The notes below the pieces were generated by a model. That model worked only from the letters and a program-made list of their open reading frames with translations. It was not told the origin of the DNA and did not search any database. Positions 1-64,000 of a stretch of 64,000 nucleotides of DNA are shown here, one piece after another; position 1 is the first letter of the stretch, and each line of letters opens with the position of its first letter. The stretch covers positions 62,001 through 126,000 of the forward strand of contig JAURLX010000004.1 of NCBI GenBank assembly GCA_030830965.1, written 5' to 3'. Source of the DNA: Verrucomicrobiota bacterium. GTDB taxonomy: Bacteria > Verrucomicrobiota > Verrucomicrobiia > Opitutales > UBA953. Position numbers and translations under genes: made by a program.

Positions 1-45
1 GAGGACGAGGAGGAGCACGAAGACGATGAGCAGGAAGGCGATCAT
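1..45 (-). CDS. N-terminal fragment of a membrane protein, possibly SecG
   Basis: Only the first 15 codons lie inside the window; the gene continues off the left edge. From the ATG at 45 the peptide is one hydrophobic segment (MIAFLLIVFVLLLVL). That fits the first transmembrane helix of the SecYEG channel subunit SecG, which is a short protein beginning directly with such a helix. The start was chosen because a TTGCGC box, a 17-nt spacer and ATCTTT lie 6 nt upstream, the geometry seen at many starts here. An in-frame GTG at 66 is the alternative start. The SecG identity is a guess from the helix alone; any small membrane protein would fit. Confidence 0.35.
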   Translation of the reverse strand, partial: MIAFLLIVFVLLLVL

Positions 46-51
46 GGCCTG

Positions 52-80
52 AAAGATGCCCGCCACGGGCTCCTGCGCAA
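52..80 (-). promoter_or_regulatory. Leaderless-type promoter for the gene starting at 45
   Basis: -35 TTGCGC (80..75), 17-nt spacer, -10 ATCTTT (57..52), then 6 nt to the ATG. Transcription would begin at or next to the start codon. Confidence 0.45.
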
Positions 81-132
81 GCGCAGCCGAGCCCCCGCCA
101 TTAGAATTCCACCAGACTATTGGAACCCCCTC

Positions 133-1005
133 TCAGGGCAGTTCCGAAAGACGGGCGCAGACCTCGTCGATGAGGAAGGCCGGCGTGGAGGCGCCGGCGG
201 TCACCCCGACCGTCCGGTAGCGGCCCACGGCGGCCAGGTCCAGCTCGGCGGCGGTCTCGACGTGGAAGCAGGGCAGCCCCTCCCGCTCGACGAGGCTGGC
301 GAGCTTGACGGTGTTGGCGGAATGGCGGCCGCCGATGACCACGACGGCCTCGCAGCCCTGCTTCCGCAGCTCCACGACGTCGGACTGGCGGTCCTTGGTG
401 GCCCCGCAGATGGTGTCGAAGACGAGCGCCGCAGGGAACCGCGAGCGCAGACGTGCCGCAAGCCGCTCGAACTCGTCGGTGAACATGGTGGACTGGGACA
501 CCATGCACACCTTGTCGCCGAGGTCGGGCAGGGCGTCGATGTCGGCCTCGCCGGAGATCACCCGCCCCCTGCCCTCCGTGTAGCCCATCAGTCCGATGAC
601 CTCGGGATGGCGGGGGTCGCCGAAGATCACCGTGGCGAAGCCCTTCTTGGCATGAAGGCGCACCTTGCCGGCGATGATGCCGACGTCGGGGCAGGTGGCG
701 TCGCGGAACTCAAGGCCAAGGGACTTGAGGTACTCCCGTCGCTCGGGCGAGATGCCGTGCGCCCGCACGACCATGACGGCGTCACGGGCGGCGCCGGCGT
801 CGACCTCGACCCTGGACTCGCTCCGGTAGTCGCCGACCTCGCGGATGCCCTCGCCGGTGAGCACCTCCATCATCTGACGGTTGTGGATGAGGGGGCCGTC
901 CGTGTACACCGGATGACGCCCCTTGCGGGCGAACTCGCGGGCGATGTCGATGGCGCGCTCGACGCCCCAGCAGAAGCCCGCCGACTTGGCCCGGATGACC
1001 TTCAT
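133..1005 (-). CDS. ispH: 4-hydroxy-3-methylbut-2-enyl diphosphate reductase
   Basis: IspH (LytB) performs the last step of the MEP isoprenoid pathway, reducing HMBPP to IPP and DMAPP with an iron-sulfur cluster, in the cytoplasm. The 290-residue protein has the family length. The three cluster cysteines are visible: C12 in SAGFCWGVERA, C105 in DATCPDVG and C200 in FDTICGATKDRQ. Active-site histidines H41, H83 (VRAHGIS) and H133 (DPRHPEV) are also in place. The start at 1005 (MKVIRAKSAGF) matches the family N-terminus; the reading frame extends 13 codons further upstream without homology. It is read on its own from a leaderless-type promoter. Confidence 0.96.
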   Translation of the reverse strand: MKVIRAKSAGFCWGVERAIDIAREFARKGRHPVYTDGPLIHNRQMMEVLTGEGIREVGDYRSESRVEVDAGAARDAVMVVRAHGISPERREYLKSLGLEFRDATCPDVGIIAGKVRLHAKKGFATVIFGDPRHPEVIGLMGYTEGRGRVISGEADIDALPDLGDKVCMVSQSTMFTDEFERLAARLRSRFPAALVFDTICGATKDRQSDVVELRKQGCEAVVVIGGRHSANTVKLASLVEREGLPCFHVETAAELDLAAVGRYRTVGVTAGASTPAFLIDEVCARLSELP

Positions 1006-1011
1006 CGGGAA

Positions 1012-1040
1012 CAACCTGCCCGGCGGCCGGCCAGGTTCAA
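1012..1040 (-). promoter_or_regulatory. Leaderless-type promoter of ispH
   Basis: TTGAAC (1040..1035), 17-nt spacer, AGGTTG (1017..1012), then 6 nt to the ATG at 1005. No Shine-Dalgarno sequence. Confidence 0.5.
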
Positions 1041-1062
1041 GCAAAGTCGGCCGAGGGGCCGC

Positions 1063-1710
1063 TCACGGGGCGGGCACGCCCCAGACCTCGGCCTCGATGT
1101 AGTCGTTGGTCGGGGACGAGGAGTTGCCCTTGGAATGGAAGCGGACGTAGCGGCCCTTCGCGCCGGCGACGGCGATCACCCTGCCCTCATGGGATTCGAA
1201 GTAGGAGTAATCCTTGCCCTTGCCGAGGCCGAGCTCGCCCTCGGCGTCGTTGTTGTAGACGGTCGTGACGTCCTTCTTGAAGTCCTTGTCGTCGGAGACC
1301 TGAACCACGACGTTGAAGTAGACGCGGGGCTCGCGGTGGAAGTGCCAGAGCGCGATGGCGTGCACGGCCGCGGTCCGGCCGAGGTCGACCTGCATCCACT
1401 GGTGGCCGCGGGGCAGCTCGACCTCGAAGCCTTCCTCGCCGCCCTTGTCGCCGTCGGTCAGGAAGGAGAAGTCGCCGGCGTTGGCCTCGCGGGCGCTGGA
1501 GGTCACGGGACGGCCGAAGGCGAGGTTCTTGGCGTCGGCCGGGACCTTGGGGAGGGCGCGCGGCCCCTTGGCGACGGGCTCCAGATTGGCGATCTTCACG
1601 GGTCGGGGCGTGCCGAGCGCGACCGACTTGGGCAGCACGAGCGGAAGGGGCTTGTCCTCGGCGGCGACGGCCAGAGGGAGGACGAGGAGGCAGAGCAGCG
1701 TGGACTTCAT
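1063..1710 (-). CDS. Exported F5/8-type C (discoidin-like) domain protein
   Basis: A 215-residue protein with a signal peptide (KSTLLCLLVLPLAVAA, cleavage likely before EDKPLP). Residues about 62-213 look like a discoidin/F5-8C beta-sandwich: NLAFGRPVTSS, a central MQVDLGRTAAVHAIALW stretch and KGRYVRFHSKG near the end are typical of that fold. Such domains usually bind carbohydrate on cell surfaces or secreted enzymes. There is no catalytic domain, so this may be a stand-alone binding module. Its ligand cannot be read from the sequence. Confidence 0.75.
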   Translation of the reverse strand: MKSTLLCLLVLPLAVAAEDKPLPLVLPKSVALGTPRPVKIANLEPVAKGPRALPKVPADAKNLAFGRPVTSSAREANAGDFSFLTDGDKGGEEGFEVELPRGHQWMQVDLGRTAAVHAIALWHFHREPRVYFNVVVQVSDDKDFKKDVTTVYNNDAEGELGLGKGKDYSYFESHEGRVIAVAGAKGRYVRFHSKGNSSSPTNDYIEAEVWGVPAP

Positions 1711-1722
1711 GGGATGAGGAGT

Positions 1723-1751
1723 CAGACAACCGGGCCGGACCGGAGTTTCAA
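1723..1751 (-). promoter_or_regulatory. Promoter of the discoidin-like gene
   Basis: TTGAAA (1751..1746), 17-nt spacer, TGTCTG (1728..1723), 12 nt before the ATG, giving a leader of only a few nucleotides. It overlaps the 3' end of the histidine kinase gene. Confidence 0.45.
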
Positions 1752-2917
1752 GCCTTGGGAGCCTCGAGGGTGCGGACGCGGCGGTGGCGGAGAGGAAAGC
1801 GCAGGGTCACGGCGGTGCCGGTCCCGGGCGTGCTGCGGATGTCGACCGTCCCGCCGTGGGCCCGCATGATCCGGAGGAGGACGAGCATGCCGACGCCGGC
1901 CCCGGAGCCTTTGGTGGTGTAGTAGGCGTCGAAGACGCGCGTGAGCTTGTGGGCCGGGATGCCGACGCCGGTGTCCCGGATCTCGACCGCGACCCAGTCG
2001 TCGTCATGGGTGATGCCGACGTCGACCTCCCCGCCGCGGTCCAGCGCCTCCAGGGCGTTCTTCAGGACGTTGAACAGCGCCTGCTTGACCTGATTGCGGT
2101 CGCCGAGCACCGGCGGGACGCCCGAGTCGACGTCGACGGAGACGCGCACGCCGAGCTGCTCCATCTGGTCGCGGAGGAGCGCGACGGCCTCCGCGACGAC
2201 CGCGACGAGATCGGTGTCGGCCAGCACGGGCGGCGTCGGCCGGACGGCGCCGAGGAAGTCGCGCACGATGCCGTCGAGCCGCGTGATCTCGGAGCGGCAG
2301 ACCGCGGCGGCCTCGCGCACCTTGCGGGCGGAGGGCGAGTCGCCGAGCCTGGCGGCCTCCCGCTCGAGAAGCTGGAGGTGGATGCCGATGGCGTTGAGGG
2401 GATTGCCCACCTCGTGCGCCACGCCCGCCGCGAGGGTCACGATGGAGTCGATGCGCTCGCTCTCCACGCGGTCCTCGGTCTGCACGCGCTCGGCGGTGAC
2501 GTCGCTCAGCACGGCCACGCGACGCGCGAGCTCGGCCCCCTGGGAGTCGCTGACGCGGGCCAGGTGCAAGCGGAGCACGCGCGGCTCGGGGTAGCGCACC
2601 TCGACCTCGCGGGTCAGGGCGGAGGCATCCACGGGGAGGTCGAGCGCGGGCGCGAGGTCCGGAGCCAGCCGTCGCAGCTCGGGACGCCCCTCGGACCCGG
2701 AGGGGAATCCGAGCAGGTGGGCGGCGGCCGCGTTCGCGTACTCCACCGCGCCGTCGTGGGACAGGACCAGGACGCCCTCCCGGAGCGTGTCCAGCACCGT
2801 CTCCATCAGGTCGCGCTCGCGCTCCAGCCGGCGGGCGAGGATGGCCAGGTTCTGCGCATCGAGGTCGTCGATGCGACCCAGGACGCGGTCGAGAGGGCTG
2901 GAACGGCGTCGGCTCAT
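1748..2917 (-). CDS. PAS-domain sensor histidine kinase (NtrB-like)
   Basis: A 389-residue cytoplasmic sensor kinase. After an N-terminal coiled segment there is a PAS-like domain (about residues 38-140). The HisKA dimerization domain follows, with the phospho-acceptor H168 in AAGVAHEVGNPLNAI, then a HATPase_c domain with N-box (NVLKNALEAL), G1 (RDTGVGIP) and G2 (GSGAGVGMLVL). No membrane segments are seen, as in NtrB. The start at 2917 overlaps the coaB stop by ATGA, so it is translationally coupled to coaB; an ATG 13 codons upstream would lie inside coaB. No response regulator gene is next to it, so its partner is unknown. Confidence 0.9.
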   Translation of the reverse strand: MSRRRSSPLDRVLGRIDDLDAQNLAILARRLERERDLMETVLDTLREGVLVLSHDGAVEYANAAAAHLLGFPSGSEGRPELRRLAPDLAPALDLPVDASALTREVEVRYPEPRVLRLHLARVSDSQGAELARRVAVLSDVTAERVQTEDRVESERIDSIVTLAAGVAHEVGNPLNAIGIHLQLLEREAARLGDSPSARKVREAAAVCRSEITRLDGIVRDFLGAVRPTPPVLADTDLVAVVAEAVALLRDQMEQLGVRVSVDVDSGVPPVLGDRNQVKQALFNVLKNALEALDRGGEVDVGITHDDDWVAVEIRDTGVGIPAHKLTRVFDAYYTTKGSGAGVGMLVLLRIMRAHGGTVDIRSTPGTGTAVTLRFPLRHRRVRTLEAPKA

Positions 2918-3561
2918 CGTGCGGCGAGGAGAGTCGCGACTTCGGCGACGAGACACCGGGCGACCTCGGCCTTGGAGGCAGGGCCGATGCCGAGGCGGTA
3001 GCCGTCGCGCCCGAGCAGGATCAGGGCGTTGGTGTCGGACCCGAACGCACCGTCGGGGCCGGCCACGGAGTTGGCGGCGACGAGGTCGACGCCCTTCCGG
3101 TCCAGTTTGAGGCGGGCATTGGCCTCGACGTCCTCCGTCTCGGCGGCGAAGCCGACCAGGACCTGGCCGGCGCGGCGTCTCGCGGCGAGGGCCGCGAGGA
3201 TGTCAGGCACGGGCTCGAGCTCGACGGTCAGCCCGCGGCCGTCCTTCTTCAGCTTGGAGGGCTGGCGCAAGGCGGGGCGCCAGTCGCTGACGGCTGCGCA
3301 CATCAGCAGGACGTCGCAGGGGCCGAAGAGCGCGTCGGCCTGACGCATCATCTCCTCCGCCGTCACGACCGGATAGAGCATCACGCCCGCAGGCTCGGGC
3401 AGGGAGACCGGACCGGAGACAAGGTCGACCGTCCAGCCCGCGTCCCGGGCGGCCGCGGCGAGGGCGTAACCCATCCTGCCCGAGGACGGATTGCTGATGA
3501 AGCGCACCGGATCGAAATACTCACGCGTGGGACCCGCGGTGATGAGGCAGCGTACGGCCAT
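2914..3561 (-). CDS. coaB: Phosphopantothenate-cysteine ligase (stand-alone CoaB)
   Basis: CoaB joins 4'-phosphopantothenate to cysteine in coenzyme A synthesis. The 215-residue protein begins [20 protein letters not shown] and carries the CoaB signatures: the [11 protein letters not shown] nucleotide-binding motif, AAVSDWRP and KLKKDGRG. In most bacteria this domain is the C-terminal half of a CoaBC fusion; here the flavin-dependent decarboxylase half (CoaC) is absent and must be encoded elsewhere. The reading frame extends far upstream without homology, so 3561 is the natural start. It is coupled to the downstream kinase gene by ATGA. Confidence 0.9.
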
Positions 3562-3656
3562 CGCACGGATGCTGGCGGCGGGGTGAGCCAAGGGCGAGCG
3601 CGAAGGCGCCCTTTGGCGCTTCCCACGGACCCCGGGTGCGGCCAGATTGCCCCGCG

Positions 3657-4268
3657 ATGGACATCTACCTGGCCACCGGCAACGCCCACAAGGCGGAGGA
3701 GTTCGGCCGACTCTTCGCCCGGGAGGGCCTGCGCGTCCGCGTCCGCTCGGCCCGGGAGCTGGGCGGCATGCCTTTCGTCGACGAGAGCTCCGGCACCTTC
3801 GTCGGCAACTGCCGCCTGAAGGCCGAGGCCCTCCTGAGGATCGTGCCGCCGAAATCCTGGGTGCTGGCCGACGACAGCGGACTGTGCTGCGACGCGCTGC
3901 AGGGCGGGCCCGGAGTGGATTCAGCTGTCTATGCAGGAACGGGAGCGACCGACGCCCAGAACCGGGCGAAGCTGCTGGCGGCGATGAAGGAAGCCCCGCC
4001 CCACCGGCGGGGCGCACGCTTCGAATGCCACCTGCTTCTGCTCGGCCCCAACTGGACCGACGTGAAGTTCGTCGGACAATGCTGGGGCAAGATCCTCGAA
4101 GCCGAGGTCGGCACCGAAGGCTTTGGCTATGACTCGCTCTTCGTGCCCGCCAACCATGACCGGACGTTCGGCCAGCTCAGCGCGGCCGAGAAGGACGCCG
4201 TGAGCCACCGCGCCAAGGCCTTCGCCCAGCTGACCGGCTGGCTCCGCGAGAACCATTACGGCGATTGA
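3657..4268 (+). CDS. rdgB: RdgB/HAM1-family XTP/dITP pyrophosphatase
   Basis: A house-cleaning enzyme that hydrolyses XTP, dITP and ITP to the monophosphate, keeping deaminated purines out of nucleic acids. The 203-residue protein has the family N-terminus (IYLATGNAHKAEEF), the metal-binding stretch VLADDSGLCCDAL, GFGYDSLF and the C-terminal SHRAKAF motif. The start at 3657 is set by the conserved N-terminus. It has a weak promoter (TTCCCA at 3620, 17 nt, CAGATT ending 8 nt before the start). Its 3' end overlaps the convergent DUF4328 gene by 13 nt. Confidence 0.93.
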   Translation: MDIYLATGNAHKAEEFGRLFAREGLRVRVRSARELGGMPFVDESSGTFVGNCRLKAEALLRIVPPKSWVLADDSGLCCDALQGGPGVDSAVYAGTGATDAQNRAKLLAAMKEAPPHRRGARFECHLLLLGPNWTDVKFVGQCWGKILEAEVGTEGFGYDSLFVPANHDRTFGQLSAAEKDAVSHRAKAFAQLTGWLRENHYGD

Positions 4269-4942
4269 CCTGCGTCGGGCGGGTCGCCTAGCTGCCCCGA
4301 ACGGAGGGCCGCCGACAGTTGCGCATCGGTGATGCGCGTGACCAAGGCGTGCGCAAGGAGGCTTACTGCGATCGCCAGCGCCGCGTGAAGCACCAGCAAC
4401 TGCGAGGCCAGGATGAATGACGGCGGGTCGTCGGCACGATCAGCCATGGCCTTCGTGAAGCGGCCGAAGATGTTAGTCGCCAGCCAGAATGTCCACCAGA
4501 CCGGCACCAGGGCGGGCACAGGGTGGCCCTTCCATGCCGACGGGCTGTGGCTAGCCTGCCATAACTCGCGCATTCCGCGGAAAGGAAGCACCAGATTGAC
4601 GAATGGAACGAAGTAGAAAAGCAGCGCCTTTCCGGGAGTCTGCGTCAGGCCTTCCGCACCGAGCGCCCTGACGTGTCGATTGGCCAGCAGAATCCAGCGG
4701 GCGAAGAACGCGGCGGCCAGCAGGAAAGTTCCGATTGCGACAAAAGACAGCAGCTGCTGGCGCTCATCGTTCCCCTCGAGCTCCTCCGTCGTCCAGGCGG
4801 GCCGCGAGATGAGCTCCCACTGCATGGCATTGGAGACCAGGAGGAGCCCGCTGACGACGGCATGCAGGATCAGGAAGGCCTTGAGGAGCCGCGCCGCCTC
4901 GGCGAAACTACGGCGGGGACGGTCGTCGCAAGTCGGTGCCAT
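4256..4942 (-). CDS. DUF4328 membrane protein
   Basis: A 228-residue multi-pass inner-membrane protein with hydrophobic segments near residues 18-40, 66-88, 105-122, 147-162 and 178-200. The core (GKALLFYFVPFVNLVLPFRG, then RELWQAS and a WWTFWLATNIFG helix) matches the DUF4328 family, whose function is unknown. It is transcribed alone from a leaderless-type promoter and converges on rdgB with a 13-nt overlap. Confidence 0.75.
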   Translation of the reverse strand: MAPTCDDRPRRSFAEAARLLKAFLILHAVVSGLLLVSNAMQWELISRPAWTTEELEGNDERQQLLSFVAIGTFLLAAAFFARWILLANRHVRALGAEGLTQTPGKALLFYFVPFVNLVLPFRGMRELWQASHSPSAWKGHPVPALVPVWWTFWLATNIFGRFTKAMADRADDPPSFILASQLLVLHAALAIAVSLLAHALVTRITDAQLSAALRSGQLGDPPDAGQSP

Positions 4943-4950
4943 GACCCCGA

Positions 4951-4979
4951 GGGGTATGGAATGGCGACCCCGGCGGCAA
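4951..4979 (-). promoter_or_regulatory. Leaderless-type promoter of the DUF4328 gene
   Basis: TTGCCG (4979..4974), 17-nt spacer, TACCCC (4956..4951), 8 nt before the ATG. Confidence 0.45.
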
Positions 4980-5006
4980 GCCCCTGAAAACTCCGCCGGC
5001 CAGACC

Positions 5007-5975
5007 TCAGAAGAACACCGCTTCGGACAGAGCCTCGGCGGGGCCCATCAGCGCGACGCGCTGGGTCACCATGCCAGGCTCGCGCCCACGGGTGTACGTG
5101 ATGCGCGCCTGCGTGCCCTTCTCCGCATGCTCCCAGATGAAGCGTGAGCCGTCGTCGTAGGTCCACTCGGCCGCAAGGTTGTCGCCGGCGGGCGGAGCCT
5201 CGGAAATCGAGAATTCGGCCGTCACATGCGAACGGCCAAGCCCCGCGCAGTGGGTAAGGCAGCCCTTCATCCACGCGATCAGGCCCGCGGCCTCACCGTG
5301 CAATCCACGAGCGTGTGAGACGGAGACCTTCCTCAGCCCACGCACGAGTTCGGCCGGCGCATGGGCGGCCAGGAACTGGCCGAGCGCCTGCCGGACCGGC
5401 AGGCACCGGGCGACCGCCAGGTCCCTCACCTGCTCGGGACGGGGGAAGGGAAGCGCGAAGACGGCTTCGTCGACCAGGGATCGGTCGGCGACGACGCGCC
5501 GACAACGGCCGGTCCATTCAAGCCATGGAGCGAGCTCCTTGGCGCTGACGCCGTGCGCCCAGAGGTTCGTGGGGAGGTCGCCCTCCAGCCAAGTGGAGAC
5601 CAGGGACTCGAGCTCCGGGCCGGGCCGGCCGTGGGCGAGCAGGAGCGCCTCGCAGCAGCGCTTGCCGCGGCGGGCGGGGTCGAAGAAGCAGAGCACGTTG
5701 ACCTTGGCCTCGGGAGGCTCCTCGGCGGCGGCCTCGGGACGCGCGGCCAGCACCACCAGACGGCAGGGGTAGCGCTGGGCGAAGAGCACCGCCTCGTCGA
5801 ACCTCGCCTGGGCGTCGGCCGGGCCGACTGCGGCGCCGAACATCAGCACGAGGTTCATCTGCGACGCGCGCGCAGCCTCGTCGCCCTCCTCGGCCCAAGC
5901 CTTGTCGAGCGCATGAAGCGCATCCGAAACCTTCACCGGTAAGCCCGGCAGCGCCTCGAGGATCGGGTGCGGCAT
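5007..5975 (-). CDS. opcA: Glucose-6-phosphate dehydrogenase assembly protein OpcA
   Basis: A 322-residue OpcA-family protein. In cyanobacteria OpcA binds G6P dehydrogenase and promotes its active, redox-regulated assembly. Family features include the central VNVLCFFDPARRGKRCCEAL region followed by LEGDLPTNLWAHG, and a C-terminal domain with AEFSISEAPPAGDNLAAEW. The position directly behind zwf (3 nt between zwf stop and opcA start) is the classic arrangement and confirms the assignment. It forms the end of the yraN-zwf-opcA operon. Confidence 0.85.
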   Translation of the reverse strand: MPHPILEALPGLPVKVSDALHALDKAWAEEGDEAARASQMNLVLMFGAAVGPADAQARFDEAVLFAQRYPCRLVVLAARPEAAAEEPPEAKVNVLCFFDPARRGKRCCEALLLAHGRPGPELESLVSTWLEGDLPTNLWAHGVSAKELAPWLEWTGRCRRVVADRSLVDEAVFALPFPRPEQVRDLAVARCLPVRQALGQFLAAHAPAELVRGLRKVSVSHARGLHGEAAGLIAWMKGCLTHCAGLGRSHVTAEFSISEAPPAGDNLAAEWTYDDGSRFIWEHAEKGTQARITYTRGREPGMVTQRVALMGPAEALSEAVFF

Positions 5976-5978
5976 GCG

Positions 5979-7523
5979 TCAGCGGCCGGCGTTGCGCCAG
6001 GCATGGCCCTGCGCGCCCAGCAGCGCGTCGGCCCCGGCGGGGCCCCAGGAGCCGGCGGCGTAGGACTCAAGCCCCTCGCGACCCGCCTCGTCCCAGAACT
6101 GGAGCAGAGGCGTGAAAAGCCGCCAGGAGGCCTCCGTCTCGTCGCCGCGGATGAACAGCGTACGGTCGCCGACGATGGCGTCGAGGATGAGGCGCTCGTA
6201 GGCCTCGGGGGTGTTGGAGCCGTAGGTCGTCGCGTAGCGGAAACTCAGGCGGACCGGCTGCGTGCGCGGCTCGAGGCCGGGCACCTTGGAGTTGAGCACC
6301 AGCGTCGTGCCCTCGTCGGGCTGGATCTGGATGACGAGGCGGTTCGGCGCCAGATCGTAGCGCGCATCGCCGGCGAAGAGGCCGGACTCGGGCTGCTTGA
6401 ACTGGACCGCGATCTCCGAGACCCGGCGCGCGAGACGCTTGCCGGAACGCATGTAGAAAGGAACGCCCGTCCAGCGGGAGTTCTCGATCGAAAGCCGCAA
6501 CGCGCAGAACGTCTCGGTCGCCGAACCGGAAGGGATATCCTTCTCCGAGAGGTAGCCGGGGACCTTCTCCCCGCCGGCCAGGCCCTCGACGTACTGGGCG
6601 CGGACGGCGTCGCCGCCGGCGCCGAGCCGCAGCGGGCGGACAGACTCCAGCAGCTTCACCTTCTCGTCGCGGATGTGCTCGGCCGAGAGGGATCGGGGCT
6701 GCTCCATCGCGGTGAGAGCCAGCAGCTGCATCGTGTGGTTCTGCAGCATGTCGCGGGTGGCGCCGCTGTGGTCGTAGTAGCCGCCGCGCGAGCCGACGCC
6801 GAGCTCCTCGGCCACGGTGATCTGCACATGATCCACATGGTGCCGGTTCCAGAGAGGCTCGAACATCGGATTCGCGAACCGCTGGACCAGCAAGTCCTGG
6901 ACGGTCTCCTTCCCCAGGTAGTGGTCGATACGGTAGACCTGCGGCTCGCGGAAGTTGCGGGCGGCGACGGCGTTGAGCGTGGCGGCGGAGGCGAGGTCGC
7001 GGCCGAAAGGCTTCTCGATGATGACCTTGCTCTCGAGGGGGGTGCCCAGCCCGCGGGCGGCGAGGCCGGACCGGCCGAGGTTCTCCAGGATGGCCTCGAA
7101 GACCGTGGGCGGGGTGGAGACGTAGAAGACCAGCTGCAACGGTCGGCCGGCGGACTTCTCCGCCTCGGAAATGCGCCGCTTGAGCGCCTCGTAGGCGGAG
7201 GGGTCGTCGTAGCCGCCGGCGACATAGAAGGCGTGGTCCTCCACGCGCCGCCAGATCTCGGGCCGGAACTCTCGGCGGGAGAACCGGGCGATGTCCCGGG
7301 CGGCCTGGGCGCGGAACTCGGCGTCCGGCACCGGCTTGCGTCCGAAGCCGACGAGATGGAAGTCCGCGGGCAGGAGGCTATCGACCGCGAGGTTGTAGAG
7401 CGCCGGCAGCAGCTTGCGGGCGGCCAGGTCGCCGGAAGCGCCGAAGATGACCACGCAGGTCGGCTGCGCGCCCCGGTGCTTGCTCAGCCCGGAAAGGAAC
7501 GGATGACGGTCGGTTTCGGACAT
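5979..7523 (-). CDS. zwf: Glucose-6-phosphate 1-dehydrogenase
   Basis: Zwf oxidizes glucose-6-phosphate to 6-phosphogluconolactone with NADP+, the entry into the oxidative pentose phosphate pathway. The 514-residue protein has family length. The dinucleotide motif is IFGASGDLAARKLLP (about residues 26-40), and the substrate/catalytic signature YRIDHYLGKETVQDL is intact. The start MSETDRHPF at 7523 sits 5 nt after the yraN stop; the reading frame runs much further upstream but as an empty antisense shadow. It is co-transcribed with opcA. Confidence 0.96.
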   Translation of the reverse strand: MSETDRHPFLSGLSKHRGAQPTCVVIFGASGDLAARKLLPALYNLAVDSLLPADFHLVGFGRKPVPDAEFRAQAARDIARFSRREFRPEIWRRVEDHAFYVAGGYDDPSAYEALKRRISEAEKSAGRPLQLVFYVSTPPTVFEAILENLGRSGLAARGLGTPLESKVIIEKPFGRDLASAATLNAVAARNFREPQVYRIDHYLGKETVQDLLVQRFANPMFEPLWNRHHVDHVQITVAEELGVGSRGGYYDHSGATRDMLQNHTMQLLALTAMEQPRSLSAEHIRDEKVKLLESVRPLRLGAGGDAVRAQYVEGLAGGEKVPGYLSEKDIPSGSATETFCALRLSIENSRWTGVPFYMRSGKRLARRVSEIAVQFKQPESGLFAGDARYDLAPNRLVIQIQPDEGTTLVLNSKVPGLEPRTQPVRLSFRYATTYGSNTPEAYERLILDAIVGDRTLFIRGDETEASWRLFTPLLQFWDEAGREGLESYAAGSWGPAGADALLGAQGHAWRNAGR

Positions 7524-7528
7524 CGGCT

Positions 7529-7936
7529 TCAGGGACGGCGGCGGCCGAAGAGGACTTCGCCGCGGTGGTGAAGGATGCGGACGGGACCCTCGTGGCAAAC
7601 CATAACTTCGATGACGTCGAACCGGTGGTGCAGGACGCGGGGCGCCTGCCGGATCCAGGCCGCGGCGGCGCGCCTGAGGGCGGCCTTCTTGCGCCGGTCC
7701 ACCGCGCGCATGCCCTCGCCGGCGACCTGCGTCATACGGGTCTTCACCTCCACGAAGACGACCACGGCGCCCTCCAGCAGCACGAGGTCCAGCTCGTCCC
7801 TTCCGTGCCGCCAGTTGCGGGCCAGGATGCGCGCGCCGGCGGAACGGCAGTGCGCCGCGGCCAGGCGCTCCCCCCTGGCGCCGAGATTCTCCTCGGCTTG
7901 GCGCAAGCCAAGCAGCAGGAAAAGCCGTCGGAACAT
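7529..7936 (-). CDS. YraN/UPF0102 family nuclease-like protein
   Basis: A 135-residue member of the UPF0102 (YraN) family, which has a restriction-endonuclease-like fold. The family core is clear: ARILARNWRHGRDELDLVLL followed by VVFVEVKTR, giving the E-x(n)-D-L-E-V-K active-site pattern. The start MFRRLFLLLGLRQAEE at 7936 gives a slightly longer N-terminus than usual. It is the first gene of the yraN-zwf-opcA operon; the link to sugar oxidation is probably only positional. The biological role of the family is poorly defined. Confidence 0.85.
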   Translation of the reverse strand: MFRRLFLLLGLRQAEENLGARGERLAAAHCRSAGARILARNWRHGRDELDLVLLEGAVVVFVEVKTRMTQVAGEGMRAVDRRKKAALRRAAAAWIRQAPRVLHHRFDVIEVMVCHEGPVRILHHRGEVLFGRRRP

Positions 7937-7990
7937 GCGGCAGGCTGACCGCCCGCCGGACGCAAGGTCGAGCGCGGGCAGAGGGGGTTC

Positions 7991-8020
7991 TTGACCTAGG
8001 GAACCACGGGATGGTATCCG
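7991..8020 (+). promoter_or_regulatory. Promoter of the exported isomerase-like gene
   Basis: TTGACC (7991..7996), 18-nt spacer, TATCCG (8015..8020). The leader to the ATG at 8040 is CA/CC-rich with no Shine-Dalgarno sequence. Confidence 0.5.
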
Positions 8021-8039
8021 TGTCTCCCACCCCACACCC

Positions 8040-8888
8040 ATGCGCCTCCCCGCCCTCCTCGCCCTCGTCTGCGCCGCGGCCCTCTCCGCCGACCCGATCC
8101 CCGAAAGCGCCCGCCAGAACGGCTGGTTCATCGGCGCCCAGGCCTACACCTTCAAGGAGTACTCGTTCTTCGAGGCCGTCGCCAAGACCAAGGAGGCCGG
8201 CGGCAAGACCATCGAGCTCTTCCCCGGACAGTCCGTGAAGCCCGGCTCCAAGGAGAAGACCCACCACTCGATGAGCGACGCCACCATGGCCGAGATCAAG
8301 GCTGAGCTCGAACGCCAGGGTATCCACGCCGTCAACTACGGGGTGGTCGGCGCGAAGAACCGCGACGAAGTCCAGGCCATCATGGCGTTCGCCAAGAAGA
8401 TGGGCCTCTACGCCGTCTGCACCGAGTCCACGGAGCAGATCGCCCACTGGGAGGAGGCCGCCCGTGAGTTCGACATCAAGGTGTCGTTCCACGAGCACGG
8501 GAAGCGCACGCTCAAGGACGGCAGCATCGACCCGCGCTACAAGGTCTGGGACCCCCTCTACATCCTCGGCGTGGTGGAGAGCCGGGACGCCCGCGTCGGC
8601 GCCTGCGCCGACCTCGGCCACTGGTGCACCTCCAACCTCAAGCCCGTCGAGTGCCTCCGCATCCTCGAGGGGCGCATCGTCAGCGTCCACATGAAGGACA
8701 AGGCCGACTACGGGCATGCGCCCGTCGTGGTCGCCGGGCAGGGCGTGGTCGACATGGACGCCTGCATCAAGGAGCTGATCCGCCAGAAGTTCGACGGCCA
8801 CATCTCGGTCGAGCACGAGAACGACTGGAAGGACAACGTGCAGCAGGTGAAGCACAACATCGACTTCGTGAAGCAGCGCGCGAAGTAA
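8040..8888 (+). CDS. Exported sugar phosphate isomerase/epimerase-like TIM-barrel protein
   Basis: A 282-residue protein with a signal peptide (RLPALLALVCAAALSA, cleavage near ADPIPE). It belongs to the xylose-isomerase-like TIM barrel superfamily (AP endonuclease 2). Candidate metal-ligand positions include E in KTIELFPG, H in KVSFHEHG, D/H in CADLGHW, H in VSVHMKDK and E in ISVEHEND. Exported versions of this family are abundant in Verrucomicrobiota and Planctomycetota and are often linked to carbohydrate breakdown. The exact substrate cannot be read. A strong terminator follows. Confidence 0.85.
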   Translation: MRLPALLALVCAAALSADPIPESARQNGWFIGAQAYTFKEYSFFEAVAKTKEAGGKTIELFPGQSVKPGSKEKTHHSMSDATMAEIKAELERQGIHAVNYGVVGAKNRDEVQAIMAFAKKMGLYAVCTESTEQIAHWEEAAREFDIKVSFHEHGKRTLKDGSIDPRYKVWDPLYILGVVESRDARVGACADLGHWCTSNLKPVECLRILEGRIVSVHMKDKADYGHAPVVVAGQGVVDMDACIKELIRQKFDGHISVEHENDWKDNVQQVKHNIDFVKQRAK

Positions 8889-8913
8889 GCCGCGTCGCTT
8901 ACGTCCGCATCAG

Positions 8914-8938
8914 GCCCCCGGACCTCCGGGGGCTTTTT
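8914..8938 (+). terminator. Rho-independent terminator
   Basis: Stem GCCCCCG / CGGGGGC around a 6-nt loop followed by TTTTT. It ends the exported isomerase-like gene and lies between two convergent genes. Confidence 0.85.
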
Positions 8939-8960
8939 ACGCCCGCGGACCTGAAAAACG

Positions 8961-10376
8961 TCAAAGTCCCTTGGCGCGGGCGGCCTGGATGACAGGCTGC
9001 GCCTCGTCCCAGGAGACTTGGTGCGGCAGTCGACCGCTGCGCGCGGCAAGGCTGGCGACGGCGCCCGCGGCCTCGCCCATGGCGACGGCGTTGCCGGTCA
9101 CGCGATAGCTGGCGTGCGCGACGAAGTCGCCGCTGATGCAACGGCCGGCCATCATCAGGCCGTCCACGTCGCGGGCGACGAGGGCGCGCAACGGGATGTC
9201 GTAGGGCCGCATCCGGAAATCACCGTTGTCGATGGGCTTGGCGCGATTCGCCTCCTTGCTCCCCGCATGGATGTCGACGCCGAAGGTCACGCGGGCCACG
9301 GCGTCTTCCTGCCTGGCTCCCGCCAGCAGGTCGGCCTTGGTCATGACGTAGCGCCCGCGGATGCGTCGTCCGTCGCGCACGCCGATCTGCTCCGCGGTGG
9401 CGGCGATCTGCAATCCCTCCCAGACGCCACCAAGGGCGCGGAGCGCCCGCATGATCCGGAAGACTTCCGCACGGGATCGTACGGTGGCCTCGGAGATCGC
9501 GTCCGCATCCCACGGCTTGATGCCATACTCGTGGTTGAGCATCAGCATGACGAGGTTGTCGCGGACCGGGAAGATGGTGGGGTGGCCGTAGGACGCCTCG
9601 ACGCCGGCCCGCTTCAGCTCGGCCTTGAAGGCTTCGACGCAGGTCAGGTGTCCGCCGGGGCCGGTGAAACTGTCCGTGCCGTTGAAGGAAGTGAACGCAG
9701 CCAGCGCCCTGACGTCCTTGACCACCGCGAGGGCGTTCATGGTCATGGGCTGGCACGGACAATCCTTCGACTGCCCGACGTCCCATTCGCAACCGGACTG
9801 CGCGCCGAGGTCGCCGTCGCCGGTGGCGTCGATGAAGACCGGCGCCGTCCACGCCTCGCGACCGGCCTTGGACTCGGTGACGATCGTGTGCAGACGCCGG
9901 CCGGACTTGAAGGCGGCGCACACCCGCGTGTGGAGCCGGATACCCACCCCGGCGGCGACGCAGAGTTCCTCGAGCAGCAGCTTCATCTCCTCCGGCTCAT
10001 AGACGAAGCGGCTCGCATTGGCGCCACGACGGGCGCCGCGGGCGTCGAGCTTGGCGCGCAGCTCTCGGGCGACCCCCGGCTTGTCGAAGTCGAAGATATA
10101 AGTGAGCAGGCCGGCGGTCCAGACACCGCCCAAGCACCCGTGGACATCGAAGAGCCGCACCCGTGCTCCGGCGCGAGCGGCGGTCAGCGCCGCGGCCACG
10201 CCCGCCGGTCCGGCCCCGCAGACGATGACGTCGGCGTCGGCCTTCAACGGGAGCTCCTGGGTCTCCTCACGAAATCTCCCGGATGGGGCCGGCCCGGCCG
10301 CGGCCGCCACGAGCGGCAGGCCCGTCGCGCCGAGCAAGGCCGAGGAAAGGAACCGGCGGCGACTGGGATCGCCCAT
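8961..10376 (-). CDS. Tat-exported FAD-dependent oxidoreductase
   Basis: A 471-residue flavoprotein. The N-terminus has a Tat signal (SRRRFLSSALLGATGLPLVA). The dinucleotide-binding motif is VIVCGAGPAGVAAALTAARAG (about residues 50-70), followed by GCLGGVWTAGLL, typical of the FAD_oxidored family common in Planctomycetota and Verrucomicrobiota. The second FAD motif DGLMMAGRCISGDFVAHASYR lies near the C-terminus. It follows the dioxygenase gene by 6 nt and both are Tat substrates, so they are likely co-exported. The substrate is unknown. Confidence 0.85.
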   Translation of the reverse strand: MGDPSRRRFLSSALLGATGLPLVAAAAGPAPSGRFREETQELPLKADADVIVCGAGPAGVAAALTAARAGARVRLFDVHGCLGGVWTAGLLTYIFDFDKPGVARELRAKLDARGARRGANASRFVYEPEEMKLLLEELCVAAGVGIRLHTRVCAAFKSGRRLHTIVTESKAGREAWTAPVFIDATGDGDLGAQSGCEWDVGQSKDCPCQPMTMNALAVVKDVRALAAFTSFNGTDSFTGPGGHLTCVEAFKAELKRAGVEASYGHPTIFPVRDNLVMLMLNHEYGIKPWDADAISEATVRSRAEVFRIMRALRALGGVWEGLQIAATAEQIGVRDGRRIRGRYVMTKADLLAGARQEDAVARVTFGVDIHAGSKEANRAKPIDNGDFRMRPYDIPLRALVARDVDGLMMAGRCISGDFVAHASYRVTGNAVAMGEAAGAVASLAARSGRLPHQVSWDEAQPVIQAARAKGL

Positions 10377-10382
10377 ACGCGG

Positions 10383-11054
10383 TCAGCCTTCAGGCGTGAA
10401 GCCGAGCACGACGTCCCAGCGCGCGGCGAGCTCGCCGGCCCTCGAGCCCTTGAGCGGATCGAACGCCAGCGTGACGCTCTCGCGCTGCTTGGCGTCCTTG
10501 ATGCCTTTGTAGACCATGTCGTTGGCGTTCATCTCATGTCCCTTGATGTAACACTGGGTGATGAGCTCCTTCTTGCCCTTGATCTTGACGGCGAGGTGGA
10601 TGTGCGGGGTGCGGGGCTTGTACGGCACGGGCTTGATGGTGCGGAAGAGGTACTCGCCCGAGGATCCGGTGAGGAACCTGCCGAAGCCCTGGAAGTTGCC
10701 GTCGCGCTTGGCGGCGTTGCCGGTCTTGGTGTGGATGTAGGCGCCGTTGGCGTCGGCCTGCCAGATCTCGACGAGTGCGTTGCGCACCGGGTCGCCATGC
10801 TCGTCGAGGATGCGTCCGGAAAGCCAGGCGACCTCGCCGACGGCGGGCGTCAGCGAGTTGTTGAGGACGATCAGGTCGTTGTCGGTGTCCAACGGCAAGC
10901 GGTCGGGGTAGAAAGGCCCCTCGGTCTGCCTAGGCGTGCGCGTCAGCGCCTCGGCGAACGCGCCGGCGGCCGCGAACGACGCGGCGCCGAGGGCCAGCCT
11001 ACGGAGGAAGGCGCGACGGCCGGGGAGGTCGCCGGGAAGCGGGGAGGTCGCCAT
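10383..11054 (-). CDS. Tat-exported intradiol ring-cleavage dioxygenase
   Basis: A 223-residue protein related to protocatechuate 3,4-dioxygenase and catechol 1,2-dioxygenase, which split catechol rings with non-heme Fe(III). A Tat signal (GRRAFLRRLALGAASFAAA) opens the protein, so it acts outside the cytoplasm. All four expected iron ligands are visible: Y106 (ANGAYIHT), Y145 (PVPYKPRTP), H151 and H153 (PHIHLAV). The TEGPFYPD entry motif is also present. Family members with signal peptides are known, but their substrates are mostly undefined. First gene of a two-gene operon. Confidence 0.88.
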   Translation of the reverse strand: MATSPLPGDLPGRRAFLRRLALGAASFAAAGAFAEALTRTPRQTEGPFYPDRLPLDTDNDLIVLNNSLTPAVGEVAWLSGRILDEHGDPVRNALVEIWQADANGAYIHTKTGNAAKRDGNFQGFGRFLTGSSGEYLFRTIKPVPYKPRTPHIHLAVKIKGKKELITQCYIKGHEMNANDMVYKGIKDAKQRESVTLAFDPLKGSRAGELAARWDVVLGFTPEG

Positions 11055-11060
11055 GCCGAG

Positions 11061-11089
11061 ACTCTGCGCCAGGCGCCCGCCCTGGGCAA
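11061..11089 (-). promoter_or_regulatory. Leaderless-type promoter of the dioxygenase operon
   Basis: TTGCCC (11089..11084), 17-nt spacer, CAGAGT (11066..11061), 6 nt before the ATG. Confidence 0.5.
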
Positions 11090-11113
11090 GCGTCGGCTGC
11101 CCCTCACATAACC

Positions 11114-13177
<2,064 letters not shown>

Positions 13178-13178
<1 letters not shown>

Positions 13179-13627
13179 TGATGTCCGCGTCGAACCCCCT
13201 TCCCTCCGCCGCCGCGGACCTCGCCCGTAGCGGCGATGCGGCCGGCCTGGCCGAGCTGCTTGGAAAAGGGCTCGGCATCGACGCGCAGGACGAGAAGGGC
13301 AACACGCTCCTGATGCTGGCCAGCTACCATGGCCGGGCCGAGGTCGTGGAGCTGCTGCTGAAGGCGGGCGCGGCGGTCGACCTCCGCAATGACAAGGGCC
13401 AGACGCCCCTCGGGGGCGTGGCCTTCAAGGGCCACGCAGGGATCGCGCGGCTCCTGCTCGACGCGGGCGCGGATCCGAAGGCCGACCAGGGAGGGTCGAC
13501 ACCGGCGGACTTCGCGACGCTCGCGGGCAGGACCGAGATCCTCGCGTTGCTCGAGTCGGCCCAGAAGACGGCGGGCCGGCCGCGCTCTTGGTTCGGACGG
13601 CTGGCCGGATGGATCAGAAGGATCTGA
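13178..13627 (+). CDS. Ankyrin-repeat protein
   Basis: A 149-residue protein with about four ankyrin repeats: residues 5-35, 38-70 (GNTLLMLASYHGRAEVVELLLKAGA), 71-103 (GQTPLGGVAFKGHAGIARLLLDAGA) and 104-131 (GSTPADFATLAGRTEILALL). A short basic, amphipathic tail (SWFGRLAGWIRRI) follows. No signal peptide. Ankyrin repeats mediate protein contacts; the partner is unknown. The start codon shares a base with the ligA stop (TGATG); a second ATG at 13181 is equally possible. Likely co-expressed with ligA. Confidence 0.85.
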
Positions 13628-13639
13628 CTCCGGACGGAC

Positions 13640-14041
13640 TCACTTGCAGCAGCCAGAGCGCGGTGCGGCCACGTCGGCGAGGCGGGCGCGCAGGTCGCGG
13701 CGCTCGGCTTCGTCGGTCGCACCTGCGAGCAGAGCCTCAAGGTGACGGACGGTGCGGGCACGGGCGTCGGCGTGACGGGCGGCGGCAAGACGCGAGGCGC
13801 CGAGCTTCCAGAGGGCCAGGACGAGGAGCAGCTGCCCGAACCAGGCGGTCAGGTGGCCCGTGATCTTCTGCGTGGCGGCGACATCGTTGGACGCGCCCTG
13901 CGCGAAGGTCAGGCCCGCCCTGGCAAGCGCGACGATGGCCAGGAAGGCGGCGACCAGCAGGAGGACCCCCGTCCAGCGGGAGCAGCGGGCGGCGCGGCAG
14001 AACGGCGCGGCGAGTTCGGATGATTCCTTGGAGCAGCTCAT
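13640..14041 (-). CDS. Small membrane protein with Cys-rich ends, unknown function
   Basis: I do not recognise this 133-residue protein. It has a cysteine-containing N-terminus (C3, C15, C20), a transmembrane helix (WTGVLLLVAAFLAIVALA, about 23-40), a second hydrophobic stretch (GQLLLVLALWKLG, about 69-81), a basic helical tail and a terminal GCCK. The start at 14041 is supported by a leaderless-type promoter 6 nt upstream and by codon pattern; the frame continues upstream only as an antisense shadow of serB. Confidence 0.65.
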   Translation of the reverse strand: MSCSKESSELAAPFCRAARCSRWTGVLLLVAAFLAIVALARAGLTFAQGASNDVAATQKITGHLTAWFGQLLLVLALWKLGASRLAAARHADARARTVRHLEALLAGATDEAERRDLRARLADVAAPRSGCCK

Positions 14042-14047
14042 GGGAGG

Positions 14048-14076
14048 GAGGATGCTGAACGCCCGACGGGGCGCAA
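14048..14076 (-). promoter_or_regulatory. Leaderless-type promoter of the small membrane protein gene
   Basis: TTGCGC (14076..14071), 17-nt spacer, ATCCTC (14053..14048), 6 nt before the ATG. It lies back to back with the serB promoter. Confidence 0.45.
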
Positions 14077-14085
14077 GCCCCGCCC

Positions 14086-14114
14086 TTGACCTGCCGCCCG
14101 GCCGCAGGTGTAGT
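14086..14114 (+). promoter_or_regulatory. Leaderless-type promoter of serB
   Basis: TTGACC (14086..14091), exact 17-nt spacer, TGTAGT (14109..14114), then 5 nt to a GTG start codon. The transcript would begin at the start codon. Confidence 0.6.
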
Positions 14115-14119
14115 CCGGC

Positions 14120-14761
14120 GTGGCCACGAAGCTCCTGCTCCTCGACTGCGACTCCACCCTCTCCTCCATCGAGGGGGTGGACGAGCTGGGAAGGCTCCGA
14201 GGGCCTGAGGCCTTCAAGGCCGTGGAGGACATGACCAACGCCGCGATGGACGGAGGCACGCCCATGGAGGCCGTCTTCGCCAAGCGCCTCGACCTGATCA
14301 AGCCCACCAAGGCGGAGCTGGAATCGCTGGGAGCCCGCTACGTGGCCACCGTCGAGCCTACCGCCAGGACCGCGCTCGACGCGGTGCGCGTGGCCGGCTG
14401 GAAGATCGCCATCGTCAGCGGCGGCTTCACCCAGGCCATCCTGCCCCTCGCCGCCTTCCTCGGCATCGACCGCGTCGAGGCCGTCACCCTGCGGTTCGGT
14501 CCCGACGGCGCCTACGCAGGCTTCGACGAGACCTGCCCGACCTGCCGGTCCCGGGGAAAGAACGCGGTGGCCCGCCGACTGAGACAGGAATACGGGGCGA
14601 CAACGGTCGTCATGGTGGGCGACGGGGCGAGCGACCTCGAGGTCAAGGGCGATGCGGATCGCGTGATCGGCTTCGGCCGCTACGCCGTCCGCCCCAAGGT
14701 GAAGGCTGGTGCCGACGCCTTCATCACGTCCCTCGACCAACTGCCCGGGCTACTGGGCTGA
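14120..14761 (+). CDS. serB: Phosphoserine phosphatase
   Basis: A HAD-superfamily phosphatase that makes serine from phosphoserine. The 213-residue protein resembles the single-domain (eukaryote-like) SerB: DxDST motif (LLLDCDSTLSSIEGVDEL, nucleophile D9), the cap residues MTNAAMDGGTPMEAVF, motif II SGGF, YAGFDET, and motif III GDGASDLE. There is no ACT domain. It starts with GTG at 14120, which a strong promoter places at the very 5' end of the mRNA. Confidence 0.9.
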   Translation: MATKLLLLDCDSTLSSIEGVDELGRLRGPEAFKAVEDMTNAAMDGGTPMEAVFAKRLDLIKPTKAELESLGARYVATVEPTARTALDAVRVAGWKIAIVSGGFTQAILPLAAFLGIDRVEAVTLRFGPDGAYAGFDETCPTCRSRGKNAVARRLRQEYGATTVVMVGDGASDLEVKGDADRVIGFGRYAVRPKVKAGADAFITSLDQLPGLLG

Positions 14762-14790
14762 GCGGCGCGCGATAATCCGAGACCGGGGGG

Positions 14791-14819
14791 TTGCAGAAGG
14801 CTCCTGGCGCGGTTGAATC
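14791..14819 (+). promoter_or_regulatory. Leaderless-type promoter of the ThuA-like gene
   Basis: TTGCAG (14791..14796), 17-nt spacer, TGAATC (14814..14819), 5 nt before the ATG at 14825. It argues against the in-frame TTG at 14813, which would lie at the promoter itself. Confidence 0.5.
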
Positions 14820-14824
14820 AAGGC

Positions 14825-15622
14825 ATGCGCCGCCTCCTGCCCCTCATCCTCGCCGCCTGGACCGCCCTGCTGCAGGCCGCCCAGTTGGCGCCTTCGCCCG
14901 GCGCGAAGCCGCCCGAGGCCTCGCCCGAGAAGCCGCTGCGCGTGTTCATCCGCTCGGGGCCGAAGTCGCACGGGCCCGGCTGCCATGACCACCCCGCTTT
15001 CCTTCGGGACTGGACCGGCCTGATCCGCGGACGCGGCGCGCACGTGACCGGCGGCGACGCCTTCCCGACCGCGGCCGACCTGGCCGACGTCGATGTCATG
15101 ATCGTCCACCGGCAGGTGGGCGGAAACTTCACCCCCGAGGAGCAGAAGGTCGTGGACGACTACGCCAAGCGCGGCGGCGGCTTCGTCGTGATCCACGCCG
15201 GCGCGGTCGCCGGAGGCGACGCCTCCGCGGACCACTACCGCGACCTCATCGGCGGCTCCTGGCGGCAGAAGGTGACCAAGTGGCGCGAAGGCCCGATGCA
15301 GCTCTCCTTCGTCGACCGCGCCCACCCTGTCACCGCGGACGTGGCCGACTTCGGCATGAACGACGAGATCTACTACGACATGGACCTGCGCCCGGACATC
15401 CACGTCCTCGCGACCGCCCCGACGCCCAAGAAGAAGGATGACGGCTTCGAAGCGCAGCCCCAGATCTGGACTTACGAGAAGTCCGGCGCCCAGCGCGCCT
15501 TCGTCTTCATCCCCGGCCACCGCTACGCGAACTTCGCGCGCCCCGACGTGCAGCTCCTCCTGCTCCGCGGCCTGGCCTGGGCCGGCCGGCGCGACCCGGA
15601 CCTGCTGGTGATCGCGCGCTGA
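14825..15622 (+). CDS. Exported ThuA-like (trehalose utilization fold) protein
   Basis: A 265-residue protein with a signal peptide (RRLLPLILAAWTALLQAAQ) and a ThuA/glutamine-amidotransferase-like fold. Typical stretches are SHGPGCHDHPAFLRDW, ADLADVDVMIVH, GGGFVVIHAGAV, the DEIYYDMDLRPDIHVLA block and GHRYANF. ThuA-like exported proteins are very common in Verrucomicrobiota and Planctomycetota, where they accompany sugar catabolism; the enzymatic activity of the family is not settled. It is monocistronic. Confidence 0.85.
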   Translation: MRRLLPLILAAWTALLQAAQLAPSPGAKPPEASPEKPLRVFIRSGPKSHGPGCHDHPAFLRDWTGLIRGRGAHVTGGDAFPTAADLADVDVMIVHRQVGGNFTPEEQKVVDDYAKRGGGFVVIHAGAVAGGDASADHYRDLIGGSWRQKVTKWREGPMQLSFVDRAHPVTADVADFGMNDEIYYDMDLRPDIHVLATAPTPKKKDDGFEAQPQIWTYEKSGAQRAFVFIPGHRYANFARPDVQLLLLRGLAWAGRRDPDLLVIAR

Positions 15623-15628
15623 GCCCGC

Positions 15629-16150
15629 TCAGGCCCCGAGCAGCTCCCTGAGCCGTCGCCGGCGGTAGCTGAAGATGCCTTCGATCTTCGGCTTCACGAA
15701 CGGGTAGGCCACCTCGCCGAGCGGCCACAGCGGCAGCTTCCAGAGCACCTCGTCGTCCATGCGCGTCCTGCCGCCCTCGTCGGCGAAGGTGTGCGTGTGC
15801 ATCCAGAGCGCGTAGGGCCCGCGCAGCTGCTCGTCGACGAAGCCGTAAGGGGGGTCCCAGTGGGCGATGCGGGTGCGCCAGCCGAAGGGGATGCCGTGGA
15901 GCTTGAGCCGGTAGTCGATGAGCGCGCCGACCCGCATGTCGACCGGCGTCGGAGTGAGGATCCGGAAGTCGAGCTCCGGGGGCGTGATGGCCTGGAGGTT
16001 CTCGGCCCTGGAGAAGAAATCGAAGACCTTCTCGACCGGCAGCGGAATCAGGGAGCTTTCAAAGAAGCGGTGGACGCCCCGGGGGAGTGACCGGGGCCGG
16101 GAAAGGTGGTCTCGACGGTGGTTGCGGATGACTTCGCTGTAGTCGCTCAC
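15629..16150 (-). CDS. SRPBCC/START-like ligand-binding protein
   Basis: A 173-residue protein of the SRPBCC (Bet v 1/START-like) superfamily. It has the family pattern: FESSLIPLPVEKVFDFFSRA at the N-terminus, NLQAITPPELDF, RVGALIDYRLKLHGIPFGWR, and FVDEQLRGPYALWMHTHTF, ending with the C-terminal helix. Members bind hydrophobic ligands or act as small cyclases; this subgroup is often annotated only as a ligand-binding protein. It starts with GTG at 16150 and is transcribed alone. Confidence 0.8.
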   Translation of the reverse strand: MSDYSEVIRNHRRDHLSRPRSLPRGVHRFFESSLIPLPVEKVFDFFSRAENLQAITPPELDFRILTPTPVDMRVGALIDYRLKLHGIPFGWRTRIAHWDPPYGFVDEQLRGPYALWMHTHTFADEGGRTRMDDEVLWKLPLWPLGEVAYPFVKPKIEGIFSYRRRRLRELLGA

Positions 16151-16165
16151 GTTCAGGACGCCGCA

Positions 16166-16194
16166 GACTGGACCCCGCTCGCCCGACTGTCAAG
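16166..16194 (-). promoter_or_regulatory. Promoter of the SRPBCC gene
   Basis: TTGACA (16194..16189), 17-nt spacer, CAGTCT (16171..16166), about 15 nt before the GTG start, so the leader is short. Confidence 0.5.
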
Positions 16195-16255
16195 GGACCG
16201 GGCCTAAATCGGCTTGCCGACCTCGCCCGCAGCCTTTCCCTAAAGGGCCGGCCCC

Positions 16256-16753
16256 ATGTCCTCCCCCCGTTCCCGCAACCGCACCCAGGGTGCCTTCGGC
16301 AACCGTCGCCCGCGCCCGATTGAGCGGGACTTCAGCGAGCCCGCGCCCGCCGCCGACCCGACACCCCGCGAACCGACCATCGCGGACAAGCTCATCCAGT
16401 TCGCGCAGCCGATCCTCCAGCAGGCGGGCAACCACCAGACCGCGGCCAAGGGCGCCATGAACGTCGCCATCCTGATTTGGAACGCCTCGATCGAGGGCGA
16501 GGAGAAGGTGGCCGAGGCCAAGAAGACCCTGGCCGGACTTCCCGGAGCCAGCGTAGAGCAGGTCGAGGAGCTCGTGAAGGTCATGCTCGAGCGCAAACTG
16601 GAGATGTTCCCCGAAGAGAAGCTCCTCATCACCAACTTCGTGCTGAAGTTCAGCCGCCGCCATGGCGACCAGTTCAGGGTCACGGCCGTGAACATCAATC
16701 CCGAGGGCGTCCAGAAGGCGGACCTCTCCGACCTCGTGAAGGTCGGGGGCTGA
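16256..16753 (+). CDS. Conserved-looking hypothetical protein
   Basis: I do not recognise this 165-residue soluble protein. Residues 1-40 are basic and disordered (Arg/Pro/Ala-rich). Residues about 42-150 are predicted helical, with TIADKLIQFAQPILQQAG, an alpha-helical region rich in Glu/Lys (EEKVAEAKKTLAG) and a final beta-rich part (DQFRVTAVNINPEGVQ). The disordered basic tail plus helical body could suit a nucleic-acid or ribosome-associated protein, but that is speculation. A -35-like TTGCCG at 16214 precedes it. Confidence 0.7.
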   Translation: MSSPRSRNRTQGAFGNRRPRPIERDFSEPAPAADPTPREPTIADKLIQFAQPILQQAGNHQTAAKGAMNVAILIWNASIEGEEKVAEAKKTLAGLPGASVEQVEELVKVMLERKLEMFPEEKLLITNFVLKFSRRHGDQFRVTAVNINPEGVQKADLSDLVKVGG

Positions 16754-16765
16754 ACGGGTTTCCGT

Positions 16766-16794
16766 TTGCACCCGGCCGAGGACGGGCCGAAATG
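16766..16794 (+). promoter_or_regulatory. Leaderless-type promoter of pyrC
   Basis: TTGCAC (16766..16771), 17-nt spacer, GAAATG (16789..16794), 5 nt before the ATG at 16800. Same -10 hexamer and gap as at pgi. Confidence 0.55.
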
Positions 16795-16799
16795 AGGGC

Positions 16800-18143
16800 A
16801 TGGCATCGCTCGCCCTCCGAGACGCAGAAGTGGTCAACGAGGGCCGGCGTTTCAGGGCCGACGTCCTGATCCGCGACGGACGCATCGAGCGCGTCGGTGA
16901 CCTGGGCGGCGCGCGCGCCGAAAGCGAGATCGACCTCGGAGGCAAGCTGCTGCTGCCCGGCCTCATCGACGACCAGGTGCACTTCCGCGAGCCGGGCCTG
17001 ACCCACAAGGCCTCCATCGCCAGCGAGTCCCGCGCGGCCGTGGCCGGCGGCGTGACGTCGTTCATGGAGATGCCGAACACGAGTCCTCCGGCGACCACGC
17101 ACCAGGAACTCGAGAAGAAGTACGCCATCGGCGCGGCCACCTCAGTCGCCAACTATTCCTTCTTCTTCGGCGCGACCAACACCAACCTCGACGCCGTCAA
17201 GGCGACCGACCCCCGCAAGGTCTGCGGCATCAAGGTCTTCATGGGCTCTTCGACCGGCGACATGCTCGTCGACCAGGCCGCGACGCTCGAAGGGATCTTC
17301 CGTCACGCCCCCGCCCTCATCGCCACGCACTGCGAGGACACCCCGCGCATCAAGGCGGCCGAGGCCGTCGCCAGGGCCAGATGGGGCGATGACGTCCCGG
17401 CCGGCGAACACCCGCGCATCCGTGACGCCGAGGCCTGCTACGCCTCCTCCTCGATGGCGGCCGAGCTCGCCCGGCGGCATGACGCCCGCCTGCACATCCT
17501 GCACATCACCACCGCCAAGGAACTCTCGCTCTTCAGCGCGGCGCCCCTCAAGGGCAAGCGCCTGACCGCCGAAGCCTGCGTGCACCATCTCTGGTTTGCG
17601 GAGGAGGACTACGCCCGCCTCGGCCACCGGATCAAATGCAACCCGGCGATCAAGAGCGCCGCCGACCGCGACGCCGTGCGCGCGGCCGTGGCCTCGGGCG
17701 TCATCGACGTCATCGCGACCGACCACGCCCCGCACACGCGCGAGGAGAAGGCGCAGGGTTACTTCAAGGCCCCGTCCGGGCTGCCGCTCGTGCAGCACTC
17801 GCTCCAGGTCCTCCTCGATCTCGTCGCGCAAGGCGCCTTCCCGCTGGAGACCGCCGTCGAACGGGCCTGCCACGCGCCGGCCCGTCTGTTCGGCATCGAA
17901 GGCCGCGGCTTCATCCGCGAGGGCCACTGGGCCGACCTCGTGGTCGTGGACCCCTGCAGGCCCGCGAAGGTCGTCGCGGAAGGCCTGGAGTACAAGTGCG
18001 GCTGGTCGCCCTTCGAGGGCCACACCTTCGGCGCCTCGATCGAAAGGACGTTCGTCAACGGCGTCTGCGTCTACGCGGACGGCAAAGTCCGTCCGGACGC
18101 GCCCGCAGGCATGCGGCTGTCCTTCGACGGCAACGCACGCTGA
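16800..18143 (+). CDS. pyrC: Dihydroorotase (Bacteroidetes-type)
   Basis: Dihydroorotase cyclizes carbamoyl aspartate in pyrimidine synthesis. The 447-residue amidohydrolase closely follows the Bacteroidetes-type enzyme: LIDDQVHFREPGLTHK, GGVTSFMEMPNT, KVFMGSSTGDML, IATHCED, LHILHITTAKE and ATDHAPHTREEK. In this subgroup the first His of the usual HxH metal motif is Gln (Q59; H61 kept), so it is a lineage trait rather than a new defect. The remaining metal and substrate residues look intact. It is monocistronic with a leaderless-type promoter. Confidence 0.92.
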   Translation: MASLALRDAEVVNEGRRFRADVLIRDGRIERVGDLGGARAESEIDLGGKLLLPGLIDDQVHFREPGLTHKASIASESRAAVAGGVTSFMEMPNTSPPATTHQELEKKYAIGAATSVANYSFFFGATNTNLDAVKATDPRKVCGIKVFMGSSTGDMLVDQAATLEGIFRHAPALIATHCEDTPRIKAAEAVARARWGDDVPAGEHPRIRDAEACYASSSMAAELARRHDARLHILHITTAKELSLFSAAPLKGKRLTAEACVHHLWFAEEDYARLGHRIKCNPAIKSAADRDAVRAAVASGVIDVIATDHAPHTREEKAQGYFKAPSGLPLVQHSLQVLLDLVAQGAFPLETAVERACHAPARLFGIEGRGFIREGHWADLVVVDPCRPAKVVAEGLEYKCGWSPFEGHTFGASIERTFVNGVCVYADGKVRPDAPAGMRLSFDGNAR

Positions 18144-18177
18144 GGGCACGGGGCGGGTCGGCCGGCGTGGCGTCGAG

Positions 18178-19320
18178 TCAGTCCGCGGGAATCTCGTCCT
18201 TCGCCCCCGCCTCGTACCGTTCGCACCAAGCGCGCGACCAGGAGGCGTAGTCTCCCGTCCGGATGTGCGCATGGGCCTGGGCCATGAGGTCCTGCAGGAA
18301 GTGGATGTTGTGCAGGGCGAGCAGCGTGCCCCCGAGGGACTCGCCCGCGTGGTGCAGATGGCGGAGGTAGGCGCGCGAGAAGCCGCGGCAGGCGTAGTTG
18401 TCGAGCCCCTCGACGAGCGGGCGATGATCGTCCTTGTAACGGAGGTGCTTCAGGTTGACCGGTCCGTCGGGCGTGAAGGCGCCGCCGTGCCTGCCGATGC
18501 GGGTGGGCATCGTGCAGTCGAACATGTCCGCCCCGAGCGCGACCATCTTGAGCAGCTGGGCGGGGGTGCCCACGCCCATGACGTAGCGGGGCTTATGGGC
18601 GGGCAGCAGCGGGGCGACCAGGCCGACCTGATGGAGCATGTGCTCCTCCGGCTCGCCCACGCTGACGCCGCCGATGGCGTGCCCGGGGAAGTCCAACCCC
18701 CCGAGCTCCTCGGCGCAGCGGACGCGCAGGTCGTCATAGACCGACCCTTGGTTGATGCAGAAGAGATGTCGGCCGGAGGCGAGGAACCCGCGGTCCTTGG
18801 CGAGGGCCAGCATCTCCTTGGCCCAGCGGATCGACCGCGTGACAGCGACCTCGCAAGCCTCCCGTTCGCACGGGTAAGGCGGACACTCGTCGAGCACCAT
18901 GGCGATGTCGGAGCCCAGCTTGTCCTGGATGTCGAAACAGTCCTTCACGTCGAGGAACAGCCGGTTGCCGTCGAGATGCGAGCTGAAGTGGATGCCGTCG
19001 TCGGTGATCTGGCGCAGCTTGGCCAAGGAGAACACCTGGAACCCTCCGCTATCAGTCAGGATCGGACGATCCCAGTTCATGAACTTGTGGAGCCCGCCGG
19101 CGGCCGCGACGACCTCCCGTCCCGGACGCAGGTTCAGGTGGTAGGTGTTGCTGAGCAGGATCTGGGCACCTGTCTCCCCGACCTGCGCCGGCGTGAGGCC
19201 CTTGACCGTGGCCTGCGTGCCGACCGGCATGAAAACGGGCGTCCTGACCTCCCCGTGAGGGGTCTGGAGAACCCCGAGACGGGCCGCCGAACGCGTGTCG
19301 GTCTGCAGGAGCTTGAACAC
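18178..19320 (-). CDS. tgt: tRNA-guanine transglycosylase with degenerate zinc site
   Basis: Tgt swaps guanine 34 for the queuosine precursor preQ1 in tRNAs with GUN anticodons. The 380-residue protein has the active-site pieces: LTDSGGFQVFSL, GGVSVGEP, YVMGVGTP and GADMFDCTMPTRIGRHG. The C-terminal zinc motif, normally CxCxxC plus His, here reads L306-D-N308-Y-A-C311 with H337, so two of three cysteines are gone. It starts with GTG at 19320 just behind a promoter box. No queuosine-synthesis genes lie nearby. Confidence 0.95.
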   Translation of the reverse strand: MFKLLQTDTRSAARLGVLQTPHGEVRTPVFMPVGTQATVKGLTPAQVGETGAQILLSNTYHLNLRPGREVVAAAGGLHKFMNWDRPILTDSGGFQVFSLAKLRQITDDGIHFSSHLDGNRLFLDVKDCFDIQDKLGSDIAMVLDECPPYPCEREACEVAVTRSIRWAKEMLALAKDRGFLASGRHLFCINQGSVYDDLRVRCAEELGGLDFPGHAIGGVSVGEPEEHMLHQVGLVAPLLPAHKPRYVMGVGTPAQLLKMVALGADMFDCTMPTRIGRHGGAFTPDGPVNLKHLRYKDDHRPLVEGLDNYACRGFSRAYLRHLHHAGESLGGTLLALHNIHFLQDLMAQAHAHIRTGDYASWSRAWCERYEAGAKDEIPAD

Positions 19321-19327
19321 CCGGAAA

Positions 19328-19356
19328 ACCTAGGGGTCAGGCGGGCGCGCTGGCAA
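19328..19356 (-). promoter_or_regulatory. Leaderless-type promoter of tgt
   Basis: TTGCCA (19356..19351), 17-nt spacer, CTAGGT (19333..19328), 7 nt before the GTG start. Confidence 0.5.
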
Positions 19357-19414
19357 GGGCAAGGCGTGACGTGCCGACGGAGAACGCGGACCTGCCCGGA
19401 CTCCGGAAATCTGC

Positions 19415-19780
19415 CTAAAGGGAGAAGCTCTCCCCGCACGAGCAGCTGGCCTTGGCGTTGGGATTAGAGAACTTGAAGCCCCCGCCAATCATCTTGTCCG
19501 AAAAATCCAGGACCGTTCCGCGCAGGTAGAGGGCCGACTTCGGGTCGACCAGCACCTCGACGCCGGCGGTCCGGACCAAGATGTCCCCGGCCTTGGGGGC
19601 ATCGGCGAAACGGAGACGGTAGGACAGCCCGTTGCAGCCGCCGCCGGAGATGGCCACGCGCAGGAAAGGAACGCCGCCCTCCCGCTCGCGGAGCGCCATG
19701 ACCTTCGCTCCGGCAGGGGCGGTCAGGCGCACGAGCCTTTCATCGGCCTGTCGCGGGGCGCTGGCGATATCTCCTTCCAT
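19415..19780 (-). CDS. IscA/HesB-family iron-sulfur cluster protein
   Basis: A 121-residue A-type carrier that delivers Fe-S clusters to apoproteins. The three conserved cysteines are present: C49 in ISGGGCNGLSY and C113/C115 in the C-terminal SCSCGESF. The GFKFSNPNAKASC stretch matches ErpA/SufA-type proteins. No other isc or suf gene is adjacent. IspH and RlmN in this window, and probably IlvD, are potential clients. Monocistronic, with a leaderless-type promoter. Confidence 0.93.
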   Translation of the reverse strand: MEGDIASAPRQADERLVRLTAPAGAKVMALREREGGVPFLRVAISGGGCNGLSYRLRFADAPKAGDILVRTAGVEVLVDPKSALYLRGTVLDFSDKMIGGGFKFSNPNAKASCSCGESFSL

Positions 19781-19786
19781 TTCAGG

Positions 19787-19815
19787 AAATGAACGCAGCG
19801 ACTCAGGGATGGCAA
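19787..19815 (-). promoter_or_regulatory. Leaderless-type promoter of the IscA-family gene
   Basis: TTGCCA (19815..19810), 17-nt spacer, TCATTT (19792..19787), 6 nt before the ATG. Confidence 0.5.
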
Positions 19816-19834
19816 GCGTGCGGCCAAATCAGGC

Positions 19835-19863
19835 TTGCCCGGGGCCGCCCGGCGCGCCATCTA
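19835..19863 (+). promoter_or_regulatory. Promoter of tRNA-Val
   Basis: TTGCCC (19835..19840), 17-nt spacer, CATCTA (19858..19863), about 16 nt before the mature tRNA. The same box and spacing in front of a non-coding gene supports reading this arrangement as the housekeeping promoter. Confidence 0.5.
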
Positions 19864-19879
19864 GGACGGCCCGGGAGAC

Positions 19880-19956
19880 GGTCGCGTAGCTCAGTTGGTT
19901 AGAGCGCTGCATTCACATTGCAGAAGTCACAGGTTCAAGTCCTGTCGCGACCACCA
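19880..19956 (+). tRNA. tRNA-Val (anticodon CAC)
   Basis: A complete cloverleaf: acceptor GGTCGCG / CGCGACC, D-arm GCTC-loop-GAGC, anticodon stem CTGCA / TGCAG with loop TTCACAT (anticodon CAC, reading GUG), T-arm ACAGG-TTCAAGT-CCTGT, discriminator A and an encoded CCA. CAC-anticodon Val tRNA fits a high-GC codon bias rich in GTG. Confidence 0.95.
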
Positions 19957-20017
19957 CCCGGGGGGCGCGGACGCAGCCGGCAAGGCGCGCCGCCGGCCGC
20001 CCTCGCTTCGCGCCGAA

Positions 20018-20081
20018 GATTACACTTTTAGTATTTTATTATATTTATAAAGCGGTGTTTTCTTTTGTTCCCTTCCATCAA
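20018..20081 (+). other. AT-rich island upstream of an orphan gene
   Basis: In a window that is otherwise very GC-rich, this stretch is mostly A and T (for example TATTTTATTATATTTATAAA). It lies between tRNA-Val and the 120-residue orphan gene, immediately upstream of that gene's -35 box, where an UP element or a nucleoid-protein site would sit. It carries no coding frame. I see no att-site repeat of the tRNA end and no DnaA-box cluster. Confidence 0.6.
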
Positions 20082-20097
20082 GTTCTTATACAAGAAC
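20065..20097 (+). promoter_or_regulatory. Promoter with dyad operator over the -10 box
   Basis: TTGTTC (20065..20070), 16-nt spacer, TATACA (20087..20092), 9 nt before the ATG at 20102. The dyad GTTCTT-ATAC-AAGAAC (20082..20097) covers the -10 box, the position of a repressor operator. In RNA it would be a small hairpin ending 4 nt before the start. Confidence 0.55.
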
Positions 20098-20101
20098 CCT
20101 C

Positions 20102-20464
20102 ATGCCCGACAGCGACCTTTCCAGCGCCGAGTCCAGGTCGCAGCTACGGGCCAAAGGACGAGAGGTCTATGAGAAGAGAGGCAACTGCACGATGGCGATG
20201 CGTATCGACCACTGGCTCCTCCTCGAGGGCGGCGAGCTCGACATCTCCCCGGCCAACTTCCACCGCTCCCTGGCCCGATGGCTGGCCGCGGCCAGGCTGA
20301 TATCGAAACGGGACGTCGAGGAGGTGTCCGCGGCGCTCTACTGCCTGGGGGTGGTCAACTCCAACAACCTGTTCCAGAAGGTGCAGCAGGGGAAGACCGA
20401 GTCGCTGGGCATCGGCCGCAACGGCCGCATCAACAGCCGGGGCTACAAGCGCCAGCAAGGCTGA
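20102..20464 (+). CDS. Orphan 120-residue protein, unknown function
   Basis: I do not recognise this protein. Residues 1-30 are charged and helical. Residues 35-75 form a helical region with DHWLLLEGGELDISPANFHR and a following RSLARWLAAARLISKRDVE. The end is basic and glycine-rich (GIGRNGRINSRGYKRQQG), which could contact nucleic acid. There is no signal peptide or membrane helix. It is expressed from the most AT-rich promoter region of the window, with a dyad over the -10 box, so it is probably regulated or strongly expressed. Confidence 0.65.
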   Translation: MPDSDLSSAESRSQLRAKGREVYEKRGNCTMAMRIDHWLLLEGGELDISPANFHRSLARWLAAARLISKRDVEEVSAALYCLGVVNSNNLFQKVQQGKTESLGIGRNGRINSRGYKRQQG

Positions 20465-20481
20465 GGGCCGCAGGCCCGCCG

Positions 20482-20510
20482 TTGACTTCAACCGGTCCGT
20501 CCGAGAGGAT
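20482..20510 (+). promoter_or_regulatory. Leaderless-type promoter of corA
   Basis: TTGACT (20482..20487), 17-nt spacer, GAGGAT (20505..20510), 6 nt before the ATG at 20517. The same GAGAGGAT could instead act as a Shine-Dalgarno sequence on a longer transcript; this is the only start in the window with such a candidate. Confidence 0.45.
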
Positions 20511-20516
20511 GGACGG

Positions 20517-21710
20517 ATGAGCCGCCAGCAGGAGAGGCGAGAGAAGGACAAGGAACGGGCACGCTCCTTCATCGAGCGACGCCTGGACGACCTTCGACGG
20601 CGGATTGGGCTCAAGAACCCTTCCGCCCCCCTCCCCGGGGAGGCCGCGTTCGACGACACCGAGATCGGACGCGCCCCAGGGCAGCTGCCCGCCGCCTCCC
20701 CCTTCGAATCCAACGCGCCAACCCGCTTCCGGGTGCACAGCTACGACGAGAACACCTCCAAGGTGGAGGAGTTCGCCGACCTCGACTCGATCGGCCGCTA
20801 CGCGGGGCGCCCGGGCATGGTCTGGATCCAAGTGCTCGGCATCACCGACCCGCAGGTCGTGCACGTCGTCGGCGCCTTCTTCGACATCCCGATGCTGGCC
20901 CAGGAGGACGTCCTGACCAGCACCTCACGCCCCAAGTTCGAGGAGCACGGCGACAAGATCCTCGCCGTGGCGAGGGCGGTGCGCATCGGCTTCGAGGAAG
21001 ACACCCCCCGGGGGCAGCAAATCTCGATCGTCGCTGCCCACAACTGGGTCATCTCCTTCCACGAGAACGACGAGAAGATCTTCGAGGCGGTCGAGCGGCG
21101 CATCGTCGAGAACAAGGGCAACATCCGCAAGTGGCACGCCGGCTACCTCTTCTACTCCCTGCTCGACACGCTGGTCGACCGCCTGCTCTACCAGACCGAG
21201 GAGATCGAGGACGCGATCACGGAGCTCGAGGACTCCATCCTCAAGGGCACCGACGACTGGGACCTGAACGAGGTCTACCGGCTCAAGCGCGTCGTGGTGC
21301 GGCTCAGTCGCCTTGCGCAGCCGCTCAAGGAGATGGTCAGCGGGCTGGAGCACTACGAGCACCCGCTGCTGCCCTCGTCCCTGGACATCTACCTGCGCGA
21401 CCTCTACGACCACTCGATCCGCTCCGCCGACCGCATCGAGCACGCCCGCATGGTGCTGCAGGAGCTCCAGGAGTACCACCATACCCAGCAGGAGAGGAAG
21501 ACCAGCGAGGTCGTCCGCGTGCTCACGGCGATGAGCTCGGTCTTCATCCCGCTGACCTTCCTCGTCGGCGTGTGGGGCATGAACTTCGAGTCCATGCCCG
21601 AGATTCACTCGGAGTGGGGCAGGAAGTACGGCTACCTGCTGGCGTGGGGCACGATCGGGCTCACGGCCCTCGGCATCACCCTCTGGATGAAGCGCAAGCG
21701 CTGGTGGTGA
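20517..21710 (+). CDS. corA: CorA-family magnesium/cobalt transporter
   Basis: A 397-residue CorA channel for Mg2+ uptake in the inner membrane. A long cytoplasmic N-domain (about 1-335) with the coiled stalk helix precedes two C-terminal transmembrane helices. The signature GMN motif is in VGVWGMNFESMPE after the first helix (TAMSSVFIPLTFLVGV). The protein ends MKRKRWW, as in many family members. It is slightly longer than E. coli CorA because of a charged N-terminal extension (about 1-70). Confidence 0.95.
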   Translation: MSRQQERREKDKERARSFIERRLDDLRRRIGLKNPSAPLPGEAAFDDTEIGRAPGQLPAASPFESNAPTRFRVHSYDENTSKVEEFADLDSIGRYAGRPGMVWIQVLGITDPQVVHVVGAFFDIPMLAQEDVLTSTSRPKFEEHGDKILAVARAVRIGFEEDTPRGQQISIVAAHNWVISFHENDEKIFEAVERRIVENKGNIRKWHAGYLFYSLLDTLVDRLLYQTEEIEDAITELEDSILKGTDDWDLNEVYRLKRVVVRLSRLAQPLKEMVSGLEHYEHPLLPSSLDIYLRDLYDHSIRSADRIEHARMVLQELQEYHHTQQERKTSEVVRVLTAMSSVFIPLTFLVGVWGMNFESMPEIHSEWGRKYGYLLAWGTIGLTALGITLWMKRKRWW

Positions 21711-21728
21711 GCGCGGGTCGTCCTCGCC

Positions 21729-23987
21729 TCAGGCGCAATCCTGGGCGTCGACGTCCAGGACGTCCGTGACGTCGGCGTCGCGCAGGAACTTCGCGCGCAG
21801 GGGCAGCAGGGCGGCGAGCAGCGGCTTCACGGCCGGCACGAGGTACCAGACATGGAACCGGTGCTGGTCGTGCACCTTCTCGAAGGGACAGGGCGCGGGC
21901 CCCCGGACCTCGGCGACGCCCGGGTGCAGGCGCTCCAGCTCCTTCACCCAGGCCTCCGCGACGAAGGAGACCTTCTCGGCGTTGCGGCCGCGGAAAAGGT
22001 GCCGCACGAGGTGCCGCTCGGGCGGGTAGCCGAACTCGGCGCGGCGCTCCAGCTCGGCCGAGACGAAGCCGGCGTAGTCCAGCCGCTTGGCGAACTGCAC
22101 GGGGTCCGAGGCCGGCTGGAAGGTCTGCACGACCACCGCCCCCTCGAGGTCGCCCCGCCCCGCCCTGCCCGCCACCTGCGTGAGCAGCTGGAAGGTGCGC
22201 TCCGGGGCCCGGAAGTCGGGCATCTGGAGCGAGAGGTCGGCGTCCAGGATGCCGACCAATGTGACGCGAGGGAAATCGAGCCCCTTGGCGATCATCTGGG
22301 TGCCGAGCAGGACGTCGTGCCGTCCGGCCCGGAAATCAGACAGGACCTTACGGAAGAGGTCCTTGCGCCCCATGGTGTCGGCGTCGAGACGAGCGACCTT
22401 CATCCGCGGGAAAAGCTGCGCCAGGGCCTCCTCCGCGCGCTGGGTGCCGTACCCCTTCCAACGTACCTTGGGCGAACGGCAGGCGGGACAGGCGACCGGC
22501 GCCGGCTCCCGGTGGTCGCAGAGATGGCAGCGGGCGGTGTCGTCGGTCCGGTGGAGCGTGAGCGAGACGCTGCAGCGCGGGCACTGCGCCGCGACCCCGC
22601 AGTCCGGGCAGACCAGCGAGCGGGAATGGCCGCGCCGGTTGAGGAACAGGATGGACTGCTCGCGCCGCTCCATCCGCTCACGGAGGGCGTCGACCAGCTC
22701 GCGGGAGAGGATGTGCTGCCCCTTCGCATGCAGGACCTCGCGACGCATGTCGACGATGCGAAAGGCCGGCATCGGGCGGTCGTCGACGCGCGCGGGCATG
22801 ACGTCGAGGACGTAGCGCCCGGCCGCGGCGTTGCGCCAGCTCTCGAGCGAGGGCGTCGCGGACCCCAGCACGCAAGCGGCGCCGAGCATCGAGGCACGCA
22901 TGACGGCGACGTCGCGGCCGTGATACATGGGCGTCTCGGACTGCTTAAAAGAGGCCTCGTGCTCCTCGTCCACCACGATGAGCCGCAAGTCGGGCAGCGG
23001 CGCGAACACGGCCGAACGCGCGCCGACGACCACGCGCGCCTGTCCGAGCGACATGGCCATCCAGGCGTCGAAACGCTCGCCGGCGGAAAGGTGGCTGTGC
23101 CAGACGACGACCTTGGTCCCGAGGTCGGCGAGCCGGGACCGCAGGCGTCCGACGGTCTGCGGGGTAAGCGCGACCTCGGGCACCAGGAAGACGGCAGAGC
23201 CTCCCTCGGAGACCACCTTGCGGATCAACGAGACGTACACTTCGGTCTTGCCCGAGCCGGTGACGCCGTGGAGCAGGTGGGCGCGGAAGGCGCGCGCGTC
23301 GAGGGTCGCGCACACCGACGCGACCGCCGCAGCCTGCTGCGGATTGAGCGGGTGGCCCGCGGCGGGCACGCCTTCGGCCTCGGCGAAAGGGTCGTCGTAC
23401 GCGACCCGGAGCAGCACGCTGGCGTCCTCCCGGACCGCGCCCGAGCGGATCAGCGCGTCCACGGCCTGCTGCGAGACCCCCAGCCCGGCCACCGCCTTGG
23501 CGCGATCGGCCGGACCGGGCTGGGCGGAAAGGAAATCAATCAGCTGGGCCTGCCGCGGAGCGCGGCGCCGCAGCTTGTCGAGCGCCTCCGCGTCAGGCGC
23601 GCGGACCAGCGTGAGCATGCGGCGCATGACGGGGCGCACGCCCTTGCGGACGGCGGCCGGCAGGAGCGTCTCCAGCACCGAGTTGAGCCCGCAGCCGTAG
23701 TAGCCGGCCATCCATTCGGCCAGCCGGCAGCAGTCGGTCGTCATCACGGGCTGCTCATGCTCGAGCAGCATCACGCTGCGGAGGCGGGCCCCGGCCGGAG
23801 GCTCGGCCGGGCATCTCCACACCACCCCGAGGCTGGTGCGCCCGCCGAGCGGGACGCGCACGAGCTGCCCGGGCCGCAGCAGGCCGATCAGGGCCGCCGG
23901 CACCGAATAAGAATACGCCCGCGCACCGCCGTCGAAGGGCACCACCTCGGCGACGCCGGGTTCGACTTCTCCGAAGAGATCGGGCAC
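21729..23987 (-). CDS. priA: Primosomal replication restart helicase PriA
   Basis: PriA reloads the replisome at stalled forks. The 752-residue protein has an N-terminal DNA-binding domain, a DEAD/DEAH helicase core with Walker A (LLHGVTGSGKTEVY) and DEEH (IVVDEEHEASFKQ), and motifs toward VAGRAGRGDLEG. The zinc-binding insert is complete with four CxxC pairs (CPDC, CPRC, CHLC, CPAC), in contrast to LigA and Tgt here. It starts with GTG at 23987 behind a leaderless-type promoter. Confidence 0.95.
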   Translation of the reverse strand: MPDLFGEVEPGVAEVVPFDGGARAYSYSVPAALIGLLRPGQLVRVPLGGRTSLGVVWRCPAEPPAGARLRSVMLLEHEQPVMTTDCCRLAEWMAGYYGCGLNSVLETLLPAAVRKGVRPVMRRMLTLVRAPDAEALDKLRRRAPRQAQLIDFLSAQPGPADRAKAVAGLGVSQQAVDALIRSGAVREDASVLLRVAYDDPFAEAEGVPAAGHPLNPQQAAAVASVCATLDARAFRAHLLHGVTGSGKTEVYVSLIRKVVSEGGSAVFLVPEVALTPQTVGRLRSRLADLGTKVVVWHSHLSAGERFDAWMAMSLGQARVVVGARSAVFAPLPDLRLIVVDEEHEASFKQSETPMYHGRDVAVMRASMLGAACVLGSATPSLESWRNAAAGRYVLDVMPARVDDRPMPAFRIVDMRREVLHAKGQHILSRELVDALRERMERREQSILFLNRRGHSRSLVCPDCGVAAQCPRCSVSLTLHRTDDTARCHLCDHREPAPVACPACRSPKVRWKGYGTQRAEEALAQLFPRMKVARLDADTMGRKDLFRKVLSDFRAGRHDVLLGTQMIAKGLDFPRVTLVGILDADLSLQMPDFRAPERTFQLLTQVAGRAGRGDLEGAVVVQTFQPASDPVQFAKRLDYAGFVSAELERRAEFGYPPERHLVRHLFRGRNAEKVSFVAEAWVKELERLHPGVAEVRGPAPCPFEKVHDQHRFHVWYLVPAVKPLLAALLPLRAKFLRDADVTDVLDVDAQDCA

Positions 23988-23993
23988 GGAAGG

Positions 23994-24022
23994 ATGCTCG
24001 CCGAGGCGAAACCGGGATTCAA
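23994..24022 (-). promoter_or_regulatory. Leaderless-type promoter of priA
   Basis: TTGAAT (24022..24017), 17-nt spacer, GAGCAT (23999..23994), 6 nt before the GTG start. Confidence 0.5.
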
Positions 24023-24044
24023 GCGAGGGTTCCCGGGGCCGCCC

Positions 24045-25211
24045 TCATCTGCCTTCCGGCTTCTCGCCGCTGGTCAGCGGGCTGGCGGGGATGGACAGGC
24101 TGCCGGGAGCGTCTGGTCGCTCCGGGTCGAACGGCACGGCCGCCCCGGCCATCAGCAGCGCCGAGAGTTCGGGCACGCCGGTCCGGAAGCCCTCGACGAC
24201 GCAGCGGGCCATCTCGTAGGCGCCGTAGGCGCTGAAGTGCGTGTCGTCGGCCAGCGCCGCCGTCTGACCGGGGAAGGTGCGCGGGGGGTAATGGAGGAGC
24301 GCCAGCTTGCTCGGCTCGGCCCCGAGCGCCTGATAGAGCCGCTTAGAGGATTCGTTGAGGTCGACGAGCGGGACGGCGAGCTCCGCGGCCACGCGCCGGA
24401 CCGCCTCCGGATAATCGCCGAGCGACTCGAAGACCCTGCCCTGTTCGTCGAATCGGCGGCGGGCCACGGCGGTGACCAGGACCGGCCGGCCGCCCTTCGC
24501 CCGGACGGCCTTCACGTAATCGCGCAGCCGGGATGCGTAGGTGGTGAAAGGGCCGACATCAGGGCCTTTCTCCTTCTGGTCATTGTGACCGAACTGGATC
24601 AGGACGAAGTCGCCCGCACGGAGCTGGGCCAAAATCTTGTCGAGACGGCGCTCGGCCTTGAAGGAACGCAGGGCCCGCCCCGATTCGGCATGATTGGCGA
24701 CGACGGCCCCGGGGCCGAAGAAGACCGGGAGCTGCTGCCCCCATCCGACGTAGGGCTCGGTCCTCTGATCGCAGACCGTGGAGTCGCCGGCCAAGAAGAC
24801 GCGGACGACCGAGGCGTCGGCCGGCCTGACTGAGACCAGACGGGCGCGTCCCGCGACGCCGAGGAACTCGAGCGAAAGATAGTCGTCCCAGGAGGGCGTG
24901 CCCTCCTCGCGGGACTTGATCGCCACGCGCCCGCCAGGGTATCCGGGGCGACGCACGTCGACGAGGAATCGGCGGGTCTCCGTGCGACCCTTCGGGACTG
25001 CGACGTTCAAGGCCATCAGCCGGCGGGTCTCCGCCTTGAGGGTCGTGACAGAGTCGACGTCGGCCGCGCCGAACTCGACCGTCACCTCGTAGGCGCCCTC
25101 CGGCCGCGCCTCGCGATAGGACAAGACGGGCCGTTCGGCCGAACCGACGAAGACCGGCGGCTCCGCCGCCGCCGCGGCGATGGTCAGAAGACAGGGGATG
25201 ACAGGGTTCAT
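24045..25211 (-). CDS. Exported GDSL/SGNH esterase (rhamnogalacturonan acetylesterase-like)
   Basis: A 388-residue exported hydrolase. After a short signal peptide comes an N-terminal beta-rich accessory domain (about 18-130), as in CE12 enzymes. The SGNH esterase domain follows: block I FLAGDSTVCD (nucleophile Ser), block III IQFGHNDQKEKG, and block V ADDTHFSAYGAYEMA with the catalytic Asp/His. This suggests deacetylation of plant pectin (rhamnogalacturonan), though acetyl-xylan or other esters are possible. It is the last gene of the long minus-strand operon headed by rpmI, or has its own promoter that I could not place. Confidence 0.85.
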   Translation of the reverse strand: MNPVIPCLLTIAAAAAEPPVFVGSAERPVLSYREARPEGAYEVTVEFGAADVDSVTTLKAETRRLMALNVAVPKGRTETRRFLVDVRRPGYPGGRVAIKSREEGTPSWDDYLSLEFLGVAGRARLVSVRPADASVVRVFLAGDSTVCDQRTEPYVGWGQQLPVFFGPGAVVANHAESGRALRSFKAERRLDKILAQLRAGDFVLIQFGHNDQKEKGPDVGPFTTYASRLRDYVKAVRAKGGRPVLVTAVARRRFDEQGRVFESLGDYPEAVRRVAAELAVPLVDLNESSKRLYQALGAEPSKLALLHYPPRTFPGQTAALADDTHFSAYGAYEMARCVVEGFRTGVPELSALLMAGAAVPFDPERPDAPGSLSIPASPLTSGEKPEGR

Positions 25212-25224
25212 GAAGGGAGCCTGG

Positions 25225-25929
25225 TCAGGCCCGGACGGCCGGGACGGGGTCGCTGGAATGCGTCGCGATGCGGGCGCACATCAGGGCCCAGAAGCAGCCG
25301 ATGCAGTTCGCCACGACCAGCTGCAGGGAGGTCGGGAGCGAATAGAAGATGAAGGTACCCGGCAGCCACACACAGTAGTTGGGCAGGAGATTGGGCAGGA
25401 CGAGCCGGCGGTACCAGCCCGGTCCCATCGAAGCCCTGAGGCGGGACAGATCCCAGCCATAGTCCTTCCAGAGGTGGGAGATGGCCTGCAGGGGCGCGCC
25501 GATGAACACGGTGAAGCCGAGCATGTCGACCGCGACCTTGAGACTGACCGCGCGGAGGCTGGGTTCCTCGCCGAACCAGCGCGCCTGCAGGGAGTAGAAG
25601 CCGCTGATAAGCACGCCCATGAGCGCCCACCAGACGAGGCAGTGCACGAGGTCGGGCAGCGGATGTCTCGGGCGCAAGCGGGGGAAGGCCATGCGGAAGC
25701 ACCAGGGTACGAAGCCGGCCGAGAAGGACGACCAGGCCGCCGCGAAGACCAGCGGGGAAGCGTCATTGAGGCGACCGACCCGGTCGAGCTCCCCGCGGAC
25801 AACATCGACCCGGTAGTAACTGACCGCAAGCACGGTCGCGAAGCAGAGGATGATCAGGAGCGGCAGGAAGTTGTCGCGCACGGCCCGGAGGCCGGCCGTC
25901 CACGGCGGAGGCAGGGCTTGATCGCTCAT
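25225..25929 (-). CDS. Multi-pass membrane protein, distant Mpv17/PMP22-like pattern
   Basis: A 234-residue inner-membrane protein with about five to six hydrophobic segments (near residues 22-42, 63-80, 95-115, 131-150, 180-200, 203-222). The second half (KVAVDMLGFTVFIGAPLQ, then NYCVWLPGTFIFYSLPTSLQ) loosely follows the Mpv17/PMP22 family layout of a helix, W-x-W/P region and C-terminal helix, but I cannot confirm this. It overlaps gatB by ATGA, so the two are translationally coupled. Function unknown. Confidence 0.7.
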   Translation of the reverse strand: MSDQALPPPWTAGLRAVRDNFLPLLIILCFATVLAVSYYRVDVVRGELDRVGRLNDASPLVFAAAWSSFSAGFVPWCFRMAFPRLRPRHPLPDLVHCLVWWALMGVLISGFYSLQARWFGEEPSLRAVSLKVAVDMLGFTVFIGAPLQAISHLWKDYGWDLSRLRASMGPGWYRRLVLPNLLPNYCVWLPGTFIFYSLPTSLQLVVANCIGCFWALMCARIATHSSDPVPAVRA

Positions 25930-27398
25930 CCCAGGATGCGCCGGAGGAGCTGGTCGACCAGACCGGGGTTGGCCTTGCCCTGGGTCCGCTTCATGATCGG
26001 GCCCTTGAGCGCGTTGATGGCCTTCTCATTGCCGGCACGGTATTCGGCGATGGACTTGGCGACGGACGGATCGGCCACCACCTCGCGGATGATCTTCTCC
26101 AGCTCGCCGGTATCGCTGTTCTGGCGGAGGCCCTTGGCGTCGACGATCGCGGCCGCCTCGTTTCCGGTGCTGAACATCTCGGCGAAGACCTCCTTGGCCT
26201 GCTGCTTCGAGATGACGCCCTCGTCGGTGAGCTTCACGAGGCCGGCCAGGGAGGCGGGCCGGATCGGGCAGGCCGAAAGGGGGATGGGCGGCACGGCGGC
26301 GGACAGGTCGCGCAGGAGGTCGTTGGCGACGAGGTTGGCGACGCCCGATGGGTTGGCCGGATGGGCGGCCACGGCGGCCTCGAACCATTCGGCGAGGGCG
26401 CGGTCATTCACGAGGACCGAAGCGGCGGTATAAGGCAGGCCGAGCTTCTCGACGTAGCGGCGCTGGCGGTCGTAGAGGTTCTCGGGGACCTGCTTGGCGA
26501 GACGCGCGACGGTCTCGCGGGAAATCCTCAGGGCCGGGATATCCGGATCCGGGAAGTAACGGTAGTCGTGGGCGTCCTCCTTGTCGCGCAGGACGTAGCC
26601 CCGGGCGAGCTCGGCGTTCCAGCCGCGAGTCTCCTGGGTGATGGAGCGGCCGGCCTCGAGTTCGCGGACCTGGCGGGCGGTCTCGTGCAGGACGGTGTCG
26701 CGGACGCTGGAGATCGAGTTGAGGTTCTTGGTCTCAGTACGGGTGCCGAGCCTGGCGTCGCCGCGGCGGCGCACGGAGACGTTGCAGTCGCAGCGCAACT
26801 GTCCCTTCTCCATGTCACAATCGGCCACGCCGGCCTGGGTGAGCATCGCGACCAACGAACGGAGGAAGGCCTCGGCCTCCGCGGCGGAGCGCAGGTCGGG
26901 CTCGGTGACGATCTCAAGGAGCGGCACGCCCGCGCGGTTGTAGTCGACGAGCGATCCGCCGCCCGCATGGCTGAGCTTACCCACGTCCTCCTCGAGGTGC
27001 GCATGATGGATGCGGACGAACCTGTGCTCCCCCATCACGTTGCGCGAGGGACCGGGCAGCTCGATCTCGACCCGCCCGCCGACGACGACCGGGAAGTCCT
27101 TCTGCGTGAGCTGGTAGTTCTTGGGATTGTCCGGGTAGAAGTAGTTCTTCCGGTCCCAGGCGCAGCGCTCAGGAATCTCCGCGCCCACGACGAGGCCGAA
27201 TAGGACGGCCTTCTCGACCGCCTCGCGGTTGACCACCGGCAGCGTACCGGGAAGGCCGAGCACGACCGGGTCGACCTGCTCGTTGGGCTCCTTGCCGAAA
27301 CCCCAAGGGGAGGACGCGAAGACCTTGGCGCGGGTGCGCAGCTGGACGTGGACCTCGAGGCCGATGACGACTTCCCAATCCGAAGGTGCTTGGCTCAT
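25926..27398 (-). CDS. gatB: Asp-tRNA(Asn)/Glu-tRNA(Gln) amidotransferase subunit B
   Basis: GatB binds and activates misacylated Glu-tRNA(Gln) or Asp-tRNA(Asn) for amidation. The 490-residue protein begins with the family motif VIGLEVHVQLRTRAKVF, has LPGTLPVVN, NYFYPDNPKNYQLTQ and the metal-site region HLEEDVGKL. It ends with the tRNA-binding YqeY-like tail domain (KANPGLVDQLLRRIL). It overlaps gatA at ATGA. Presence of GatCAB implies the indirect route to Gln-tRNA or Asn-tRNA. Confidence 0.97.
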   Translation of the reverse strand: MSQAPSDWEVVIGLEVHVQLRTRAKVFASSPWGFGKEPNEQVDPVVLGLPGTLPVVNREAVEKAVLFGLVVGAEIPERCAWDRKNYFYPDNPKNYQLTQKDFPVVVGGRVEIELPGPSRNVMGEHRFVRIHHAHLEEDVGKLSHAGGGSLVDYNRAGVPLLEIVTEPDLRSAAEAEAFLRSLVAMLTQAGVADCDMEKGQLRCDCNVSVRRRGDARLGTRTETKNLNSISSVRDTVLHETARQVRELEAGRSITQETRGWNAELARGYVLRDKEDAHDYRYFPDPDIPALRISRETVARLAKQVPENLYDRQRRYVEKLGLPYTAASVLVNDRALAEWFEAAVAAHPANPSGVANLVANDLLRDLSAAVPPIPLSACPIRPASLAGLVKLTDEGVISKQQAKEVFAEMFSTGNEAAAIVDAKGLRQNSDTGELEKIIREVVADPSVAKSIAEYRAGNEKAINALKGPIMKRTQGKANPGLVDQLLRRILG

Positions 27399-28852
27399 AG
27401 CGGGGCTTGCTGGTGGGCGTAGCCATGGGCGTCCTCGAACAGACGGCCCGCGGCCAGCAGCTTCGACTCGGAAAGCGGCGCTCCGACGAGATGGAACCCG
27501 ACCGGCAGACGGCCGGACGCGCCGCAGGGCACCGAGATCGCCGGAAGGCCGGCGAGGTTGGCGGGAATCGTGAAGACGTCCTCGAGGTAGAGCTGCAGGG
27601 GATCCGCGGCCTTCTCACCGACCTTGAAGGCGGGCGTCGGGACGGTCGGGGTGAGCAGCACGTCGACGCCGGAGAGGGCGGCGAGGTACTCGGCGCGGAT
27701 CTTCGCGCGGGCGCGGAGGGCGCGGACGTAATAGGCGTCGGCGTAACCGGCGCTGAGCACGAAGGTGCCGAGAAGGATGCGGCGCTTCACCTCCGGTCCG
27801 AATCCTTCGGAGCGGCTGGCGGTCATCATCTCGACCGGCGTCCCGGAGACGGCGGAGCGATGTCCGTAGCGGACGCCGTCATAACGTCCGAGATTCGAGG
27901 AGGCCTCGGCGGTCGCGACGACGTAGTAAGTCGGGACGGCGAGGTCGGCGGAGGGCAGCTCGACCTCGGAGACCGCGCAGCCCTGCGAGCGGTAGAACTC
28001 GACGGCGGCGTTGACGGCGGCGGCCACCTCGGTGGCGACGCCCTTGCCGAGAAAGCCCTTCGGGACGCCGATGCGCAGCTTGCGCGCGTCGCCAGCAGGC
28101 GTGAGCGCGCGGCCGGAGGGACCGAAGCACGTCATGTCCCGCGCGTCCGCCGAAGCCAGGGCATCGAGCAGCAGCGCGCAGTCCTCGACGCTGCGAGCCA
28201 TGGGTCCGATCTGGTCGAGCGAGGAGGCGAAGGCGACGAGGCCGAAGCGCGAGATGAGCCCGTAGGTGGGCTTGAGCCCGACCACGCCGCAATGCGAGGC
28301 GGGCTGGCGGATCGATCCGCCGGTGTCGGACCCGAGCGCTAGCGGCACGAGGCCGGCGGCCAGCGCGGCGGCGCTGCCGCCGGATGATCCGCCCGGGATG
28401 CGTTCGAGGTCCCAAGGATTGAAGGCCTTGCGGAAGGCGGAGTTCTCCGTGGAGGAGCCCATGGCGAACTCGTCCATGTTCAGACGTCCGAAGAGGATGG
28501 CGCCCGCGGCGCGGAGCCTCTCGGCGACGTGCGAGTCGTAGGGCGAGACCAACGGCGCGAGCATCTTGCTCGAGCACGTGAGCGGCTGTCCCTTCACCGC
28601 AATGTTGTCCTTGATCCCGACCGGGATGCCTTCGAGCGGCCCCCTGCCCTGCCCCGCCTTGCGACGGACGTCGGAGGCGTCGGCCTGCGCGAGCACGTCG
28701 GCCTGATCGAGGTGCGTGAAGGCTCCGACCTTGTCGTTGAGCGTCCGGTGGCGGGCGATCAGGGCCTCGCACAGCGCGCGCGAGGTGAACGCGCCGGACG
28801 CCAGACGTCGTCCGAGTTCGGCGGCGGAAAGCTCATGGAGCGCGTCGGCCAT
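27395..28852 (-). CDS. gatA: Asp-tRNA(Asn)/Glu-tRNA(Gln) amidotransferase subunit A
   Basis: GatA is the amidase subunit that releases ammonia from glutamine for the GatB site. The 485-residue protein carries the Ser-cisSer-Lys triad in its usual contexts: Lys in GIPVGIKDNIAVKG, and the glycine/serine-rich GGSSGGSAAALAAG followed by GSDTGGSIRQPAS. Length is normal. Gene order pheT-gatC-gatA-gatB with 3-nt gaps or overlaps indicates one operon. Confidence 0.97.
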   Translation of the reverse strand: MADALHELSAAELGRRLASGAFTSRALCEALIARHRTLNDKVGAFTHLDQADVLAQADASDVRRKAGQGRGPLEGIPVGIKDNIAVKGQPLTCSSKMLAPLVSPYDSHVAERLRAAGAILFGRLNMDEFAMGSSTENSAFRKAFNPWDLERIPGGSSGGSAAALAAGLVPLALGSDTGGSIRQPASHCGVVGLKPTYGLISRFGLVAFASSLDQIGPMARSVEDCALLLDALASADARDMTCFGPSGRALTPAGDARKLRIGVPKGFLGKGVATEVAAAVNAAVEFYRSQGCAVSEVELPSADLAVPTYYVVATAEASSNLGRYDGVRYGHRSAVSGTPVEMMTASRSEGFGPEVKRRILLGTFVLSAGYADAYYVRALRARAKIRAEYLAALSGVDVLLTPTVPTPAFKVGEKAADPLQLYLEDVFTIPANLAGLPAISVPCGASGRLPVGFHLVGAPLSESKLLAAGRLFEDAHGYAHQQAPL

Positions 28853-28855
28853 GGC

Positions 28856-29146
28856 TTATGACTCGTCGTCCACCACGCGCGGGACGGAGATCTGCCCGTC
28901 ACGCGAGGCGGGCGCGAGGCGCGTGACGGCCTCGACTCCGAGGACCGGACCGGGCTCATCGGAACGCAGGGCGGATTCGTCGACGACGCGCGCGTCGTCG
29001 GCCGTCGCGGGCAGATCGGCCTTCGCCAGCGCCTGGAAGTGGCCCAGGACCTGGCCCAACTGCGAGGCGTACAGCGCCTTCTCCTCGGCCGTGAGGCTCA
29101 GACGGGCGAGCTTCGCCAGGTGGTCGATGTCGAAGCCTTCGGCCAT
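28856..29146 (-). CDS. gatC: Asp-tRNA(Asn)/Glu-tRNA(Gln) amidotransferase subunit C
   Basis: GatC is the small subunit that wraps GatA and GatB together. The 96-residue protein has the family pattern: IDHLAKLARLSLTAEEK at the start, QLGQVLGHFQALAKAD in the middle and LRSDEPGP toward the end. It starts 2 nt after the pheT stop and ends 3 nt before gatA. Confidence 0.95.
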   Translation of the reverse strand: MAEGFDIDHLAKLARLSLTAEEKALYASQLGQVLGHFQALAKADLPATADDARVVDESALRSDEPGPVLGVEAVTRLAPASRDGQISVPRVVDDES

Positions 29147-29148
29147 GC

Positions 29149-31572
29149 TCAGCGCTGCACCGTCCAGCCGGCCCCCTTCTCCAGTGCCGTCATGACCGCC
29201 TCGAGCGCCTTGGCGGCCTCTTCACCAGTGAGCGTGCGTGACGCGTGGCGCCAGCGCACCTCGAAGACGAGCGCCCGGGATCCTGCGGCGAGCTTGCCGC
29301 CGCTGAAGACGTCGAAGCAGGTGACGGACTCCAGGGTGAACTCCTTGCCGGCGGCCTTGGCCGCGGCCTGACGGACACGGGACTCGACCTCGGCGGCGGC
29401 CACGGCTTCGGGCACGACCACGGACACGTCGCGGGTGACAGGCGGGAAGGAGGAGAAGGCCTCGAAGCGCGGCGTCTTGCGGGCCTCGGCGAGCGCGGAG
29501 CGTGGAATCAAAGCCTCGCCGGCGACGACCGGGCCGCGCAGCCCTAGCGAACGCGTCCAGCGAAGGTCGAGCACGCCGGCGGCCCCATCGAGGGAGCGGG
29601 CGCGATCGAGCAGCGCCGAGGCGTGGCCGGCCTGCCAGAGTCCGCCGGAAGCGGCGCCGAACGAAAGCCGGGCCTGGCCGGCGCCGGCCAGGGCGGCGAC
29701 GTCAAGGACCAGCCGCTTCATGCGCTGGGCATCCCAGGGCTCGCGTGATTTCCAGGAACGCGTGAGCGGATCGGCGAGCGCGGCGAAGGCCACCGCGAGG
29801 TGTTCGCGCACCTGACCGTCGGGCTGAGGGCGGAAGACCACCCCCACCTCGAAGACCGCGCGAAGGTCGGCGTGGACCGAAGCGTTGAGCGCGAGGGCGC
29901 CGGCGAGCCCGGGCAGGAGCGAGGCGCGCAGGTGCGTCTGCTCGGCGGTCAGCGGGTTCTCGATCGCGAGGGCCGGGGCGAGGTCGCCGCCGAGCGTGCG
30001 CGCCAGCTCGGCCGCGTCGCGCATCGAGTAGTGGCAGCATTCCGTGAAGCCGGCGCCGATGAGGCGGGCCGAGGCCTCGCGGGCGAAGGCGGCGGAAGGC
30101 GCGTCCTCGTCGCCGGGGGCCGGGGCGGCCGGACGACCGACGGGGACGTTGTCCGTACCGTGGATGCGGACGAATTCCTCGACCAGGTCGATCGGGCGCG
30201 TGACGTCGGAGCGGAAGGACGGAACCGTGACGGACAGTCCGGAGCCGGCGGACTTGACCGTGAACCCGAGCCGCGTGAGCGCGGCGGACACGTCGGCGTC
30301 GGAGACCGGGGCGCCGACCTTGGCGGCAACGAAACCGGCGGGAAGGTCGACCGTGACGTCCGCGCGCGGCGGACGGCCGGCGGCGACGGCGGGACCGACG
30401 GGCTCGGCGCCGGCGAGCTTGACGAGGAGATCGGCGGCGAGGCGCGAGGCGAGCTCGACCCCTGCGGGGTCGACGTCGCGGGCGAAGCGGTGGGAGGAAT
30501 CCGTGCTCACGCCGAGACGGCGGGCCGCACGGCGCACGTCGGCCGGACGGAACCAGGCGGACTCCAGGAGGACCTCGGTCGTGGCTTCGGACACGCCGGA
30601 GCCGGCGCCGCCCATGACGCCCGCGAGGACCAGGGCGCGCGCCTCGTCGGCGATCACGCAGACCGTGCCGTCGAGCGCGACCTTGCGCCCGTCGAGCAAC
30701 GCGAGCGTCTCGCCGTCGCGGGCGGGCCGAACCTCGACCGCGCCCTTCACGGCGGCCGCGTCGAAGGCGTGGAGCGGCTGCCCCAGCTCGAGCATCACCC
30801 AGTTGGTGATGTCGACGACGTTGTTGATCGGACGGAGGCCCGCGGCCTCGAGGTCGCGGCGCAGCCAGTCGGGCGAGGGCCCGACCTTCACGCTGCGGAA
30901 GGCCCGCAGGGTGTAGTAGGGGCAGGCATCGGAGGAGAGGCGCACCTGACGGGGGCCGCCGGAGGCCTGCGAACCTGGGGGGGTCGAGTGCGAGAGCGGC
31001 AGCAGCGGCCGGCCGAGCGCGGCGGAGAGCTCGCGGGCCACCCCGCGGATTCCGAGGCAGTCGCCGCGATTGGGCGTCACCGAGATCTCGAGCACCGTGT
31101 CAGGAGGGCCGTAGAGCGCGTTGAGCGGCGTGCCGACGGCGGGGGCCCGGGGCGTGAGGATGAGGAGACCGTCCTCGCCCTTGCCGAGGCCAAGTTCCTC
31201 CGAGGAGCACATCATGCCGGCCGAGTCGACGTCGCGCAGCTTGGAGACCTTGATCTCGAAACCGCCGGGCATGACCGTGCCGGGGAGTGCGACCGGCACC
31301 CGATCGCCCGCCTTGAAGTTCTTGGCGCCGCAGACGATCTGACGCGGCGCGCCATCGCCCACGTCGACCTGGCAGACGCTGAGACGGTCCGCCTTCGGGT
31401 GCTTCTCGAAGGACCTGATCTCGCCGACCACGACCTGGGGCAGCGGCGCGAGGCCGAAGGTCGTGACCGATTCGACCTCGAGGCCGAGCATAGGCAGGAC
31501 CTCCGCGACCCTGTCGGCGGAGACGCCGGCGAGGTCCACGTGGCGGGAGAGCGACTGGAGGGAGACCTTCAT
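29149..31572 (-). CDS. pheT: Phenylalanyl-tRNA synthetase beta subunit
   Basis: PheT joins PheS in the (alpha-beta)2 enzyme that charges tRNA-Phe; it supplies tRNA recognition and the editing site. The 807-residue protein has normal length: N-terminal EMAP/OB tRNA-binding domain (VVVGEIRSFEKHPKADRLSVCQVDVG, about 46-150), B3/B4 editing domain (about 210-390), B5 domain and the C-terminal anticodon-binding FDX-ACB domain (FSSFPPVTRDVSVVVPE). It directly follows pheS and precedes gatC. Confidence 0.97.
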   Translation of the reverse strand: MKVSLQSLSRHVDLAGVSADRVAEVLPMLGLEVESVTTFGLAPLPQVVVGEIRSFEKHPKADRLSVCQVDVGDGAPRQIVCGAKNFKAGDRVPVALPGTVMPGGFEIKVSKLRDVDSAGMMCSSEELGLGKGEDGLLILTPRAPAVGTPLNALYGPPDTVLEISVTPNRGDCLGIRGVARELSAALGRPLLPLSHSTPPGSQASGGPRQVRLSSDACPYYTLRAFRSVKVGPSPDWLRRDLEAAGLRPINNVVDITNWVMLELGQPLHAFDAAAVKGAVEVRPARDGETLALLDGRKVALDGTVCVIADEARALVLAGVMGGAGSGVSEATTEVLLESAWFRPADVRRAARRLGVSTDSSHRFARDVDPAGVELASRLAADLLVKLAGAEPVGPAVAAGRPPRADVTVDLPAGFVAAKVGAPVSDADVSAALTRLGFTVKSAGSGLSVTVPSFRSDVTRPIDLVEEFVRIHGTDNVPVGRPAAPAPGDEDAPSAAFAREASARLIGAGFTECCHYSMRDAAELARTLGGDLAPALAIENPLTAEQTHLRASLLPGLAGALALNASVHADLRAVFEVGVVFRPQPDGQVREHLAVAFAALADPLTRSWKSREPWDAQRMKRLVLDVAALAGAGQARLSFGAASGGLWQAGHASALLDRARSLDGAAGVLDLRWTRSLGLRGPVVAGEALIPRSALAEARKTPRFEAFSSFPPVTRDVSVVVPEAVAAAEVESRVRQAAAKAAGKEFTLESVTCFDVFSGGKLAAGSRALVFEVRWRHASRTLTGEEAAKALEAVMTALEKGAGWTVQR

Positions 31573-31579
31573 GTCCGTG

Positions 31580-32620
31580 TCAGGCGAACTGGCGCAGGAA
31601 GCGCGCGTCGTTGGCGTAGAAGTGGCGGATGTCGTCGATGCCGTGGACCAGCATCGCGATGCGTTCGAGGCCGAGACCGAAGGCGAGGCCTGACCATTCC
31701 TGCGGATCGAGGCCGCAGAGCTCGAGGACCTTGGGGTCGACCAGGCCGCAGCCCATGATCTCGAGCCAGCGCCCGGAGAGACGCCCGAGATTCGGCGAAC
31801 GCAGGTCCATCTCGAAGCTCGGCTCCGTGAACGGGAAGAACGAGGGGCGGAGACGGGTCTCGGCGTCGGGTCCGAACGTCTCCTTCACGAAGAAGTCGAG
31901 GACCCCGCGCAGGTCGGCGAGCGTGACCTGCCGATCGATCCAGAGCCCTTCGACCTGATGGAAGTTGGCGGAGTGGGTGGCGTCGACCGCGTCGCGGCGG
32001 AAGCACCGGCCTGGAGCGACGATGCGGAACGGCGGCTTGCGCGAGAGCATCGTGCGCACCTGGACGCTCGAGGTGTGGGTGCGGAGCAGTACGGCCTCGG
32101 AGCCCTTGCGCGGGGCGTCAGCGGAGCGGAACGCGGCGGGCAGGTAGAGCGTGTCCTGCATGTCGCGCGCAGGATGGTCGGCCGGCGTGTTGAGCGCGTC
32201 GAAGCAGTGCCACTCCGTCTCGACCTCGGGCCCTTCGGCCACGGTGAAGCCCAGCTTGCGGAAGGAGGCCAGCATGCGCTCACGCGTGCGGCTGAGCGGG
32301 TGCGCCGAGCCGGCGGGGACGTCGGGCGAAGGCAGCGAGGGGTCGGCCGGCGCGCCGAGGGCGTCGGCGATCTCGGCGTCCTCGACCTTGGCCAGGAGCG
32401 CGGCCAGCAGCTCCTCGACGGACTTCTTCGCCTCGTTGATCAACTTGCCGACGACCGGACGCTCCTCCTTCGAGAGGGCGGCCATCCCCTTCATGACCTG
32501 GGTCAGGGTCCCGTTGGGCCCGACCACGCGAGCCTTGAAAGCCTCCAGCTCGGCGCGGGTCGTGACCGCGGCCGATTCCTGCTGGGCCGTGGCCACGATG
32601 CTGGCGAGCTGCTGCTGCAT
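31580..32620 (-). CDS. pheS: Phenylalanyl-tRNA synthetase alpha subunit
   Basis: The catalytic subunit of PheRS. The 346-residue protein has a coiled N-terminal arm (about 1-100) and the class II core: motif 1 region HPLSRTRERMLASFRKLGF, motif 2 FRIVAPGRCFRRDAVDATHS, and motif 3 GLAFGLGLERIAMLVHGIDDIR. The start at 32620 (MQQQLASIVA) is preferred over an in-frame TTG at 32656 because it gives normal family length. A terminator-like hairpin lies just upstream. Confidence 0.95.
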   Translation of the reverse strand: MQQQLASIVATAQQESAAVTTRAELEAFKARVVGPNGTLTQVMKGMAALSKEERPVVGKLINEAKKSVEELLAALLAKVEDAEIADALGAPADPSLPSPDVPAGSAHPLSRTRERMLASFRKLGFTVAEGPEVETEWHCFDALNTPADHPARDMQDTLYLPAAFRSADAPRKGSEAVLLRTHTSSVQVRTMLSRKPPFRIVAPGRCFRRDAVDATHSANFHQVEGLWIDRQVTLADLRGVLDFFVKETFGPDAETRLRPSFFPFTEPSFEMDLRSPNLGRLSGRWLEIMGCGLVDPKVLELCGLDPQEWSGLAFGLGLERIAMLVHGIDDIRHFYANDARFLRQFA

Positions 32621-32673
32621 GCTTTTCTTTTGTGCCCCGGAGGGGGTGGGCGGCAAGCGAAAGCACCCCCGCG

Positions 32674-32703
32674 AAAAGAAGAAGCCCCGGGGGCCGGGGC
32701 TTC
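32674..32703 (-). terminator. Terminator or attenuator between rplT and pheS
   Basis: Perfect stem GAAGCCCCGG / CCGGGGCTTC with a 3-nt loop, followed on the minus strand by TTCTTTT. It lies between rplT and pheS, 54 nt before the pheS ATG. In enterobacteria the pheST operon is attenuated at a comparable place, so partial read-through control is plausible; I see no Phe-rich leader peptide. Confidence 0.75.
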
Positions 32704-32728
32704 GCGAGGAGGTCCGCTCGGGGCGGGC

Positions 32729-33085
32729 TTAGGCGAGGGCGGCCTTGGCCTTCTGGACGATGGCCTCGAAGGCGGGCGCGTCGTTGATGGCGAGCTCGCT
32801 GAGGTTCTTACGGTCCATGATGATGTCGGCCTTCTTGAGCCCGGCGATCAGGCGGCTGTAGGTGATCCCCAGGGGCCGGCAGGCGGCGTTGAGGCGCACG
32901 ATCCACAGCTGGCGGAACGTCGACTTGTTCTTACGGCGGTCGCGGTAGGCGAACTTCTGGGCGCGCTGGGTCGCCTCGAGGGCGTACACGTAGAGGCGCG
33001 ACTTGTTCCCGAAGTAGCCCTTGGCCGACGCGATGGTGCGGCGCTTACGCGCCTTGGTGGCCGGACCGTTGGTTGCTCTAGGCAT
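32729..33085 (-). CDS. rplT: 50S ribosomal protein L20
   Basis: L20 is an early-assembly 23S rRNA-binding protein. The 118-residue sequence is typical: an arginine/lysine-rich N-terminal extension (RATNGPATKARKRRTIASA), GYFGNKSRLYVYA, RQLWIVRLNAACRPLGITYS and the DRKNLSELA region. It follows rpmI, as usual, but infC is not upstream of rpmI here. The region before its start is CA-rich (ACCAACACCCAACACACATACC) with no Shine-Dalgarno sequence. Confidence 0.97.
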   Translation of the reverse strand: MPRATNGPATKARKRRTIASAKGYFGNKSRLYVYALEATQRAQKFAYRDRRKNKSTFRQLWIVRLNAACRPLGITYSRLIAGLKKADIIMDRKNLSELAINDAPAFEAIVQKAKAALA

Positions 33086-33166
33086 GTTGGTATGTGTGTT
33101 GGGTGTTGGTATTAGGGCCTCGGGGTCGCCTTAGACACCCGTTCGGCCCGAAATCGGGGAAGACGC

Positions 33167-33358
33167 TCAGGCGAAGGGCATCGAGGCCAGCATCTTCTTC
33201 TCGAAGCCGGAGTCGACCCGCTTGGCCTTGTTGGCGCGGCGACGCTGCTTGCGGGACTTCGAGCTGAGAAGATGGCGCGTGTTCGGGGAGCGGCGCATGA
33301 CCTTGCCGGAGCCGGTGATCTTGAAGCGCTTGGAGATGGACTTGCGGGTCTTCTGCAT
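33167..33358 (-). CDS. rpmI: 50S ribosomal protein L35
   Basis: The 63-residue L35 protein has the family pattern: MQKTRKSISKRFKITGSGKV followed by RRSPNTRHLLSSKSRKQRRR and a short C-terminal tail. It is the first gene of the rpmI-rplT-pheST-gatCAB run. The frame continues upstream without homology, so the ATG at 33358 is the start. The 132-nt divergent region to the peroxiredoxin gene must hold its promoter; I could not place it with confidence. Confidence 0.95.
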   Translation of the reverse strand: MQKTRKSISKRFKITGSGKVMRRSPNTRHLLSSKSRKQRRRANKAKRVDSGFEKKMLASMPFA

Positions 33359-33490
33359 GGCGGAAAGGGGTTGAACAAAGGGGTCGGGGACGGGGATGTA
33401 AAGGGGAAAGGGGGCGACATGGCGCGCCCTCGGTAACGTTTGACTTAGGGCCCAGCGCCCTTCCCTTGCCGGGACAAACCATCCGAAACC

Positions 33491-33967
33491 ATGATTTCCA
33501 TCGGTAAAAGCCCCAAGCTTAACTTCAAAGTCGACGCCCTGATGGCGGGAAGGGTCGTGCAGACCGACTTCGCCGGACTCCTTGACGGCCCCTGCGTGGT
33601 CTCGGTCTACATGCGCAACAACACCTCGGCCTGCGACAAACAAGCAGCAGAGCTCGGAAAAGTAATGCAAACCATTGGAAGGAAAGGATTTAAGCTTATT
33701 GCAGTCTCTCGGGACAAAATCAGTTCGCACGAAAAATACGCCGCCAAGCACGGCTACAAATTCACCCTGGTCGCCGACCCCGAGGATCTTTTCTCGAAGG
33801 CGGTGGATGGCATGGTCGAGAAATCCATGTACGGGAAGAAGTACCTGGGGCCGGCCAGGGCGGCCTACGTCCTGGACGCCAAAGGCAGGCTCGTCGGCGC
33901 GGTGCCCAAGGTCGACGCGGCGGAGCACGGCAAGCAGCTGCTGACCGCCCTCGCGGCGCTCAAGTGA
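33491..33967 (+). CDS. Peroxiredoxin of the AhpC/TSA superfamily (BCP-like)
   Basis: A 158-residue thiol peroxidase that reduces peroxides. The peroxidatic cysteine is C48 in the active-site segment YMRNNTSACDKQ, with T45 three residues before it as in PrxQ/BCP. C35 is a second cysteine, and an alignment is needed to see whether it resolves the disulfide. Later parts (KGFKLIAVSRDKISSHEKYA, YVLDAKGRLVGAV) follow the thioredoxin fold. Codons around 33650-33740 are less GC-rich than neighbours. A TTGACT box lies at 33440. Divergent from rpmI. Confidence 0.85.
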   Translation: MISIGKSPKLNFKVDALMAGRVVQTDFAGLLDGPCVVSVYMRNNTSACDKQAAELGKVMQTIGRKGFKLIAVSRDKISSHEKYAAKHGYKFTLVADPEDLFSKAVDGMVEKSMYGKKYLGPARAAYVLDAKGRLVGAVPKVDAAEHGKQLLTALAALK

Positions 33968-34049
33968 GATGAAGCCCCGTTGAATCGGGACTTGAACCTG
34001 TCCCCGGAAAAAGAGATTTTCGGAGGACAGACGCCCGCAGAGCTACCTA

Positions 34050-34715
34050 ATGGCCACCCCTTATCGCCCCTCCGGCCCCCGGCCGAAATCGTCGAATCAG
34101 AACCAGCGGAGGGACCAACGGAAGGAAGACAAAGGGCCGCGTCGCAACGATCGCATCCGCTCGCCCGAGGTGCGCGTCATTTCCGGCAAAGGGGAGATGG
34201 TGGGCATCATGCCCACCCCCAAGGCCCTGGAGCTGGCGCGCGAGCTCGGCGTGGACCTGATCGAGATCTCGGCCAACGCGCAGCCCCCGGTCTGCAAGCT
34301 CATCGAGTACGGCAAGTACCTCTACGAGGAGGCCAAGAAGCACAAGCACCAGAAGTCCGCGAGCAAGGTCAAGGAGATCAAGCTGCGCCCCCGCATCGAC
34401 GTGCACGACCTCATGATCAAGGTGCGGCGCGCCGAGAACTTCCTCTACCACGGGCACAAGGTGAAGCTGCTCCTGCAGTTCCGCTACCGCGAGCTCGAGC
34501 ACCCGGAGATCGGCGTCGACACCATCAAGCGTGCCATCCAGGAGCTCGCCCACATCAGCACGCACGACAACGAGCCCAAGCGCAACGGGCGCGCCATCGT
34601 GGTCGGCCTGACCCCCGTCCAGCAGAACCGGCGCAAGCTCGTCCATAACGCCGCGCCGGGCGAGGAGGACGGGGAGGACGACTCGGGCGAGATCGACGGC
34701 GACGACCAGGAGTGA
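34050..34715 (+). CDS. infC: Translation initiation factor IF-3
   Basis: IF-3 binds the 30S subunit, checks start-codon pairing and prevents subunit joining. The 221-residue protein has a basic disordered extension (1-33), the N-terminal IF-3 domain (NDRIRSPEVRVISGKGEMVG), the linker helix and the C-terminal domain (IKLRPRIDVHDLMIKVRRAE). An acidic tail (EEDGEDDSGEIDGDDQE) follows. Its ATG start is unusual only in that E. coli uses AUU. It is separated from, and divergent to, rpmI-rplT. A TTGAAC-17-GATTTT promoter starts at 33990, giving a leader of about 30 nt. Confidence 0.96.
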   Translation: MATPYRPSGPRPKSSNQNQRRDQRKEDKGPRRNDRIRSPEVRVISGKGEMVGIMPTPKALELARELGVDLIEISANAQPPVCKLIEYGKYLYEEAKKHKHQKSASKVKEIKLRPRIDVHDLMIKVRRAENFLYHGHKVKLLLQFRYRELEHPEIGVDTIKRAIQELAHISTHDNEPKRNGRAIVVGLTPVQQNRRKLVHNAAPGEEDGEDDSGEIDGDDQE

Positions 34716-34719
34716 GCCG

Positions 34720-35688
34720 GTGGACCGCTTCCGGGGCATCCTGATCGCGGCCCTGCTGGCCTGCACCTCCGCCCCGGCCGCCGCCTCGGACGTCTATCTG
34801 GAAGACTCCCTGCGCCTCCTCGGCGCCGGACGCCTCGCCGCCCAGAAGGGCGACCGTGCCGGCTCGGAACGCCACGGAGGCGCGGGCAAGCCCACGCTGT
34901 ACGCGGAGCGCGACCGGGACCACCTGCTCGTCGACGGCGTGAAGGTCATGCTCTCGGAGCCGGTCGGGCTGCTGAAGGGCCGCCTCACCGTGGCACGACT
35001 GGATTACGACAAGGTCCTCGTCCCGCTTTACTGGCGTCAAGCCGAGCGCAGGCCCATGCGCCGCATCATGCTGGACCCCGGGCACGGCGGCACCGACCCC
35101 GGCAAGCAGCACGCCAACTACAACGAGAAGACCGTGGCGTTCGACACCGCCGTGCGCGTCAAGGCGGCGCTCGAGAAGCAAGGCTTCGAGGTGCTGCTCA
35201 CGCGCAGCAAGGACGCCTCGCTGGCCCTGCCGGCGCGCCCGGCCCTGGCGGGAAGGTTCGCCGCCGACCTCTTCGTCAGCATTCATTACAATTCCGCCGG
35301 CGCCAACGACACGACCAGCGGAGGCATCGAGACCTACTGCCTGACCCCTCCCGGCATGCGTTCGACCAACGTGGCCAAGGGACGGCCCGACCTGTCCTCC
35401 GAACCCGGCAACCGCTTCGACATACGCAACCTCCAGCTAGCCTGGAGCGTGCAGCGGCACCTCCTCGCAGGCACGGGCGCGGAGGACCGCGGCGTGCGGC
35501 GCGCCCGCTTCGCCGTCCTGCGCCCCCTACCCTGCCCCGGGATCCTGATCGAGGGCGGCTTCGTCTCGAGCCGACGAGAAGGCGCCTTGATCGGCACCCC
35601 GGCCTACCGCCAGCAGGTCGCCGACGCGATTGCGGCCGGCATCTCGGAATACGCCCGATCCCTGTCCCCCGCCCCCCTGCGGCGCTGA
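34720..35688 (+). CDS. Exported N-acetylmuramoyl-L-alanine amidase (Amidase_3)
   Basis: A 322-residue periplasmic zinc amidase that cuts peptide stems from peptidoglycan, as in AmiC during cell separation. A signal peptide (about 1-22) is followed by a poorly conserved region (about 25-110) and the catalytic domain. The zinc ligands are visible: H122 in MLDPGHGGTDPG, E136 in NYNEKTVAF and H189 in LFVSIHYNSAG. The catalytic Glu is in the late ILIEGGFVSSRREG. It starts with GTG, 4 nt after infC, so it is probably coupled to it. Confidence 0.92.
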   Translation: MDRFRGILIAALLACTSAPAAASDVYLEDSLRLLGAGRLAAQKGDRAGSERHGGAGKPTLYAERDRDHLLVDGVKVMLSEPVGLLKGRLTVARLDYDKVLVPLYWRQAERRPMRRIMLDPGHGGTDPGKQHANYNEKTVAFDTAVRVKAALEKQGFEVLLTRSKDASLALPARPALAGRFAADLFVSIHYNSAGANDTTSGGIETYCLTPPGMRSTNVAKGRPDLSSEPGNRFDIRNLQLAWSVQRHLLAGTGAEDRGVRRARFAVLRPLPCPGILIEGGFVSSRREGALIGTPAYRQQVADAIAAGISEYARSLSPAPLRR

Positions 35689-35700
35689 CCCGGAAAGGGC

Positions 35701-35848
35701 TTGCCAAGGGGAGCCGGCGGAGTTTGTTCACCCTTCCCTCGGGCCCGCCGGCCATCGGCCTCGGACCTTCCCGCAGGGAACCACCAACAACAACCAAACC
35801 CCGGAAACGTCCTTCGCGACGACCGGGACAAACAGTCAGACAACACCA
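35701..35848 (+). promoter_or_regulatory. rpsA promoter and long SD-less leader
   Basis: TTGCCA at 35712 begins a likely promoter (17-nt spacer, TTGTTC). The remaining leader of over 100 nt is rich in CA and AAC (ACCACCAACAACAACCAAACC) and has no Shine-Dalgarno sequence before the ATG at 35849. A long unstructured A/C-rich leader is consistent with S1-dependent translation and autoregulation. Confidence 0.5.
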
Positions 35849-37573
35849 ATGAGCATCATGGAAAAACTGCTCGCCGAGTCCAACTTCGGCGCGCTCAAGG
35901 CCCACTCCGTCATCAAGGCGAAGATCACCGAGATCCGCGAGGACAAGTTCGTCATCGTGGACATCAGCGGCAAGTCCGAGGGCTTCATCCCCCAGTCCGA
36001 GTTCCCCGACATGGCCGAAGTCCAGGTCGGCGGCGAGATCGAGGTCTATCTCGAGCGCCTTGAGAACAAGGACGGCACCCCCACCGTCTCCTACGACCGC
36101 GCCCAGCAGATCCGCAAGTGGGAGAGCATCGAGGCCAACTGCCAGGAAGGCAGCGTCGTGCAGGGCCGCGTGAAGGCCGTCGTCAAGGGAGGCCTCATCG
36201 TCTCCGTCGGCGTCGACGCGTTCATGCCCTCCTCCCAGATCGACGTCAACCCGCCCAAGAGCCTCGAGCCCTACGTCGGCCAGACCTTCGACTTCAAGAT
36301 CATCAAGATCAACAAGGACAAGAAGAACCTCGTCGTCTCGCGCCGCGAGCTCATCGAGGAGCAGCGCGGCGAGAGCCGCCGGAAGCTCCTCGAGGAGGTC
36401 AAGCCGGGCGTCGTCCGCCGCGGCGTGGTCAAGAACATCACCGACTACGGCGCGTTCGTGGACCTCGACGGTCTCGACGGCCTGCTGCACGTCACCGACA
36501 TGAGCTGGGGCCGCATCGGCCACCCGAGCGAGGTCGTCAAGGTCGGCGAGGAGATCTCCGTCATGGTGGTGGAGGTCGACCGCGAGCGCGAACGCGTCTC
36601 CCTGGGCCTCAAGCAGACCCAGCCCAACCCGTGGGAGGGCATCGAGAAGCGCTACCCCGCCGGCCAGAAGGTCCGCGGCAAGGTCGTCAACCTCGTGGCC
36701 TACGGCGCCTTCGTCGAGATCGAGGGCGGCGTCGAGGGCCTGGTGCACGTCTCCGAGCTCTCCTGGACCAAGCGCGTCCAGAAGCCGTCCGACATCCTCA
36801 AGGTCGGCCAGGAGGTCGACGCGGTCATTCTCAACGTCAACAAGGACGAACAGAAGATCTCGCTGGGCATCCGCCAGCTCGAGGCCAACCCGTGGGAGAA
36901 GGTGCGCCACAACTACCCCGTGGGCGCCCGTGTCCGCGGCAAGGTGCGCAACCTCACCAACTACGGAGCCTTCGTGGAACTGGAGGACGGCATCGACGGC
37001 ATGGTCCACGTCTCGGACATGAGCTGGACCCGCCGCATCAACAACCCGGCCGAGGTCATGAAGAAGGGCGACGAGGTCGAGGCCATCGTGCTCGACGTCG
37101 ACGTCGACCAGCAGCGCATCTCCCTGGGCGTCAAGCAGACCCAGACCGACCCGTGGAGCGAAATCGACCGCAAATTCCGCATCGGCGACCTGGTCACCGG
37201 CAAGGTCTCCAAGGTGGCGAACTTCGGCGCCTTCGTGGAGCTCTCCGACGAGATCGACGGCCTGGTGCACGTCTCGCAGCTCGCTGAACAGCGGGTCGAG
37301 AACGTCAAGGACGTCGTCAAGGTCGGCCAGGAGGTCACCGCCCGCGTCATCAAGATCGACAAGGAAGACCGACGCATCGGCCTCTCCATCAAGGCCGCGA
37401 ACTACGACGCCGACCGGCTGCAGGCCGAGATCTCGAGCTACGAGCGCATCAAGGGTCCGTCCACCGGCGGAGCCCCCTCGACCTCGGGCTCCTCGTCCTC
37501 CTCGTCCTCCTCGTCGTCTGGCAGCGGGGACTTCAACAGCCTCGGCGACCTGCTCGACAAGGCGGGCAACTGA
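35849..37573 (+). CDS. rpsA: 30S ribosomal protein S1
   Basis: S1 unfolds mRNA and recruits it to the 30S subunit. The 574-residue protein has six S1 domains at about residues 17-84, 100-167, 186-255, 271-341, 358-428 and 445-514; domains 3-6 share the NYGAFVELxxGxxGLVHVS-type core. A linker with a run of ten serines (about 548-557) and a short acidic end (DFNSLGDLLDKAGN) follow. The start at 35849 was chosen from the S1 N-terminus; an upstream extension of the frame is non-coding leader. Confidence 0.97.
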   Translation: MSIMEKLLAESNFGALKAHSVIKAKITEIREDKFVIVDISGKSEGFIPQSEFPDMAEVQVGGEIEVYLERLENKDGTPTVSYDRAQQIRKWESIEANCQEGSVVQGRVKAVVKGGLIVSVGVDAFMPSSQIDVNPPKSLEPYVGQTFDFKIIKINKDKKNLVVSRRELIEEQRGESRRKLLEEVKPGVVRRGVVKNITDYGAFVDLDGLDGLLHVTDMSWGRIGHPSEVVKVGEEISVMVVEVDRERERVSLGLKQTQPNPWEGIEKRYPAGQKVRGKVVNLVAYGAFVEIEGGVEGLVHVSELSWTKRVQKPSDILKVGQEVDAVILNVNKDEQKISLGIRQLEANPWEKVRHNYPVGARVRGKVRNLTNYGAFVELEDGIDGMVHVSDMSWTRRINNPAEVMKKGDEVEAIVLDVDVDQQRISLGVKQTQTDPWSEIDRKFRIGDLVTGKVSKVANFGAFVELSDEIDGLVHVSQLAEQRVENVKDVVKVGQEVTARVIKIDKEDRRIGLSIKAANYDADRLQAEISSYERIKGPSTGGAPSTSGSSSSSSSSSSGSGDFNSLGDLLDKAGN

Positions 37574-37596
37574 GCCCCCTGGACAGACGGCTGTCA

Positions 37597-37622
37597 GACC
37601 CCGGGAGACCGGGGTCTTTTAT
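37597..37622 (+). terminator. Rho-independent terminator of rpsA
   Basis: Stem GACCCCGG / CCGGGGTC with a GAGA tetraloop, followed by TTTTATTT. It also covers the 3' end of the convergent beta-helix gene. Confidence 0.88.
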
Positions 37623-38854
37623 TTGGTGCCGGTTGACGCGTCGCCGCGCGGGCCCGGGGAGGCGGCCTCCTTGGCGCCCGTTGAGGCGTCCGTCACCTTG
37701 GCGCCCTTCATGGACGAGACGCCCTGGGCCCACCCCTCGAACTTGTTGCCGGCGTGGGACAGCTCCGCGCTCGCATGCGCCCAGACGCCCTTGCCGCCCG
37801 GCTTGCCGATCCTGACGAAGCGATTGTCGGTCACCTCCGCCTTGCCAGCCACGAGGAGGCCGGCGACCCCGCCTCCGCGCACGGTGTTGCCCGAGACCAC
37901 GGCTTGGCAACCGGCCAGCACCACGATGATGGGCGGCATTCCGCCCTCCCTCTCGACCTCATTGCCGACGATGACGGCCCGTGAGCCGCCGGTGACCCCG
38001 ATGCCGACGAGCCGGTTAGCGACGATGCGGTTGCCCCTGATCTCGGGAAAGGCGCCCTCCTCGACGCCGATGCCGGCCATGCCGTTCGCCCGGCATTCGT
38101 TCTCCACGAGCACCGGCCGGGTGTCGTTGCCCGTGCGGACCCCGATGCCCGCCCGGCGGTTGTCATGGCAGCGGTTGCCCGTGACCAGCGGGGAGGATCC
38201 TTCGCTGACGCCGATTCCCGCGCGCACGTTGTCATAGCAGTCGTTGCCGCGGATCACCGGACTCGCGGCCTCGCATCCGATGCCGGCGTAGAAGTTCTCG
38301 TAGCAGACATTGGACTCGATGAGGGCCTTGGCTCCTCGCATCGCGCCGATGCCGCCCCCCATGTTCCGGAAGCAGGTGTTGCCGGCCACGCGGGCCGTTC
38401 CGCCGGTGACGCCGATGCCCGTGTAGCCGATGTGGTGGACGATGTTGTTCAGCACCGAGCAGGCGCCGGAAGCCGCGATTCCCGGGACGCCCGGGGCGCC
38501 GATCGGCTCATGAGGCTGCTCGCTCCCCCGCGTCTCGTAGTGATGCTGCCAGACCTTGTCGTCATAACGCCCGACCCCGGTCACGGTGAAGCCGTCGATT
38601 GTGGCGCCCTCGGCCATCTCGACCGGGCCGACGATGATCGTCGCCTCGGCGCGGGAGAGCCCGAGCTTGCCGCGCGCGTCGTCCCCGGAGCTCCTGAGCA
38701 CGACCCCCGGCTTGAGGCGTACGGGCCCGCGGTAGGTGCCGCCCGCGACGATGACCGTTCCGCCCGACTCCGAGGCGTCGATCGCCGCCTGGATGCCTTC
38801 ATGGTCCGCGGGGACGAGCAGCGTCACAGCCATCGAGACGGCGAAGAGGCCCAT
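37619..38854 (-). CDS. Exported right-handed beta-helix repeat protein
   Basis: A 411-residue protein with a short signal-like N-terminus (GLFAVSMAVTLLVPA). The entry region DHEGIQAAIDASESGGTVIVAGGTY is typical of pectate-lyase-like and NosD-type beta-helices. About twelve repeats of roughly 22-24 residues follow, with a recurring AGIGV turn (for example NDCYDNVRAGIGVSEGSSP). These repeats form a parallel beta-helix. No lyase active site is evident, so a structural, copper-binding (NosD) or polysaccharide-binding role is possible. The alternation of N-x-C and G-I-G-V positions is unusually regular. Confidence 0.85.
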   Translation of the reverse strand: MGLFAVSMAVTLLVPADHEGIQAAIDASESGGTVIVAGGTYRGPVRLKPGVVLRSSGDDARGKLGLSRAEATIIVGPVEMAEGATIDGFTVTGVGRYDDKVWQHHYETRGSEQPHEPIGAPGVPGIAASGACSVLNNIVHHIGYTGIGVTGGTARVAGNTCFRNMGGGIGAMRGAKALIESNVCYENFYAGIGCEAASPVIRGNDCYDNVRAGIGVSEGSSPLVTGNRCHDNRRAGIGVRTGNDTRPVLVENECRANGMAGIGVEEGAFPEIRGNRIVANRLVGIGVTGGSRAVIVGNEVEREGGMPPIIVVLAGCQAVVSGNTVRGGGVAGLLVAGKAEVTDNRFVRIGKPGGKGVWAHASAELSHAGNKFEGWAQGVSSMKGAKVTDASTGAKEAASPGPRGDASTGTK

Positions 38855-38863
38855 TTGCTCCGC

Positions 38864-38892
38864 AAGGATGCACGGGACCGAAGGCGCTCCAA
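38864..38892 (-). promoter_or_regulatory. Promoter of the beta-helix gene
   Basis: TTGGAG (38892..38887), 17-nt spacer, ATCCTT (38869..38864), 9 nt before the ATG. It is back to back with the cls promoter. Confidence 0.4.
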
Positions 38893-38916
38893 TATCAAAG
38901 TCGGCGGAGCGTATTG

Positions 38917-38945
38917 TTGTGCCAATCCCGCGAGAGGGGGCTAGG
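38917..38945 (+). promoter_or_regulatory. Leaderless-type promoter of cls
   Basis: TTGTGC (38917..38922), 17-nt spacer, GCTAGG (38940..38945), 8 nt before the ATG at 38954. It favours that ATG over the GTG at 38948. Confidence 0.4.
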
Positions 38946-38953
38946 CTGTGACC

Positions 38954-40399
38954 ATGGCTGTGTTCCTGGAATCGGGCCGGTTCGTGCGCAGCGCGACCCT
39001 GGCGCTGCTCACGGCCGCCGCCGCGTTGGCGGCGGAACAGGCGGGCCTGCTCCGGGACGACGTGATGCTGGCGGTGCGGATCGGCTGCCAGGCCTATGTG
39101 GCTCTGCGGCTGGCGCGCGCCAGGACCTCGCCCGCCTACCTCCTGCTGTGGGGGCCCCTGGCCTGGTACCTGCCGGTCGGCACCGCCCTGGCCTTCTTCC
39201 TCCTCGGTGGACGCAAGCACACCGCGCTGGCGGAGTCCAAGAAGGAGATCAACCGCATGGCGCGCGGCCTCGGCGACGGCCCCCGGTTCGACGGCAACCG
39301 GTTCATGCTCCTCGGCGACCAGCATGGACTCGACACGCTCAGGGAGCTGAGGCGGCTCATCAAGGGCGCGGCGCGGCGCATCAGCGTCTCGACCTATATC
39401 CTGGCCGACGACGCGGTCGGCCGAGAACTGATCAGATTGCTCGCGGCGAGGGCCAAGGAGGGCGTCGAAGTACGTCTGCTCGTCGACGCCGTCGGGAGTT
39501 TCGGCATCCCGCTGCGCCTGTGCGGCCAGCTCCGGCGCGCCGGCGGCCGCGTCGCCCGCTTCAACCCGGTCCTGCCGACAAGGGGGAAGGGTTCGGCCAA
39601 CTGGCGCAACCACCGCAAGATCGCGGTGTTCGACGGGACGACGGCCATCATCGGCGGACAGAACCTGGGGCTCCGCTACATGGGCGACCGCCCCTGGTCG
39701 CGGCGCTACCGCGACTGCTCGTTCCTCATCGAAGGCCCCTCTGCCGCCGCGATCGAGCACGTGTTCCTCGCCGACTGGTGCCAGGCCACCGATGAGAGTC
39801 CTTCAGATTTCCGGGCGCAGCTCGACGAGAGGCCGGACGCGGCCGGTCGGACGCGGGTCGAGGTCATCGCGTCCGGCCCAGACTGCGAAGGCGACCCCCT
39901 CTGGGAGACCTACGAGCGGCTGTTCTCCAACTGCAGGCGCTCGATCACCGTGGTGACGCCCTACTTTGTCCCGGACCGGACGTTGTTCACGCTGCTGGTC
40001 TCCGCCGCACGGGCCGGCCGACACGTGAAGGTCATGGTGCCGCGCCGGTCCGACCACCGCCTGCTCGACTTCGCCCGACGGTGGCGGCTGCGCACGCTGA
40101 GCGAGGCCGGGGCGGAGATCCTCTTCTTCAAGCCCGACATGCTCCACGCCAAGATCACCGTCGTGGACGACGAGCATCTCATCGTAGGCTCGGGCAACCT
40201 GGACATGCGGTCGCTCTTCCTGAACTACGAGATCGGCGCGCTCATCCGCGACCCGCAGGCGCTGGCCGAGACGCTGTCGCTGGTCTCGGCATGGGAGGCG
40301 GAGTGCGGACGCGTCACGGACGACCTCCGGCGAGGCGTCCGCCCGCTGGCCGAGCGCCTCCTCGAGGCGGCCTCGAAAGTGGCCTCTCCGTTCCTGTGA
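38954..40399 (+). CDS. cls: Cardiolipin synthase-like phospholipase D protein
   Basis: Cls condenses two phosphatidylglycerol molecules into cardiolipin at the inner membrane. The 481-residue protein has two N-terminal hydrophobic segments (about 12-30 and 60-90) and two phospholipase-D domains. Both HKD motifs are present: NHRKIAVFDGTTAIIGGQN (about 217-235) and LHAKITVVDDEHLIVGSGN (about 397-415). Length matches bacterial ClsA. It is monocistronic and ends at a bidirectional terminator. Confidence 0.88.
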   Translation: MAVFLESGRFVRSATLALLTAAAALAAEQAGLLRDDVMLAVRIGCQAYVALRLARARTSPAYLLLWGPLAWYLPVGTALAFFLLGGRKHTALAESKKEINRMARGLGDGPRFDGNRFMLLGDQHGLDTLRELRRLIKGAARRISVSTYILADDAVGRELIRLLAARAKEGVEVRLLVDAVGSFGIPLRLCGQLRRAGGRVARFNPVLPTRGKGSANWRNHRKIAVFDGTTAIIGGQNLGLRYMGDRPWSRRYRDCSFLIEGPSAAAIEHVFLADWCQATDESPSDFRAQLDERPDAAGRTRVEVIASGPDCEGDPLWETYERLFSNCRRSITVVTPYFVPDRTLFTLLVSAARAGRHVKVMVPRRSDHRLLDFARRWRLRTLSEAGAEILFFKPDMLHAKITVVDDEHLIVGSGNLDMRSLFLNYEIGALIRDPQALAETLSLVSAWEAECGRVTDDLRRGVRPLAERLLEAASKVASPFL

Positions 40400-40402
40400 A
40401 CG

Positions 40403-40424
40403 AAGGCCCCGCCCTGGGGCCTTT
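40403..40424. terminator. Bidirectional terminator between cls and metX
   Basis: Stem AAGGCCCC / GGGGCCTT with a 5-nt loop, flanked by T on the plus strand and by A-rich sequence on the other side. It ends both convergent genes. Confidence 0.7.
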
Positions 40425-41545
40425 CAGCCCAGGAAGGCGTGCATCCTCACGGTCAAGCCCTTGTCGGGCAGCAGGAATCCGTCGTGGCCGGCGTCGGTGA
40501 CCACCTCATGGTAGACGGCGTTGACGCCGGCGGCGGCCGCCGCCGCGGTGAGCATGCGCAGCTCGCTCGTGGGGTAGAGCCAGTCGCTGGAGAAGCCGAC
40601 CGCGAGCACCTCGGGACCCTCGGACCGGAAGAGGGAGCCGGCCGCGGCGCGCGCGGTCAGATCGAAACGGTCCACGGCGCGGGTGATGCGCAGGAGGCTA
40701 TTCGCGTCGAAACGGCGCACGAAGGAGGCACCCTGGTGCTCGAGGTAGCTCTCCACCTGCCAGTGCACCGGGTCGCCGTGGGCGGCTCCGGGGACGCGGG
40801 CCCGCCCGAAGCGCTGGTCGAAGGCCGCGGAGGAAAGGTAGCTGATGTGCGCGAGCATGCGCCCCACGGCGAGCCCCGACCGGGGCCCTTCGCCGGGCAG
40901 GTAATGACCCCCGCGGTAGCCGGGGTCGCGCTCGATGCAGGCGCGCGCGACGGCGTTCAACGCGATCGCCATCGGGGACTGACTGAGCCCGGCGGCGAGC
41001 ACGACGATGCGGCCGACTTCGGCGGGGTAGTCCGCGCACCAGAGGAGGGCCTGCATCCCGCCCATGGAGCCGCCCACCGCCGCATGCAGGCGCCGCACGC
41101 CGAGATGCCTTACGAGCAGGCGCTGGGCGCGCACGATGTCGCCGAGCGTGATTTCCGGAAAATAGCCGCCGTAGGGGGCGCCTGACCGCGGGTCCGTGGA
41201 GGCCGGCCCGGTGGAGCCGCGGCAGCCGCCCAGGCAGTTCACGCCGATCACGAAGAAACGGTCCGTGTCGATCGCCTTGCCCGGCCCCACGTAATGGTCC
41301 CACCATCCTGGCTTGCGGTCCTCGGGCGAGTAGCGCCCGGCGACGTGATGATCGCCGCTGAGCGCATGCGGCACCAGGACGGCGTTGGAGGCATCCGGCA
41401 GCAGCGTGCCGTAGGTCTCGTAACGCAGCGTCACCTCAGGCAGCTCGCCGCCGAGCTCCAGCGGGAATGGCTCGCGCGAGACGAAGTCGCGGAAGACGGG
41501 CGGAGGCAACTCCCGCGCTACGGACTGGGCCTTCGGGTCGGGCAT
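40424..41545 (-). CDS. metX: Homoserine O-acetyltransferase
   Basis: MetX activates homoserine with acetyl-CoA for methionine synthesis. The 373-residue alpha/beta-hydrolase has the catalytic serine in AAVGGSMGGMQAL, the family block VLVPHALSGDHHVAGR, the NCLGGCRGSTGPAS stretch and the late Asp/His (TDAGHDGFLLP). Related enzymes use succinyl-CoA; sequence alone does not decide this. The start at 41545 gives family length. It is divergent from the Fur-family gene; its -10 (41557..41562) is 11 nt upstream. Confidence 0.92.
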   Translation of the reverse strand: MPDPKAQSVARELPPPVFRDFVSREPFPLELGGELPEVTLRYETYGTLLPDASNAVLVPHALSGDHHVAGRYSPEDRKPGWWDHYVGPGKAIDTDRFFVIGVNCLGGCRGSTGPASTDPRSGAPYGGYFPEITLGDIVRAQRLLVRHLGVRRLHAAVGGSMGGMQALLWCADYPAEVGRIVVLAAGLSQSPMAIALNAVARACIERDPGYRGGHYLPGEGPRSGLAVGRMLAHISYLSSAAFDQRFGRARVPGAAHGDPVHWQVESYLEHQGASFVRRFDANSLLRITRAVDRFDLTARAAAGSLFRSEGPEVLAVGFSSDWLYPTSELRMLTAAAAAAGVNAVYHEVVTDAGHDGFLLPDKGLTVRMHAFLG

Positions 41546-41556
41546 GGCGCGCCAGC

Positions 41557-41585
41557 AGTCCAATCGCGACCGACGGCGGAGGCAA
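41557..41585 (-). promoter_or_regulatory. Promoter of metX
   Basis: TTGCCT (41585..41580), 17-nt spacer, TGGACT (41562..41557), 11 nt before the ATG. Confidence 0.4.
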
Positions 41586-41599
41586 GTGGCCATTCGGGA

Positions 41600-41628
41600 T
41601 TGCCACGTCATACCGCCGGCGAGAACCT
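41600..41628 (+). promoter_or_regulatory. Leaderless-type promoter of the Fur-family gene
   Basis: TTGCCA (41600..41605), 17-nt spacer, GAACCT (41623..41628), 7 nt before the ATG. The metX -35 is only 14 nt away on the other strand, so one bound regulator could affect both. Confidence 0.45.
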
Positions 41629-41635
41629 CCTGGCC

Positions 41636-42100
41636 ATGTCCCACGGTCACCGGCATGACGACGGCTGCTGCGGCGGCGCCGCAGGGCGCGTCGAGGCCGC
41701 GGTGGCCCGCATGAAGGAGAAGTCGCTGCGGGTCACGGCCCCCCGCCTCAAACTGCTCCGCGTCTTGGCCGAGTCGGCCCAACCCCTCAGCGCCGAGGAC
41801 GTGCACCGGCTGGCCGGACAGGGCGCGCTGGACCTGGTGACCGCCTACCGCAGCCTCAGCGCGATGGAGGAGGCGGGCGTGGTGCAGCGCCATCCGATGG
41901 AGCGCGGACGCACGCTCTACGCCCTCGCGTCCGGGCACCACCATCACCACGTCGTCTGCCGACGGTGCGGCCGCATCGAGAGACTGCCCGGCTGCGACAC
42001 CTCGCGCGTCGAGGCGGCGGCCCTCGCCAGAGGATACGCCGACCTGACCCATGTCATGGAGTTCTACGGGGTCTGCCCCGACTGCGCGGCCCATGGCTGA
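41636..42100 (+). CDS. Fur-family metal-responsive regulator
   Basis: A 154-residue winged-helix repressor of the Fur/Zur/PerR family. The DNA-binding domain covers about 25-95 (LRVTAPRLKLLRVLA, then VTAYRSLSAMEEAGVVQ). The metal-sensing region has HHHHHVVCRRCG (C108, C111) and C147/C150 in GVCPDC, the structural zinc pair. The N-terminus is His/Cys-rich (MSHGHRHDDGCCGG), which could bind extra metal. Which metal it senses cannot be told from sequence. Its stop overlaps the start of the next gene by 8 nt. Confidence 0.88.
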   Translation: MSHGHRHDDGCCGGAAGRVEAAVARMKEKSLRVTAPRLKLLRVLAESAQPLSAEDVHRLAGQGALDLVTAYRSLSAMEEAGVVQRHPMERGRTLYALASGHHHHHVVCRRCGRIERLPGCDTSRVEAAALARGYADLTHVMEFYGVCPDCAAHG

Positions 42101-43758
42101 ATTCCCGCGGACGGCCTTCATCCTGGGGGCTGGGCTGGGCCTTCGCCTGCGGCCCCTGACCGAAAAGACGCCCAAGCCCCTGCTGCCCATCGGCGGAAGA
42201 CCGATGGTCATGCGCGCGATGGAGCGTCTGCACGCCGCGGGGACGCGCCGCTTCATCATCAACACCCACCACGCCGCGGAGGCCTGGGACTCCGTCTTTC
42301 CCGGAGGCCGCTGGCGGGATGCCGAGGTGACGCTCGTGCACGAGCCCGTGCTGCTCGACACGGGGGGCGGGCTGGCGAACATCGCGGGCCTGCTCGGACC
42401 CGACGACCGAGACCTCGTGGTCTGGAACGGCGACATCCTCTCCGACTGCGACGTCGCCGCGGCGGCGACCCATCACCGGGCCAACGGCGCGGAGGCTACA
42501 CTCGTCGTGCGCGAAGACGGCCCGCTGGCGAACGTGCGCGTCACCGACGAGGGCGACGTGACCGACATGCGCGACCGACTGGGCGCGGCGGACCGGGCGT
42601 ACCAGTACGCCGGCGTCTGCGTGGTGACGGCGGACTTCGCACGCGGTACGCCCAAGGCGGCGGAGTCGCTGGTCGAGCATTTTCTGCGCCGGATCGCCGC
42701 AGCCCGGGGCTCGGTGCAGGGCTTCCTCGACCGGAGCGGGACCTGGCACGACCTCGGCACCCCGGAGGAATACGCGTCGGTGAAGGCCAGCCTCGAGCGC
42801 CCGGCAAGGGGCGCCATCGACGTGACCGCAGCGGCCGCCCTCCACGGCTGCGCGGTGACCGACGGCGGCGCCGTGATCAAAGGCGGATCCGGACGGCGCT
42901 TCCATCGTGTGCGCACACCGGACGGCGCCTCCGCGGTGCTGTGCGTCTACGACGACAGCCGTCCCGAGAACCTCGGGTACGGCGCGGTGTGCGGCGCCCT
43001 CCGGACGGCGGGGCTCAACGCACCCGCCGTGATCGCCGAGGACCGCGCGGCCGGCACGCTGCTGCTCGAGGACCTCGGCGGCACGGACCTCTGGTCGCTC
43101 GCGCAGGCGCCGGCCTTCCCTTGGGCGGCTTTCGCCGACACGGTCGAGCAGGCGGCGCGGCTACACCGGGAAGGCGCGGCCGCGACCGCCGGGCTGACCC
43201 TCATGGAACCGTTCGGCGAAGGCCTCTACCGGTGGGAACGCCAGTACTTCCTGGAGAACGTCGTCGGCAAAAGGCGGTTCGACCCCGGCGCCCTGCGGGA
43301 GGCCGAATCGCTCGCCGGCGAACTCTCATCGCAGCCCCTCGTGACCCTGCACCGCGACCTCCAGTCGCAGAACGTCATGATGCGCGAAGGGCGGGCCTGG
43401 TTCGTCGACCTGCAGGGGCTGCGCATGGGCTGCGCCGCCTATGACTTCGCCTCGCTGGCGTTCGACCCCTACCTGACACGGCCCGACATGCAGCTGTGGC
43501 GAGTGGACATCGAGGACCACGCCCGCGAAGCCTCCGGATGGCAGGGCTCACGGGACGCGTACACCGGGCTGCTGCACGCGGCGGCGGCCCAGCGTCTCAT
43601 GCAGGCTTGCGGGGCCTACGGCTTCCTCGGCCGGGTCAAGGGTCGGGCCGAGTACCTCGCCCACCTGCCGCAGGGCCTCCGCAACCTCTCCTTCGCCGCT
43701 GCCGTGGCGGGAAGACGGAGGCTGGCGGCCCTGGCCGCCGAGCTTGCCGAGGAGGCCG

Positions 43759-43772
<14 letters not shown>
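42093..43772 (+). CDS. Fused MurU-like nucleotidyltransferase and AmgK-like sugar kinase
   Basis: A 559-residue two-domain protein. Residues 1-235 are a sugar-1-phosphate nucleotidyltransferase ([36 protein letters not shown] with metal Asp114). Residues about 270-559 are an aminoglycoside-phosphotransferase-type kinase with catalytic D422 in LHRDLQSQN and metal D439 in [10 protein letters not shown], close to AmgK. In Pseudomonas, AmgK and MurU are separate proteins that turn recycled MurNAc into UDP-MurNAc; here both are one chain. Other sugars remain possible. It overlaps the Fur-family gene by 8 nt and glyS by 14 nt. Confidence 0.85.
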
Positions 43773-45264
<1,492 letters not shown>

Positions 45265-45274
45265 GGCTGTCCCA

Positions 45275-45303
45275 ACTAACCCCGCCCCCGGCGGGGGCGG
45301 CAA
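45275..45303 (-). promoter_or_regulatory. Possible promoter of glyS with a hairpin in its spacer
   Basis: TTGCCG (45303..45298), 17-nt spacer, GTTAGT (45280..45275), 10 nt before the ATG. The spacer holds most of a perfect hairpin CCGCCCCC-GGC-GGGGGCGG (45282..45300), without a T-tract on either strand. Confidence 0.4.
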
Positions 45304-45309
45304 GCCTGT

Positions 45310-46251
45310 TCACCGCTCCGGAGGGGTAGGCTCGGTGGTGAGGCCACGGGCCTTCGACTTCCACGCCCGGGCCGCTTCGGAGACGCCCCGGAAGGCAGTC
45401 GAGAGCTCGGCGGAGGCCCCCTCCATCACGCCCCGGGAGGACTCCAGCGCCGCCGCCATCGAGGAGAGCGCCGCGGAGGCGTCGGCGAGACGAGCCTGCA
45501 GCACCGCGATTCGCCGCGGGGAGAGGGCGTCGTCGGCCGATTCGACCGCCTCTCGGAGGCCGAGGCAGGCGCGTGAGATCTCGGCGACCGCCGGACCCTC
45601 GGCGACCCGGCGGGCGGAGGCGGCGAGCGCCTCGGATCTGCCTACCAGGTCCGCGTTGAGCTTCGCGGCGAATTCAGGGTCGGAGGCCGGTATCCAGCGG
45701 TCGAGGTCCTCCTCCAGCTCCCGCGCGATTGCCATCAGGTCGAGCCGGGCCGCCTCGCCGAAACCGATCGCGAGACGCTCATAAGACTGCTGAAGCGTGC
45801 CGCCCGTGGCAGGCACCTCGCCGGGGCCGAGGCCCTCCGTAACGACGGCGCCCGGCTCCCAGAGCAGCTCCACCTGCAGCATGCCGGAGGCCGGGCTCAC
45901 CGAGACGAGACGAGCGACGAGGCCGCGCCGGACCTCCTCCTGGAGACGGTCGCCACGCAGACGGCCGGCGAATCCTTGGTCCTCGAGCGAGTCCGGATCC
46001 AAAGCGAGGAGGAGTTCGGGCCTCAGCCTTCCCGTCGCGTCTTCGCGGAGCGCGATCGAGGCAACCTGCCCCACGACGACGCCGCGCACCCGCACGGGCG
46101 TGCCGGAGGTCACGCCCTGCACCGAGAAGTCGGGACGCACGAGCACCGACACGATCGGCGCAGACCAGGCGCGCCACCAGGCCCAGCCGGAAGCCGCGGC
46201 CGCGGCGAGCACGGCGCCGAGGAGCAGGCCGCCCAGCGTCCGGCGGCTCAT
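45310..46251 (-). CDS. MCE/MlaD-family lipid-transport protein
   Basis: A 313-residue periplasmic protein anchored by an N-terminal helix (LGGLLLGAVLAAAAASGWAW). An MCE domain follows (about 33-125; VLVRPDFSVQGVTSGTPVRVRGVVVGQV), the hexamer-forming fold of MlaD, PqiB and YebT that carries lipids between membranes. The rest is helical. No MlaE/MlaF permease or ATPase gene is adjacent. Its start overlaps the pheA stop by ATGA. Confidence 0.85.
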   Translation of the reverse strand: MSRRTLGGLLLGAVLAAAAASGWAWWRAWSAPIVSVLVRPDFSVQGVTSGTPVRVRGVVVGQVASIALREDATGRLRPELLLALDPDSLEDQGFAGRLRGDRLQEEVRRGLVARLVSVSPASGMLQVELLWEPGAVVTEGLGPGEVPATGGTLQQSYERLAIGFGEAARLDLMAIARELEEDLDRWIPASDPEFAAKLNADLVGRSEALAASARRVAEGPAVAEISRACLGLREAVESADDALSPRRIAVLQARLADASAALSSMAAALESSRGVMEGASAELSTAFRGVSEAARAWKSKARGLTTEPTPPER

Positions 46252-47315
46252 CCGGCCGACTGGGGGTAGCTACCGAGCCACTTCACGACCTCGCAGCGCC
46301 CCTTCAGGTCGGCGACGGCGGACTGCACGGCGGGCGTCTCCCAGTGGCCTGGGAAGTCGATGAAGAACTGGTACTCCCAGGCGCGTCGGCGGCTGGGACG
46401 CGACTCGATGCGGATGAGGTTGAGCCCGCGGTCCGAGAAGGCCTTGAGGGCGGCCTGCAGGGAGCCAGGCTCATGCCTGAGCGCGAGCACGACGCTGGTG
46501 ACTTCCTCCCGGGCTCCGGGCGGATTGGCGGCAGCGCCGATGACGAAGAACCGGGTGGCGTTGTCGCGACGGTCTTGAATGCCGCGGGCGAGGACCGGCA
46601 CGCCCCGGGACTCGGCGGCGGAGGCGGACGCGACGGCCGCGCGGCCCACGGGCTCGCGTGCGACGAGGTCGACCGCGGCGGCGGTGCTGTCCGCCTCCTT
46701 CAGCGCCGCGCCAGGAAGGTGGCGGGCTAGCCAGCCGCGGCACTGCGCGAGCGCGATGTCCTTGGAAAGCACCTCCTTGACCTCGGCCAGCGGCCCCTGC
46801 CCCACGAGGCACTGCTCGACGGAGAGCGTCACCTGGGCGACGACCTTGAGCTCGGACTCGGCGAGGAGGTCGAGGGAGTGGCTCACCACGCCCTCGGTGG
46901 AGTTCTCGACGGGCACGACGCCGTAGGAGGCCTCGCCAGACTCGACCGCGGCAAAGACGTCGGCGATTGAGCGTAGCGGCAGCGCGGGCACGCTCGAGCC
47001 GAAGGCGCGCACCTGGGCCTGCTGCGTGAAGGAGCCCTCGGGCCCGAGGTAGGCGACCGGGCGCTGCATCTGCGCGCCGATGGAAAGCGAAATGACCTCG
47101 CGGAACACGGCGCGGACGCCGGAGGCAGGGATGCCGGGCGCGGCCTCGGTCAGCGCGCGCAGCACCTGCTCCTCCCGCTGCGGGGCGTAGACGGGGGAGC
47201 CGGCGCGCTGCTTGGCTTCGCCGATGAGACGGGCGACCTCGAGCCTGCGCCCGAGCAGGGCGAGGATCTCCTGGTCGATTCGGTCGACCTCGCGGCGATG
47301 GTCCTCGAGTCCCAT
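46248..47315 (-). CDS. pheA: Bifunctional chorismate mutase/prephenate dehydratase (P-protein)
   Basis: PheA turns chorismate into prephenate and then phenylpyruvate for phenylalanine synthesis. The 355-residue protein has an AroQ chorismate mutase domain (1-85; DHRREVDRIDQEILALLGRR), a prephenate dehydratase domain (about 90-270; VAYLGPEGSFTQQA, VVPVENSTEGVV, and the TRFFVIG motif), and an ACT domain (about 280-350; LRHEPGSLQAALKAF then ESRPSRRRAWEYQFFIDF) for feedback control by Phe. It lies 5 nt after scpB. Confidence 0.95.
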   Translation of the reverse strand: MGLEDHRREVDRIDQEILALLGRRLEVARLIGEAKQRAGSPVYAPQREEQVLRALTEAAPGIPASGVRAVFREVISLSIGAQMQRPVAYLGPEGSFTQQAQVRAFGSSVPALPLRSIADVFAAVESGEASYGVVPVENSTEGVVSHSLDLLAESELKVVAQVTLSVEQCLVGQGPLAEVKEVLSKDIALAQCRGWLARHLPGAALKEADSTAAAVDLVAREPVGRAAVASASAAESRGVPVLARGIQDRRDNATRFFVIGAAANPPGAREEVTSVVLALRHEPGSLQAALKAFSDRGLNLIRIESRPSRRRAWEYQFFIDFPGHWETPAVQSAVADLKGRCEVVKWLGSYPQSAG

Positions 47316-47320
47316 GGCGT

Positions 47321-48085
47321 TCAGGTCACGGCCGGACCCTCGGCGGACGCGGGGCCGGCCGGGGAGTCCGCAGGCAGGCCCACGTCGGCGTCGCCGACGG
47401 CCGTCGGCGCGGTGGCACGGGCGATCCATTCGCTGATCTGGGCGGGCGAGAGCACGTCGGAGGCGGGCAGCTCGCCGAGCGAACGGAGCCCCGTGAAGTC
47501 GAGGAAGCGGTCCGTGGTGCCGTACTGCAGGGGACGTCCGGGCAGTTCGGCCCGTCCGGTCACGGCCACGAGCTCGAGCTCGAGCAGGCGGGTGAGGGCG
47601 CTGTCCACCGAGACGCCGCGGATGGCCTCCATCTCCGGACGGGTGACAGGCTGGCGGTAGGCGACGATCGAGAGGGTCTCGAGCGAGGCCGGGCTGAGCC
47701 GCTGCGGCCGCGGCTCCCCGCGGAGAAGGCGCACCCAGTCGGAATAGGCGGGCGAGATGACCAGACGAAAGCCCTCGGGCCCCTGTAGGATACGACTGGA
47801 GTCGTTGGCCTCCCGCATCTCGGCTTCAAGGGCGTCGACCGCCTCGCGGATCTGCGTGGCGGTGAGCAGCGTGGGGACCTGATCGATGATGTCCTGGATG
47901 ACCTCCTGCACCGGGGCCGCAGAGGCGGCCGGCGCGTCGGAGGCGGCCGGTTCGGCCGGGTCGGCGACGGCGGCCGCGGACTGGGCGTGATAACGCTGCA
48001 CGACCTTCTGGATGTCCTTGATGGACACCGCCTCGGAGGTCGAGAGCAGGAGGGCCTTGATTATCTTCTTGAGATTGAATTCCAC
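47321..48085 (-). CDS. scpB: Segregation and condensation protein B
   Basis: ScpB joins ScpA and Smc in the chromosome-organising condensin complex. The 254-residue protein has the paired winged-helix pattern: IIKALLLSTSEAVSIKDI at the start, and RLSPASLETLSIVAYRQPVTRPEMEAIRG with LLELELVAVTGRAE and QYGTTDRFLDFTGL. Between the two halves (about 35-60) is an Ala-rich low-complexity insert that is longer than usual. It starts with GTG at 48085. scpA is not in the window. Confidence 0.93.
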   Translation of the reverse strand: MEFNLKKIIKALLLSTSEAVSIKDIQKVVQRYHAQSAAAVADPAEPAASDAPAASAAPVQEVIQDIIDQVPTLLTATQIREAVDALEAEMREANDSSRILQGPEGFRLVISPAYSDWVRLLRGEPRPQRLSPASLETLSIVAYRQPVTRPEMEAIRGVSVDSALTRLLELELVAVTGRAELPGRPLQYGTTDRFLDFTGLRSLGELPASDVLSPAQISEWIARATAPTAVGDADVGLPADSPAGPASAEGPAVT

Positions 48086-48205
48086 GGGACGACGGACTTT
48101 TAAATCGGGTTGTAGGCGGGGTTCGGGCGGCACAAAGTCCGCCCTCCCCCTCCCTTTTAGATAGGCGGGCGGGACCCACTGACAACCGCAGACTTTCCCA
48201 AGAAC

Positions 48206-49894
48206 ATGACCAAGCCCGACTCCTGCCGCCAGCACTCCTCCATCGTCGTCGACGGACCCGACCGGGCGCCCAGCCGGGCCATGCTCAGGGCGGTCGGCTT
48301 CAGCGACGGAGACTTCGGCAAGTCGGTCGTCGGCATCGCCTCCACCTGGTCGATGGTCACGCCGTGCAACATGCACATCGACCGCCTCGCCGACGAGGCC
48401 GCCAGGGGCGCCGACGACGCCGGCGGCAAGGCCGTGATCTTCGGCACCATCACCGTCTCGGACGGCATCTCGATGGGCACGCCGGGCATGCGCTACTCCC
48501 TCGTGTCACGCGAGATCATCGCCGACTCGATCGAGGCCGTGGCTGGCGCCGAGGGCTTCGACGGGCTGGTCGCCATCGGCGGGTGCGACAAGAACATGCC
48601 CGCCTGCGTCATGGCCATGGCCAGGCTCAACCGCCCCTCGGTCTTCGTCTACGGTGGCACGATCGTGCCCGGCCTCCACCGCGGCCAGCCCGCGGACATC
48701 GTCACGGTCTTCGAGGCCGTGGGCAAGCACGCGGGCCAGCAGATTGGCGACGGGGAGCTCCGGGAGATCGAGTCGTGCTCCATCCCCGGCGAAGGCTCCT
48801 GCGGCGGCATGTACACGGCCAACACCATGGCCAGCGCCATCGAGGCCCTCGGCCTGAGCCTGCCCGACAGCTCCGCCCAGCTCGCCAACTCGAAGGACAA
48901 GCTCGCCGACTGCGAGCGCGCCGGCCGCGCGGTGGTCGAGCTGCTCCGGCGCAACATACGCCCCTCCGACATCCTGACCCGGAAGGCCTTCGAGAACGCC
49001 GTCACCGTGGTGATCGCCCTCGGGGGCTCCACGAACGCCGTCATGCACCTCATCGCGATGGCGCACTCCGCCGGCGTGACGCTCACGCTGGAAGACTTCG
49101 AGCGGATCGGGCGCGGGGTGCCCGTGCTGGCCGACCTCAAGCCGAGCGGCAAGTACAACATGGCCCACTTCGTGCGCATCGGCGGTCTGCAGCCGCTGCT
49201 GAAGATGCTCCTGGACCGAGGCCTGCTGCACGGCGACTGCCTGACCGTCACCGGCCGCACCGTCGCCGAGAACCTCGCGCAGGTCGGGCCCTACGCGGCC
49301 GACCAGGACGTCGTGCGCCCGTTCTCCAACCCGGTGAAGGCGGATAGCCACCTGCGCATCCTGCGCGGCAATCTGGCGCCCGAGGGCGCGGTGGCCAAGA
49401 TCACCGGCAAGGAAGGGAGCAGCTTCACCGGCAGAGCCATCGTCTTCGAGTCCGAGGAGGACGCGCTGCGCGGCATCCTCCAGGGCAAGGTCGCCGACGG
49501 CCATGTCATCGTCATCCGCAACGAGGGCCCGAAGGGCGGCCCCGGCATGCGCGAGATGCTCGGACCCACGAGCGCCATCATGGGCAAGGGCCTCGGCAAG
49601 ACCGTGGCGCTCATCACCGACGGACGCTTCTCGGGCGGAAGCCACGGGTTCGTGGTCGGCCACATCACCCCCGAGGCCGCGACCGGCGGCCTGCTCGCGG
49701 TGGTGAAGGACGGCGACGTGATCACGATCGACGCGGTGAAGAACGAGATTAACCTCGCCGTGCCCGCGGAGGAGGCCGCCCGGCGGCTCGCCGGATGGAG
49801 GCCCGCACCCTGCAAGGAGACGCGCGGCACGCTCGCCAAGTACGCGAAGCTCGTGTCCTCGGCCTCGCGAGGCGCCATCACCGACGGCGACTGA
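48206..49894 (+). CDS. ilvD: Dihydroxy-acid dehydratase
   Basis: IlvD dehydrates dihydroxy acids in valine, leucine and isoleucine synthesis using an Fe-S cluster. The 562-residue protein has the three cluster cysteines C54 (TPCNMHID), C127 (GGCDKNMP) and C199 (GSCGGMYTANTM). The C-terminal block GRFSGGSHGFVVGHITPEA is also conserved. It stands alone; no other ilv gene is nearby. The leader before the ATG is CA-rich and lacks a Shine-Dalgarno sequence. Confidence 0.96.
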   Translation: MTKPDSCRQHSSIVVDGPDRAPSRAMLRAVGFSDGDFGKSVVGIASTWSMVTPCNMHIDRLADEAARGADDAGGKAVIFGTITVSDGISMGTPGMRYSLVSREIIADSIEAVAGAEGFDGLVAIGGCDKNMPACVMAMARLNRPSVFVYGGTIVPGLHRGQPADIVTVFEAVGKHAGQQIGDGELREIESCSIPGEGSCGGMYTANTMASAIEALGLSLPDSSAQLANSKDKLADCERAGRAVVELLRRNIRPSDILTRKAFENAVTVVIALGGSTNAVMHLIAMAHSAGVTLTLEDFERIGRGVPVLADLKPSGKYNMAHFVRIGGLQPLLKMLLDRGLLHGDCLTVTGRTVAENLAQVGPYAADQDVVRPFSNPVKADSHLRILRGNLAPEGAVAKITGKEGSSFTGRAIVFESEEDALRGILQGKVADGHVIVIRNEGPKGGPGMREMLGPTSAIMGKGLGKTVALITDGRFSGGSHGFVVGHITPEAATGGLLAVVKDGDVITIDAVKNEINLAVPAEEAARRLAGWRPAPCKETRGTLAKYAKLVSSASRGAITDGD

Positions 49895-49917
49895 GCACGA
49901 CGCCGGCCTGTCCGATG

Positions 49918-49946
49918 TTGCCAACTGCGGCGGGCGGCCCGAAATG
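49918..49946 (+). promoter_or_regulatory. Leaderless-type promoter of pgi
   Basis: TTGCCA (49918..49923), 17-nt spacer, GAAATG (49941..49946), 5 nt before the GTG start. Identical geometry and -10 to pyrC. Confidence 0.55.
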
Positions 49947-49951
49947 ACGGC

Positions 49952-51529
49952 GTGCCCTCCTCCTTTGAACGCTTCCGCGCCGGCCTTCTGGACTTCCCCC
50001 AGGACGGGTTCGCGCTCGACCTCAGCCGCGCGCCGGAACCGGAGGGGTTCGCGGCCCGGATGGCGGACCCGATGCGGCGCGCCTTCGAGGAGATGGCGGC
50101 CTTGGAGCAAGGCGCCGTCGCCAACCCGGACGAGCGCCGGATGGTCGGCCATTACTGGCTCCGCGCCCCCGAACTGGCCCCGGACGCCGCCACGGGGGAG
50201 GCGATCCGCGCCGCCGTGCTCGCGGTGGAGGGCTTTGCCCGCGATGTCCACGAGGGGCGCGTGCGCGGCGAAAAGGGGCCCTTCACGGACCTGCTCTGCA
50301 TCGGCATCGGCGGCTCGGCGCTCGGACCGCAGTTCGTGTCGGACGCCCTCGGCGGACGCCACGACCGGCTGCGCGTGCATTTCATCGACAACACCGATCC
50401 GGACGGCATCGACCGGACCTTCGACGCGCTTGAAGGCCGCCTCGGCACGACGCTCGCCGTCGTGACCTCAAAGTCGGGCAGCACGCCCGAGCCGCGCAAC
50501 GGCCAGCTCGAGGCGGCGGCCCGCTGGCAGGCCGCCGGCCTCGCCTTCCCGCGGCATGCCGTCGCGGTCACCGGCGAGGGCAGCCAGCTCGACGGCGTCG
50601 CGAAGGAGGAGTCCTGGCTCGCCCGCTTCCCGATGTGGGACTGGGTCGGCGGCCGTACGAGCGAGCTGGGCCCGGTGGGCCTGCTGCCGGCCGCGCTGCA
50701 GGGGGCCGACATCCGCGGGCTGCTCGCGGGCGCAGCCCGGATGGACGAGCTCACGCGCGTCCCCGACGCCGCGCGCAACCCCGCGGCGCGCCTCGCCCTC
50801 GCCTGGCACCACCTCACCGAAGGACGCGGCTCCAAGGCCATGGTCGTCCTGCCCTACAAGGACAGGCTGCTCCTGCTGTCACGCTACCTACAGCAGCTGG
50901 TGATGGAATCGCTGGGCAAGGAGCTCGACCTCCGCGGCGTGAAGGTGAACCAGGGCCTGACGGTCTACGGAAACAAGGGATCCACCGACCAGCACGCCTA
51001 CGTCCAGCAGCTGCGCGACGGCGTGGACAACTTCTTCGCCGTCTTCATCGAGGTCCTGCGGGATCGCGAGGGCCCCTCGCCCGAGGTCGAGCCCGGCGTC
51101 CGTTCGGGAGACTACCTGCAGGCCTTCCTGCTCGGAACCCGCGAGGCGCTGACCGACGGCGGCCGCGCCAGCCTCACCCTCACCGTCGACCACGTCGACG
51201 CACGGTCGGTGGGCATGCTGATCGCGCTGTTTGAACGTGCCGTAGGCCTCTACGCATCCCTCGTCGGCATCAACGCCTACCACCAGCCGGGCGTCGAGGC
51301 GGGCAAGAAGGCCGCTGCGGCCGCCCTAGGCCTTCGGGCGAGGGCGCTGGCGGTGCTGCGCTCGAGACCCGGCATCTGGCTCAGTTGTGCGGAAATATGC
51401 GGGGAAAAGGGGCTTGATGGCTCCGAGGAGCTGGTCTACAAAACGCTTCTCCACGCGTCCGCCAACGGCACGGAATTGTCCGTACGCCGAACGGGAGACC
51501 CCGCAGAGGCGCGATTCAAACTTACCTGA
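49952..51529 (+). CDS. pgi: Glucose-6-phosphate isomerase with C-terminal extension
   Basis: Pgi interconverts glucose-6-phosphate and fructose-6-phosphate. The 525-residue protein carries [44 protein letters not shown] and the late [15 protein letters not shown] block. After that block there is a further segment of about 75 residues ([16 protein letters not shown] to [16 protein letters not shown]) that looks like a small helical or winged-helix tail, as seen in the cyanobacterial-type enzyme. It starts with GTG at 49952. Confidence 0.93.
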
Positions 51530-51547
51530 CCCCAAGCCCACCGCCCC

Positions 51548-52456
51548 ATGAACAAGAAGCTCAATCTCTTCATCCGGATCTTCGGAATCGTCGCCGCGCT
51601 CGCCGCCGGCACCTTCGCCTACCTGCTCAAGGGCAAGATGGGGGCCGCGATGGCCGCAACGGCCTGGGCCGTGACCGACCCCGAGGTCAACGCTCCCCCG
51701 CAGTTCGACGGACGCATGGCCGCCATCGGCGAGAAGGTGAAGCCCCTGCTCGACGCGAAGTCCAAGAAGATTCTCGAGCTCGAGGGCAACGTGAAGGACC
51801 TCCGCGCCGAGGTCGCCGACAAGACCACCAAGATCGAGGGACTCACCGCGAACGTGACCACGCTCGAGGGCGAGCGCGCCGAGCTCACCCGCAAGCGCGA
51901 CGACCTGACCGCCCAGCTGACCGAAGCCACCAGCAAGCGCGACTCCCTCGCGGCCGAGCTTGAGACCACCAAGGCCGAGGTCGCCGACACCAAGAGCAGG
52001 ATCGCCGCCATGTTCTCCAAGGAGCAGATGGAGGAGAGCATCGCCAAGGTCACCCAGGCCGAGGAGAAGCTCGAAAAGGCCCGCGGACGCTACGTCCAAC
52101 TTTACGGATGGGCCTCCGGCAAGTCCGACTCCAAGCCCCCTTATCCGCGCGACCCCCTCGCCGAGGAGGCCGCCCCCGGAGCCCCTGGCGTGCCGAGCTT
52201 CGGCGCCGAAGGCATCGTGACCAAGGTCATCGCCCTCGACACCGCCACCGGGCTCGTCGCGTTCTCCGTAGGCGAGCATAGCGGCGTGCGCGCCGAAGCG
52301 GGCTTCGAGGTGCATGTCTCCGGAATCAAGTCAGGCAGCGTCCGCGTGTCCGCCTCCCGGCCCAATGTCGCCTACGCGCAGCTGCTGCCGGGCTTCGAGC
52401 TCAAGCAGTTCAGCAATGGCACGGTCGTGACGCTGGTGCCCTTCGCCGCCAACTAA
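51548..52456 (+). CDS. Membrane-anchored coiled-coil protein, unknown function
   Basis: A 302-residue protein. An N-terminal transmembrane helix (LFIRIFGIVAALAAGTFAYLL, about 6-26) is followed by a periplasmic domain: a long coiled coil (about 60-185, heptad-rich with many Lys/Glu/Leu/Thr) and a C-terminal beta-rich domain (about 215-300) ending FSNGTVVTLVPFAAN. I do not recognise the family. The layout suggests an envelope scaffold or tether. It precedes a small lipoprotein gene by 1 nt, so the two may act together. Confidence 0.7.
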   Translation: MNKKLNLFIRIFGIVAALAAGTFAYLLKGKMGAAMAATAWAVTDPEVNAPPQFDGRMAAIGEKVKPLLDAKSKKILELEGNVKDLRAEVADKTTKIEGLTANVTTLEGERAELTRKRDDLTAQLTEATSKRDSLAAELETTKAEVADTKSRIAAMFSKEQMEESIAKVTQAEEKLEKARGRYVQLYGWASGKSDSKPPYPRDPLAEEAAPGAPGVPSFGAEGIVTKVIALDTATGLVAFSVGEHSGVRAEAGFEVHVSGIKSGSVRVSASRPNVAYAQLLPGFELKQFSNGTVVTLVPFAAN

Positions 52457-52457
52457 G

Positions 52458-52622
52458 ATGCCTGCGCTTGGAAGCACCCTCCTGCTCGTCGCGGCGGCCC
52501 TCGTGCTGACGGCTTGCGGCACGGTGGAGAAGCGCGCGGACGACACCCTGCCGCAGGCGGCCCCCGCCAACTGGCAGGGCGCCCTGCCAGGCATGCAGTC
52601 CCAGGGGCCCGGCTTCCGCTGA
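52458..52622 (+). CDS. Small lipoprotein
   Basis: A 54-residue peptide. The signal peptide ends in a clear lipobox: LVLTAC with lipidated C20 followed by GTVEKRADD. The mature part is about 35 residues, acidic/polar at first and then Pro/Gln/Gly-rich (PANWQGALPGMQSQGPGFR). It sits 1 nt after the coiled-coil gene and its TGA overlaps the rsmI ATG by one base, so it belongs to this operon. Unknown function. Confidence 0.7.
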   Translation: MPALGSTLLLVAAALVLTACGTVEKRADDTLPQAAPANWQGALPGMQSQGPGFR

Positions 52623-53347
52623 TGCCGGCCGCGGCCGACGGCGCGGCGCAAGCCCGTCGCGGGCGCCTGCTCGTCGTCGCCACGCCCCTGGGCAACCTCG
52701 GGGACATCTCGGCGCGGGCCAGAGAATCGATCGCCGCCAGCGACCTCGTGGCCTGCGAGGACACACGCACCTCGGGCAACCTGCTGCGCCTGCTGGGCGT
52801 CGACGGACCGCGGCTCGTCGCATACCACGAGCACAACGAGCGCGAGGCGGCCGAGCAGATCGCGGCCCACGTGCGCGAGGGCGCGACGGTGACGCTGCTC
52901 ACCGACGCCGGCACGCCCGGCATCAGCGACCCGGGCTTCCGGCTCGTGCGTGAATGCCGCCGGCTCGGACTGGAGGCGTCCCCCGTGCCGGGGCCCTGCG
53001 CCGCCGTCGCGCTCCTCTCGGTCAGCGGCCTGCCGACCAATGCGTTCCGCTTCGTCGGCTTCCTTCCGCCCAAGTCGGCCGCTCGCCGTCGGTTCCTGGC
53101 CGAGGAGGCGGCGGAGGCGGCGGAGACGGTGGTGCTTCACGAGTCCTGCCACAGGATCGAGGCGCTGCTCGGCGAGATGCTTGAGACGCTCGGCGGGCAG
53201 CGCGTTGCCTGCGTCGGGCGCGAACTGACCAAGGCGCATGAGACCATACGCACGGGCCCGCTTGCCTCGCTGGTGCCGGAACTGCTGGCCGGCTCGCTCA
53301 AGGGGGAGTTCACCGTCGCGATAGCGCCCAAGGGGTTCGTGCTCTGA
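52622..53347 (+). CDS. rsmI: 16S rRNA 2'-O-methyltransferase (C1402)
   Basis: RsmI methylates the ribose of C1402 in the 30S decoding centre. The 241-residue SAM-dependent TP-methylase has the family motifs: LLVVATPLGNLGDISARA, ACEDTRTSGNLL, LLTDAGTPGISDPGFRLVRE, and FRFVGFLPPKS. The start at 52622 overlaps the upstream lipoprotein stop by one base. It ends just before a new promoter. Confidence 0.95.
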   Translation: MPAAADGAAQARRGRLLVVATPLGNLGDISARARESIAASDLVACEDTRTSGNLLRLLGVDGPRLVAYHEHNEREAAEQIAAHVREGATVTLLTDAGTPGISDPGFRLVRECRRLGLEASPVPGPCAAVALLSVSGLPTNAFRFVGFLPPKSAARRRFLAEEAAEAAETVVLHESCHRIEALLGEMLETLGGQRVACVGRELTKAHETIRTGPLASLVPELLAGSLKGEFTVAIAPKGFVL

Positions 53348-53357
53348 GCCGAAGGGG

Positions 53358-53386
53358 TTGACCCGGCGGGGCCGTACGTCAGTCTG
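53358..53386 (+). promoter_or_regulatory. Leaderless-type promoter of the lpxA operon
   Basis: TTGACC (53358..53363), 17-nt spacer, AGTCTG (53381..53386), 8 nt before the ATG at 53395. Confidence 0.45.
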
Positions 53387-53394
53387 CCGCCACG

Positions 53395-54000
53395 ATGGCG
53401 GGGTTCGACGACAGCCTGGTCCGGGAATACTTCGAGATGAACGGATTCTTCGTCCGCCAGTCCCGCAAGTACGCTGTGCAGTCACGACGCAAACGGGCCG
53501 ACGAGGAGGGCGACCTGCTGGTCATCAATCCGTCCCCGCGACGGGGCGCCGACCTGCCCTTCCAGCTCTTCGGCACCGACCTGCCCGGCCTCTCGGCGGC
53601 CGTCGTCGCGGTCAAGGGCTGGCACACCACCAAGGCGGTCACGCCCACGATGATACGCAAGGGAGACCTCCTCGAGTTCGTGCGCAAGGAGGCGGTCGAG
53701 GCCGCGCGAGACGCCTTCGCCGACCTGGCGACCGAGGACGGCAGCTCGCTATCCAAATTGCTGGTGCTGCCCGGCATTCCGGCCCAGGAGCCCCAGCGCT
53801 CGGAGAGCATCACGCTGCTCAAGGAGAGCGGGGTCGACCACGTGCTGACCTTCCGCACGATCCTGGAGAACCTGGTGCAGGCGGTGGAGGCGAACCAGAG
53901 CTACGCCAAGTCGGACACGTTGCAGCTCCTGCGCCTGCTCCGGGTTTACGACATGGTGAAGGCGGCGCAGCTCGAGCTTTTCGGAGGGCCACCCAAATGA
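53395..54000 (+). CDS. Uncharacterised protein coupled to lpxA
   Basis: I do not recognise this 201-residue soluble protein. An N-terminal part (about 1-40) has FFVRQSRKYAVQSRRKRADEEGDLLVI. The middle reads VVAVKGWHTTKAV with helices after it, and the C-terminal part (DHVLTFRTILENLVQAVE, then LRLLRVYDMVKAAQLELFGG) is helical. The early D/E residues plus a later V-x-V-K could suit a PD-(D/E)xK nuclease fold, but this is speculation. Its stop overlaps the lpxA start by ATGA. Confidence 0.6.
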   Translation: MAGFDDSLVREYFEMNGFFVRQSRKYAVQSRRKRADEEGDLLVINPSPRRGADLPFQLFGTDLPGLSAAVVAVKGWHTTKAVTPTMIRKGDLLEFVRKEAVEAARDAFADLATEDGSSLSKLLVLPGIPAQEPQRSESITLLKESGVDHVLTFRTILENLVQAVEANQSYAKSDTLQLLRLLRVYDMVKAAQLELFGGPPK

Positions 54001-54776
54001 TCCACCCGCTCGCCTCGGTGGAGACAGGCGCGGAAGTCGACCCTTCGGCCGAGATTGGGGCCTGGGCGCTGGTGGAGTCGGGTGCGGTCGTCGGGCCGCG
54101 CTGCCGCATCGCGGCGCACGCGGTGGTCAAACGCGGCTCACGCCTGAAGGAGGACGTGGTCGTCGACCACTTCGCCGTCGTCGGCGGCGACCCGCAAGAC
54201 CTCGCCTTCGACCGCGCCACGGCCTCCTTCGCCGACGTCGGGGCCGGCACGGTGATCCGCGAACATGCCACTGTGCACCGGGCGACAAAGCCCGGGGGCG
54301 CGACGGTCGTCGGCGCCGGCTGCCTGCTGATGGCCGGTAGCCATGTGGCGCACGACTGCGCCCTCGGCGCGCGGGTGATTCTCGCCAACGGCTGCATGCT
54401 GGGCGGCCATGTCACGGTCGGCGACGCCGCTTTCGTCAGCGGCGGCACTGCCGTGCACCAGTTCTGCCGCATCGGCGCCGGCGCGATGATCTCGGGGAAC
54501 GCCGTGATCACGGAGGACGTGCCTCCGCAGACGCTGGCCCACGGACGCAACGAGGTCTCCGGGCTCAACCTGGTCGGCCTGCGCCGCCGGGGCGCCGCGG
54601 CCGAGACGACCGCCGAACTGAAGCGCGCCTACCATGCCGTCTTCGGCCCGGGCGCGGACTGCGCCGCGCTAGCGGCCGCGGCCCTTGCCGGCGGAGGCTA
54701 CTCGAGCCCCGAGGCGACGGAGTTCCTCTCTTTCTTCGGCGGCGGCACACGCGGGCGCTTCGCCCGCCCGAGATGA
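53997..54776 (+). CDS. lpxA: UDP-N-acetylglucosamine acyltransferase
   Basis: LpxA adds the first fatty acyl chain in lipid A synthesis. The 259-residue protein is a left-handed beta-helix of hexapeptide repeats (MIHPLASVETGAEVDPSAEIG to about residue 185). Family motifs include VIREHATVHRATKPGG, LLMAGSHVAHDC with the catalytic His, and GGTAVHQFCRIG. The C-terminal helical part (GLRRRGAAAETTAELKRAYH) completes the trimer. Usual neighbours lpxD, fabZ and lpxB are absent; it is coupled to the upstream unknown gene and pdxA. Confidence 0.95.
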   Translation: MIHPLASVETGAEVDPSAEIGAWALVESGAVVGPRCRIAAHAVVKRGSRLKEDVVVDHFAVVGGDPQDLAFDRATASFADVGAGTVIREHATVHRATKPGGATVVGAGCLLMAGSHVAHDCALGARVILANGCMLGGHVTVGDAAFVSGGTAVHQFCRIGAGAMISGNAVITEDVPPQTLAHGRNEVSGLNLVGLRRRGAAAETTAELKRAYHAVFGPGADCAALAAAALAGGGYSSPEATEFLSFFGGGTRGRFARPR

Positions 54777-55678
54777 GACCACCCCCGCTCGCCCTCACCT
54801 GCGGAGACCCCGCCGGCATCGGCCCCGAGATCGCGGCGGCCTGGCTGGCCTCGAATCCCGCGCTGGCCACTGAGACCATCGCGATCGGACCTGCCTCCTG
54901 GATCCGTACGCTGGACTCGCCCGGACTCGCGGTGGGAGCCGCGGAGCACCGCGCGACTCCTGGTCGCCCGGAGGCCGCCGGACAGCGGATCGCGCTGGCG
55001 GCGATGGAGGAGGCGGCCGAGGGCGTGAAATCAGGACGCTACCGCGCCGTGGTCACCGGCCCGGTCAGCAAACAGGGCCTCGCCGGAATCGGCTTTCCGC
55101 ACCCCGGTCAGACCGAGTTCTTCGCCGCCCGCTGGGGTGGCGCGCCGGTGATGGCCTTCGCCGGCGGACGCATGACCGTGGGGCTGGCCACCTGGCACGT
55201 CCCGCTCGCCGAAGTGCCCGCCGCGCTCACGGAAGAATCGATCCGGCGCACGGCGCTCGCGCTGCACGGGCTCAAGGTCCGTCTCGGCGTGCCGAAGCCG
55301 AGGATCGCCGTCTGCGGGCTGAATCCGCATGCCGGCGAGCAGGGCCTCCTGGGCGCCGAAGACCATGCGATCATCCGCCCCGCGGTGGATTCGCTGCGGG
55401 CCGAAGGTATAGACGCCGAAGGACCGCTGCCGGGAGACACGGTCTTCCACCGGCACCTGTCGGGAGACTACGACGCCGTCGTCGCCGCCTACCATGACCA
55501 GGGGCTGGCGCCGCTGAAGTCGATCGACTTCGCGACCTCGGCCAACCTTTCACTGGGCCTGCCCCACGTGAGGACCAGCCCCGACCACGGCACCGCCTAC
55601 GCGATCGCGGGCAGCGGACGCGCCGACTTGGGCAGCTTCGACTCGGCGGTTCGGCTCGCCCTTCGGCTGACTTCGTGA
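54773..55678 (+). CDS. pdxA: 4-hydroxythreonine-4-phosphate dehydrogenase
   Basis: PdxA oxidises 4-phosphohydroxy-L-threonine in the DXP-dependent pyridoxal phosphate pathway. The 301-residue protein has TCGDPAGIGPEIAA, VTGPVSKQGLAG, HPGQTEFFA, GLNPHAGEQGLLG, AYHDQGLAPLKSIDF and TSPDHGTAYAIAG; the metal-binding His residues are in these blocks. It is a little shorter than E. coli PdxA. The start overlaps lpxA by ATGA, and the next gene overlaps its end by GTGA. Confidence 0.93.
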   Translation: MRPPPLALTCGDPAGIGPEIAAAWLASNPALATETIAIGPASWIRTLDSPGLAVGAAEHRATPGRPEAAGQRIALAAMEEAAEGVKSGRYRAVVTGPVSKQGLAGIGFPHPGQTEFFAARWGGAPVMAFAGGRMTVGLATWHVPLAEVPAALTEESIRRTALALHGLKVRLGVPKPRIAVCGLNPHAGEQGLLGAEDHAIIRPAVDSLRAEGIDAEGPLPGDTVFHRHLSGDYDAVVAAYHDQGLAPLKSIDFATSANLSLGLPHVRTSPDHGTAYAIAGSGRADLGSFDSAVRLALRLTS

Positions 55679-56466
55679 GGCCGGCGGCGCTCATCCTGGT
55701 CGCCGCGCTGTCAGCCGCGGCAGACGGCGCGACGCGCGTGGCCTCTTTCAGCCCGGGCGCGACCCGCACGCTCACCGACCTCGGTGCGACGGACGAGGTC
55801 GTCGCGGTCACGCGATGGTGCCCGCTGCCGGAGGGCCATCCGGCTGCGCGCACCTGTGACGCGTTCGCGCCGGACATGGAACGGCTCAGGGCCGCACGGC
55901 CCGATGTCGTGATCCTGCCGCGGCTGGCCAATCCCCTGTGGGCCGAACGCTGCCGCAAGGAAGGGTTTCGCACTCTGGTGCTCTCGCCGGAGTCGGCCGA
56001 CTCGGCGGCGGCGGACATCCTCGCCATCGGCGAAGCCGTCGGAAGAAAGCCGGCCGCCAAGGGGCTGGCGGCCCAGCTCGGTCCAGCGTATGACGACGCA
56101 AGCCCGCGACGCACGGTGGCCGTCATCTGGAGCGGCGTCACCGCCGGCGAGGATTCGTATCTAGCCGGCCCGCTCAGGACCTTCGGCTTCACGCTCGTGC
56201 CCGCGAAAGGCTCCTGGAATCGGCTCGACTGGGAAACCCTCGCCGACGCCAACCCCCAGCTGATTATCTGGGTGGAGGAGTCGCCGAAGGACGGCCCCGT
56301 CGTCAAATCCGCGGCCAGGCTATCGCAGTTGAGCCAAGTGCCTGCCGTAAAGGACGTTAGGGCCGTGCGCGAAGGCTCGGTCTATGCCGTTCCCAGCGGT
56401 TCCGATTGGCTCCCTGGCTCGGGATTGGCGGGCTTGAGGCTCCGCCTGGGGGATTTGCCCCGCTGA
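55675..56466 (+). CDS. BtuF-like ABC transporter substrate-binding protein
   Basis: A 263-residue exported binding protein with a signal peptide (PAALILVAALSAAADG) and a cluster-A type fold like BtuF or iron-siderophore binding proteins. Typical blocks are RVASFSPGATRTLTDLG, VVAVTRWCPLP, LRAARPDVVILPRL and SQVPAVKDVRAVREGSVYAV. The likely cargo is cobalamin or a metal-chelate. No permease or ATPase gene lies next to it, so its transporter must be elsewhere. It starts with GTG overlapping pdxA. Confidence 0.8.
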   Translation: MRPAALILVAALSAAADGATRVASFSPGATRTLTDLGATDEVVAVTRWCPLPEGHPAARTCDAFAPDMERLRAARPDVVILPRLANPLWAERCRKEGFRTLVLSPESADSAAADILAIGEAVGRKPAAKGLAAQLGPAYDDASPRRTVAVIWSGVTAGEDSYLAGPLRTFGFTLVPAKGSWNRLDWETLADANPQLIIWVEESPKDGPVVKSAARLSQLSQVPAVKDVRAVREGSVYAVPSGSDWLPGSGLAGLRLRLGDLPR

Positions 56467-56483
56467 CCTTCAGGGTGGGCGGA

Positions 56484-56512
56484 TTGACACCGGAAAGCAT
56501 GCCCCCAGAGTA
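56484..56512 (+). promoter_or_regulatory. Promoter of the Cys/Lys-repeat gene
   Basis: Consensus-like TTGACA (56484..56489), about 17 nt, then AGAGTA (56507..56512). The leader is about 15-20 nt with no Shine-Dalgarno sequence. Confidence 0.5.
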
Positions 56513-56534
56513 GGGAGTCCAATCCTGACCGACC

Positions 56535-56792
56535 ATGAACACCAAGTTCCTCAAGCTCCTGTCCACCGTCGCCTGCGTCCTGGCGCTCACCTCCGGCATC
56601 CTCTTCGCCGACGAAGAGAAGAAGAAGGAGTGCCCCTGTGAGAGGGAGAAGCCCAAGGCCTCCATCGTCTCCGACGACGAGAAGAAGAAGGAATGCCCTT
56701 GCGAGAAGGAAAAGCCCAAGGCCTCCATCGTCTCCGAAGAGGAGAAGAAGGATTGCAAGAAGTGCTGCCCGGCCGAGAAGCCCAAGGCCTGA
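56535..56792 (+). CDS. Small exported Cys/Lys-rich repeat protein
   Basis: An 85-residue protein with a signal peptide (KFLKLLSTVACVLALTSGILFA, cleavage after A25). The mature 60 residues are two and a half copies of a 21-residue unit: DEEKKKECPCEREKPKASIV-S, a near-identical second copy, and a degenerate third with DCKKCC. Each unit has a CPC pair in a strongly charged context, which suits metal or redox chemistry in the periplasm. I do not recognise a named family. It has its own promoter and a strong terminator. Confidence 0.75.
   Translation: MNTKFLKLLSTVACVLALTSGILFADEEKKKECPCEREKPKASIVSDDEKKKECPCEKEKPKASIVSEEEKKDCKKCCPAEKPKA
56610..56735 (+). repeat. Two tandem 63-bp coding repeats
   Basis: Copy 1 (56610..56672) and copy 2 (56673..56735) encode the 21-residue CPC unit. 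They are nearly identical at the DNA level, differing mainly at third positions, which suggests a fairly old duplication kept by selection. Confidence 0.85.
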
Positions 56793-56812
56793 ACGCGTCT
56801 TACATCTGAACC

Positions 56813-56844
56813 CGGAGGCGGACGTTGTCCGCCTCCGCTGTTTT
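56813..56844. terminator. Strong terminator between convergent genes
   Basis: An 11-bp stem CGGAGGCGGAC / GTCCGCCTCCG with a 3-nt loop, followed on the plus strand by CTGTTTT. It ends the repeat-protein gene just before the gmhB stop. Confidence 0.85.
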
Positions 56845-56848
56845 CGTG

Positions 56849-57406
56849 TCAGAGCGACCCCGCCAGACCGAGTTCACGGCGAACGAAGTCCGGGAAATCC
56901 TGGTGGATCGCGACGCCGGACGCGCGGGCGAACGCCTCGTCGTCGCGGTCGAACTCCTTGCCGCTCCGGACCGCGCAGGAACGGATGCCTGCGTTCAGCC
57001 CCGCCTCCCAGTCCGTGCGCCGGTCGCCCACCATCCAGCTCCGCCCTGGATCGAGCCCATGCTCGGCGAGCATCTCAAGGATGAAGCGCGGACTCGGCTT
57101 ACGGTAGTCGGACGGCTCGCCCGGCCGCTCGGGCGCAGCCTTCACGTCCTTGAATCCTGGAGACGGCAGTTCGAGCAGCTGGAGCATGCGTGCGTGACAG
57201 GCGTGATACTGCTCCCAGGTGAAGATGCCCCGGCCGATGCCGCTCTGGTTGGTGAGGATGAACAGCGCGTAGCCCTCCCGCAGCGCGGCGTGCAGGGCGT
57301 CGCGCACGCCCGGGAGGAGCTCGATCTGCTCTGGCCGGCAGGTATGATGATGGTCCCGGATCAGATTGCCGTCCCGGTCGAGAAAGAGGGCTGGCTGGCC
57401 AGGCAT
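56849..57406 (-). CDS. gmhB: D-glycero-D-manno-heptose-1,7-bisphosphate 7-phosphatase-like, zinc loop lost
   Basis: GmhB dephosphorylates heptose bisphosphate on the way to the LPS core sugar ADP-heptose. The 185-residue HAD phosphatase has FLDRDGNLI (nucleophile D10, D12), FILTNQSGIGRG, and WMVGDRRTDWEAGLNAG. The usual zinc loop (C-x-H and C-x-C) reads KAAPERPGEPSDYRKP at about 89-104: all expected Cys and His are missing. HisB-type histidinol phosphatase is an alternative role. It starts at 57406, 5 nt after a promoter -10. Confidence 0.85.
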   Translation of the reverse strand: MPGQPALFLDRDGNLIRDHHHTCRPEQIELLPGVRDALHAALREGYALFILTNQSGIGRGIFTWEQYHACHARMLQLLELPSPGFKDVKAAPERPGEPSDYRKPSPRFILEMLAEHGLDPGRSWMVGDRRTDWEAGLNAGIRSCAVRSGKEFDRDDEAFARASGVAIHQDFPDFVRRELGLAGSL

Positions 57407-57411
57407 CCCCG

Positions 57412-57440
57412 AAGCGAAACCGCCCGCAACGCCGGCGCAA
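57412..57440 (-). promoter_or_regulatory. Leaderless-type promoter of gmhB
   Basis: TTGCGC (57440..57435), 17-nt spacer, TCGCTT (57417..57412), 5 nt before the ATG. Confidence 0.45.
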
Positions 57441-57457
57441 GGCCTAGGAAAGGGGGC

Positions 57458-57485
57458 TTGACCGAGGGGGCGGGCGGGGTAGAAC
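57458..57485 (+). promoter_or_regulatory. Promoter of rpmF-plsX
   Basis: TTGACC (57458..57463), 16-nt spacer, TAGAAC (57480..57485). The leader of roughly 18 nt (CCTCAACCAAGCGCAGAACC) is CA-rich without Shine-Dalgarno. Back to back with the gmhB promoter. Confidence 0.55.
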
Positions 57486-57509
57486 CGACCCTCAACCAAG
57501 CGCAGAACC

Positions 57510-57689
57510 ATGGCCAATCCGAAACGCAAGCAGTCCAAGCGCCGTAGCCGCCTTCGCCGCGGAGCGAACCAGTTCCGCGCCCCTAAACTCGTGCGTGACG
57601 CCGAATCCGGCGCCCTCCGCCGCTCCCACCGGGTCGACCCGACCACCGGCAAATACCGGGGTCGCCAGGTGATCGAGAAGGCCGCCTGA
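57510..57689 (+). CDS. rpmF: 50S ribosomal protein L32, cysteine-free form
   Basis: A 59-residue ribosomal protein: MANPKRKQSKRRSRLRRGAN at the start, FRAPKLVRDAESGALRRSHR in the middle and GKYRGRQVIEKAA at the end, as in L32. It has no cysteine, so it is the zinc-independent (C-) form like that of E. coli rather than the CxxC form. It stands just upstream of plsX, a very conserved pairing. Confidence 0.93.
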   Translation: MANPKRKQSKRRSRLRRGANQFRAPKLVRDAESGALRRSHRVDPTTGKYRGRQVIEKAA

Positions 57690-57717
57690 AGTCCGACGTC
57701 GGGCTGAGCCCGCACGC

Positions 57718-58788
57718 ATGGCCGAAGAAGCCCCCCAGACCGGACATCGCATCGCCCTGGACTGCATGGGCGGGGACCTTGGTCCTTCCGAGGCCGTCGC
57801 CGGCGCCGCTCTCGCGCTCAAGGAGGGCTCCATCGGCCCCCGGGACACCGTCGTGCTGGTAGGCCACGAGGACAATCTCCGCCTGCTCGCCCAGGAGCAC
57901 CGCATCCTGCGCGGATCCCGCGTGGGCTTCCGTCACGCCCCCGGCATCGTCGCATCGGACGACGCGCCGATGACCGTGCTGAAATCAAAGCGGGACTCCT
58001 CGATGGTCATCGCGTTGGAGATGCTGAAGGACGGGCAGGTCGACGCCGTCGTGTCTACCGGCAACACCAAGGCGCTGGTCGCCGCGGGCACCATCAAGGT
58101 GCGCCCGATGGAGGGCGCGGAACGTCCCGCGCTGGCGGCCATCATGCCCCGGCGCGAAGGGCACTTCATCATGCTAGACGTGGGCGCCAACCCCGAAGCA
58201 ACGCCCGAGCACCTCGTGCACAACGCCGTGCTCGGCGCCATCTATGCCCAGAGCTCGCTCGGCATCCCCCGGCCCCGCGTTGGCCTCCTCACCGTCGGAA
58301 CGGAGGAGGGCAAGGGCGGGCCGCGCATCAACCGCACCCACGCCCTCCTCAAGGCCATGGGCGAGCGCATCGACTACGTCGGGCCCGTCGAGGGCTTCGA
58401 CGTCTTCGGCGACGCGTGCGACGTCGTCGTGACCGACGGCTTCACCGGCAACGTCATCCTCAAGACCATCGAGGGCCTCGTCTACATGCTGCGCGACCTC
58501 GTCGGCAGCAAGGTGAAGAGCAATCCCGTCTATCTCGCGGGCGGCGTGGCCATGTTCCCCCTGCTGCGCGAGCTCAAGGGCAAGCTGAAGCCCGAACGCT
58601 ACGGCGGCGCACCCCTGCTCGGACTCAACGGGCTGGTCATGAAGGCCCACGGCTCCAGCAACCGGCAGGGCATCGCCAGCGCGATCCGCCTCGGAACCGA
58701 GGCCCTCGGCCACGGAGCCGGACGGCGCATGCGCACCGCCCTGGCCGAGGCCAACGGCGTGATCGCCTCGACCCCGGCGGAGGGCTGA
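57718..58788 (+). CDS. plsX: Phosphate acyltransferase PlsX
   Basis: PlsX makes acyl-phosphate from acyl-ACP for phospholipid synthesis. The 356-residue protein has IALDCMGGDLGPSEAVAGA, VVSTGNTKALVAAG, LDVGANPEATPEHLV, VGLLTVGTEEGKGG, VVTDGFTGNVILKTIEG and LLGLNGLVMKAHGSSN. The order rpmF-plsX-fabH is the common bacterial arrangement linking ribosome and lipid synthesis. Confidence 0.96.
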   Translation: MAEEAPQTGHRIALDCMGGDLGPSEAVAGAALALKEGSIGPRDTVVLVGHEDNLRLLAQEHRILRGSRVGFRHAPGIVASDDAPMTVLKSKRDSSMVIALEMLKDGQVDAVVSTGNTKALVAAGTIKVRPMEGAERPALAAIMPRREGHFIMLDVGANPEATPEHLVHNAVLGAIYAQSSLGIPRPRVGLLTVGTEEGKGGPRINRTHALLKAMGERIDYVGPVEGFDVFGDACDVVVTDGFTGNVILKTIEGLVYMLRDLVGSKVKSNPVYLAGGVAMFPLLRELKGKLKPERYGGAPLLGLNGLVMKAHGSSNRQGIASAIRLGTEALGHGAGRRMRTALAEANGVIASTPAEG

Positions 58789-58838
58789 AGTCCGTTTTTG
58801 GTTCCCATCCGGGCGGACCGGGTCTTATTTCGGTCGAG

Positions 58839-59849
58839 ATGAGCAGCGCGCCTTCCGTATTCATACGGGCCGTCGGGGTCCACGCGCCTGAACGCCGCCT
58901 CACCAACGCCGAACTGTCCACCCTGGTGGACACCTCCGACGAATGGATACGCACCCGCTCGGGAATCACCGAGCGCCGTATCGCCGGGCCGGGCGAGAAC
59001 CCCTCCGACATGGGAGCGAAGGCGGCGGCGCAGGCCTTGCAGCGGGCAAAGCTGCGGCCGGAGGACATCGACCTGCTGGTGGTGGCCACGATGACCCCCG
59101 ACGTCCCCTTCCCCGCCACCGCATGCCTGCTGCAGGCCAAGCTCGGGCTGAGGAAGGACATCCCCTGCTTCGACGTCGCCGCGGCCTGCTCCGGATTCAT
59201 CTACGCCAGCCAGGTCGCCGCGGACATGATGCGCGCGGGCGCCTACCGACGCGCCCTCGTCGTGGGCGCCGAGAAGCTCTCCAGCGTGGTGGACTGGCAG
59301 GACCGCTCCACCTGCGTCCTCTTCGGCGACGGCGCCGGCGCCGCGGTGCTCGAGACGACCGACCAGAAGGACGTCGGTCTGCTGGGCAACCTCCTTGGCG
59401 CGGACGGAACCAACGCCGAGCTGCTCCATTGCACCGACGGGGGCTCGGCCTCGCCCGCCACCGAGGAATCCGTACGCGCCCGGCGCCACTGCCTGCGCAT
59501 GAACGGCAAGGAGGTCTTCAAGCTCGCCGTGCGGGTGATGGCCGACGCGTGCGAGCGGGTGCTGGCCAAGTGCGGCATCGCCTCGGATCAGGTCGCCTGC
59601 TTCATCCCCCATCAGGCCAACATCCGCATCATCGAGGCCGTGGCCAACCAGCTGCAGGTCGGAATGGACCGGTTCCCCTGCAATCTTGACCGTTTCGGCA
59701 ACACTTCGGCGGCCTCCATACCGCTTGCGCTTGAGGAGGCCTGGAGGGCCGGCAAGATACGGCACGGCGACCTGGTCCTGCTCGTGGCCTTCGGCGCCGG
59801 CCTCACCTGGGGCGCGACCCTCATTCGCTGGCATGAACCCAAGAACTGA
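58839..59849 (+). CDS. fabH: Beta-ketoacyl-ACP synthase III
   Basis: FabH starts fatty-acid chains by condensing acetyl-CoA with malonyl-ACP. The 336-residue protein has the catalytic Cys in FDVAAACSGFIYA, the His in FIPHQANIRIIEAV, and the Asn in DRFGNTSAASIPLALEE. The N-terminal TSDEWIRTRSGITERRI is typical. Start 58839 gives family length. It follows plsX; the next gene overlaps its 3' end by 17 nt. Confidence 0.96.
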   Translation: MSSAPSVFIRAVGVHAPERRLTNAELSTLVDTSDEWIRTRSGITERRIAGPGENPSDMGAKAAAQALQRAKLRPEDIDLLVVATMTPDVPFPATACLLQAKLGLRKDIPCFDVAAACSGFIYASQVAADMMRAGAYRRALVVGAEKLSSVVDWQDRSTCVLFGDGAGAAVLETTDQKDVGLLGNLLGADGTNAELLHCTDGGSASPATEESVRARRHCLRMNGKEVFKLAVRVMADACERVLAKCGIASDQVACFIPHQANIRIIEAVANQLQVGMDRFPCNLDRFGNTSAASIPLALEEAWRAGKIRHGDLVLLVAFGAGLTWGATLIRWHEPKN

Positions 59850-60942
59850 CACCCTCCTCCTGATCCTCCTCGCGCTCATCAGCGCGAGCGCCGACGCGGC
59901 CGAATACGTGCGCGAAGGCGGTCGCTGGCAGACCAAGGCCGGCAAGACCGACCCCGGCAAGGAGACCGTCCTCGTCAAGATGAACGCGGCGTCCGCCGCC
60001 CAGGATGCGGGCGAAGTGGGCCGCGCCGCCGACATCTGGGAGCGCCTCGCCGAGAACGAGACCGATTCCGAATCGGCTGGCCGCGCACTCGTCGAGCTGG
60101 CCCGCATCCGCCTGCACGAGGGCCGACTGGACGACGCGTCGGAGCTGATCGAGCGCATCAGCGCCAAGCACAGCGCCTTCAGCCGCTTCGACGAGGCCGT
60201 GCAGGTCCAGTTCGACATAGGCGCCGCCTACGCGGCCGGCGAGAAGCGCAGGCTGGGCGGATGGCTCCCCTGGTTCAAGGACCGCGGCGCCGCGTTCAAG
60301 GAATGGGACAAGGCGGTCAAGCTCGCCCCCAACGGTCCGCTCGCCGACGAGGCCCTGATCCGGTCCGCCCGCCTCGCCCTCACCCTCGATGACTCCGGCC
60401 GCGCCGACGAGGCCCTCGACCGGCTCGTCAGCGACTATCCCTCCTCGAAGCATCTGCCCGAGGCCCTCGAGCTGCTGGCGCGCATACGCAGCGCCGAATC
60501 CCTCGGCGCCGCCTGGGATCAGGCCGCGTCGGTCGCGTCCGCCGAGCACTGGCGCACCATCATCGAGCAGTTCCCCTCCGACCCGCGCGCCAAGGCGGCC
60601 GCCGAGCAGGTGCGGGCGCTGCGCGACCGCACCGCGCGCTCCCGGCTTCTCCTCGCGCAGTTCTACTGGAAGAACCGTAACAACCCCGACGCGGCACGCA
60701 GGATGGCCGACGCCTGCCGCACCGTCGCGCCCGAATCGGCCGCGGCCAAGGAAGCCGAGGCTCTCATCGCGGAGATGGAGCGGCAGGGCGAGCCGCCGCG
60801 CACGTTCGCCGACACGGTGCTCGGACCCTACCCCCGCCCCCGCAAGATCAGCGAGACCAAGCCGACCGCCGTCGAGGGCGTCGATTCCCTCGGGTTCCGC
60901 CGGGACGACGCCCGGCCGGCCATCGACAACGAGCGCCGCTGA
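59833..60942 (+). CDS. Exported TPR protein, BamD/YfiO-like
   Basis: A 369-residue periplasmic protein with a signal peptide (LLLILLALISASADA) and tetratricopeptide-like helical repeats (about 45-330: for example GRAADIWERLAENETDSE, EALDRLVSDYPSSKHLPEAL, WRTIIEQFPSDPRAKAAA). This pattern fits BamD, which organises outer-membrane protein insertion, though a lipobox cysteine is missing and it is longer than BamD. Neighbouring LptE-like gene supports an envelope role. Confidence 0.7.
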   Translation: MNPRTDTLLLILLALISASADAAEYVREGGRWQTKAGKTDPGKETVLVKMNAASAAQDAGEVGRAADIWERLAENETDSESAGRALVELARIRLHEGRLDDASELIERISAKHSAFSRFDEAVQVQFDIGAAYAAGEKRRLGGWLPWFKDRGAAFKEWDKAVKLAPNGPLADEALIRSARLALTLDDSGRADEALDRLVSDYPSSKHLPEALELLARIRSAESLGAAWDQAASVASAEHWRTIIEQFPSDPRAKAAAEQVRALRDRTARSRLLLAQFYWKNRNNPDAARRMADACRTVAPESAAAKEAEALIAEMERQGEPPRTFADTVLGPYPRPRKISETKPTAVEGVDSLGFRRDDARPAIDNERR

Positions 60943-61424
60943 TGCGCGTCGGACTCACAGCCGCCCTCGTCCTGCTGGCAGGATGCGCGAACTACCGTAT
61001 CGGAGGCCCGCCGCCGCCTTTCCGCACGATCGAGGTGGCCCCGGTGCGCAACGCGACCTCGCTCACAGGCGTGCACGCCGCGCTGCACACGCGCCTCGCC
61101 GAGGCGTTCGCCATGGACCCCCGCGTAAGGCTGGGACCCGGCGGCGCGCGGCTCGAGGCCGAGCTGGTGAGCTTCCGCCGCACCGCGCTCTCGGCCCGCG
61201 CCGACGACGCCCGCGACTTCTCCAGCCACCGCACGACCTACGTCGTCCGCTGCACCCTGACGACGGACGCCGGAACACGCACCGTGTTCAAAGACCGCGA
61301 TTTCAGCGGGACCTTCGTCTTCCAGCCGACGGGCGACACCGCCGCCGCCGAGCTGAGCCTCGGACCCGCGGCCTACGCCGACATCGCGGCCCAGGTCAAG
61401 GAGGCCGCCACCGCGGCCTGGTGA
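60942..61424 (+). CDS. LptE-like LPS-assembly lipoprotein
   Basis: A 160-residue lipoprotein: signal peptide ending LVLLAGC with lipidated C15, then NYRIGGPPPPFRTIEVAPVRNAT, the opening of the LptE/RlpB fold. The rest is alternating beta strands. LptE plugs the LptD channel that places LPS on the cell surface. Its ATG shares a base with the TPR gene stop (TGATG). The assignment rests on the N-terminal pattern and the genomic setting. Confidence 0.7.
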   Translation: MRVGLTAALVLLAGCANYRIGGPPPPFRTIEVAPVRNATSLTGVHAALHTRLAEAFAMDPRVRLGPGGARLEAELVSFRRTALSARADDARDFSSHRTTYVVRCTLTTDAGTRTVFKDRDFSGTFVFQPTGDTAAAELSLGPAAYADIAAQVKEAATAAW

Positions 61425-61426
61425 CC

Positions 61427-62077
61427 ATGCCCGAGCCCCTCGTCGCCCCCTCGCTGCTGGCCGCCGACCACGGAGATTTCCTGGGCGGGGTGCGATGCGT
61501 CGAGCAGGCGGGACTAGGCTGGCTGCACCTTGACATCATGGACGGGCACTTCGTGCCCAACATCAGCTTCGGCCCGCAGGTCGTGGCGGACCTTCGCCCG
61601 CGCACCCGGCTGCACTTCGACGTCCACCTCATGCTGACGCACCCGCAGCGCTACGTAGAGGCGTTCGTGAAGGCCGGCGCCGACCGCATCACCGTCCATG
61701 TGGAGGCCGAGCACGACGTAGCCGCGACGCTGCGGGCGATCAAGGCGGCGGGGCTGCCCGCCGGCCTGGCGCTGAACCCCGACTGCGACCCGGCGCGCGC
61801 CCTCCCCTTCCTGTCCGAGGTCGACCTCGTTCTCTGCATGACCGTCTTCCCCGGCTTCGGCGGGCAGGCCTTCATCCCTTCCGTGCTGGACAGCCTCCGC
61901 CAGATCGACGCCGAACGCCGGCGCGCCGGGCACGCGTTCAGGCTCGAGGTCGACGGCGGCATCAACGTCGAAACCGGCAGGCAGTGCCGCCGAGCCGGAG
62001 CGGACACGTTCGTGACGGGGACCGCGTTCTTCCAGGCGCCCGACCGGCGCGCCTTCGCGGAGTCCGTCATCGCCTAG
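61427..62077 (+). CDS. rpe: Ribulose-phosphate 3-epimerase
   Basis: Rpe interconverts ribulose-5-phosphate and xylulose-5-phosphate. The 216-residue TIM barrel has APSLLAADHGDF, WLHLDIMDGHFVPNISFGP with metal His/Asp, HFDVHLMLTHPQRYVEAF, VFPGFGGQAFIPSVLDSL and EVDGGINVETG. It begins 2 nt after the LptE-like gene and converges on rlmN with a 4-nt overlap. Confidence 0.96.
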   Translation: MPEPLVAPSLLAADHGDFLGGVRCVEQAGLGWLHLDIMDGHFVPNISFGPQVVADLRPRTRLHFDVHLMLTHPQRYVEAFVKAGADRITVHVEAEHDVAATLRAIKAAGLPAGLALNPDCDPARALPFLSEVDLVLCMTVFPGFGGQAFIPSVLDSLRQIDAERRRAGHAFRLEVDGGINVETGRQCRRAGADTFVTGTAFFQAPDRRAFAESVIA

Positions 62078-63189
62078 GCCGGGCCCGTGGCCTCGCGTTC
62101 CTTGCGCAGGCGGAGCTGCCCGCAGGCGGCCTCGATGTCGTGCCCCTTCTCCCGGCGAAGCGTCGCGGTCACGTCCGCGTCGCGCAACACCTTCACGAAA
62201 CGGTCCTGACGCGTCAGCGACGGACGCTTCCAGGGCAACCCCTCGACCGTGTTGTAAGGAATCAGGTTCACGTGCGCATGAAGGTCCCGGGCGATAACCG
62301 CGAGGCGGCGCGCCTGATCGAGCGAGTCGTTGACGTCCTGGATGAGGATGAACTCCAACGTGAGCATGCGGCCGTGCCGGCGGGCGAAGGCCTTGGCCGC
62401 GGGCAGCAGCTCCTCGAGCGGATACTTCCGGTTGACCGGCATGATCTGCTCGCGCACCTCGTTGGTCGCGCCGTGCAGACTGATGGCCAGACGGAACCCG
62501 AGCGGCTCCTCCGCCAGCCTGAGAATGCGCGGCACCACGCCGGAGGTGGAGATGGTGATGCGACGGGCGCCGAAACCGAAGCCCCAGGTGGCGTTGACCG
62601 CCCGCAGGGCCGCCAGAAGGTTGTCGTAGTTGGCGAGCGGCTCGCCCATGCCCATCACCACGATGTTGTCGAAGGAGGCCAGCCCGCGGGAGGCCCGGCC
62701 GGGATCGGCCTGGTCCTCGATGCGGCAGACTTGCAGCAGCTGGGAGACGATCTCGCCCGCGGAGAGGTCGCGCTTCCAGCCCTCGAGTCCGGACGCGCAG
62801 AACTTGCAGCCATACGCGCACCCCACCTGGGTCGAAATGCAGATCGTCCGGCGGGAGCGCTCCTGCCCGACTCCCTCCATGGGGGCCCGGATGATGACCG
62901 TCTCGATGAACGAGCCGTCCCGCAGCCGCTGGAGGACCTTCTGCGTGACGTCCGAGGCGGTCCGCCGTCCGACAAGCTCGGTGGCCGCGAAGTCGAACGA
63001 GGCCTCGAGCCAGGATCGCAGCGCGGACGGAAGATTCGTCATCACGGAGGGTGACTCGGCACGTCGGGCGTAGATCCATTCCAGGATCTGCCCCGCACGA
63101 TAGCGGGGATGCCCGGCGGCGATCAGACGCTCGGCCAGGCTGTCGGGAGTTTCGCCGTGAATGGAGGGTTTTTCGGGCTTGAAGGCCAT
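62074..63189 (-). CDS. rlmN: 23S rRNA (A2503-C2)/tRNA (A37-C2) methyltransferase
   Basis: RlmN is a radical-SAM enzyme that methylates C2 of A2503 in 23S rRNA and A37 in some tRNAs. The 371-residue protein has the cluster motif C124-x3-C128-x2-C131 (GCAYGCKFCASG), VVMGMGEPLANYDNLL, ISTSGVVPRI, LAISLHGATNEVR, and the methyl-carrying Cys in the late EAACGQLR. The start at 63189 gives family length. Monocistronic. Confidence 0.96.
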   Translation of the reverse strand: MAFKPEKPSIHGETPDSLAERLIAAGHPRYRAGQILEWIYARRAESPSVMTNLPSALRSWLEASFDFAATELVGRRTASDVTQKVLQRLRDGSFIETVIIRAPMEGVGQERSRRTICISTQVGCAYGCKFCASGLEGWKRDLSAGEIVSQLLQVCRIEDQADPGRASRGLASFDNIVVMGMGEPLANYDNLLAALRAVNATWGFGFGARRITISTSGVVPRILRLAEEPLGFRLAISLHGATNEVREQIMPVNRKYPLEELLPAAKAFARRHGRMLTLEFILIQDVNDSLDQARRLAVIARDLHAHVNLIPYNTVEGLPWKRPSLTRQDRFVKVLRDADVTATLRREKGHDIEAACGQLRLRKEREATGPA

Positions 63190-63254
63190 GTCTGGTGGAG
63201 GGCGCTCGGCCAGGCCGGGAGACGTCGCAGGCGAGGCCGCCTTCCTGCTTGCAA

Positions 63255-63281
63255 GGGGGTTTTCTTATGCCCACAACCCCC
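63255..63281. promoter_or_regulatory. Inverted repeat just upstream of greA
   Basis: GGGGGTT (63255..63261) and AACCCCC (63275..63281) face each other, flanked by TTGCAA on both sides (63249 and 63284). It ends 7 nt before the greA ATG and overlaps a possible -35/-10 pair. It may be an operator or a leader hairpin. Confidence 0.4.
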
Positions 63282-63288
63282 TTTTGCA

Positions 63289-64000
63289 ATGAGCAACAAG
63301 GCCCCCAGTCAGCAAGCCATCAAAGCGCAGCAACTGCAGTCGACGATCGACCGGGTGACCGCGGGGCAGGAGGCCTTCTGCATCCACCAGACCTGGGGCA
63401 TCGGCATCATCCGGTCCCACGACGCGGACAACAAGTCCTTCACCGTCGACTTCCCGGAGCAGTCCAAGAAGGGGCATGTCATGGATTCGGCCTTCTTCAT
63501 CGCCAAGATAGACTTCCTCAACCCAGACGGACTCGTCGCCAGGGCCTACTCCGAATCCGGCAGGGCCGCCGTGGCCAAGACCCTGGCCGAGGAGCCCGCC
63601 GAGCTGGTGAAGGCCCTGCTGGCCGAATACCCCACCGGAGAATGCACCTCCTACGCCCTCGAGGCCTCCCTTGAACGCATCCACTTCGCCTCCCTGGCCC
63701 CTGGCAAGGACCGCTCGGCCTCGTTCAAGACCTGGTGGACCAAGGCCCGGGCCGCCCTGCGCCGCGACCGCGCCATCCTGATTCCCGAGCGCAAGGGAGG
63801 CCTGTACGCGCTGCTCGAGGCGCCCAAGGATCTCGGCGAGGACCTCTTCGCCCAGTACGAATCCTCCCCCGGCCTCGAACGCCGGCTGGAACTTCTCGGA
63901 GAGATGGCCGACAGCGCCGCCGCCGAGACCCGCTCGGCCGCCACCGAGGCCAATCTCGCCAAGGTCTCCGCCGACCTGGCCAAGGCCGTCGCCGCCGCCT
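63289..64000 (+). CDS. N-terminal part of a long-form GreA-like protein
   Basis: The gene runs off the right edge; 237 codons are visible. The start MSNKAPSQQAIKAQ is followed by CIHQTWGIGIIRSHDADNKS and FTVDFPEQSKKGHVM, a small beta-barrel-like domain, and then FKTWWTKARAALRRDRAILI and PERKGGLYALLEAP. This WW-containing block resembles the N-terminal extension of the large GreA proteins of Chlamydiae and Verrucomicrobiota, where the Gre-factor domain itself is at the C-terminus. That domain is outside the window, so the call rests on the extension alone. Confidence 0.55.
   Translation, partial: MSNKAPSQQAIKAQQLQSTIDRVTAGQEAFCIHQTWGIGIIRSHDADNKSFTVDFPEQSKKGHVMDSAFFIAKIDFLNPDGLVARAYSESGRAAVAKTLAEEPAELVKALLAEYPTGECTSYALEASLERIHFASLAPGKDRSASFKTWWTKARAALRRDRAILIPERKGGLYALLEAPKDLGEDLFAQYESSPGLERRLELLGEMADSAAAETRSAATEANLAKVSADLAKAVAAA

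Follow-up and report, generated by a model that had tools for sequence, protein, structure and literature searches.

Why should the most AT-rich DNA of a whole contig lie in front of a small gene that matches no known protein family? The question was raised by one locus in the window, that is, the whole stretch of 64,000 nucleotides that was analysed, which comprises bases 62001-126000 of contig C12 (387,284 bases). The source genome has 1,835,002 bases in 30 contigs and is 87% complete, and most of its named relatives are Opitutae (Verrucomicrobiota) from freshwater. What is new here is an undescribed lineage-limited gene with an apparent control element, notable in relatives and diverged in the window. 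The pair is a candidate for a protein family not yet described whose DNA partner is sharply defined, and at stake is whether the product may regulate itself as a DNA-binding protein that lacks any recognised domain, or may act on the chromosome. Our literature searches, of partial coverage, on the gene family, on lineage-specific genes accompanied by conserved intergenic DNA, and on Verrucomicrobia origins returned nothing on this gene.

Setting and base composition of the locus

Upstream, on the reverse strand, lie tgt (18178-19320) and an ErpA/IscA/SufA-type iron-sulphur assembly gene (19415-19780), here called ErpA-like, whose protein scored above the cut-off for subfamily TIGR00049 only. 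They are followed by a forward tRNA-Val gene with anticodon CAC (19880-19956), the AT island defined by scans of AT content (20014-20061), which is the site where relatives have a conserved element, and the forward gene for a family-restricted protein of 120 amino acids (20102-20464). Downstream are corA (20517-21710, forward) and priA (21729-23987, reverse). When positions 16190-25211 were compared with locus L031, corA lay between the 120-aa gene and priA in the window and not in L031, and tgt had the opposite orientation in the two.

The GC content is 29.8% in 20018-20101 versus 65.0% in the ORF, whose GC3 of 0.893 is ordinary for the source genome. Nowhere else in the contig does a 36-nt stretch reach 83% AT, and the island is one of two places in the genome where 27 of 30 nucleotides are A or T. 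The exceptional break in composition described by the sequence-only reading was thus borne out, and it is stronger than that reading could know. Over 20-24 nt, the corresponding island ranked first for AT within its own contig in the source genome (G000), G052 and G010, first or joint first in G001 (joint first of two at 20 nt), and third to fifth in G039. The other equally AT-rich place of the source genome (contig C30, 14376-14405; L109) is flanked by ORFs that we judged by eye to be prepilin-type and ExbB-like.

Promoter hexamers and dyad

The same reading had placed a promoter, TTGTTC-16-TATACA, on the forward strand at 20065-20092 (TTGTTC at 20065-20070, TATACA at 20087-20092), with a dyad GTTCTT-N4-AAGAAC at 20082-20097 as its operator. 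The hexamers, the 16-bp spacer and the dyad are present letter for letter. The promoter had been called the closest to consensus here, which did not hold: it scores 3 + 4 = 7 of 12, and 1,073 sites of the window are equal or better. In this loose scan of the whole window (at least 3/6 at the -35, spacer 15-19), 953 sites scored 7, 109 scored 8 and 11 scored 9; one of the score-9 sites starts within the AT island, at 20019. A stricter sigma-70 scan of 12000-30000 found zero sites, with 0.7 expected.

The dyad is at chance level. When the 145-nt intergenic stretch was simulated 2,000 times with an order-1 Markov model, a perfect 6-bp dyad with a loop of 3-8 appeared in 23% of the runs, and in 12% of simulations restricted to its AT part. 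The dyad is also missing from L002 and L003, the loci of the two nearest relatives. The hexamers and the dyad were consequently dropped as promoter and operator, being of chance quality and unconserved. Of the original observation, the island and the orphan ORF stood, and the best-consensus promoter and the significance of the dyad fell.

Distribution, selection and loss of the gene

Searches with the 120-aa query and then with a 21-sequence profile found homologues in 42 of the 79 family genomes: 39/55 in the window's genus and 3/6 in another genus, with none in the family's three other genera. In a sample of the phylum, 5 of 387 genomes were matched at E <= 0.01, and the three with convincing matches are all within the family. 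The remaining genomes, G215 and G331, were considered as distant homologues and taken as chance, because their matches (E 0.001-0.002) cover positions 2-64 only and have no tRNA beside them. A contig titled Akkermansia muciniphila (L025) carries a gene nearly identical to that of Opitutae records (L024), and its title probably reflects a mislabelled bin.

Across 11 pairs, dN/dS was between 0.026 and 0.43, with the peak between the window and its nearest relatives (0.43 and 0.37). The 120-aa ORF is a real protein-coding gene under purifying selection. The claim of an orphan gene was upheld.

The tRNA-Val(CAC) gene is a constant neighbour upstream, adjoining the gene in all 42 gene-bearing genomes. 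A tRNA gene is a common integration site, and the AT tract lies directly downstream of one, which would suit the remnant of a mobile element. We consider such an origin extremely improbable, given that the order is identical in 42/42 gene-bearing genomes, with the same tRNA at the same place, that the ORF matches its genome in GC3 (as above) and GC (0.650), and that no relatives were found in phages, plasmids or viral contigs. A mobile-element or phage origin was therefore dropped. In G052, a 40-kb segment (contig C3, 84-126 kb; L077-L079) has a GC of 0.56-0.63 in a 0.67 contig and is perhaps an acquired island.

The lineage can do without the gene. The tRNA-Val leads directly into priA, without gene or element, in G041, G043 and G045; in G049 other DNA takes the place of the gene, and in G053 the gene and the tRNA are both absent. 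In G049, the DNA that fills the interval from tRNA-Val to the end of priA (L096, 400-1100) encodes a QTIGNQTYT-like repeated peptide. In a tree of the ErpA-like gene, which is short, G041 stood apart from the other four genomes just named. Because of this separation, and because the sister genus has the gene at the same place, two losses of the gene are likely.

A conserved element upstream of the gene in relatives

Alignment of the relatives' intergenic DNA revealed a non-coding element of approximately 70 bp, which consists of an AT box (TTTATTAGTTTATAATATTA-like) and a 41-bp box that reads about GATTGTAATTAGGTGTTCCCAGCAAACTGTCGCTTAATTAT in the largest clade. The AT box holds TATAAT, which is followed at 30 nt by TGTTC[CA]C in most aligned sequences. 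A conserved -35 hexamer 17 nt upstream of TATAAT was not found. In eight genomes of the largest clade, 62 of 70 positions of the element did not vary, whereas among the 47 fourfold-degenerate sites in the neighbouring gene 9 were invariant. The element is conserved far beyond neutral sites in most relatives; a non-coding stretch is kept more strictly than the silent sites next to it.

A sequence-only model of the element built from relatives and including the window (R1) found it, at E <= 1e-6, in 35 of the 55 genus genomes and always beside the gene. R1 includes sequences from many of the genomes searched, so that the count of 35/55 is partly by construction; uniqueness within genomes and absence elsewhere are not. 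Four of the 39 gene-bearing genus genomes had no significant element (G018 without a match, G035 and G030 with a weak match at the right place, and G046 with a weak match at the wrong place). The 16 gene-lacking genomes of the 55 had no match below E 0.001, the best being that of G045 (0.009). A search of 955 kb (contigs and loci from three genomes) gave only three element matches, which were the three gene loci. In most relatives, the element is present and absent together with the gene, as one strong copy per genome.

Second copies were seen only as weak matches (E about 0.1) in G050 (contig C26; L176, 1016-1110) and, in the same form, in G036 (contig C145; L177). The match reads ATAATATTATTAACAGT, then TTGACA and CAACTGTCTGTTATG; downstream of it come GC-rich non-coding DNA of about 250 nt and an ORF that begins MNKQRVKELRRLRNQ. 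In these two close relatives, it might represent a second regulon member.

The element could also form the 5' portion of a structured RNA leader with a regulatory role. One branch of relatives has an inverted GACAGT/ACTGTC, and L001-L003 have hairpin-like repeats immediately ahead of the start codon; in L002 and L003 these are inverted repeats other than the dyad, as judged by eye. However, RNAalifold gave 0 consensus base pairs for the element in 25 aligned sequences, and the Rfam matches of note were tRNA-related only. We regard an RNA leader as very improbable and dropped it for want of pairing and of an Rfam family.

Divergence of the window's own copy

The window's matches under R1 are circular, because the window sequence was part of that model. 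A second model (R2) was built without it. With default filters, R2 had no match at E <= 10 in the window and the contig. With filters off, only a non-significant alignment of the AT box appeared (forward strand, 20025-20049), and its E of 3.9 was equalled at an unrelated place. In a 12-kb search, the AT box aligned in L003 (E 0.023) and in L002 (E 0.094). Since the leave-one-out model R2 finds no significant element, the window's branch would share only the AT tract and its place. It appears that the second box was lost, changed or replaced in this branch and the AT part kept, and that the protein has drifted in the window's lineage, where the AT tract, in the same position, is all that is still recognisable.

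Counted from TATTAT (20037-20042) in the window, TTGTTC starts at 28 nt and its TGTTCCC core at 29 nt. Set beside the 30 nt of the relatives, the 29-nt spacing looks like a positional resemblance only and is by itself no evidence.

The protein product

The alignment of 21 sequences has 26 invariant columns, which include NSNNLFQK and the frame of the tail GIG(K/R)xGRxN; the basic tail of the GIGKNGRRN type, rich in Gly, Arg and Asn, is conserved across the family. The predicted model is all-helical, with a mean pLDDT of 86.8.

No family library matched the 120-aa protein above its cut-off, and a sequence search of the PDB gave no match, including to RTP and Tus. Foldseek returned five PDB matches, none at E <= 0.001; a common fold with RTP or Tus could have escaped this search. 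VIA-align gave a single row (Z 3.0, 44 residues, rmsd 4.0), and the viral structure library gave 18 matches, none at E <= 0.001. PF22194 (F-93_WHD) was matched by one of the 21 members (E 0.0024; 18.4 bits, under the cut-off of 28), and the predicted model is all-helical. In these fold and domain searches, no helix-turn-helix or known DNA-binding fold was clear.

We believe that the product is probably a small nucleic-acid-binding protein. The earlier interpretation thus survives in outline (an orphan gene behind an unusual, AT-rich control region, with such a product), without its specific hexamers and operator.

Possible control of the gene by its own product

Our best explanation, which we hold tentatively and with slightly less than even confidence, is that the stretch from tRNA-Val to the ORF is the dedicated promoter and operator of the family-restricted gene, whose small, probably nucleic-acid-binding product is possibly self-regulating. 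The conserved element would be the binding place of RNA polymerase and of one or more regulators, and the small basic product may bind nucleic acid, perhaps on its own element. In the window's lineage, the putative control region would retain the AT part, with the second box lost or replaced.

We suggest self-regulation because there is one dedicated site per genome, because the product is small and basic, and because the divergence of the element tracks that of the ORF. The partial correlation between the two was 0.48 with the ErpA-like neighbour removed (0 of 2,000 permutations) and 0.49 with the Tgt neighbour removed (0 of 1,000 permutations), and 0.48-0.51 overall with these neighbours removed. 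The ErpA-like gene also tracks the element (0.42 with the ORF and Tgt removed; 5 of 1,000 permutations), which weakens the co-divergence and makes it non-specific. As a sign of self-regulation, it is no more than suggestive.

Alternatively, the element could be no more than a strong promoter whose upstream part is AT-rich, with the protein acting elsewhere, for example on RNA or ribosomes, and not on its own gene. The TATAAT-like core is conserved at a fixed spacing, as such a promoter would have it, and the basic tail suits RNA as well as DNA. The AT box and the 41-bp box, however, are conserved over about 70 bp, beyond the need of a bare promoter, and the -35 spacing is unconserved. We consider this alternative somewhat unlikely, with an appreciable chance of being right.

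Small autoregulated nucleoid-associated proteins and transcription factors are basic and have a single operator-like region upstream. The present protein would resemble them by analogy in size, basic character and one conserved upstream region, and differs in that no known DNA-binding domain was found here.

Comparison with chromosomal sites

The element may also be a chromosomal site, such as an origin, terminus, fork trap or anchoring site, that is served by the adjacent protein as Ter is by RTP or Tus. It is single in each genome and the top AT-rich spot in most contigs examined, priA is in the neighbourhood, and the protein is small and lineage-limited, as RTP is. Some relatives have TTGTTCACA, which is DnaA-box-like, and the same letters occur upstream of dnaA in the source genome. 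Nevertheless, GC skew, raw and gene-corrected, had no consistent sign change at the element in the five contigs examined, which are partial (G000, G052, G010, G039 and G001). In addition, dnaA is on another contig, and the gene and element are absent from G041, a genome that is 99% complete. Exact TTWTNCACA boxes number three in contig C12, none near 82 kb, so that there is no cluster nearby. We judge a chromosomal site unlikely.

Among such sites, oriC was unsupported, given the absent DnaA-box cluster, the absent skew switch, the position of dnaA elsewhere and the dispensability of the locus. The locus resembles an oriC with an AT-rich unwinding region in its unique AT-rich spot and the one DnaA-box-like word of some relatives, and differs from it on these same grounds. 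A terminus found no support in the skew of these five partial contigs, and an XerCD dif site none in C12, where no dif-like 28-bp sequence lies within 9 mismatches of the Proteobacterial consensus, from which a divergent dif may differ.

The genes of RTP (Bacillus) and of Tus (E. coli) each have a ter site in their promoter (PMC10331603). RTP and Tus are self-regulated fork-trap proteins, and their likeness to the present locus is one of arrangement only, namely a lineage-limited protein with a conserved DNA site in its own promoter region. RTP and Tus have several sites, where the genomes here have one each; in addition, the partial contigs examined gave no replication signal at the locus, and no match was found here in sequence or fold. 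By analogy, the protein and its one AT-rich site could be a two-part unit inherited and lost together, in which the site would be both the operator and the place where the protein takes part in replication, anchoring or nucleoid organisation of the chromosome. Such a unit would have arisen independently as a parallel to RTP/Ter and Tus/Ter; we give this idea only a small chance.

Upstream of dnaA in the source genome, TTGTTCACA and TTGTTAACA words occur in L072 at 1640-1650 and 1913-1925, and these are perhaps the DnaA boxes of the lineage and mark a candidate oriC.
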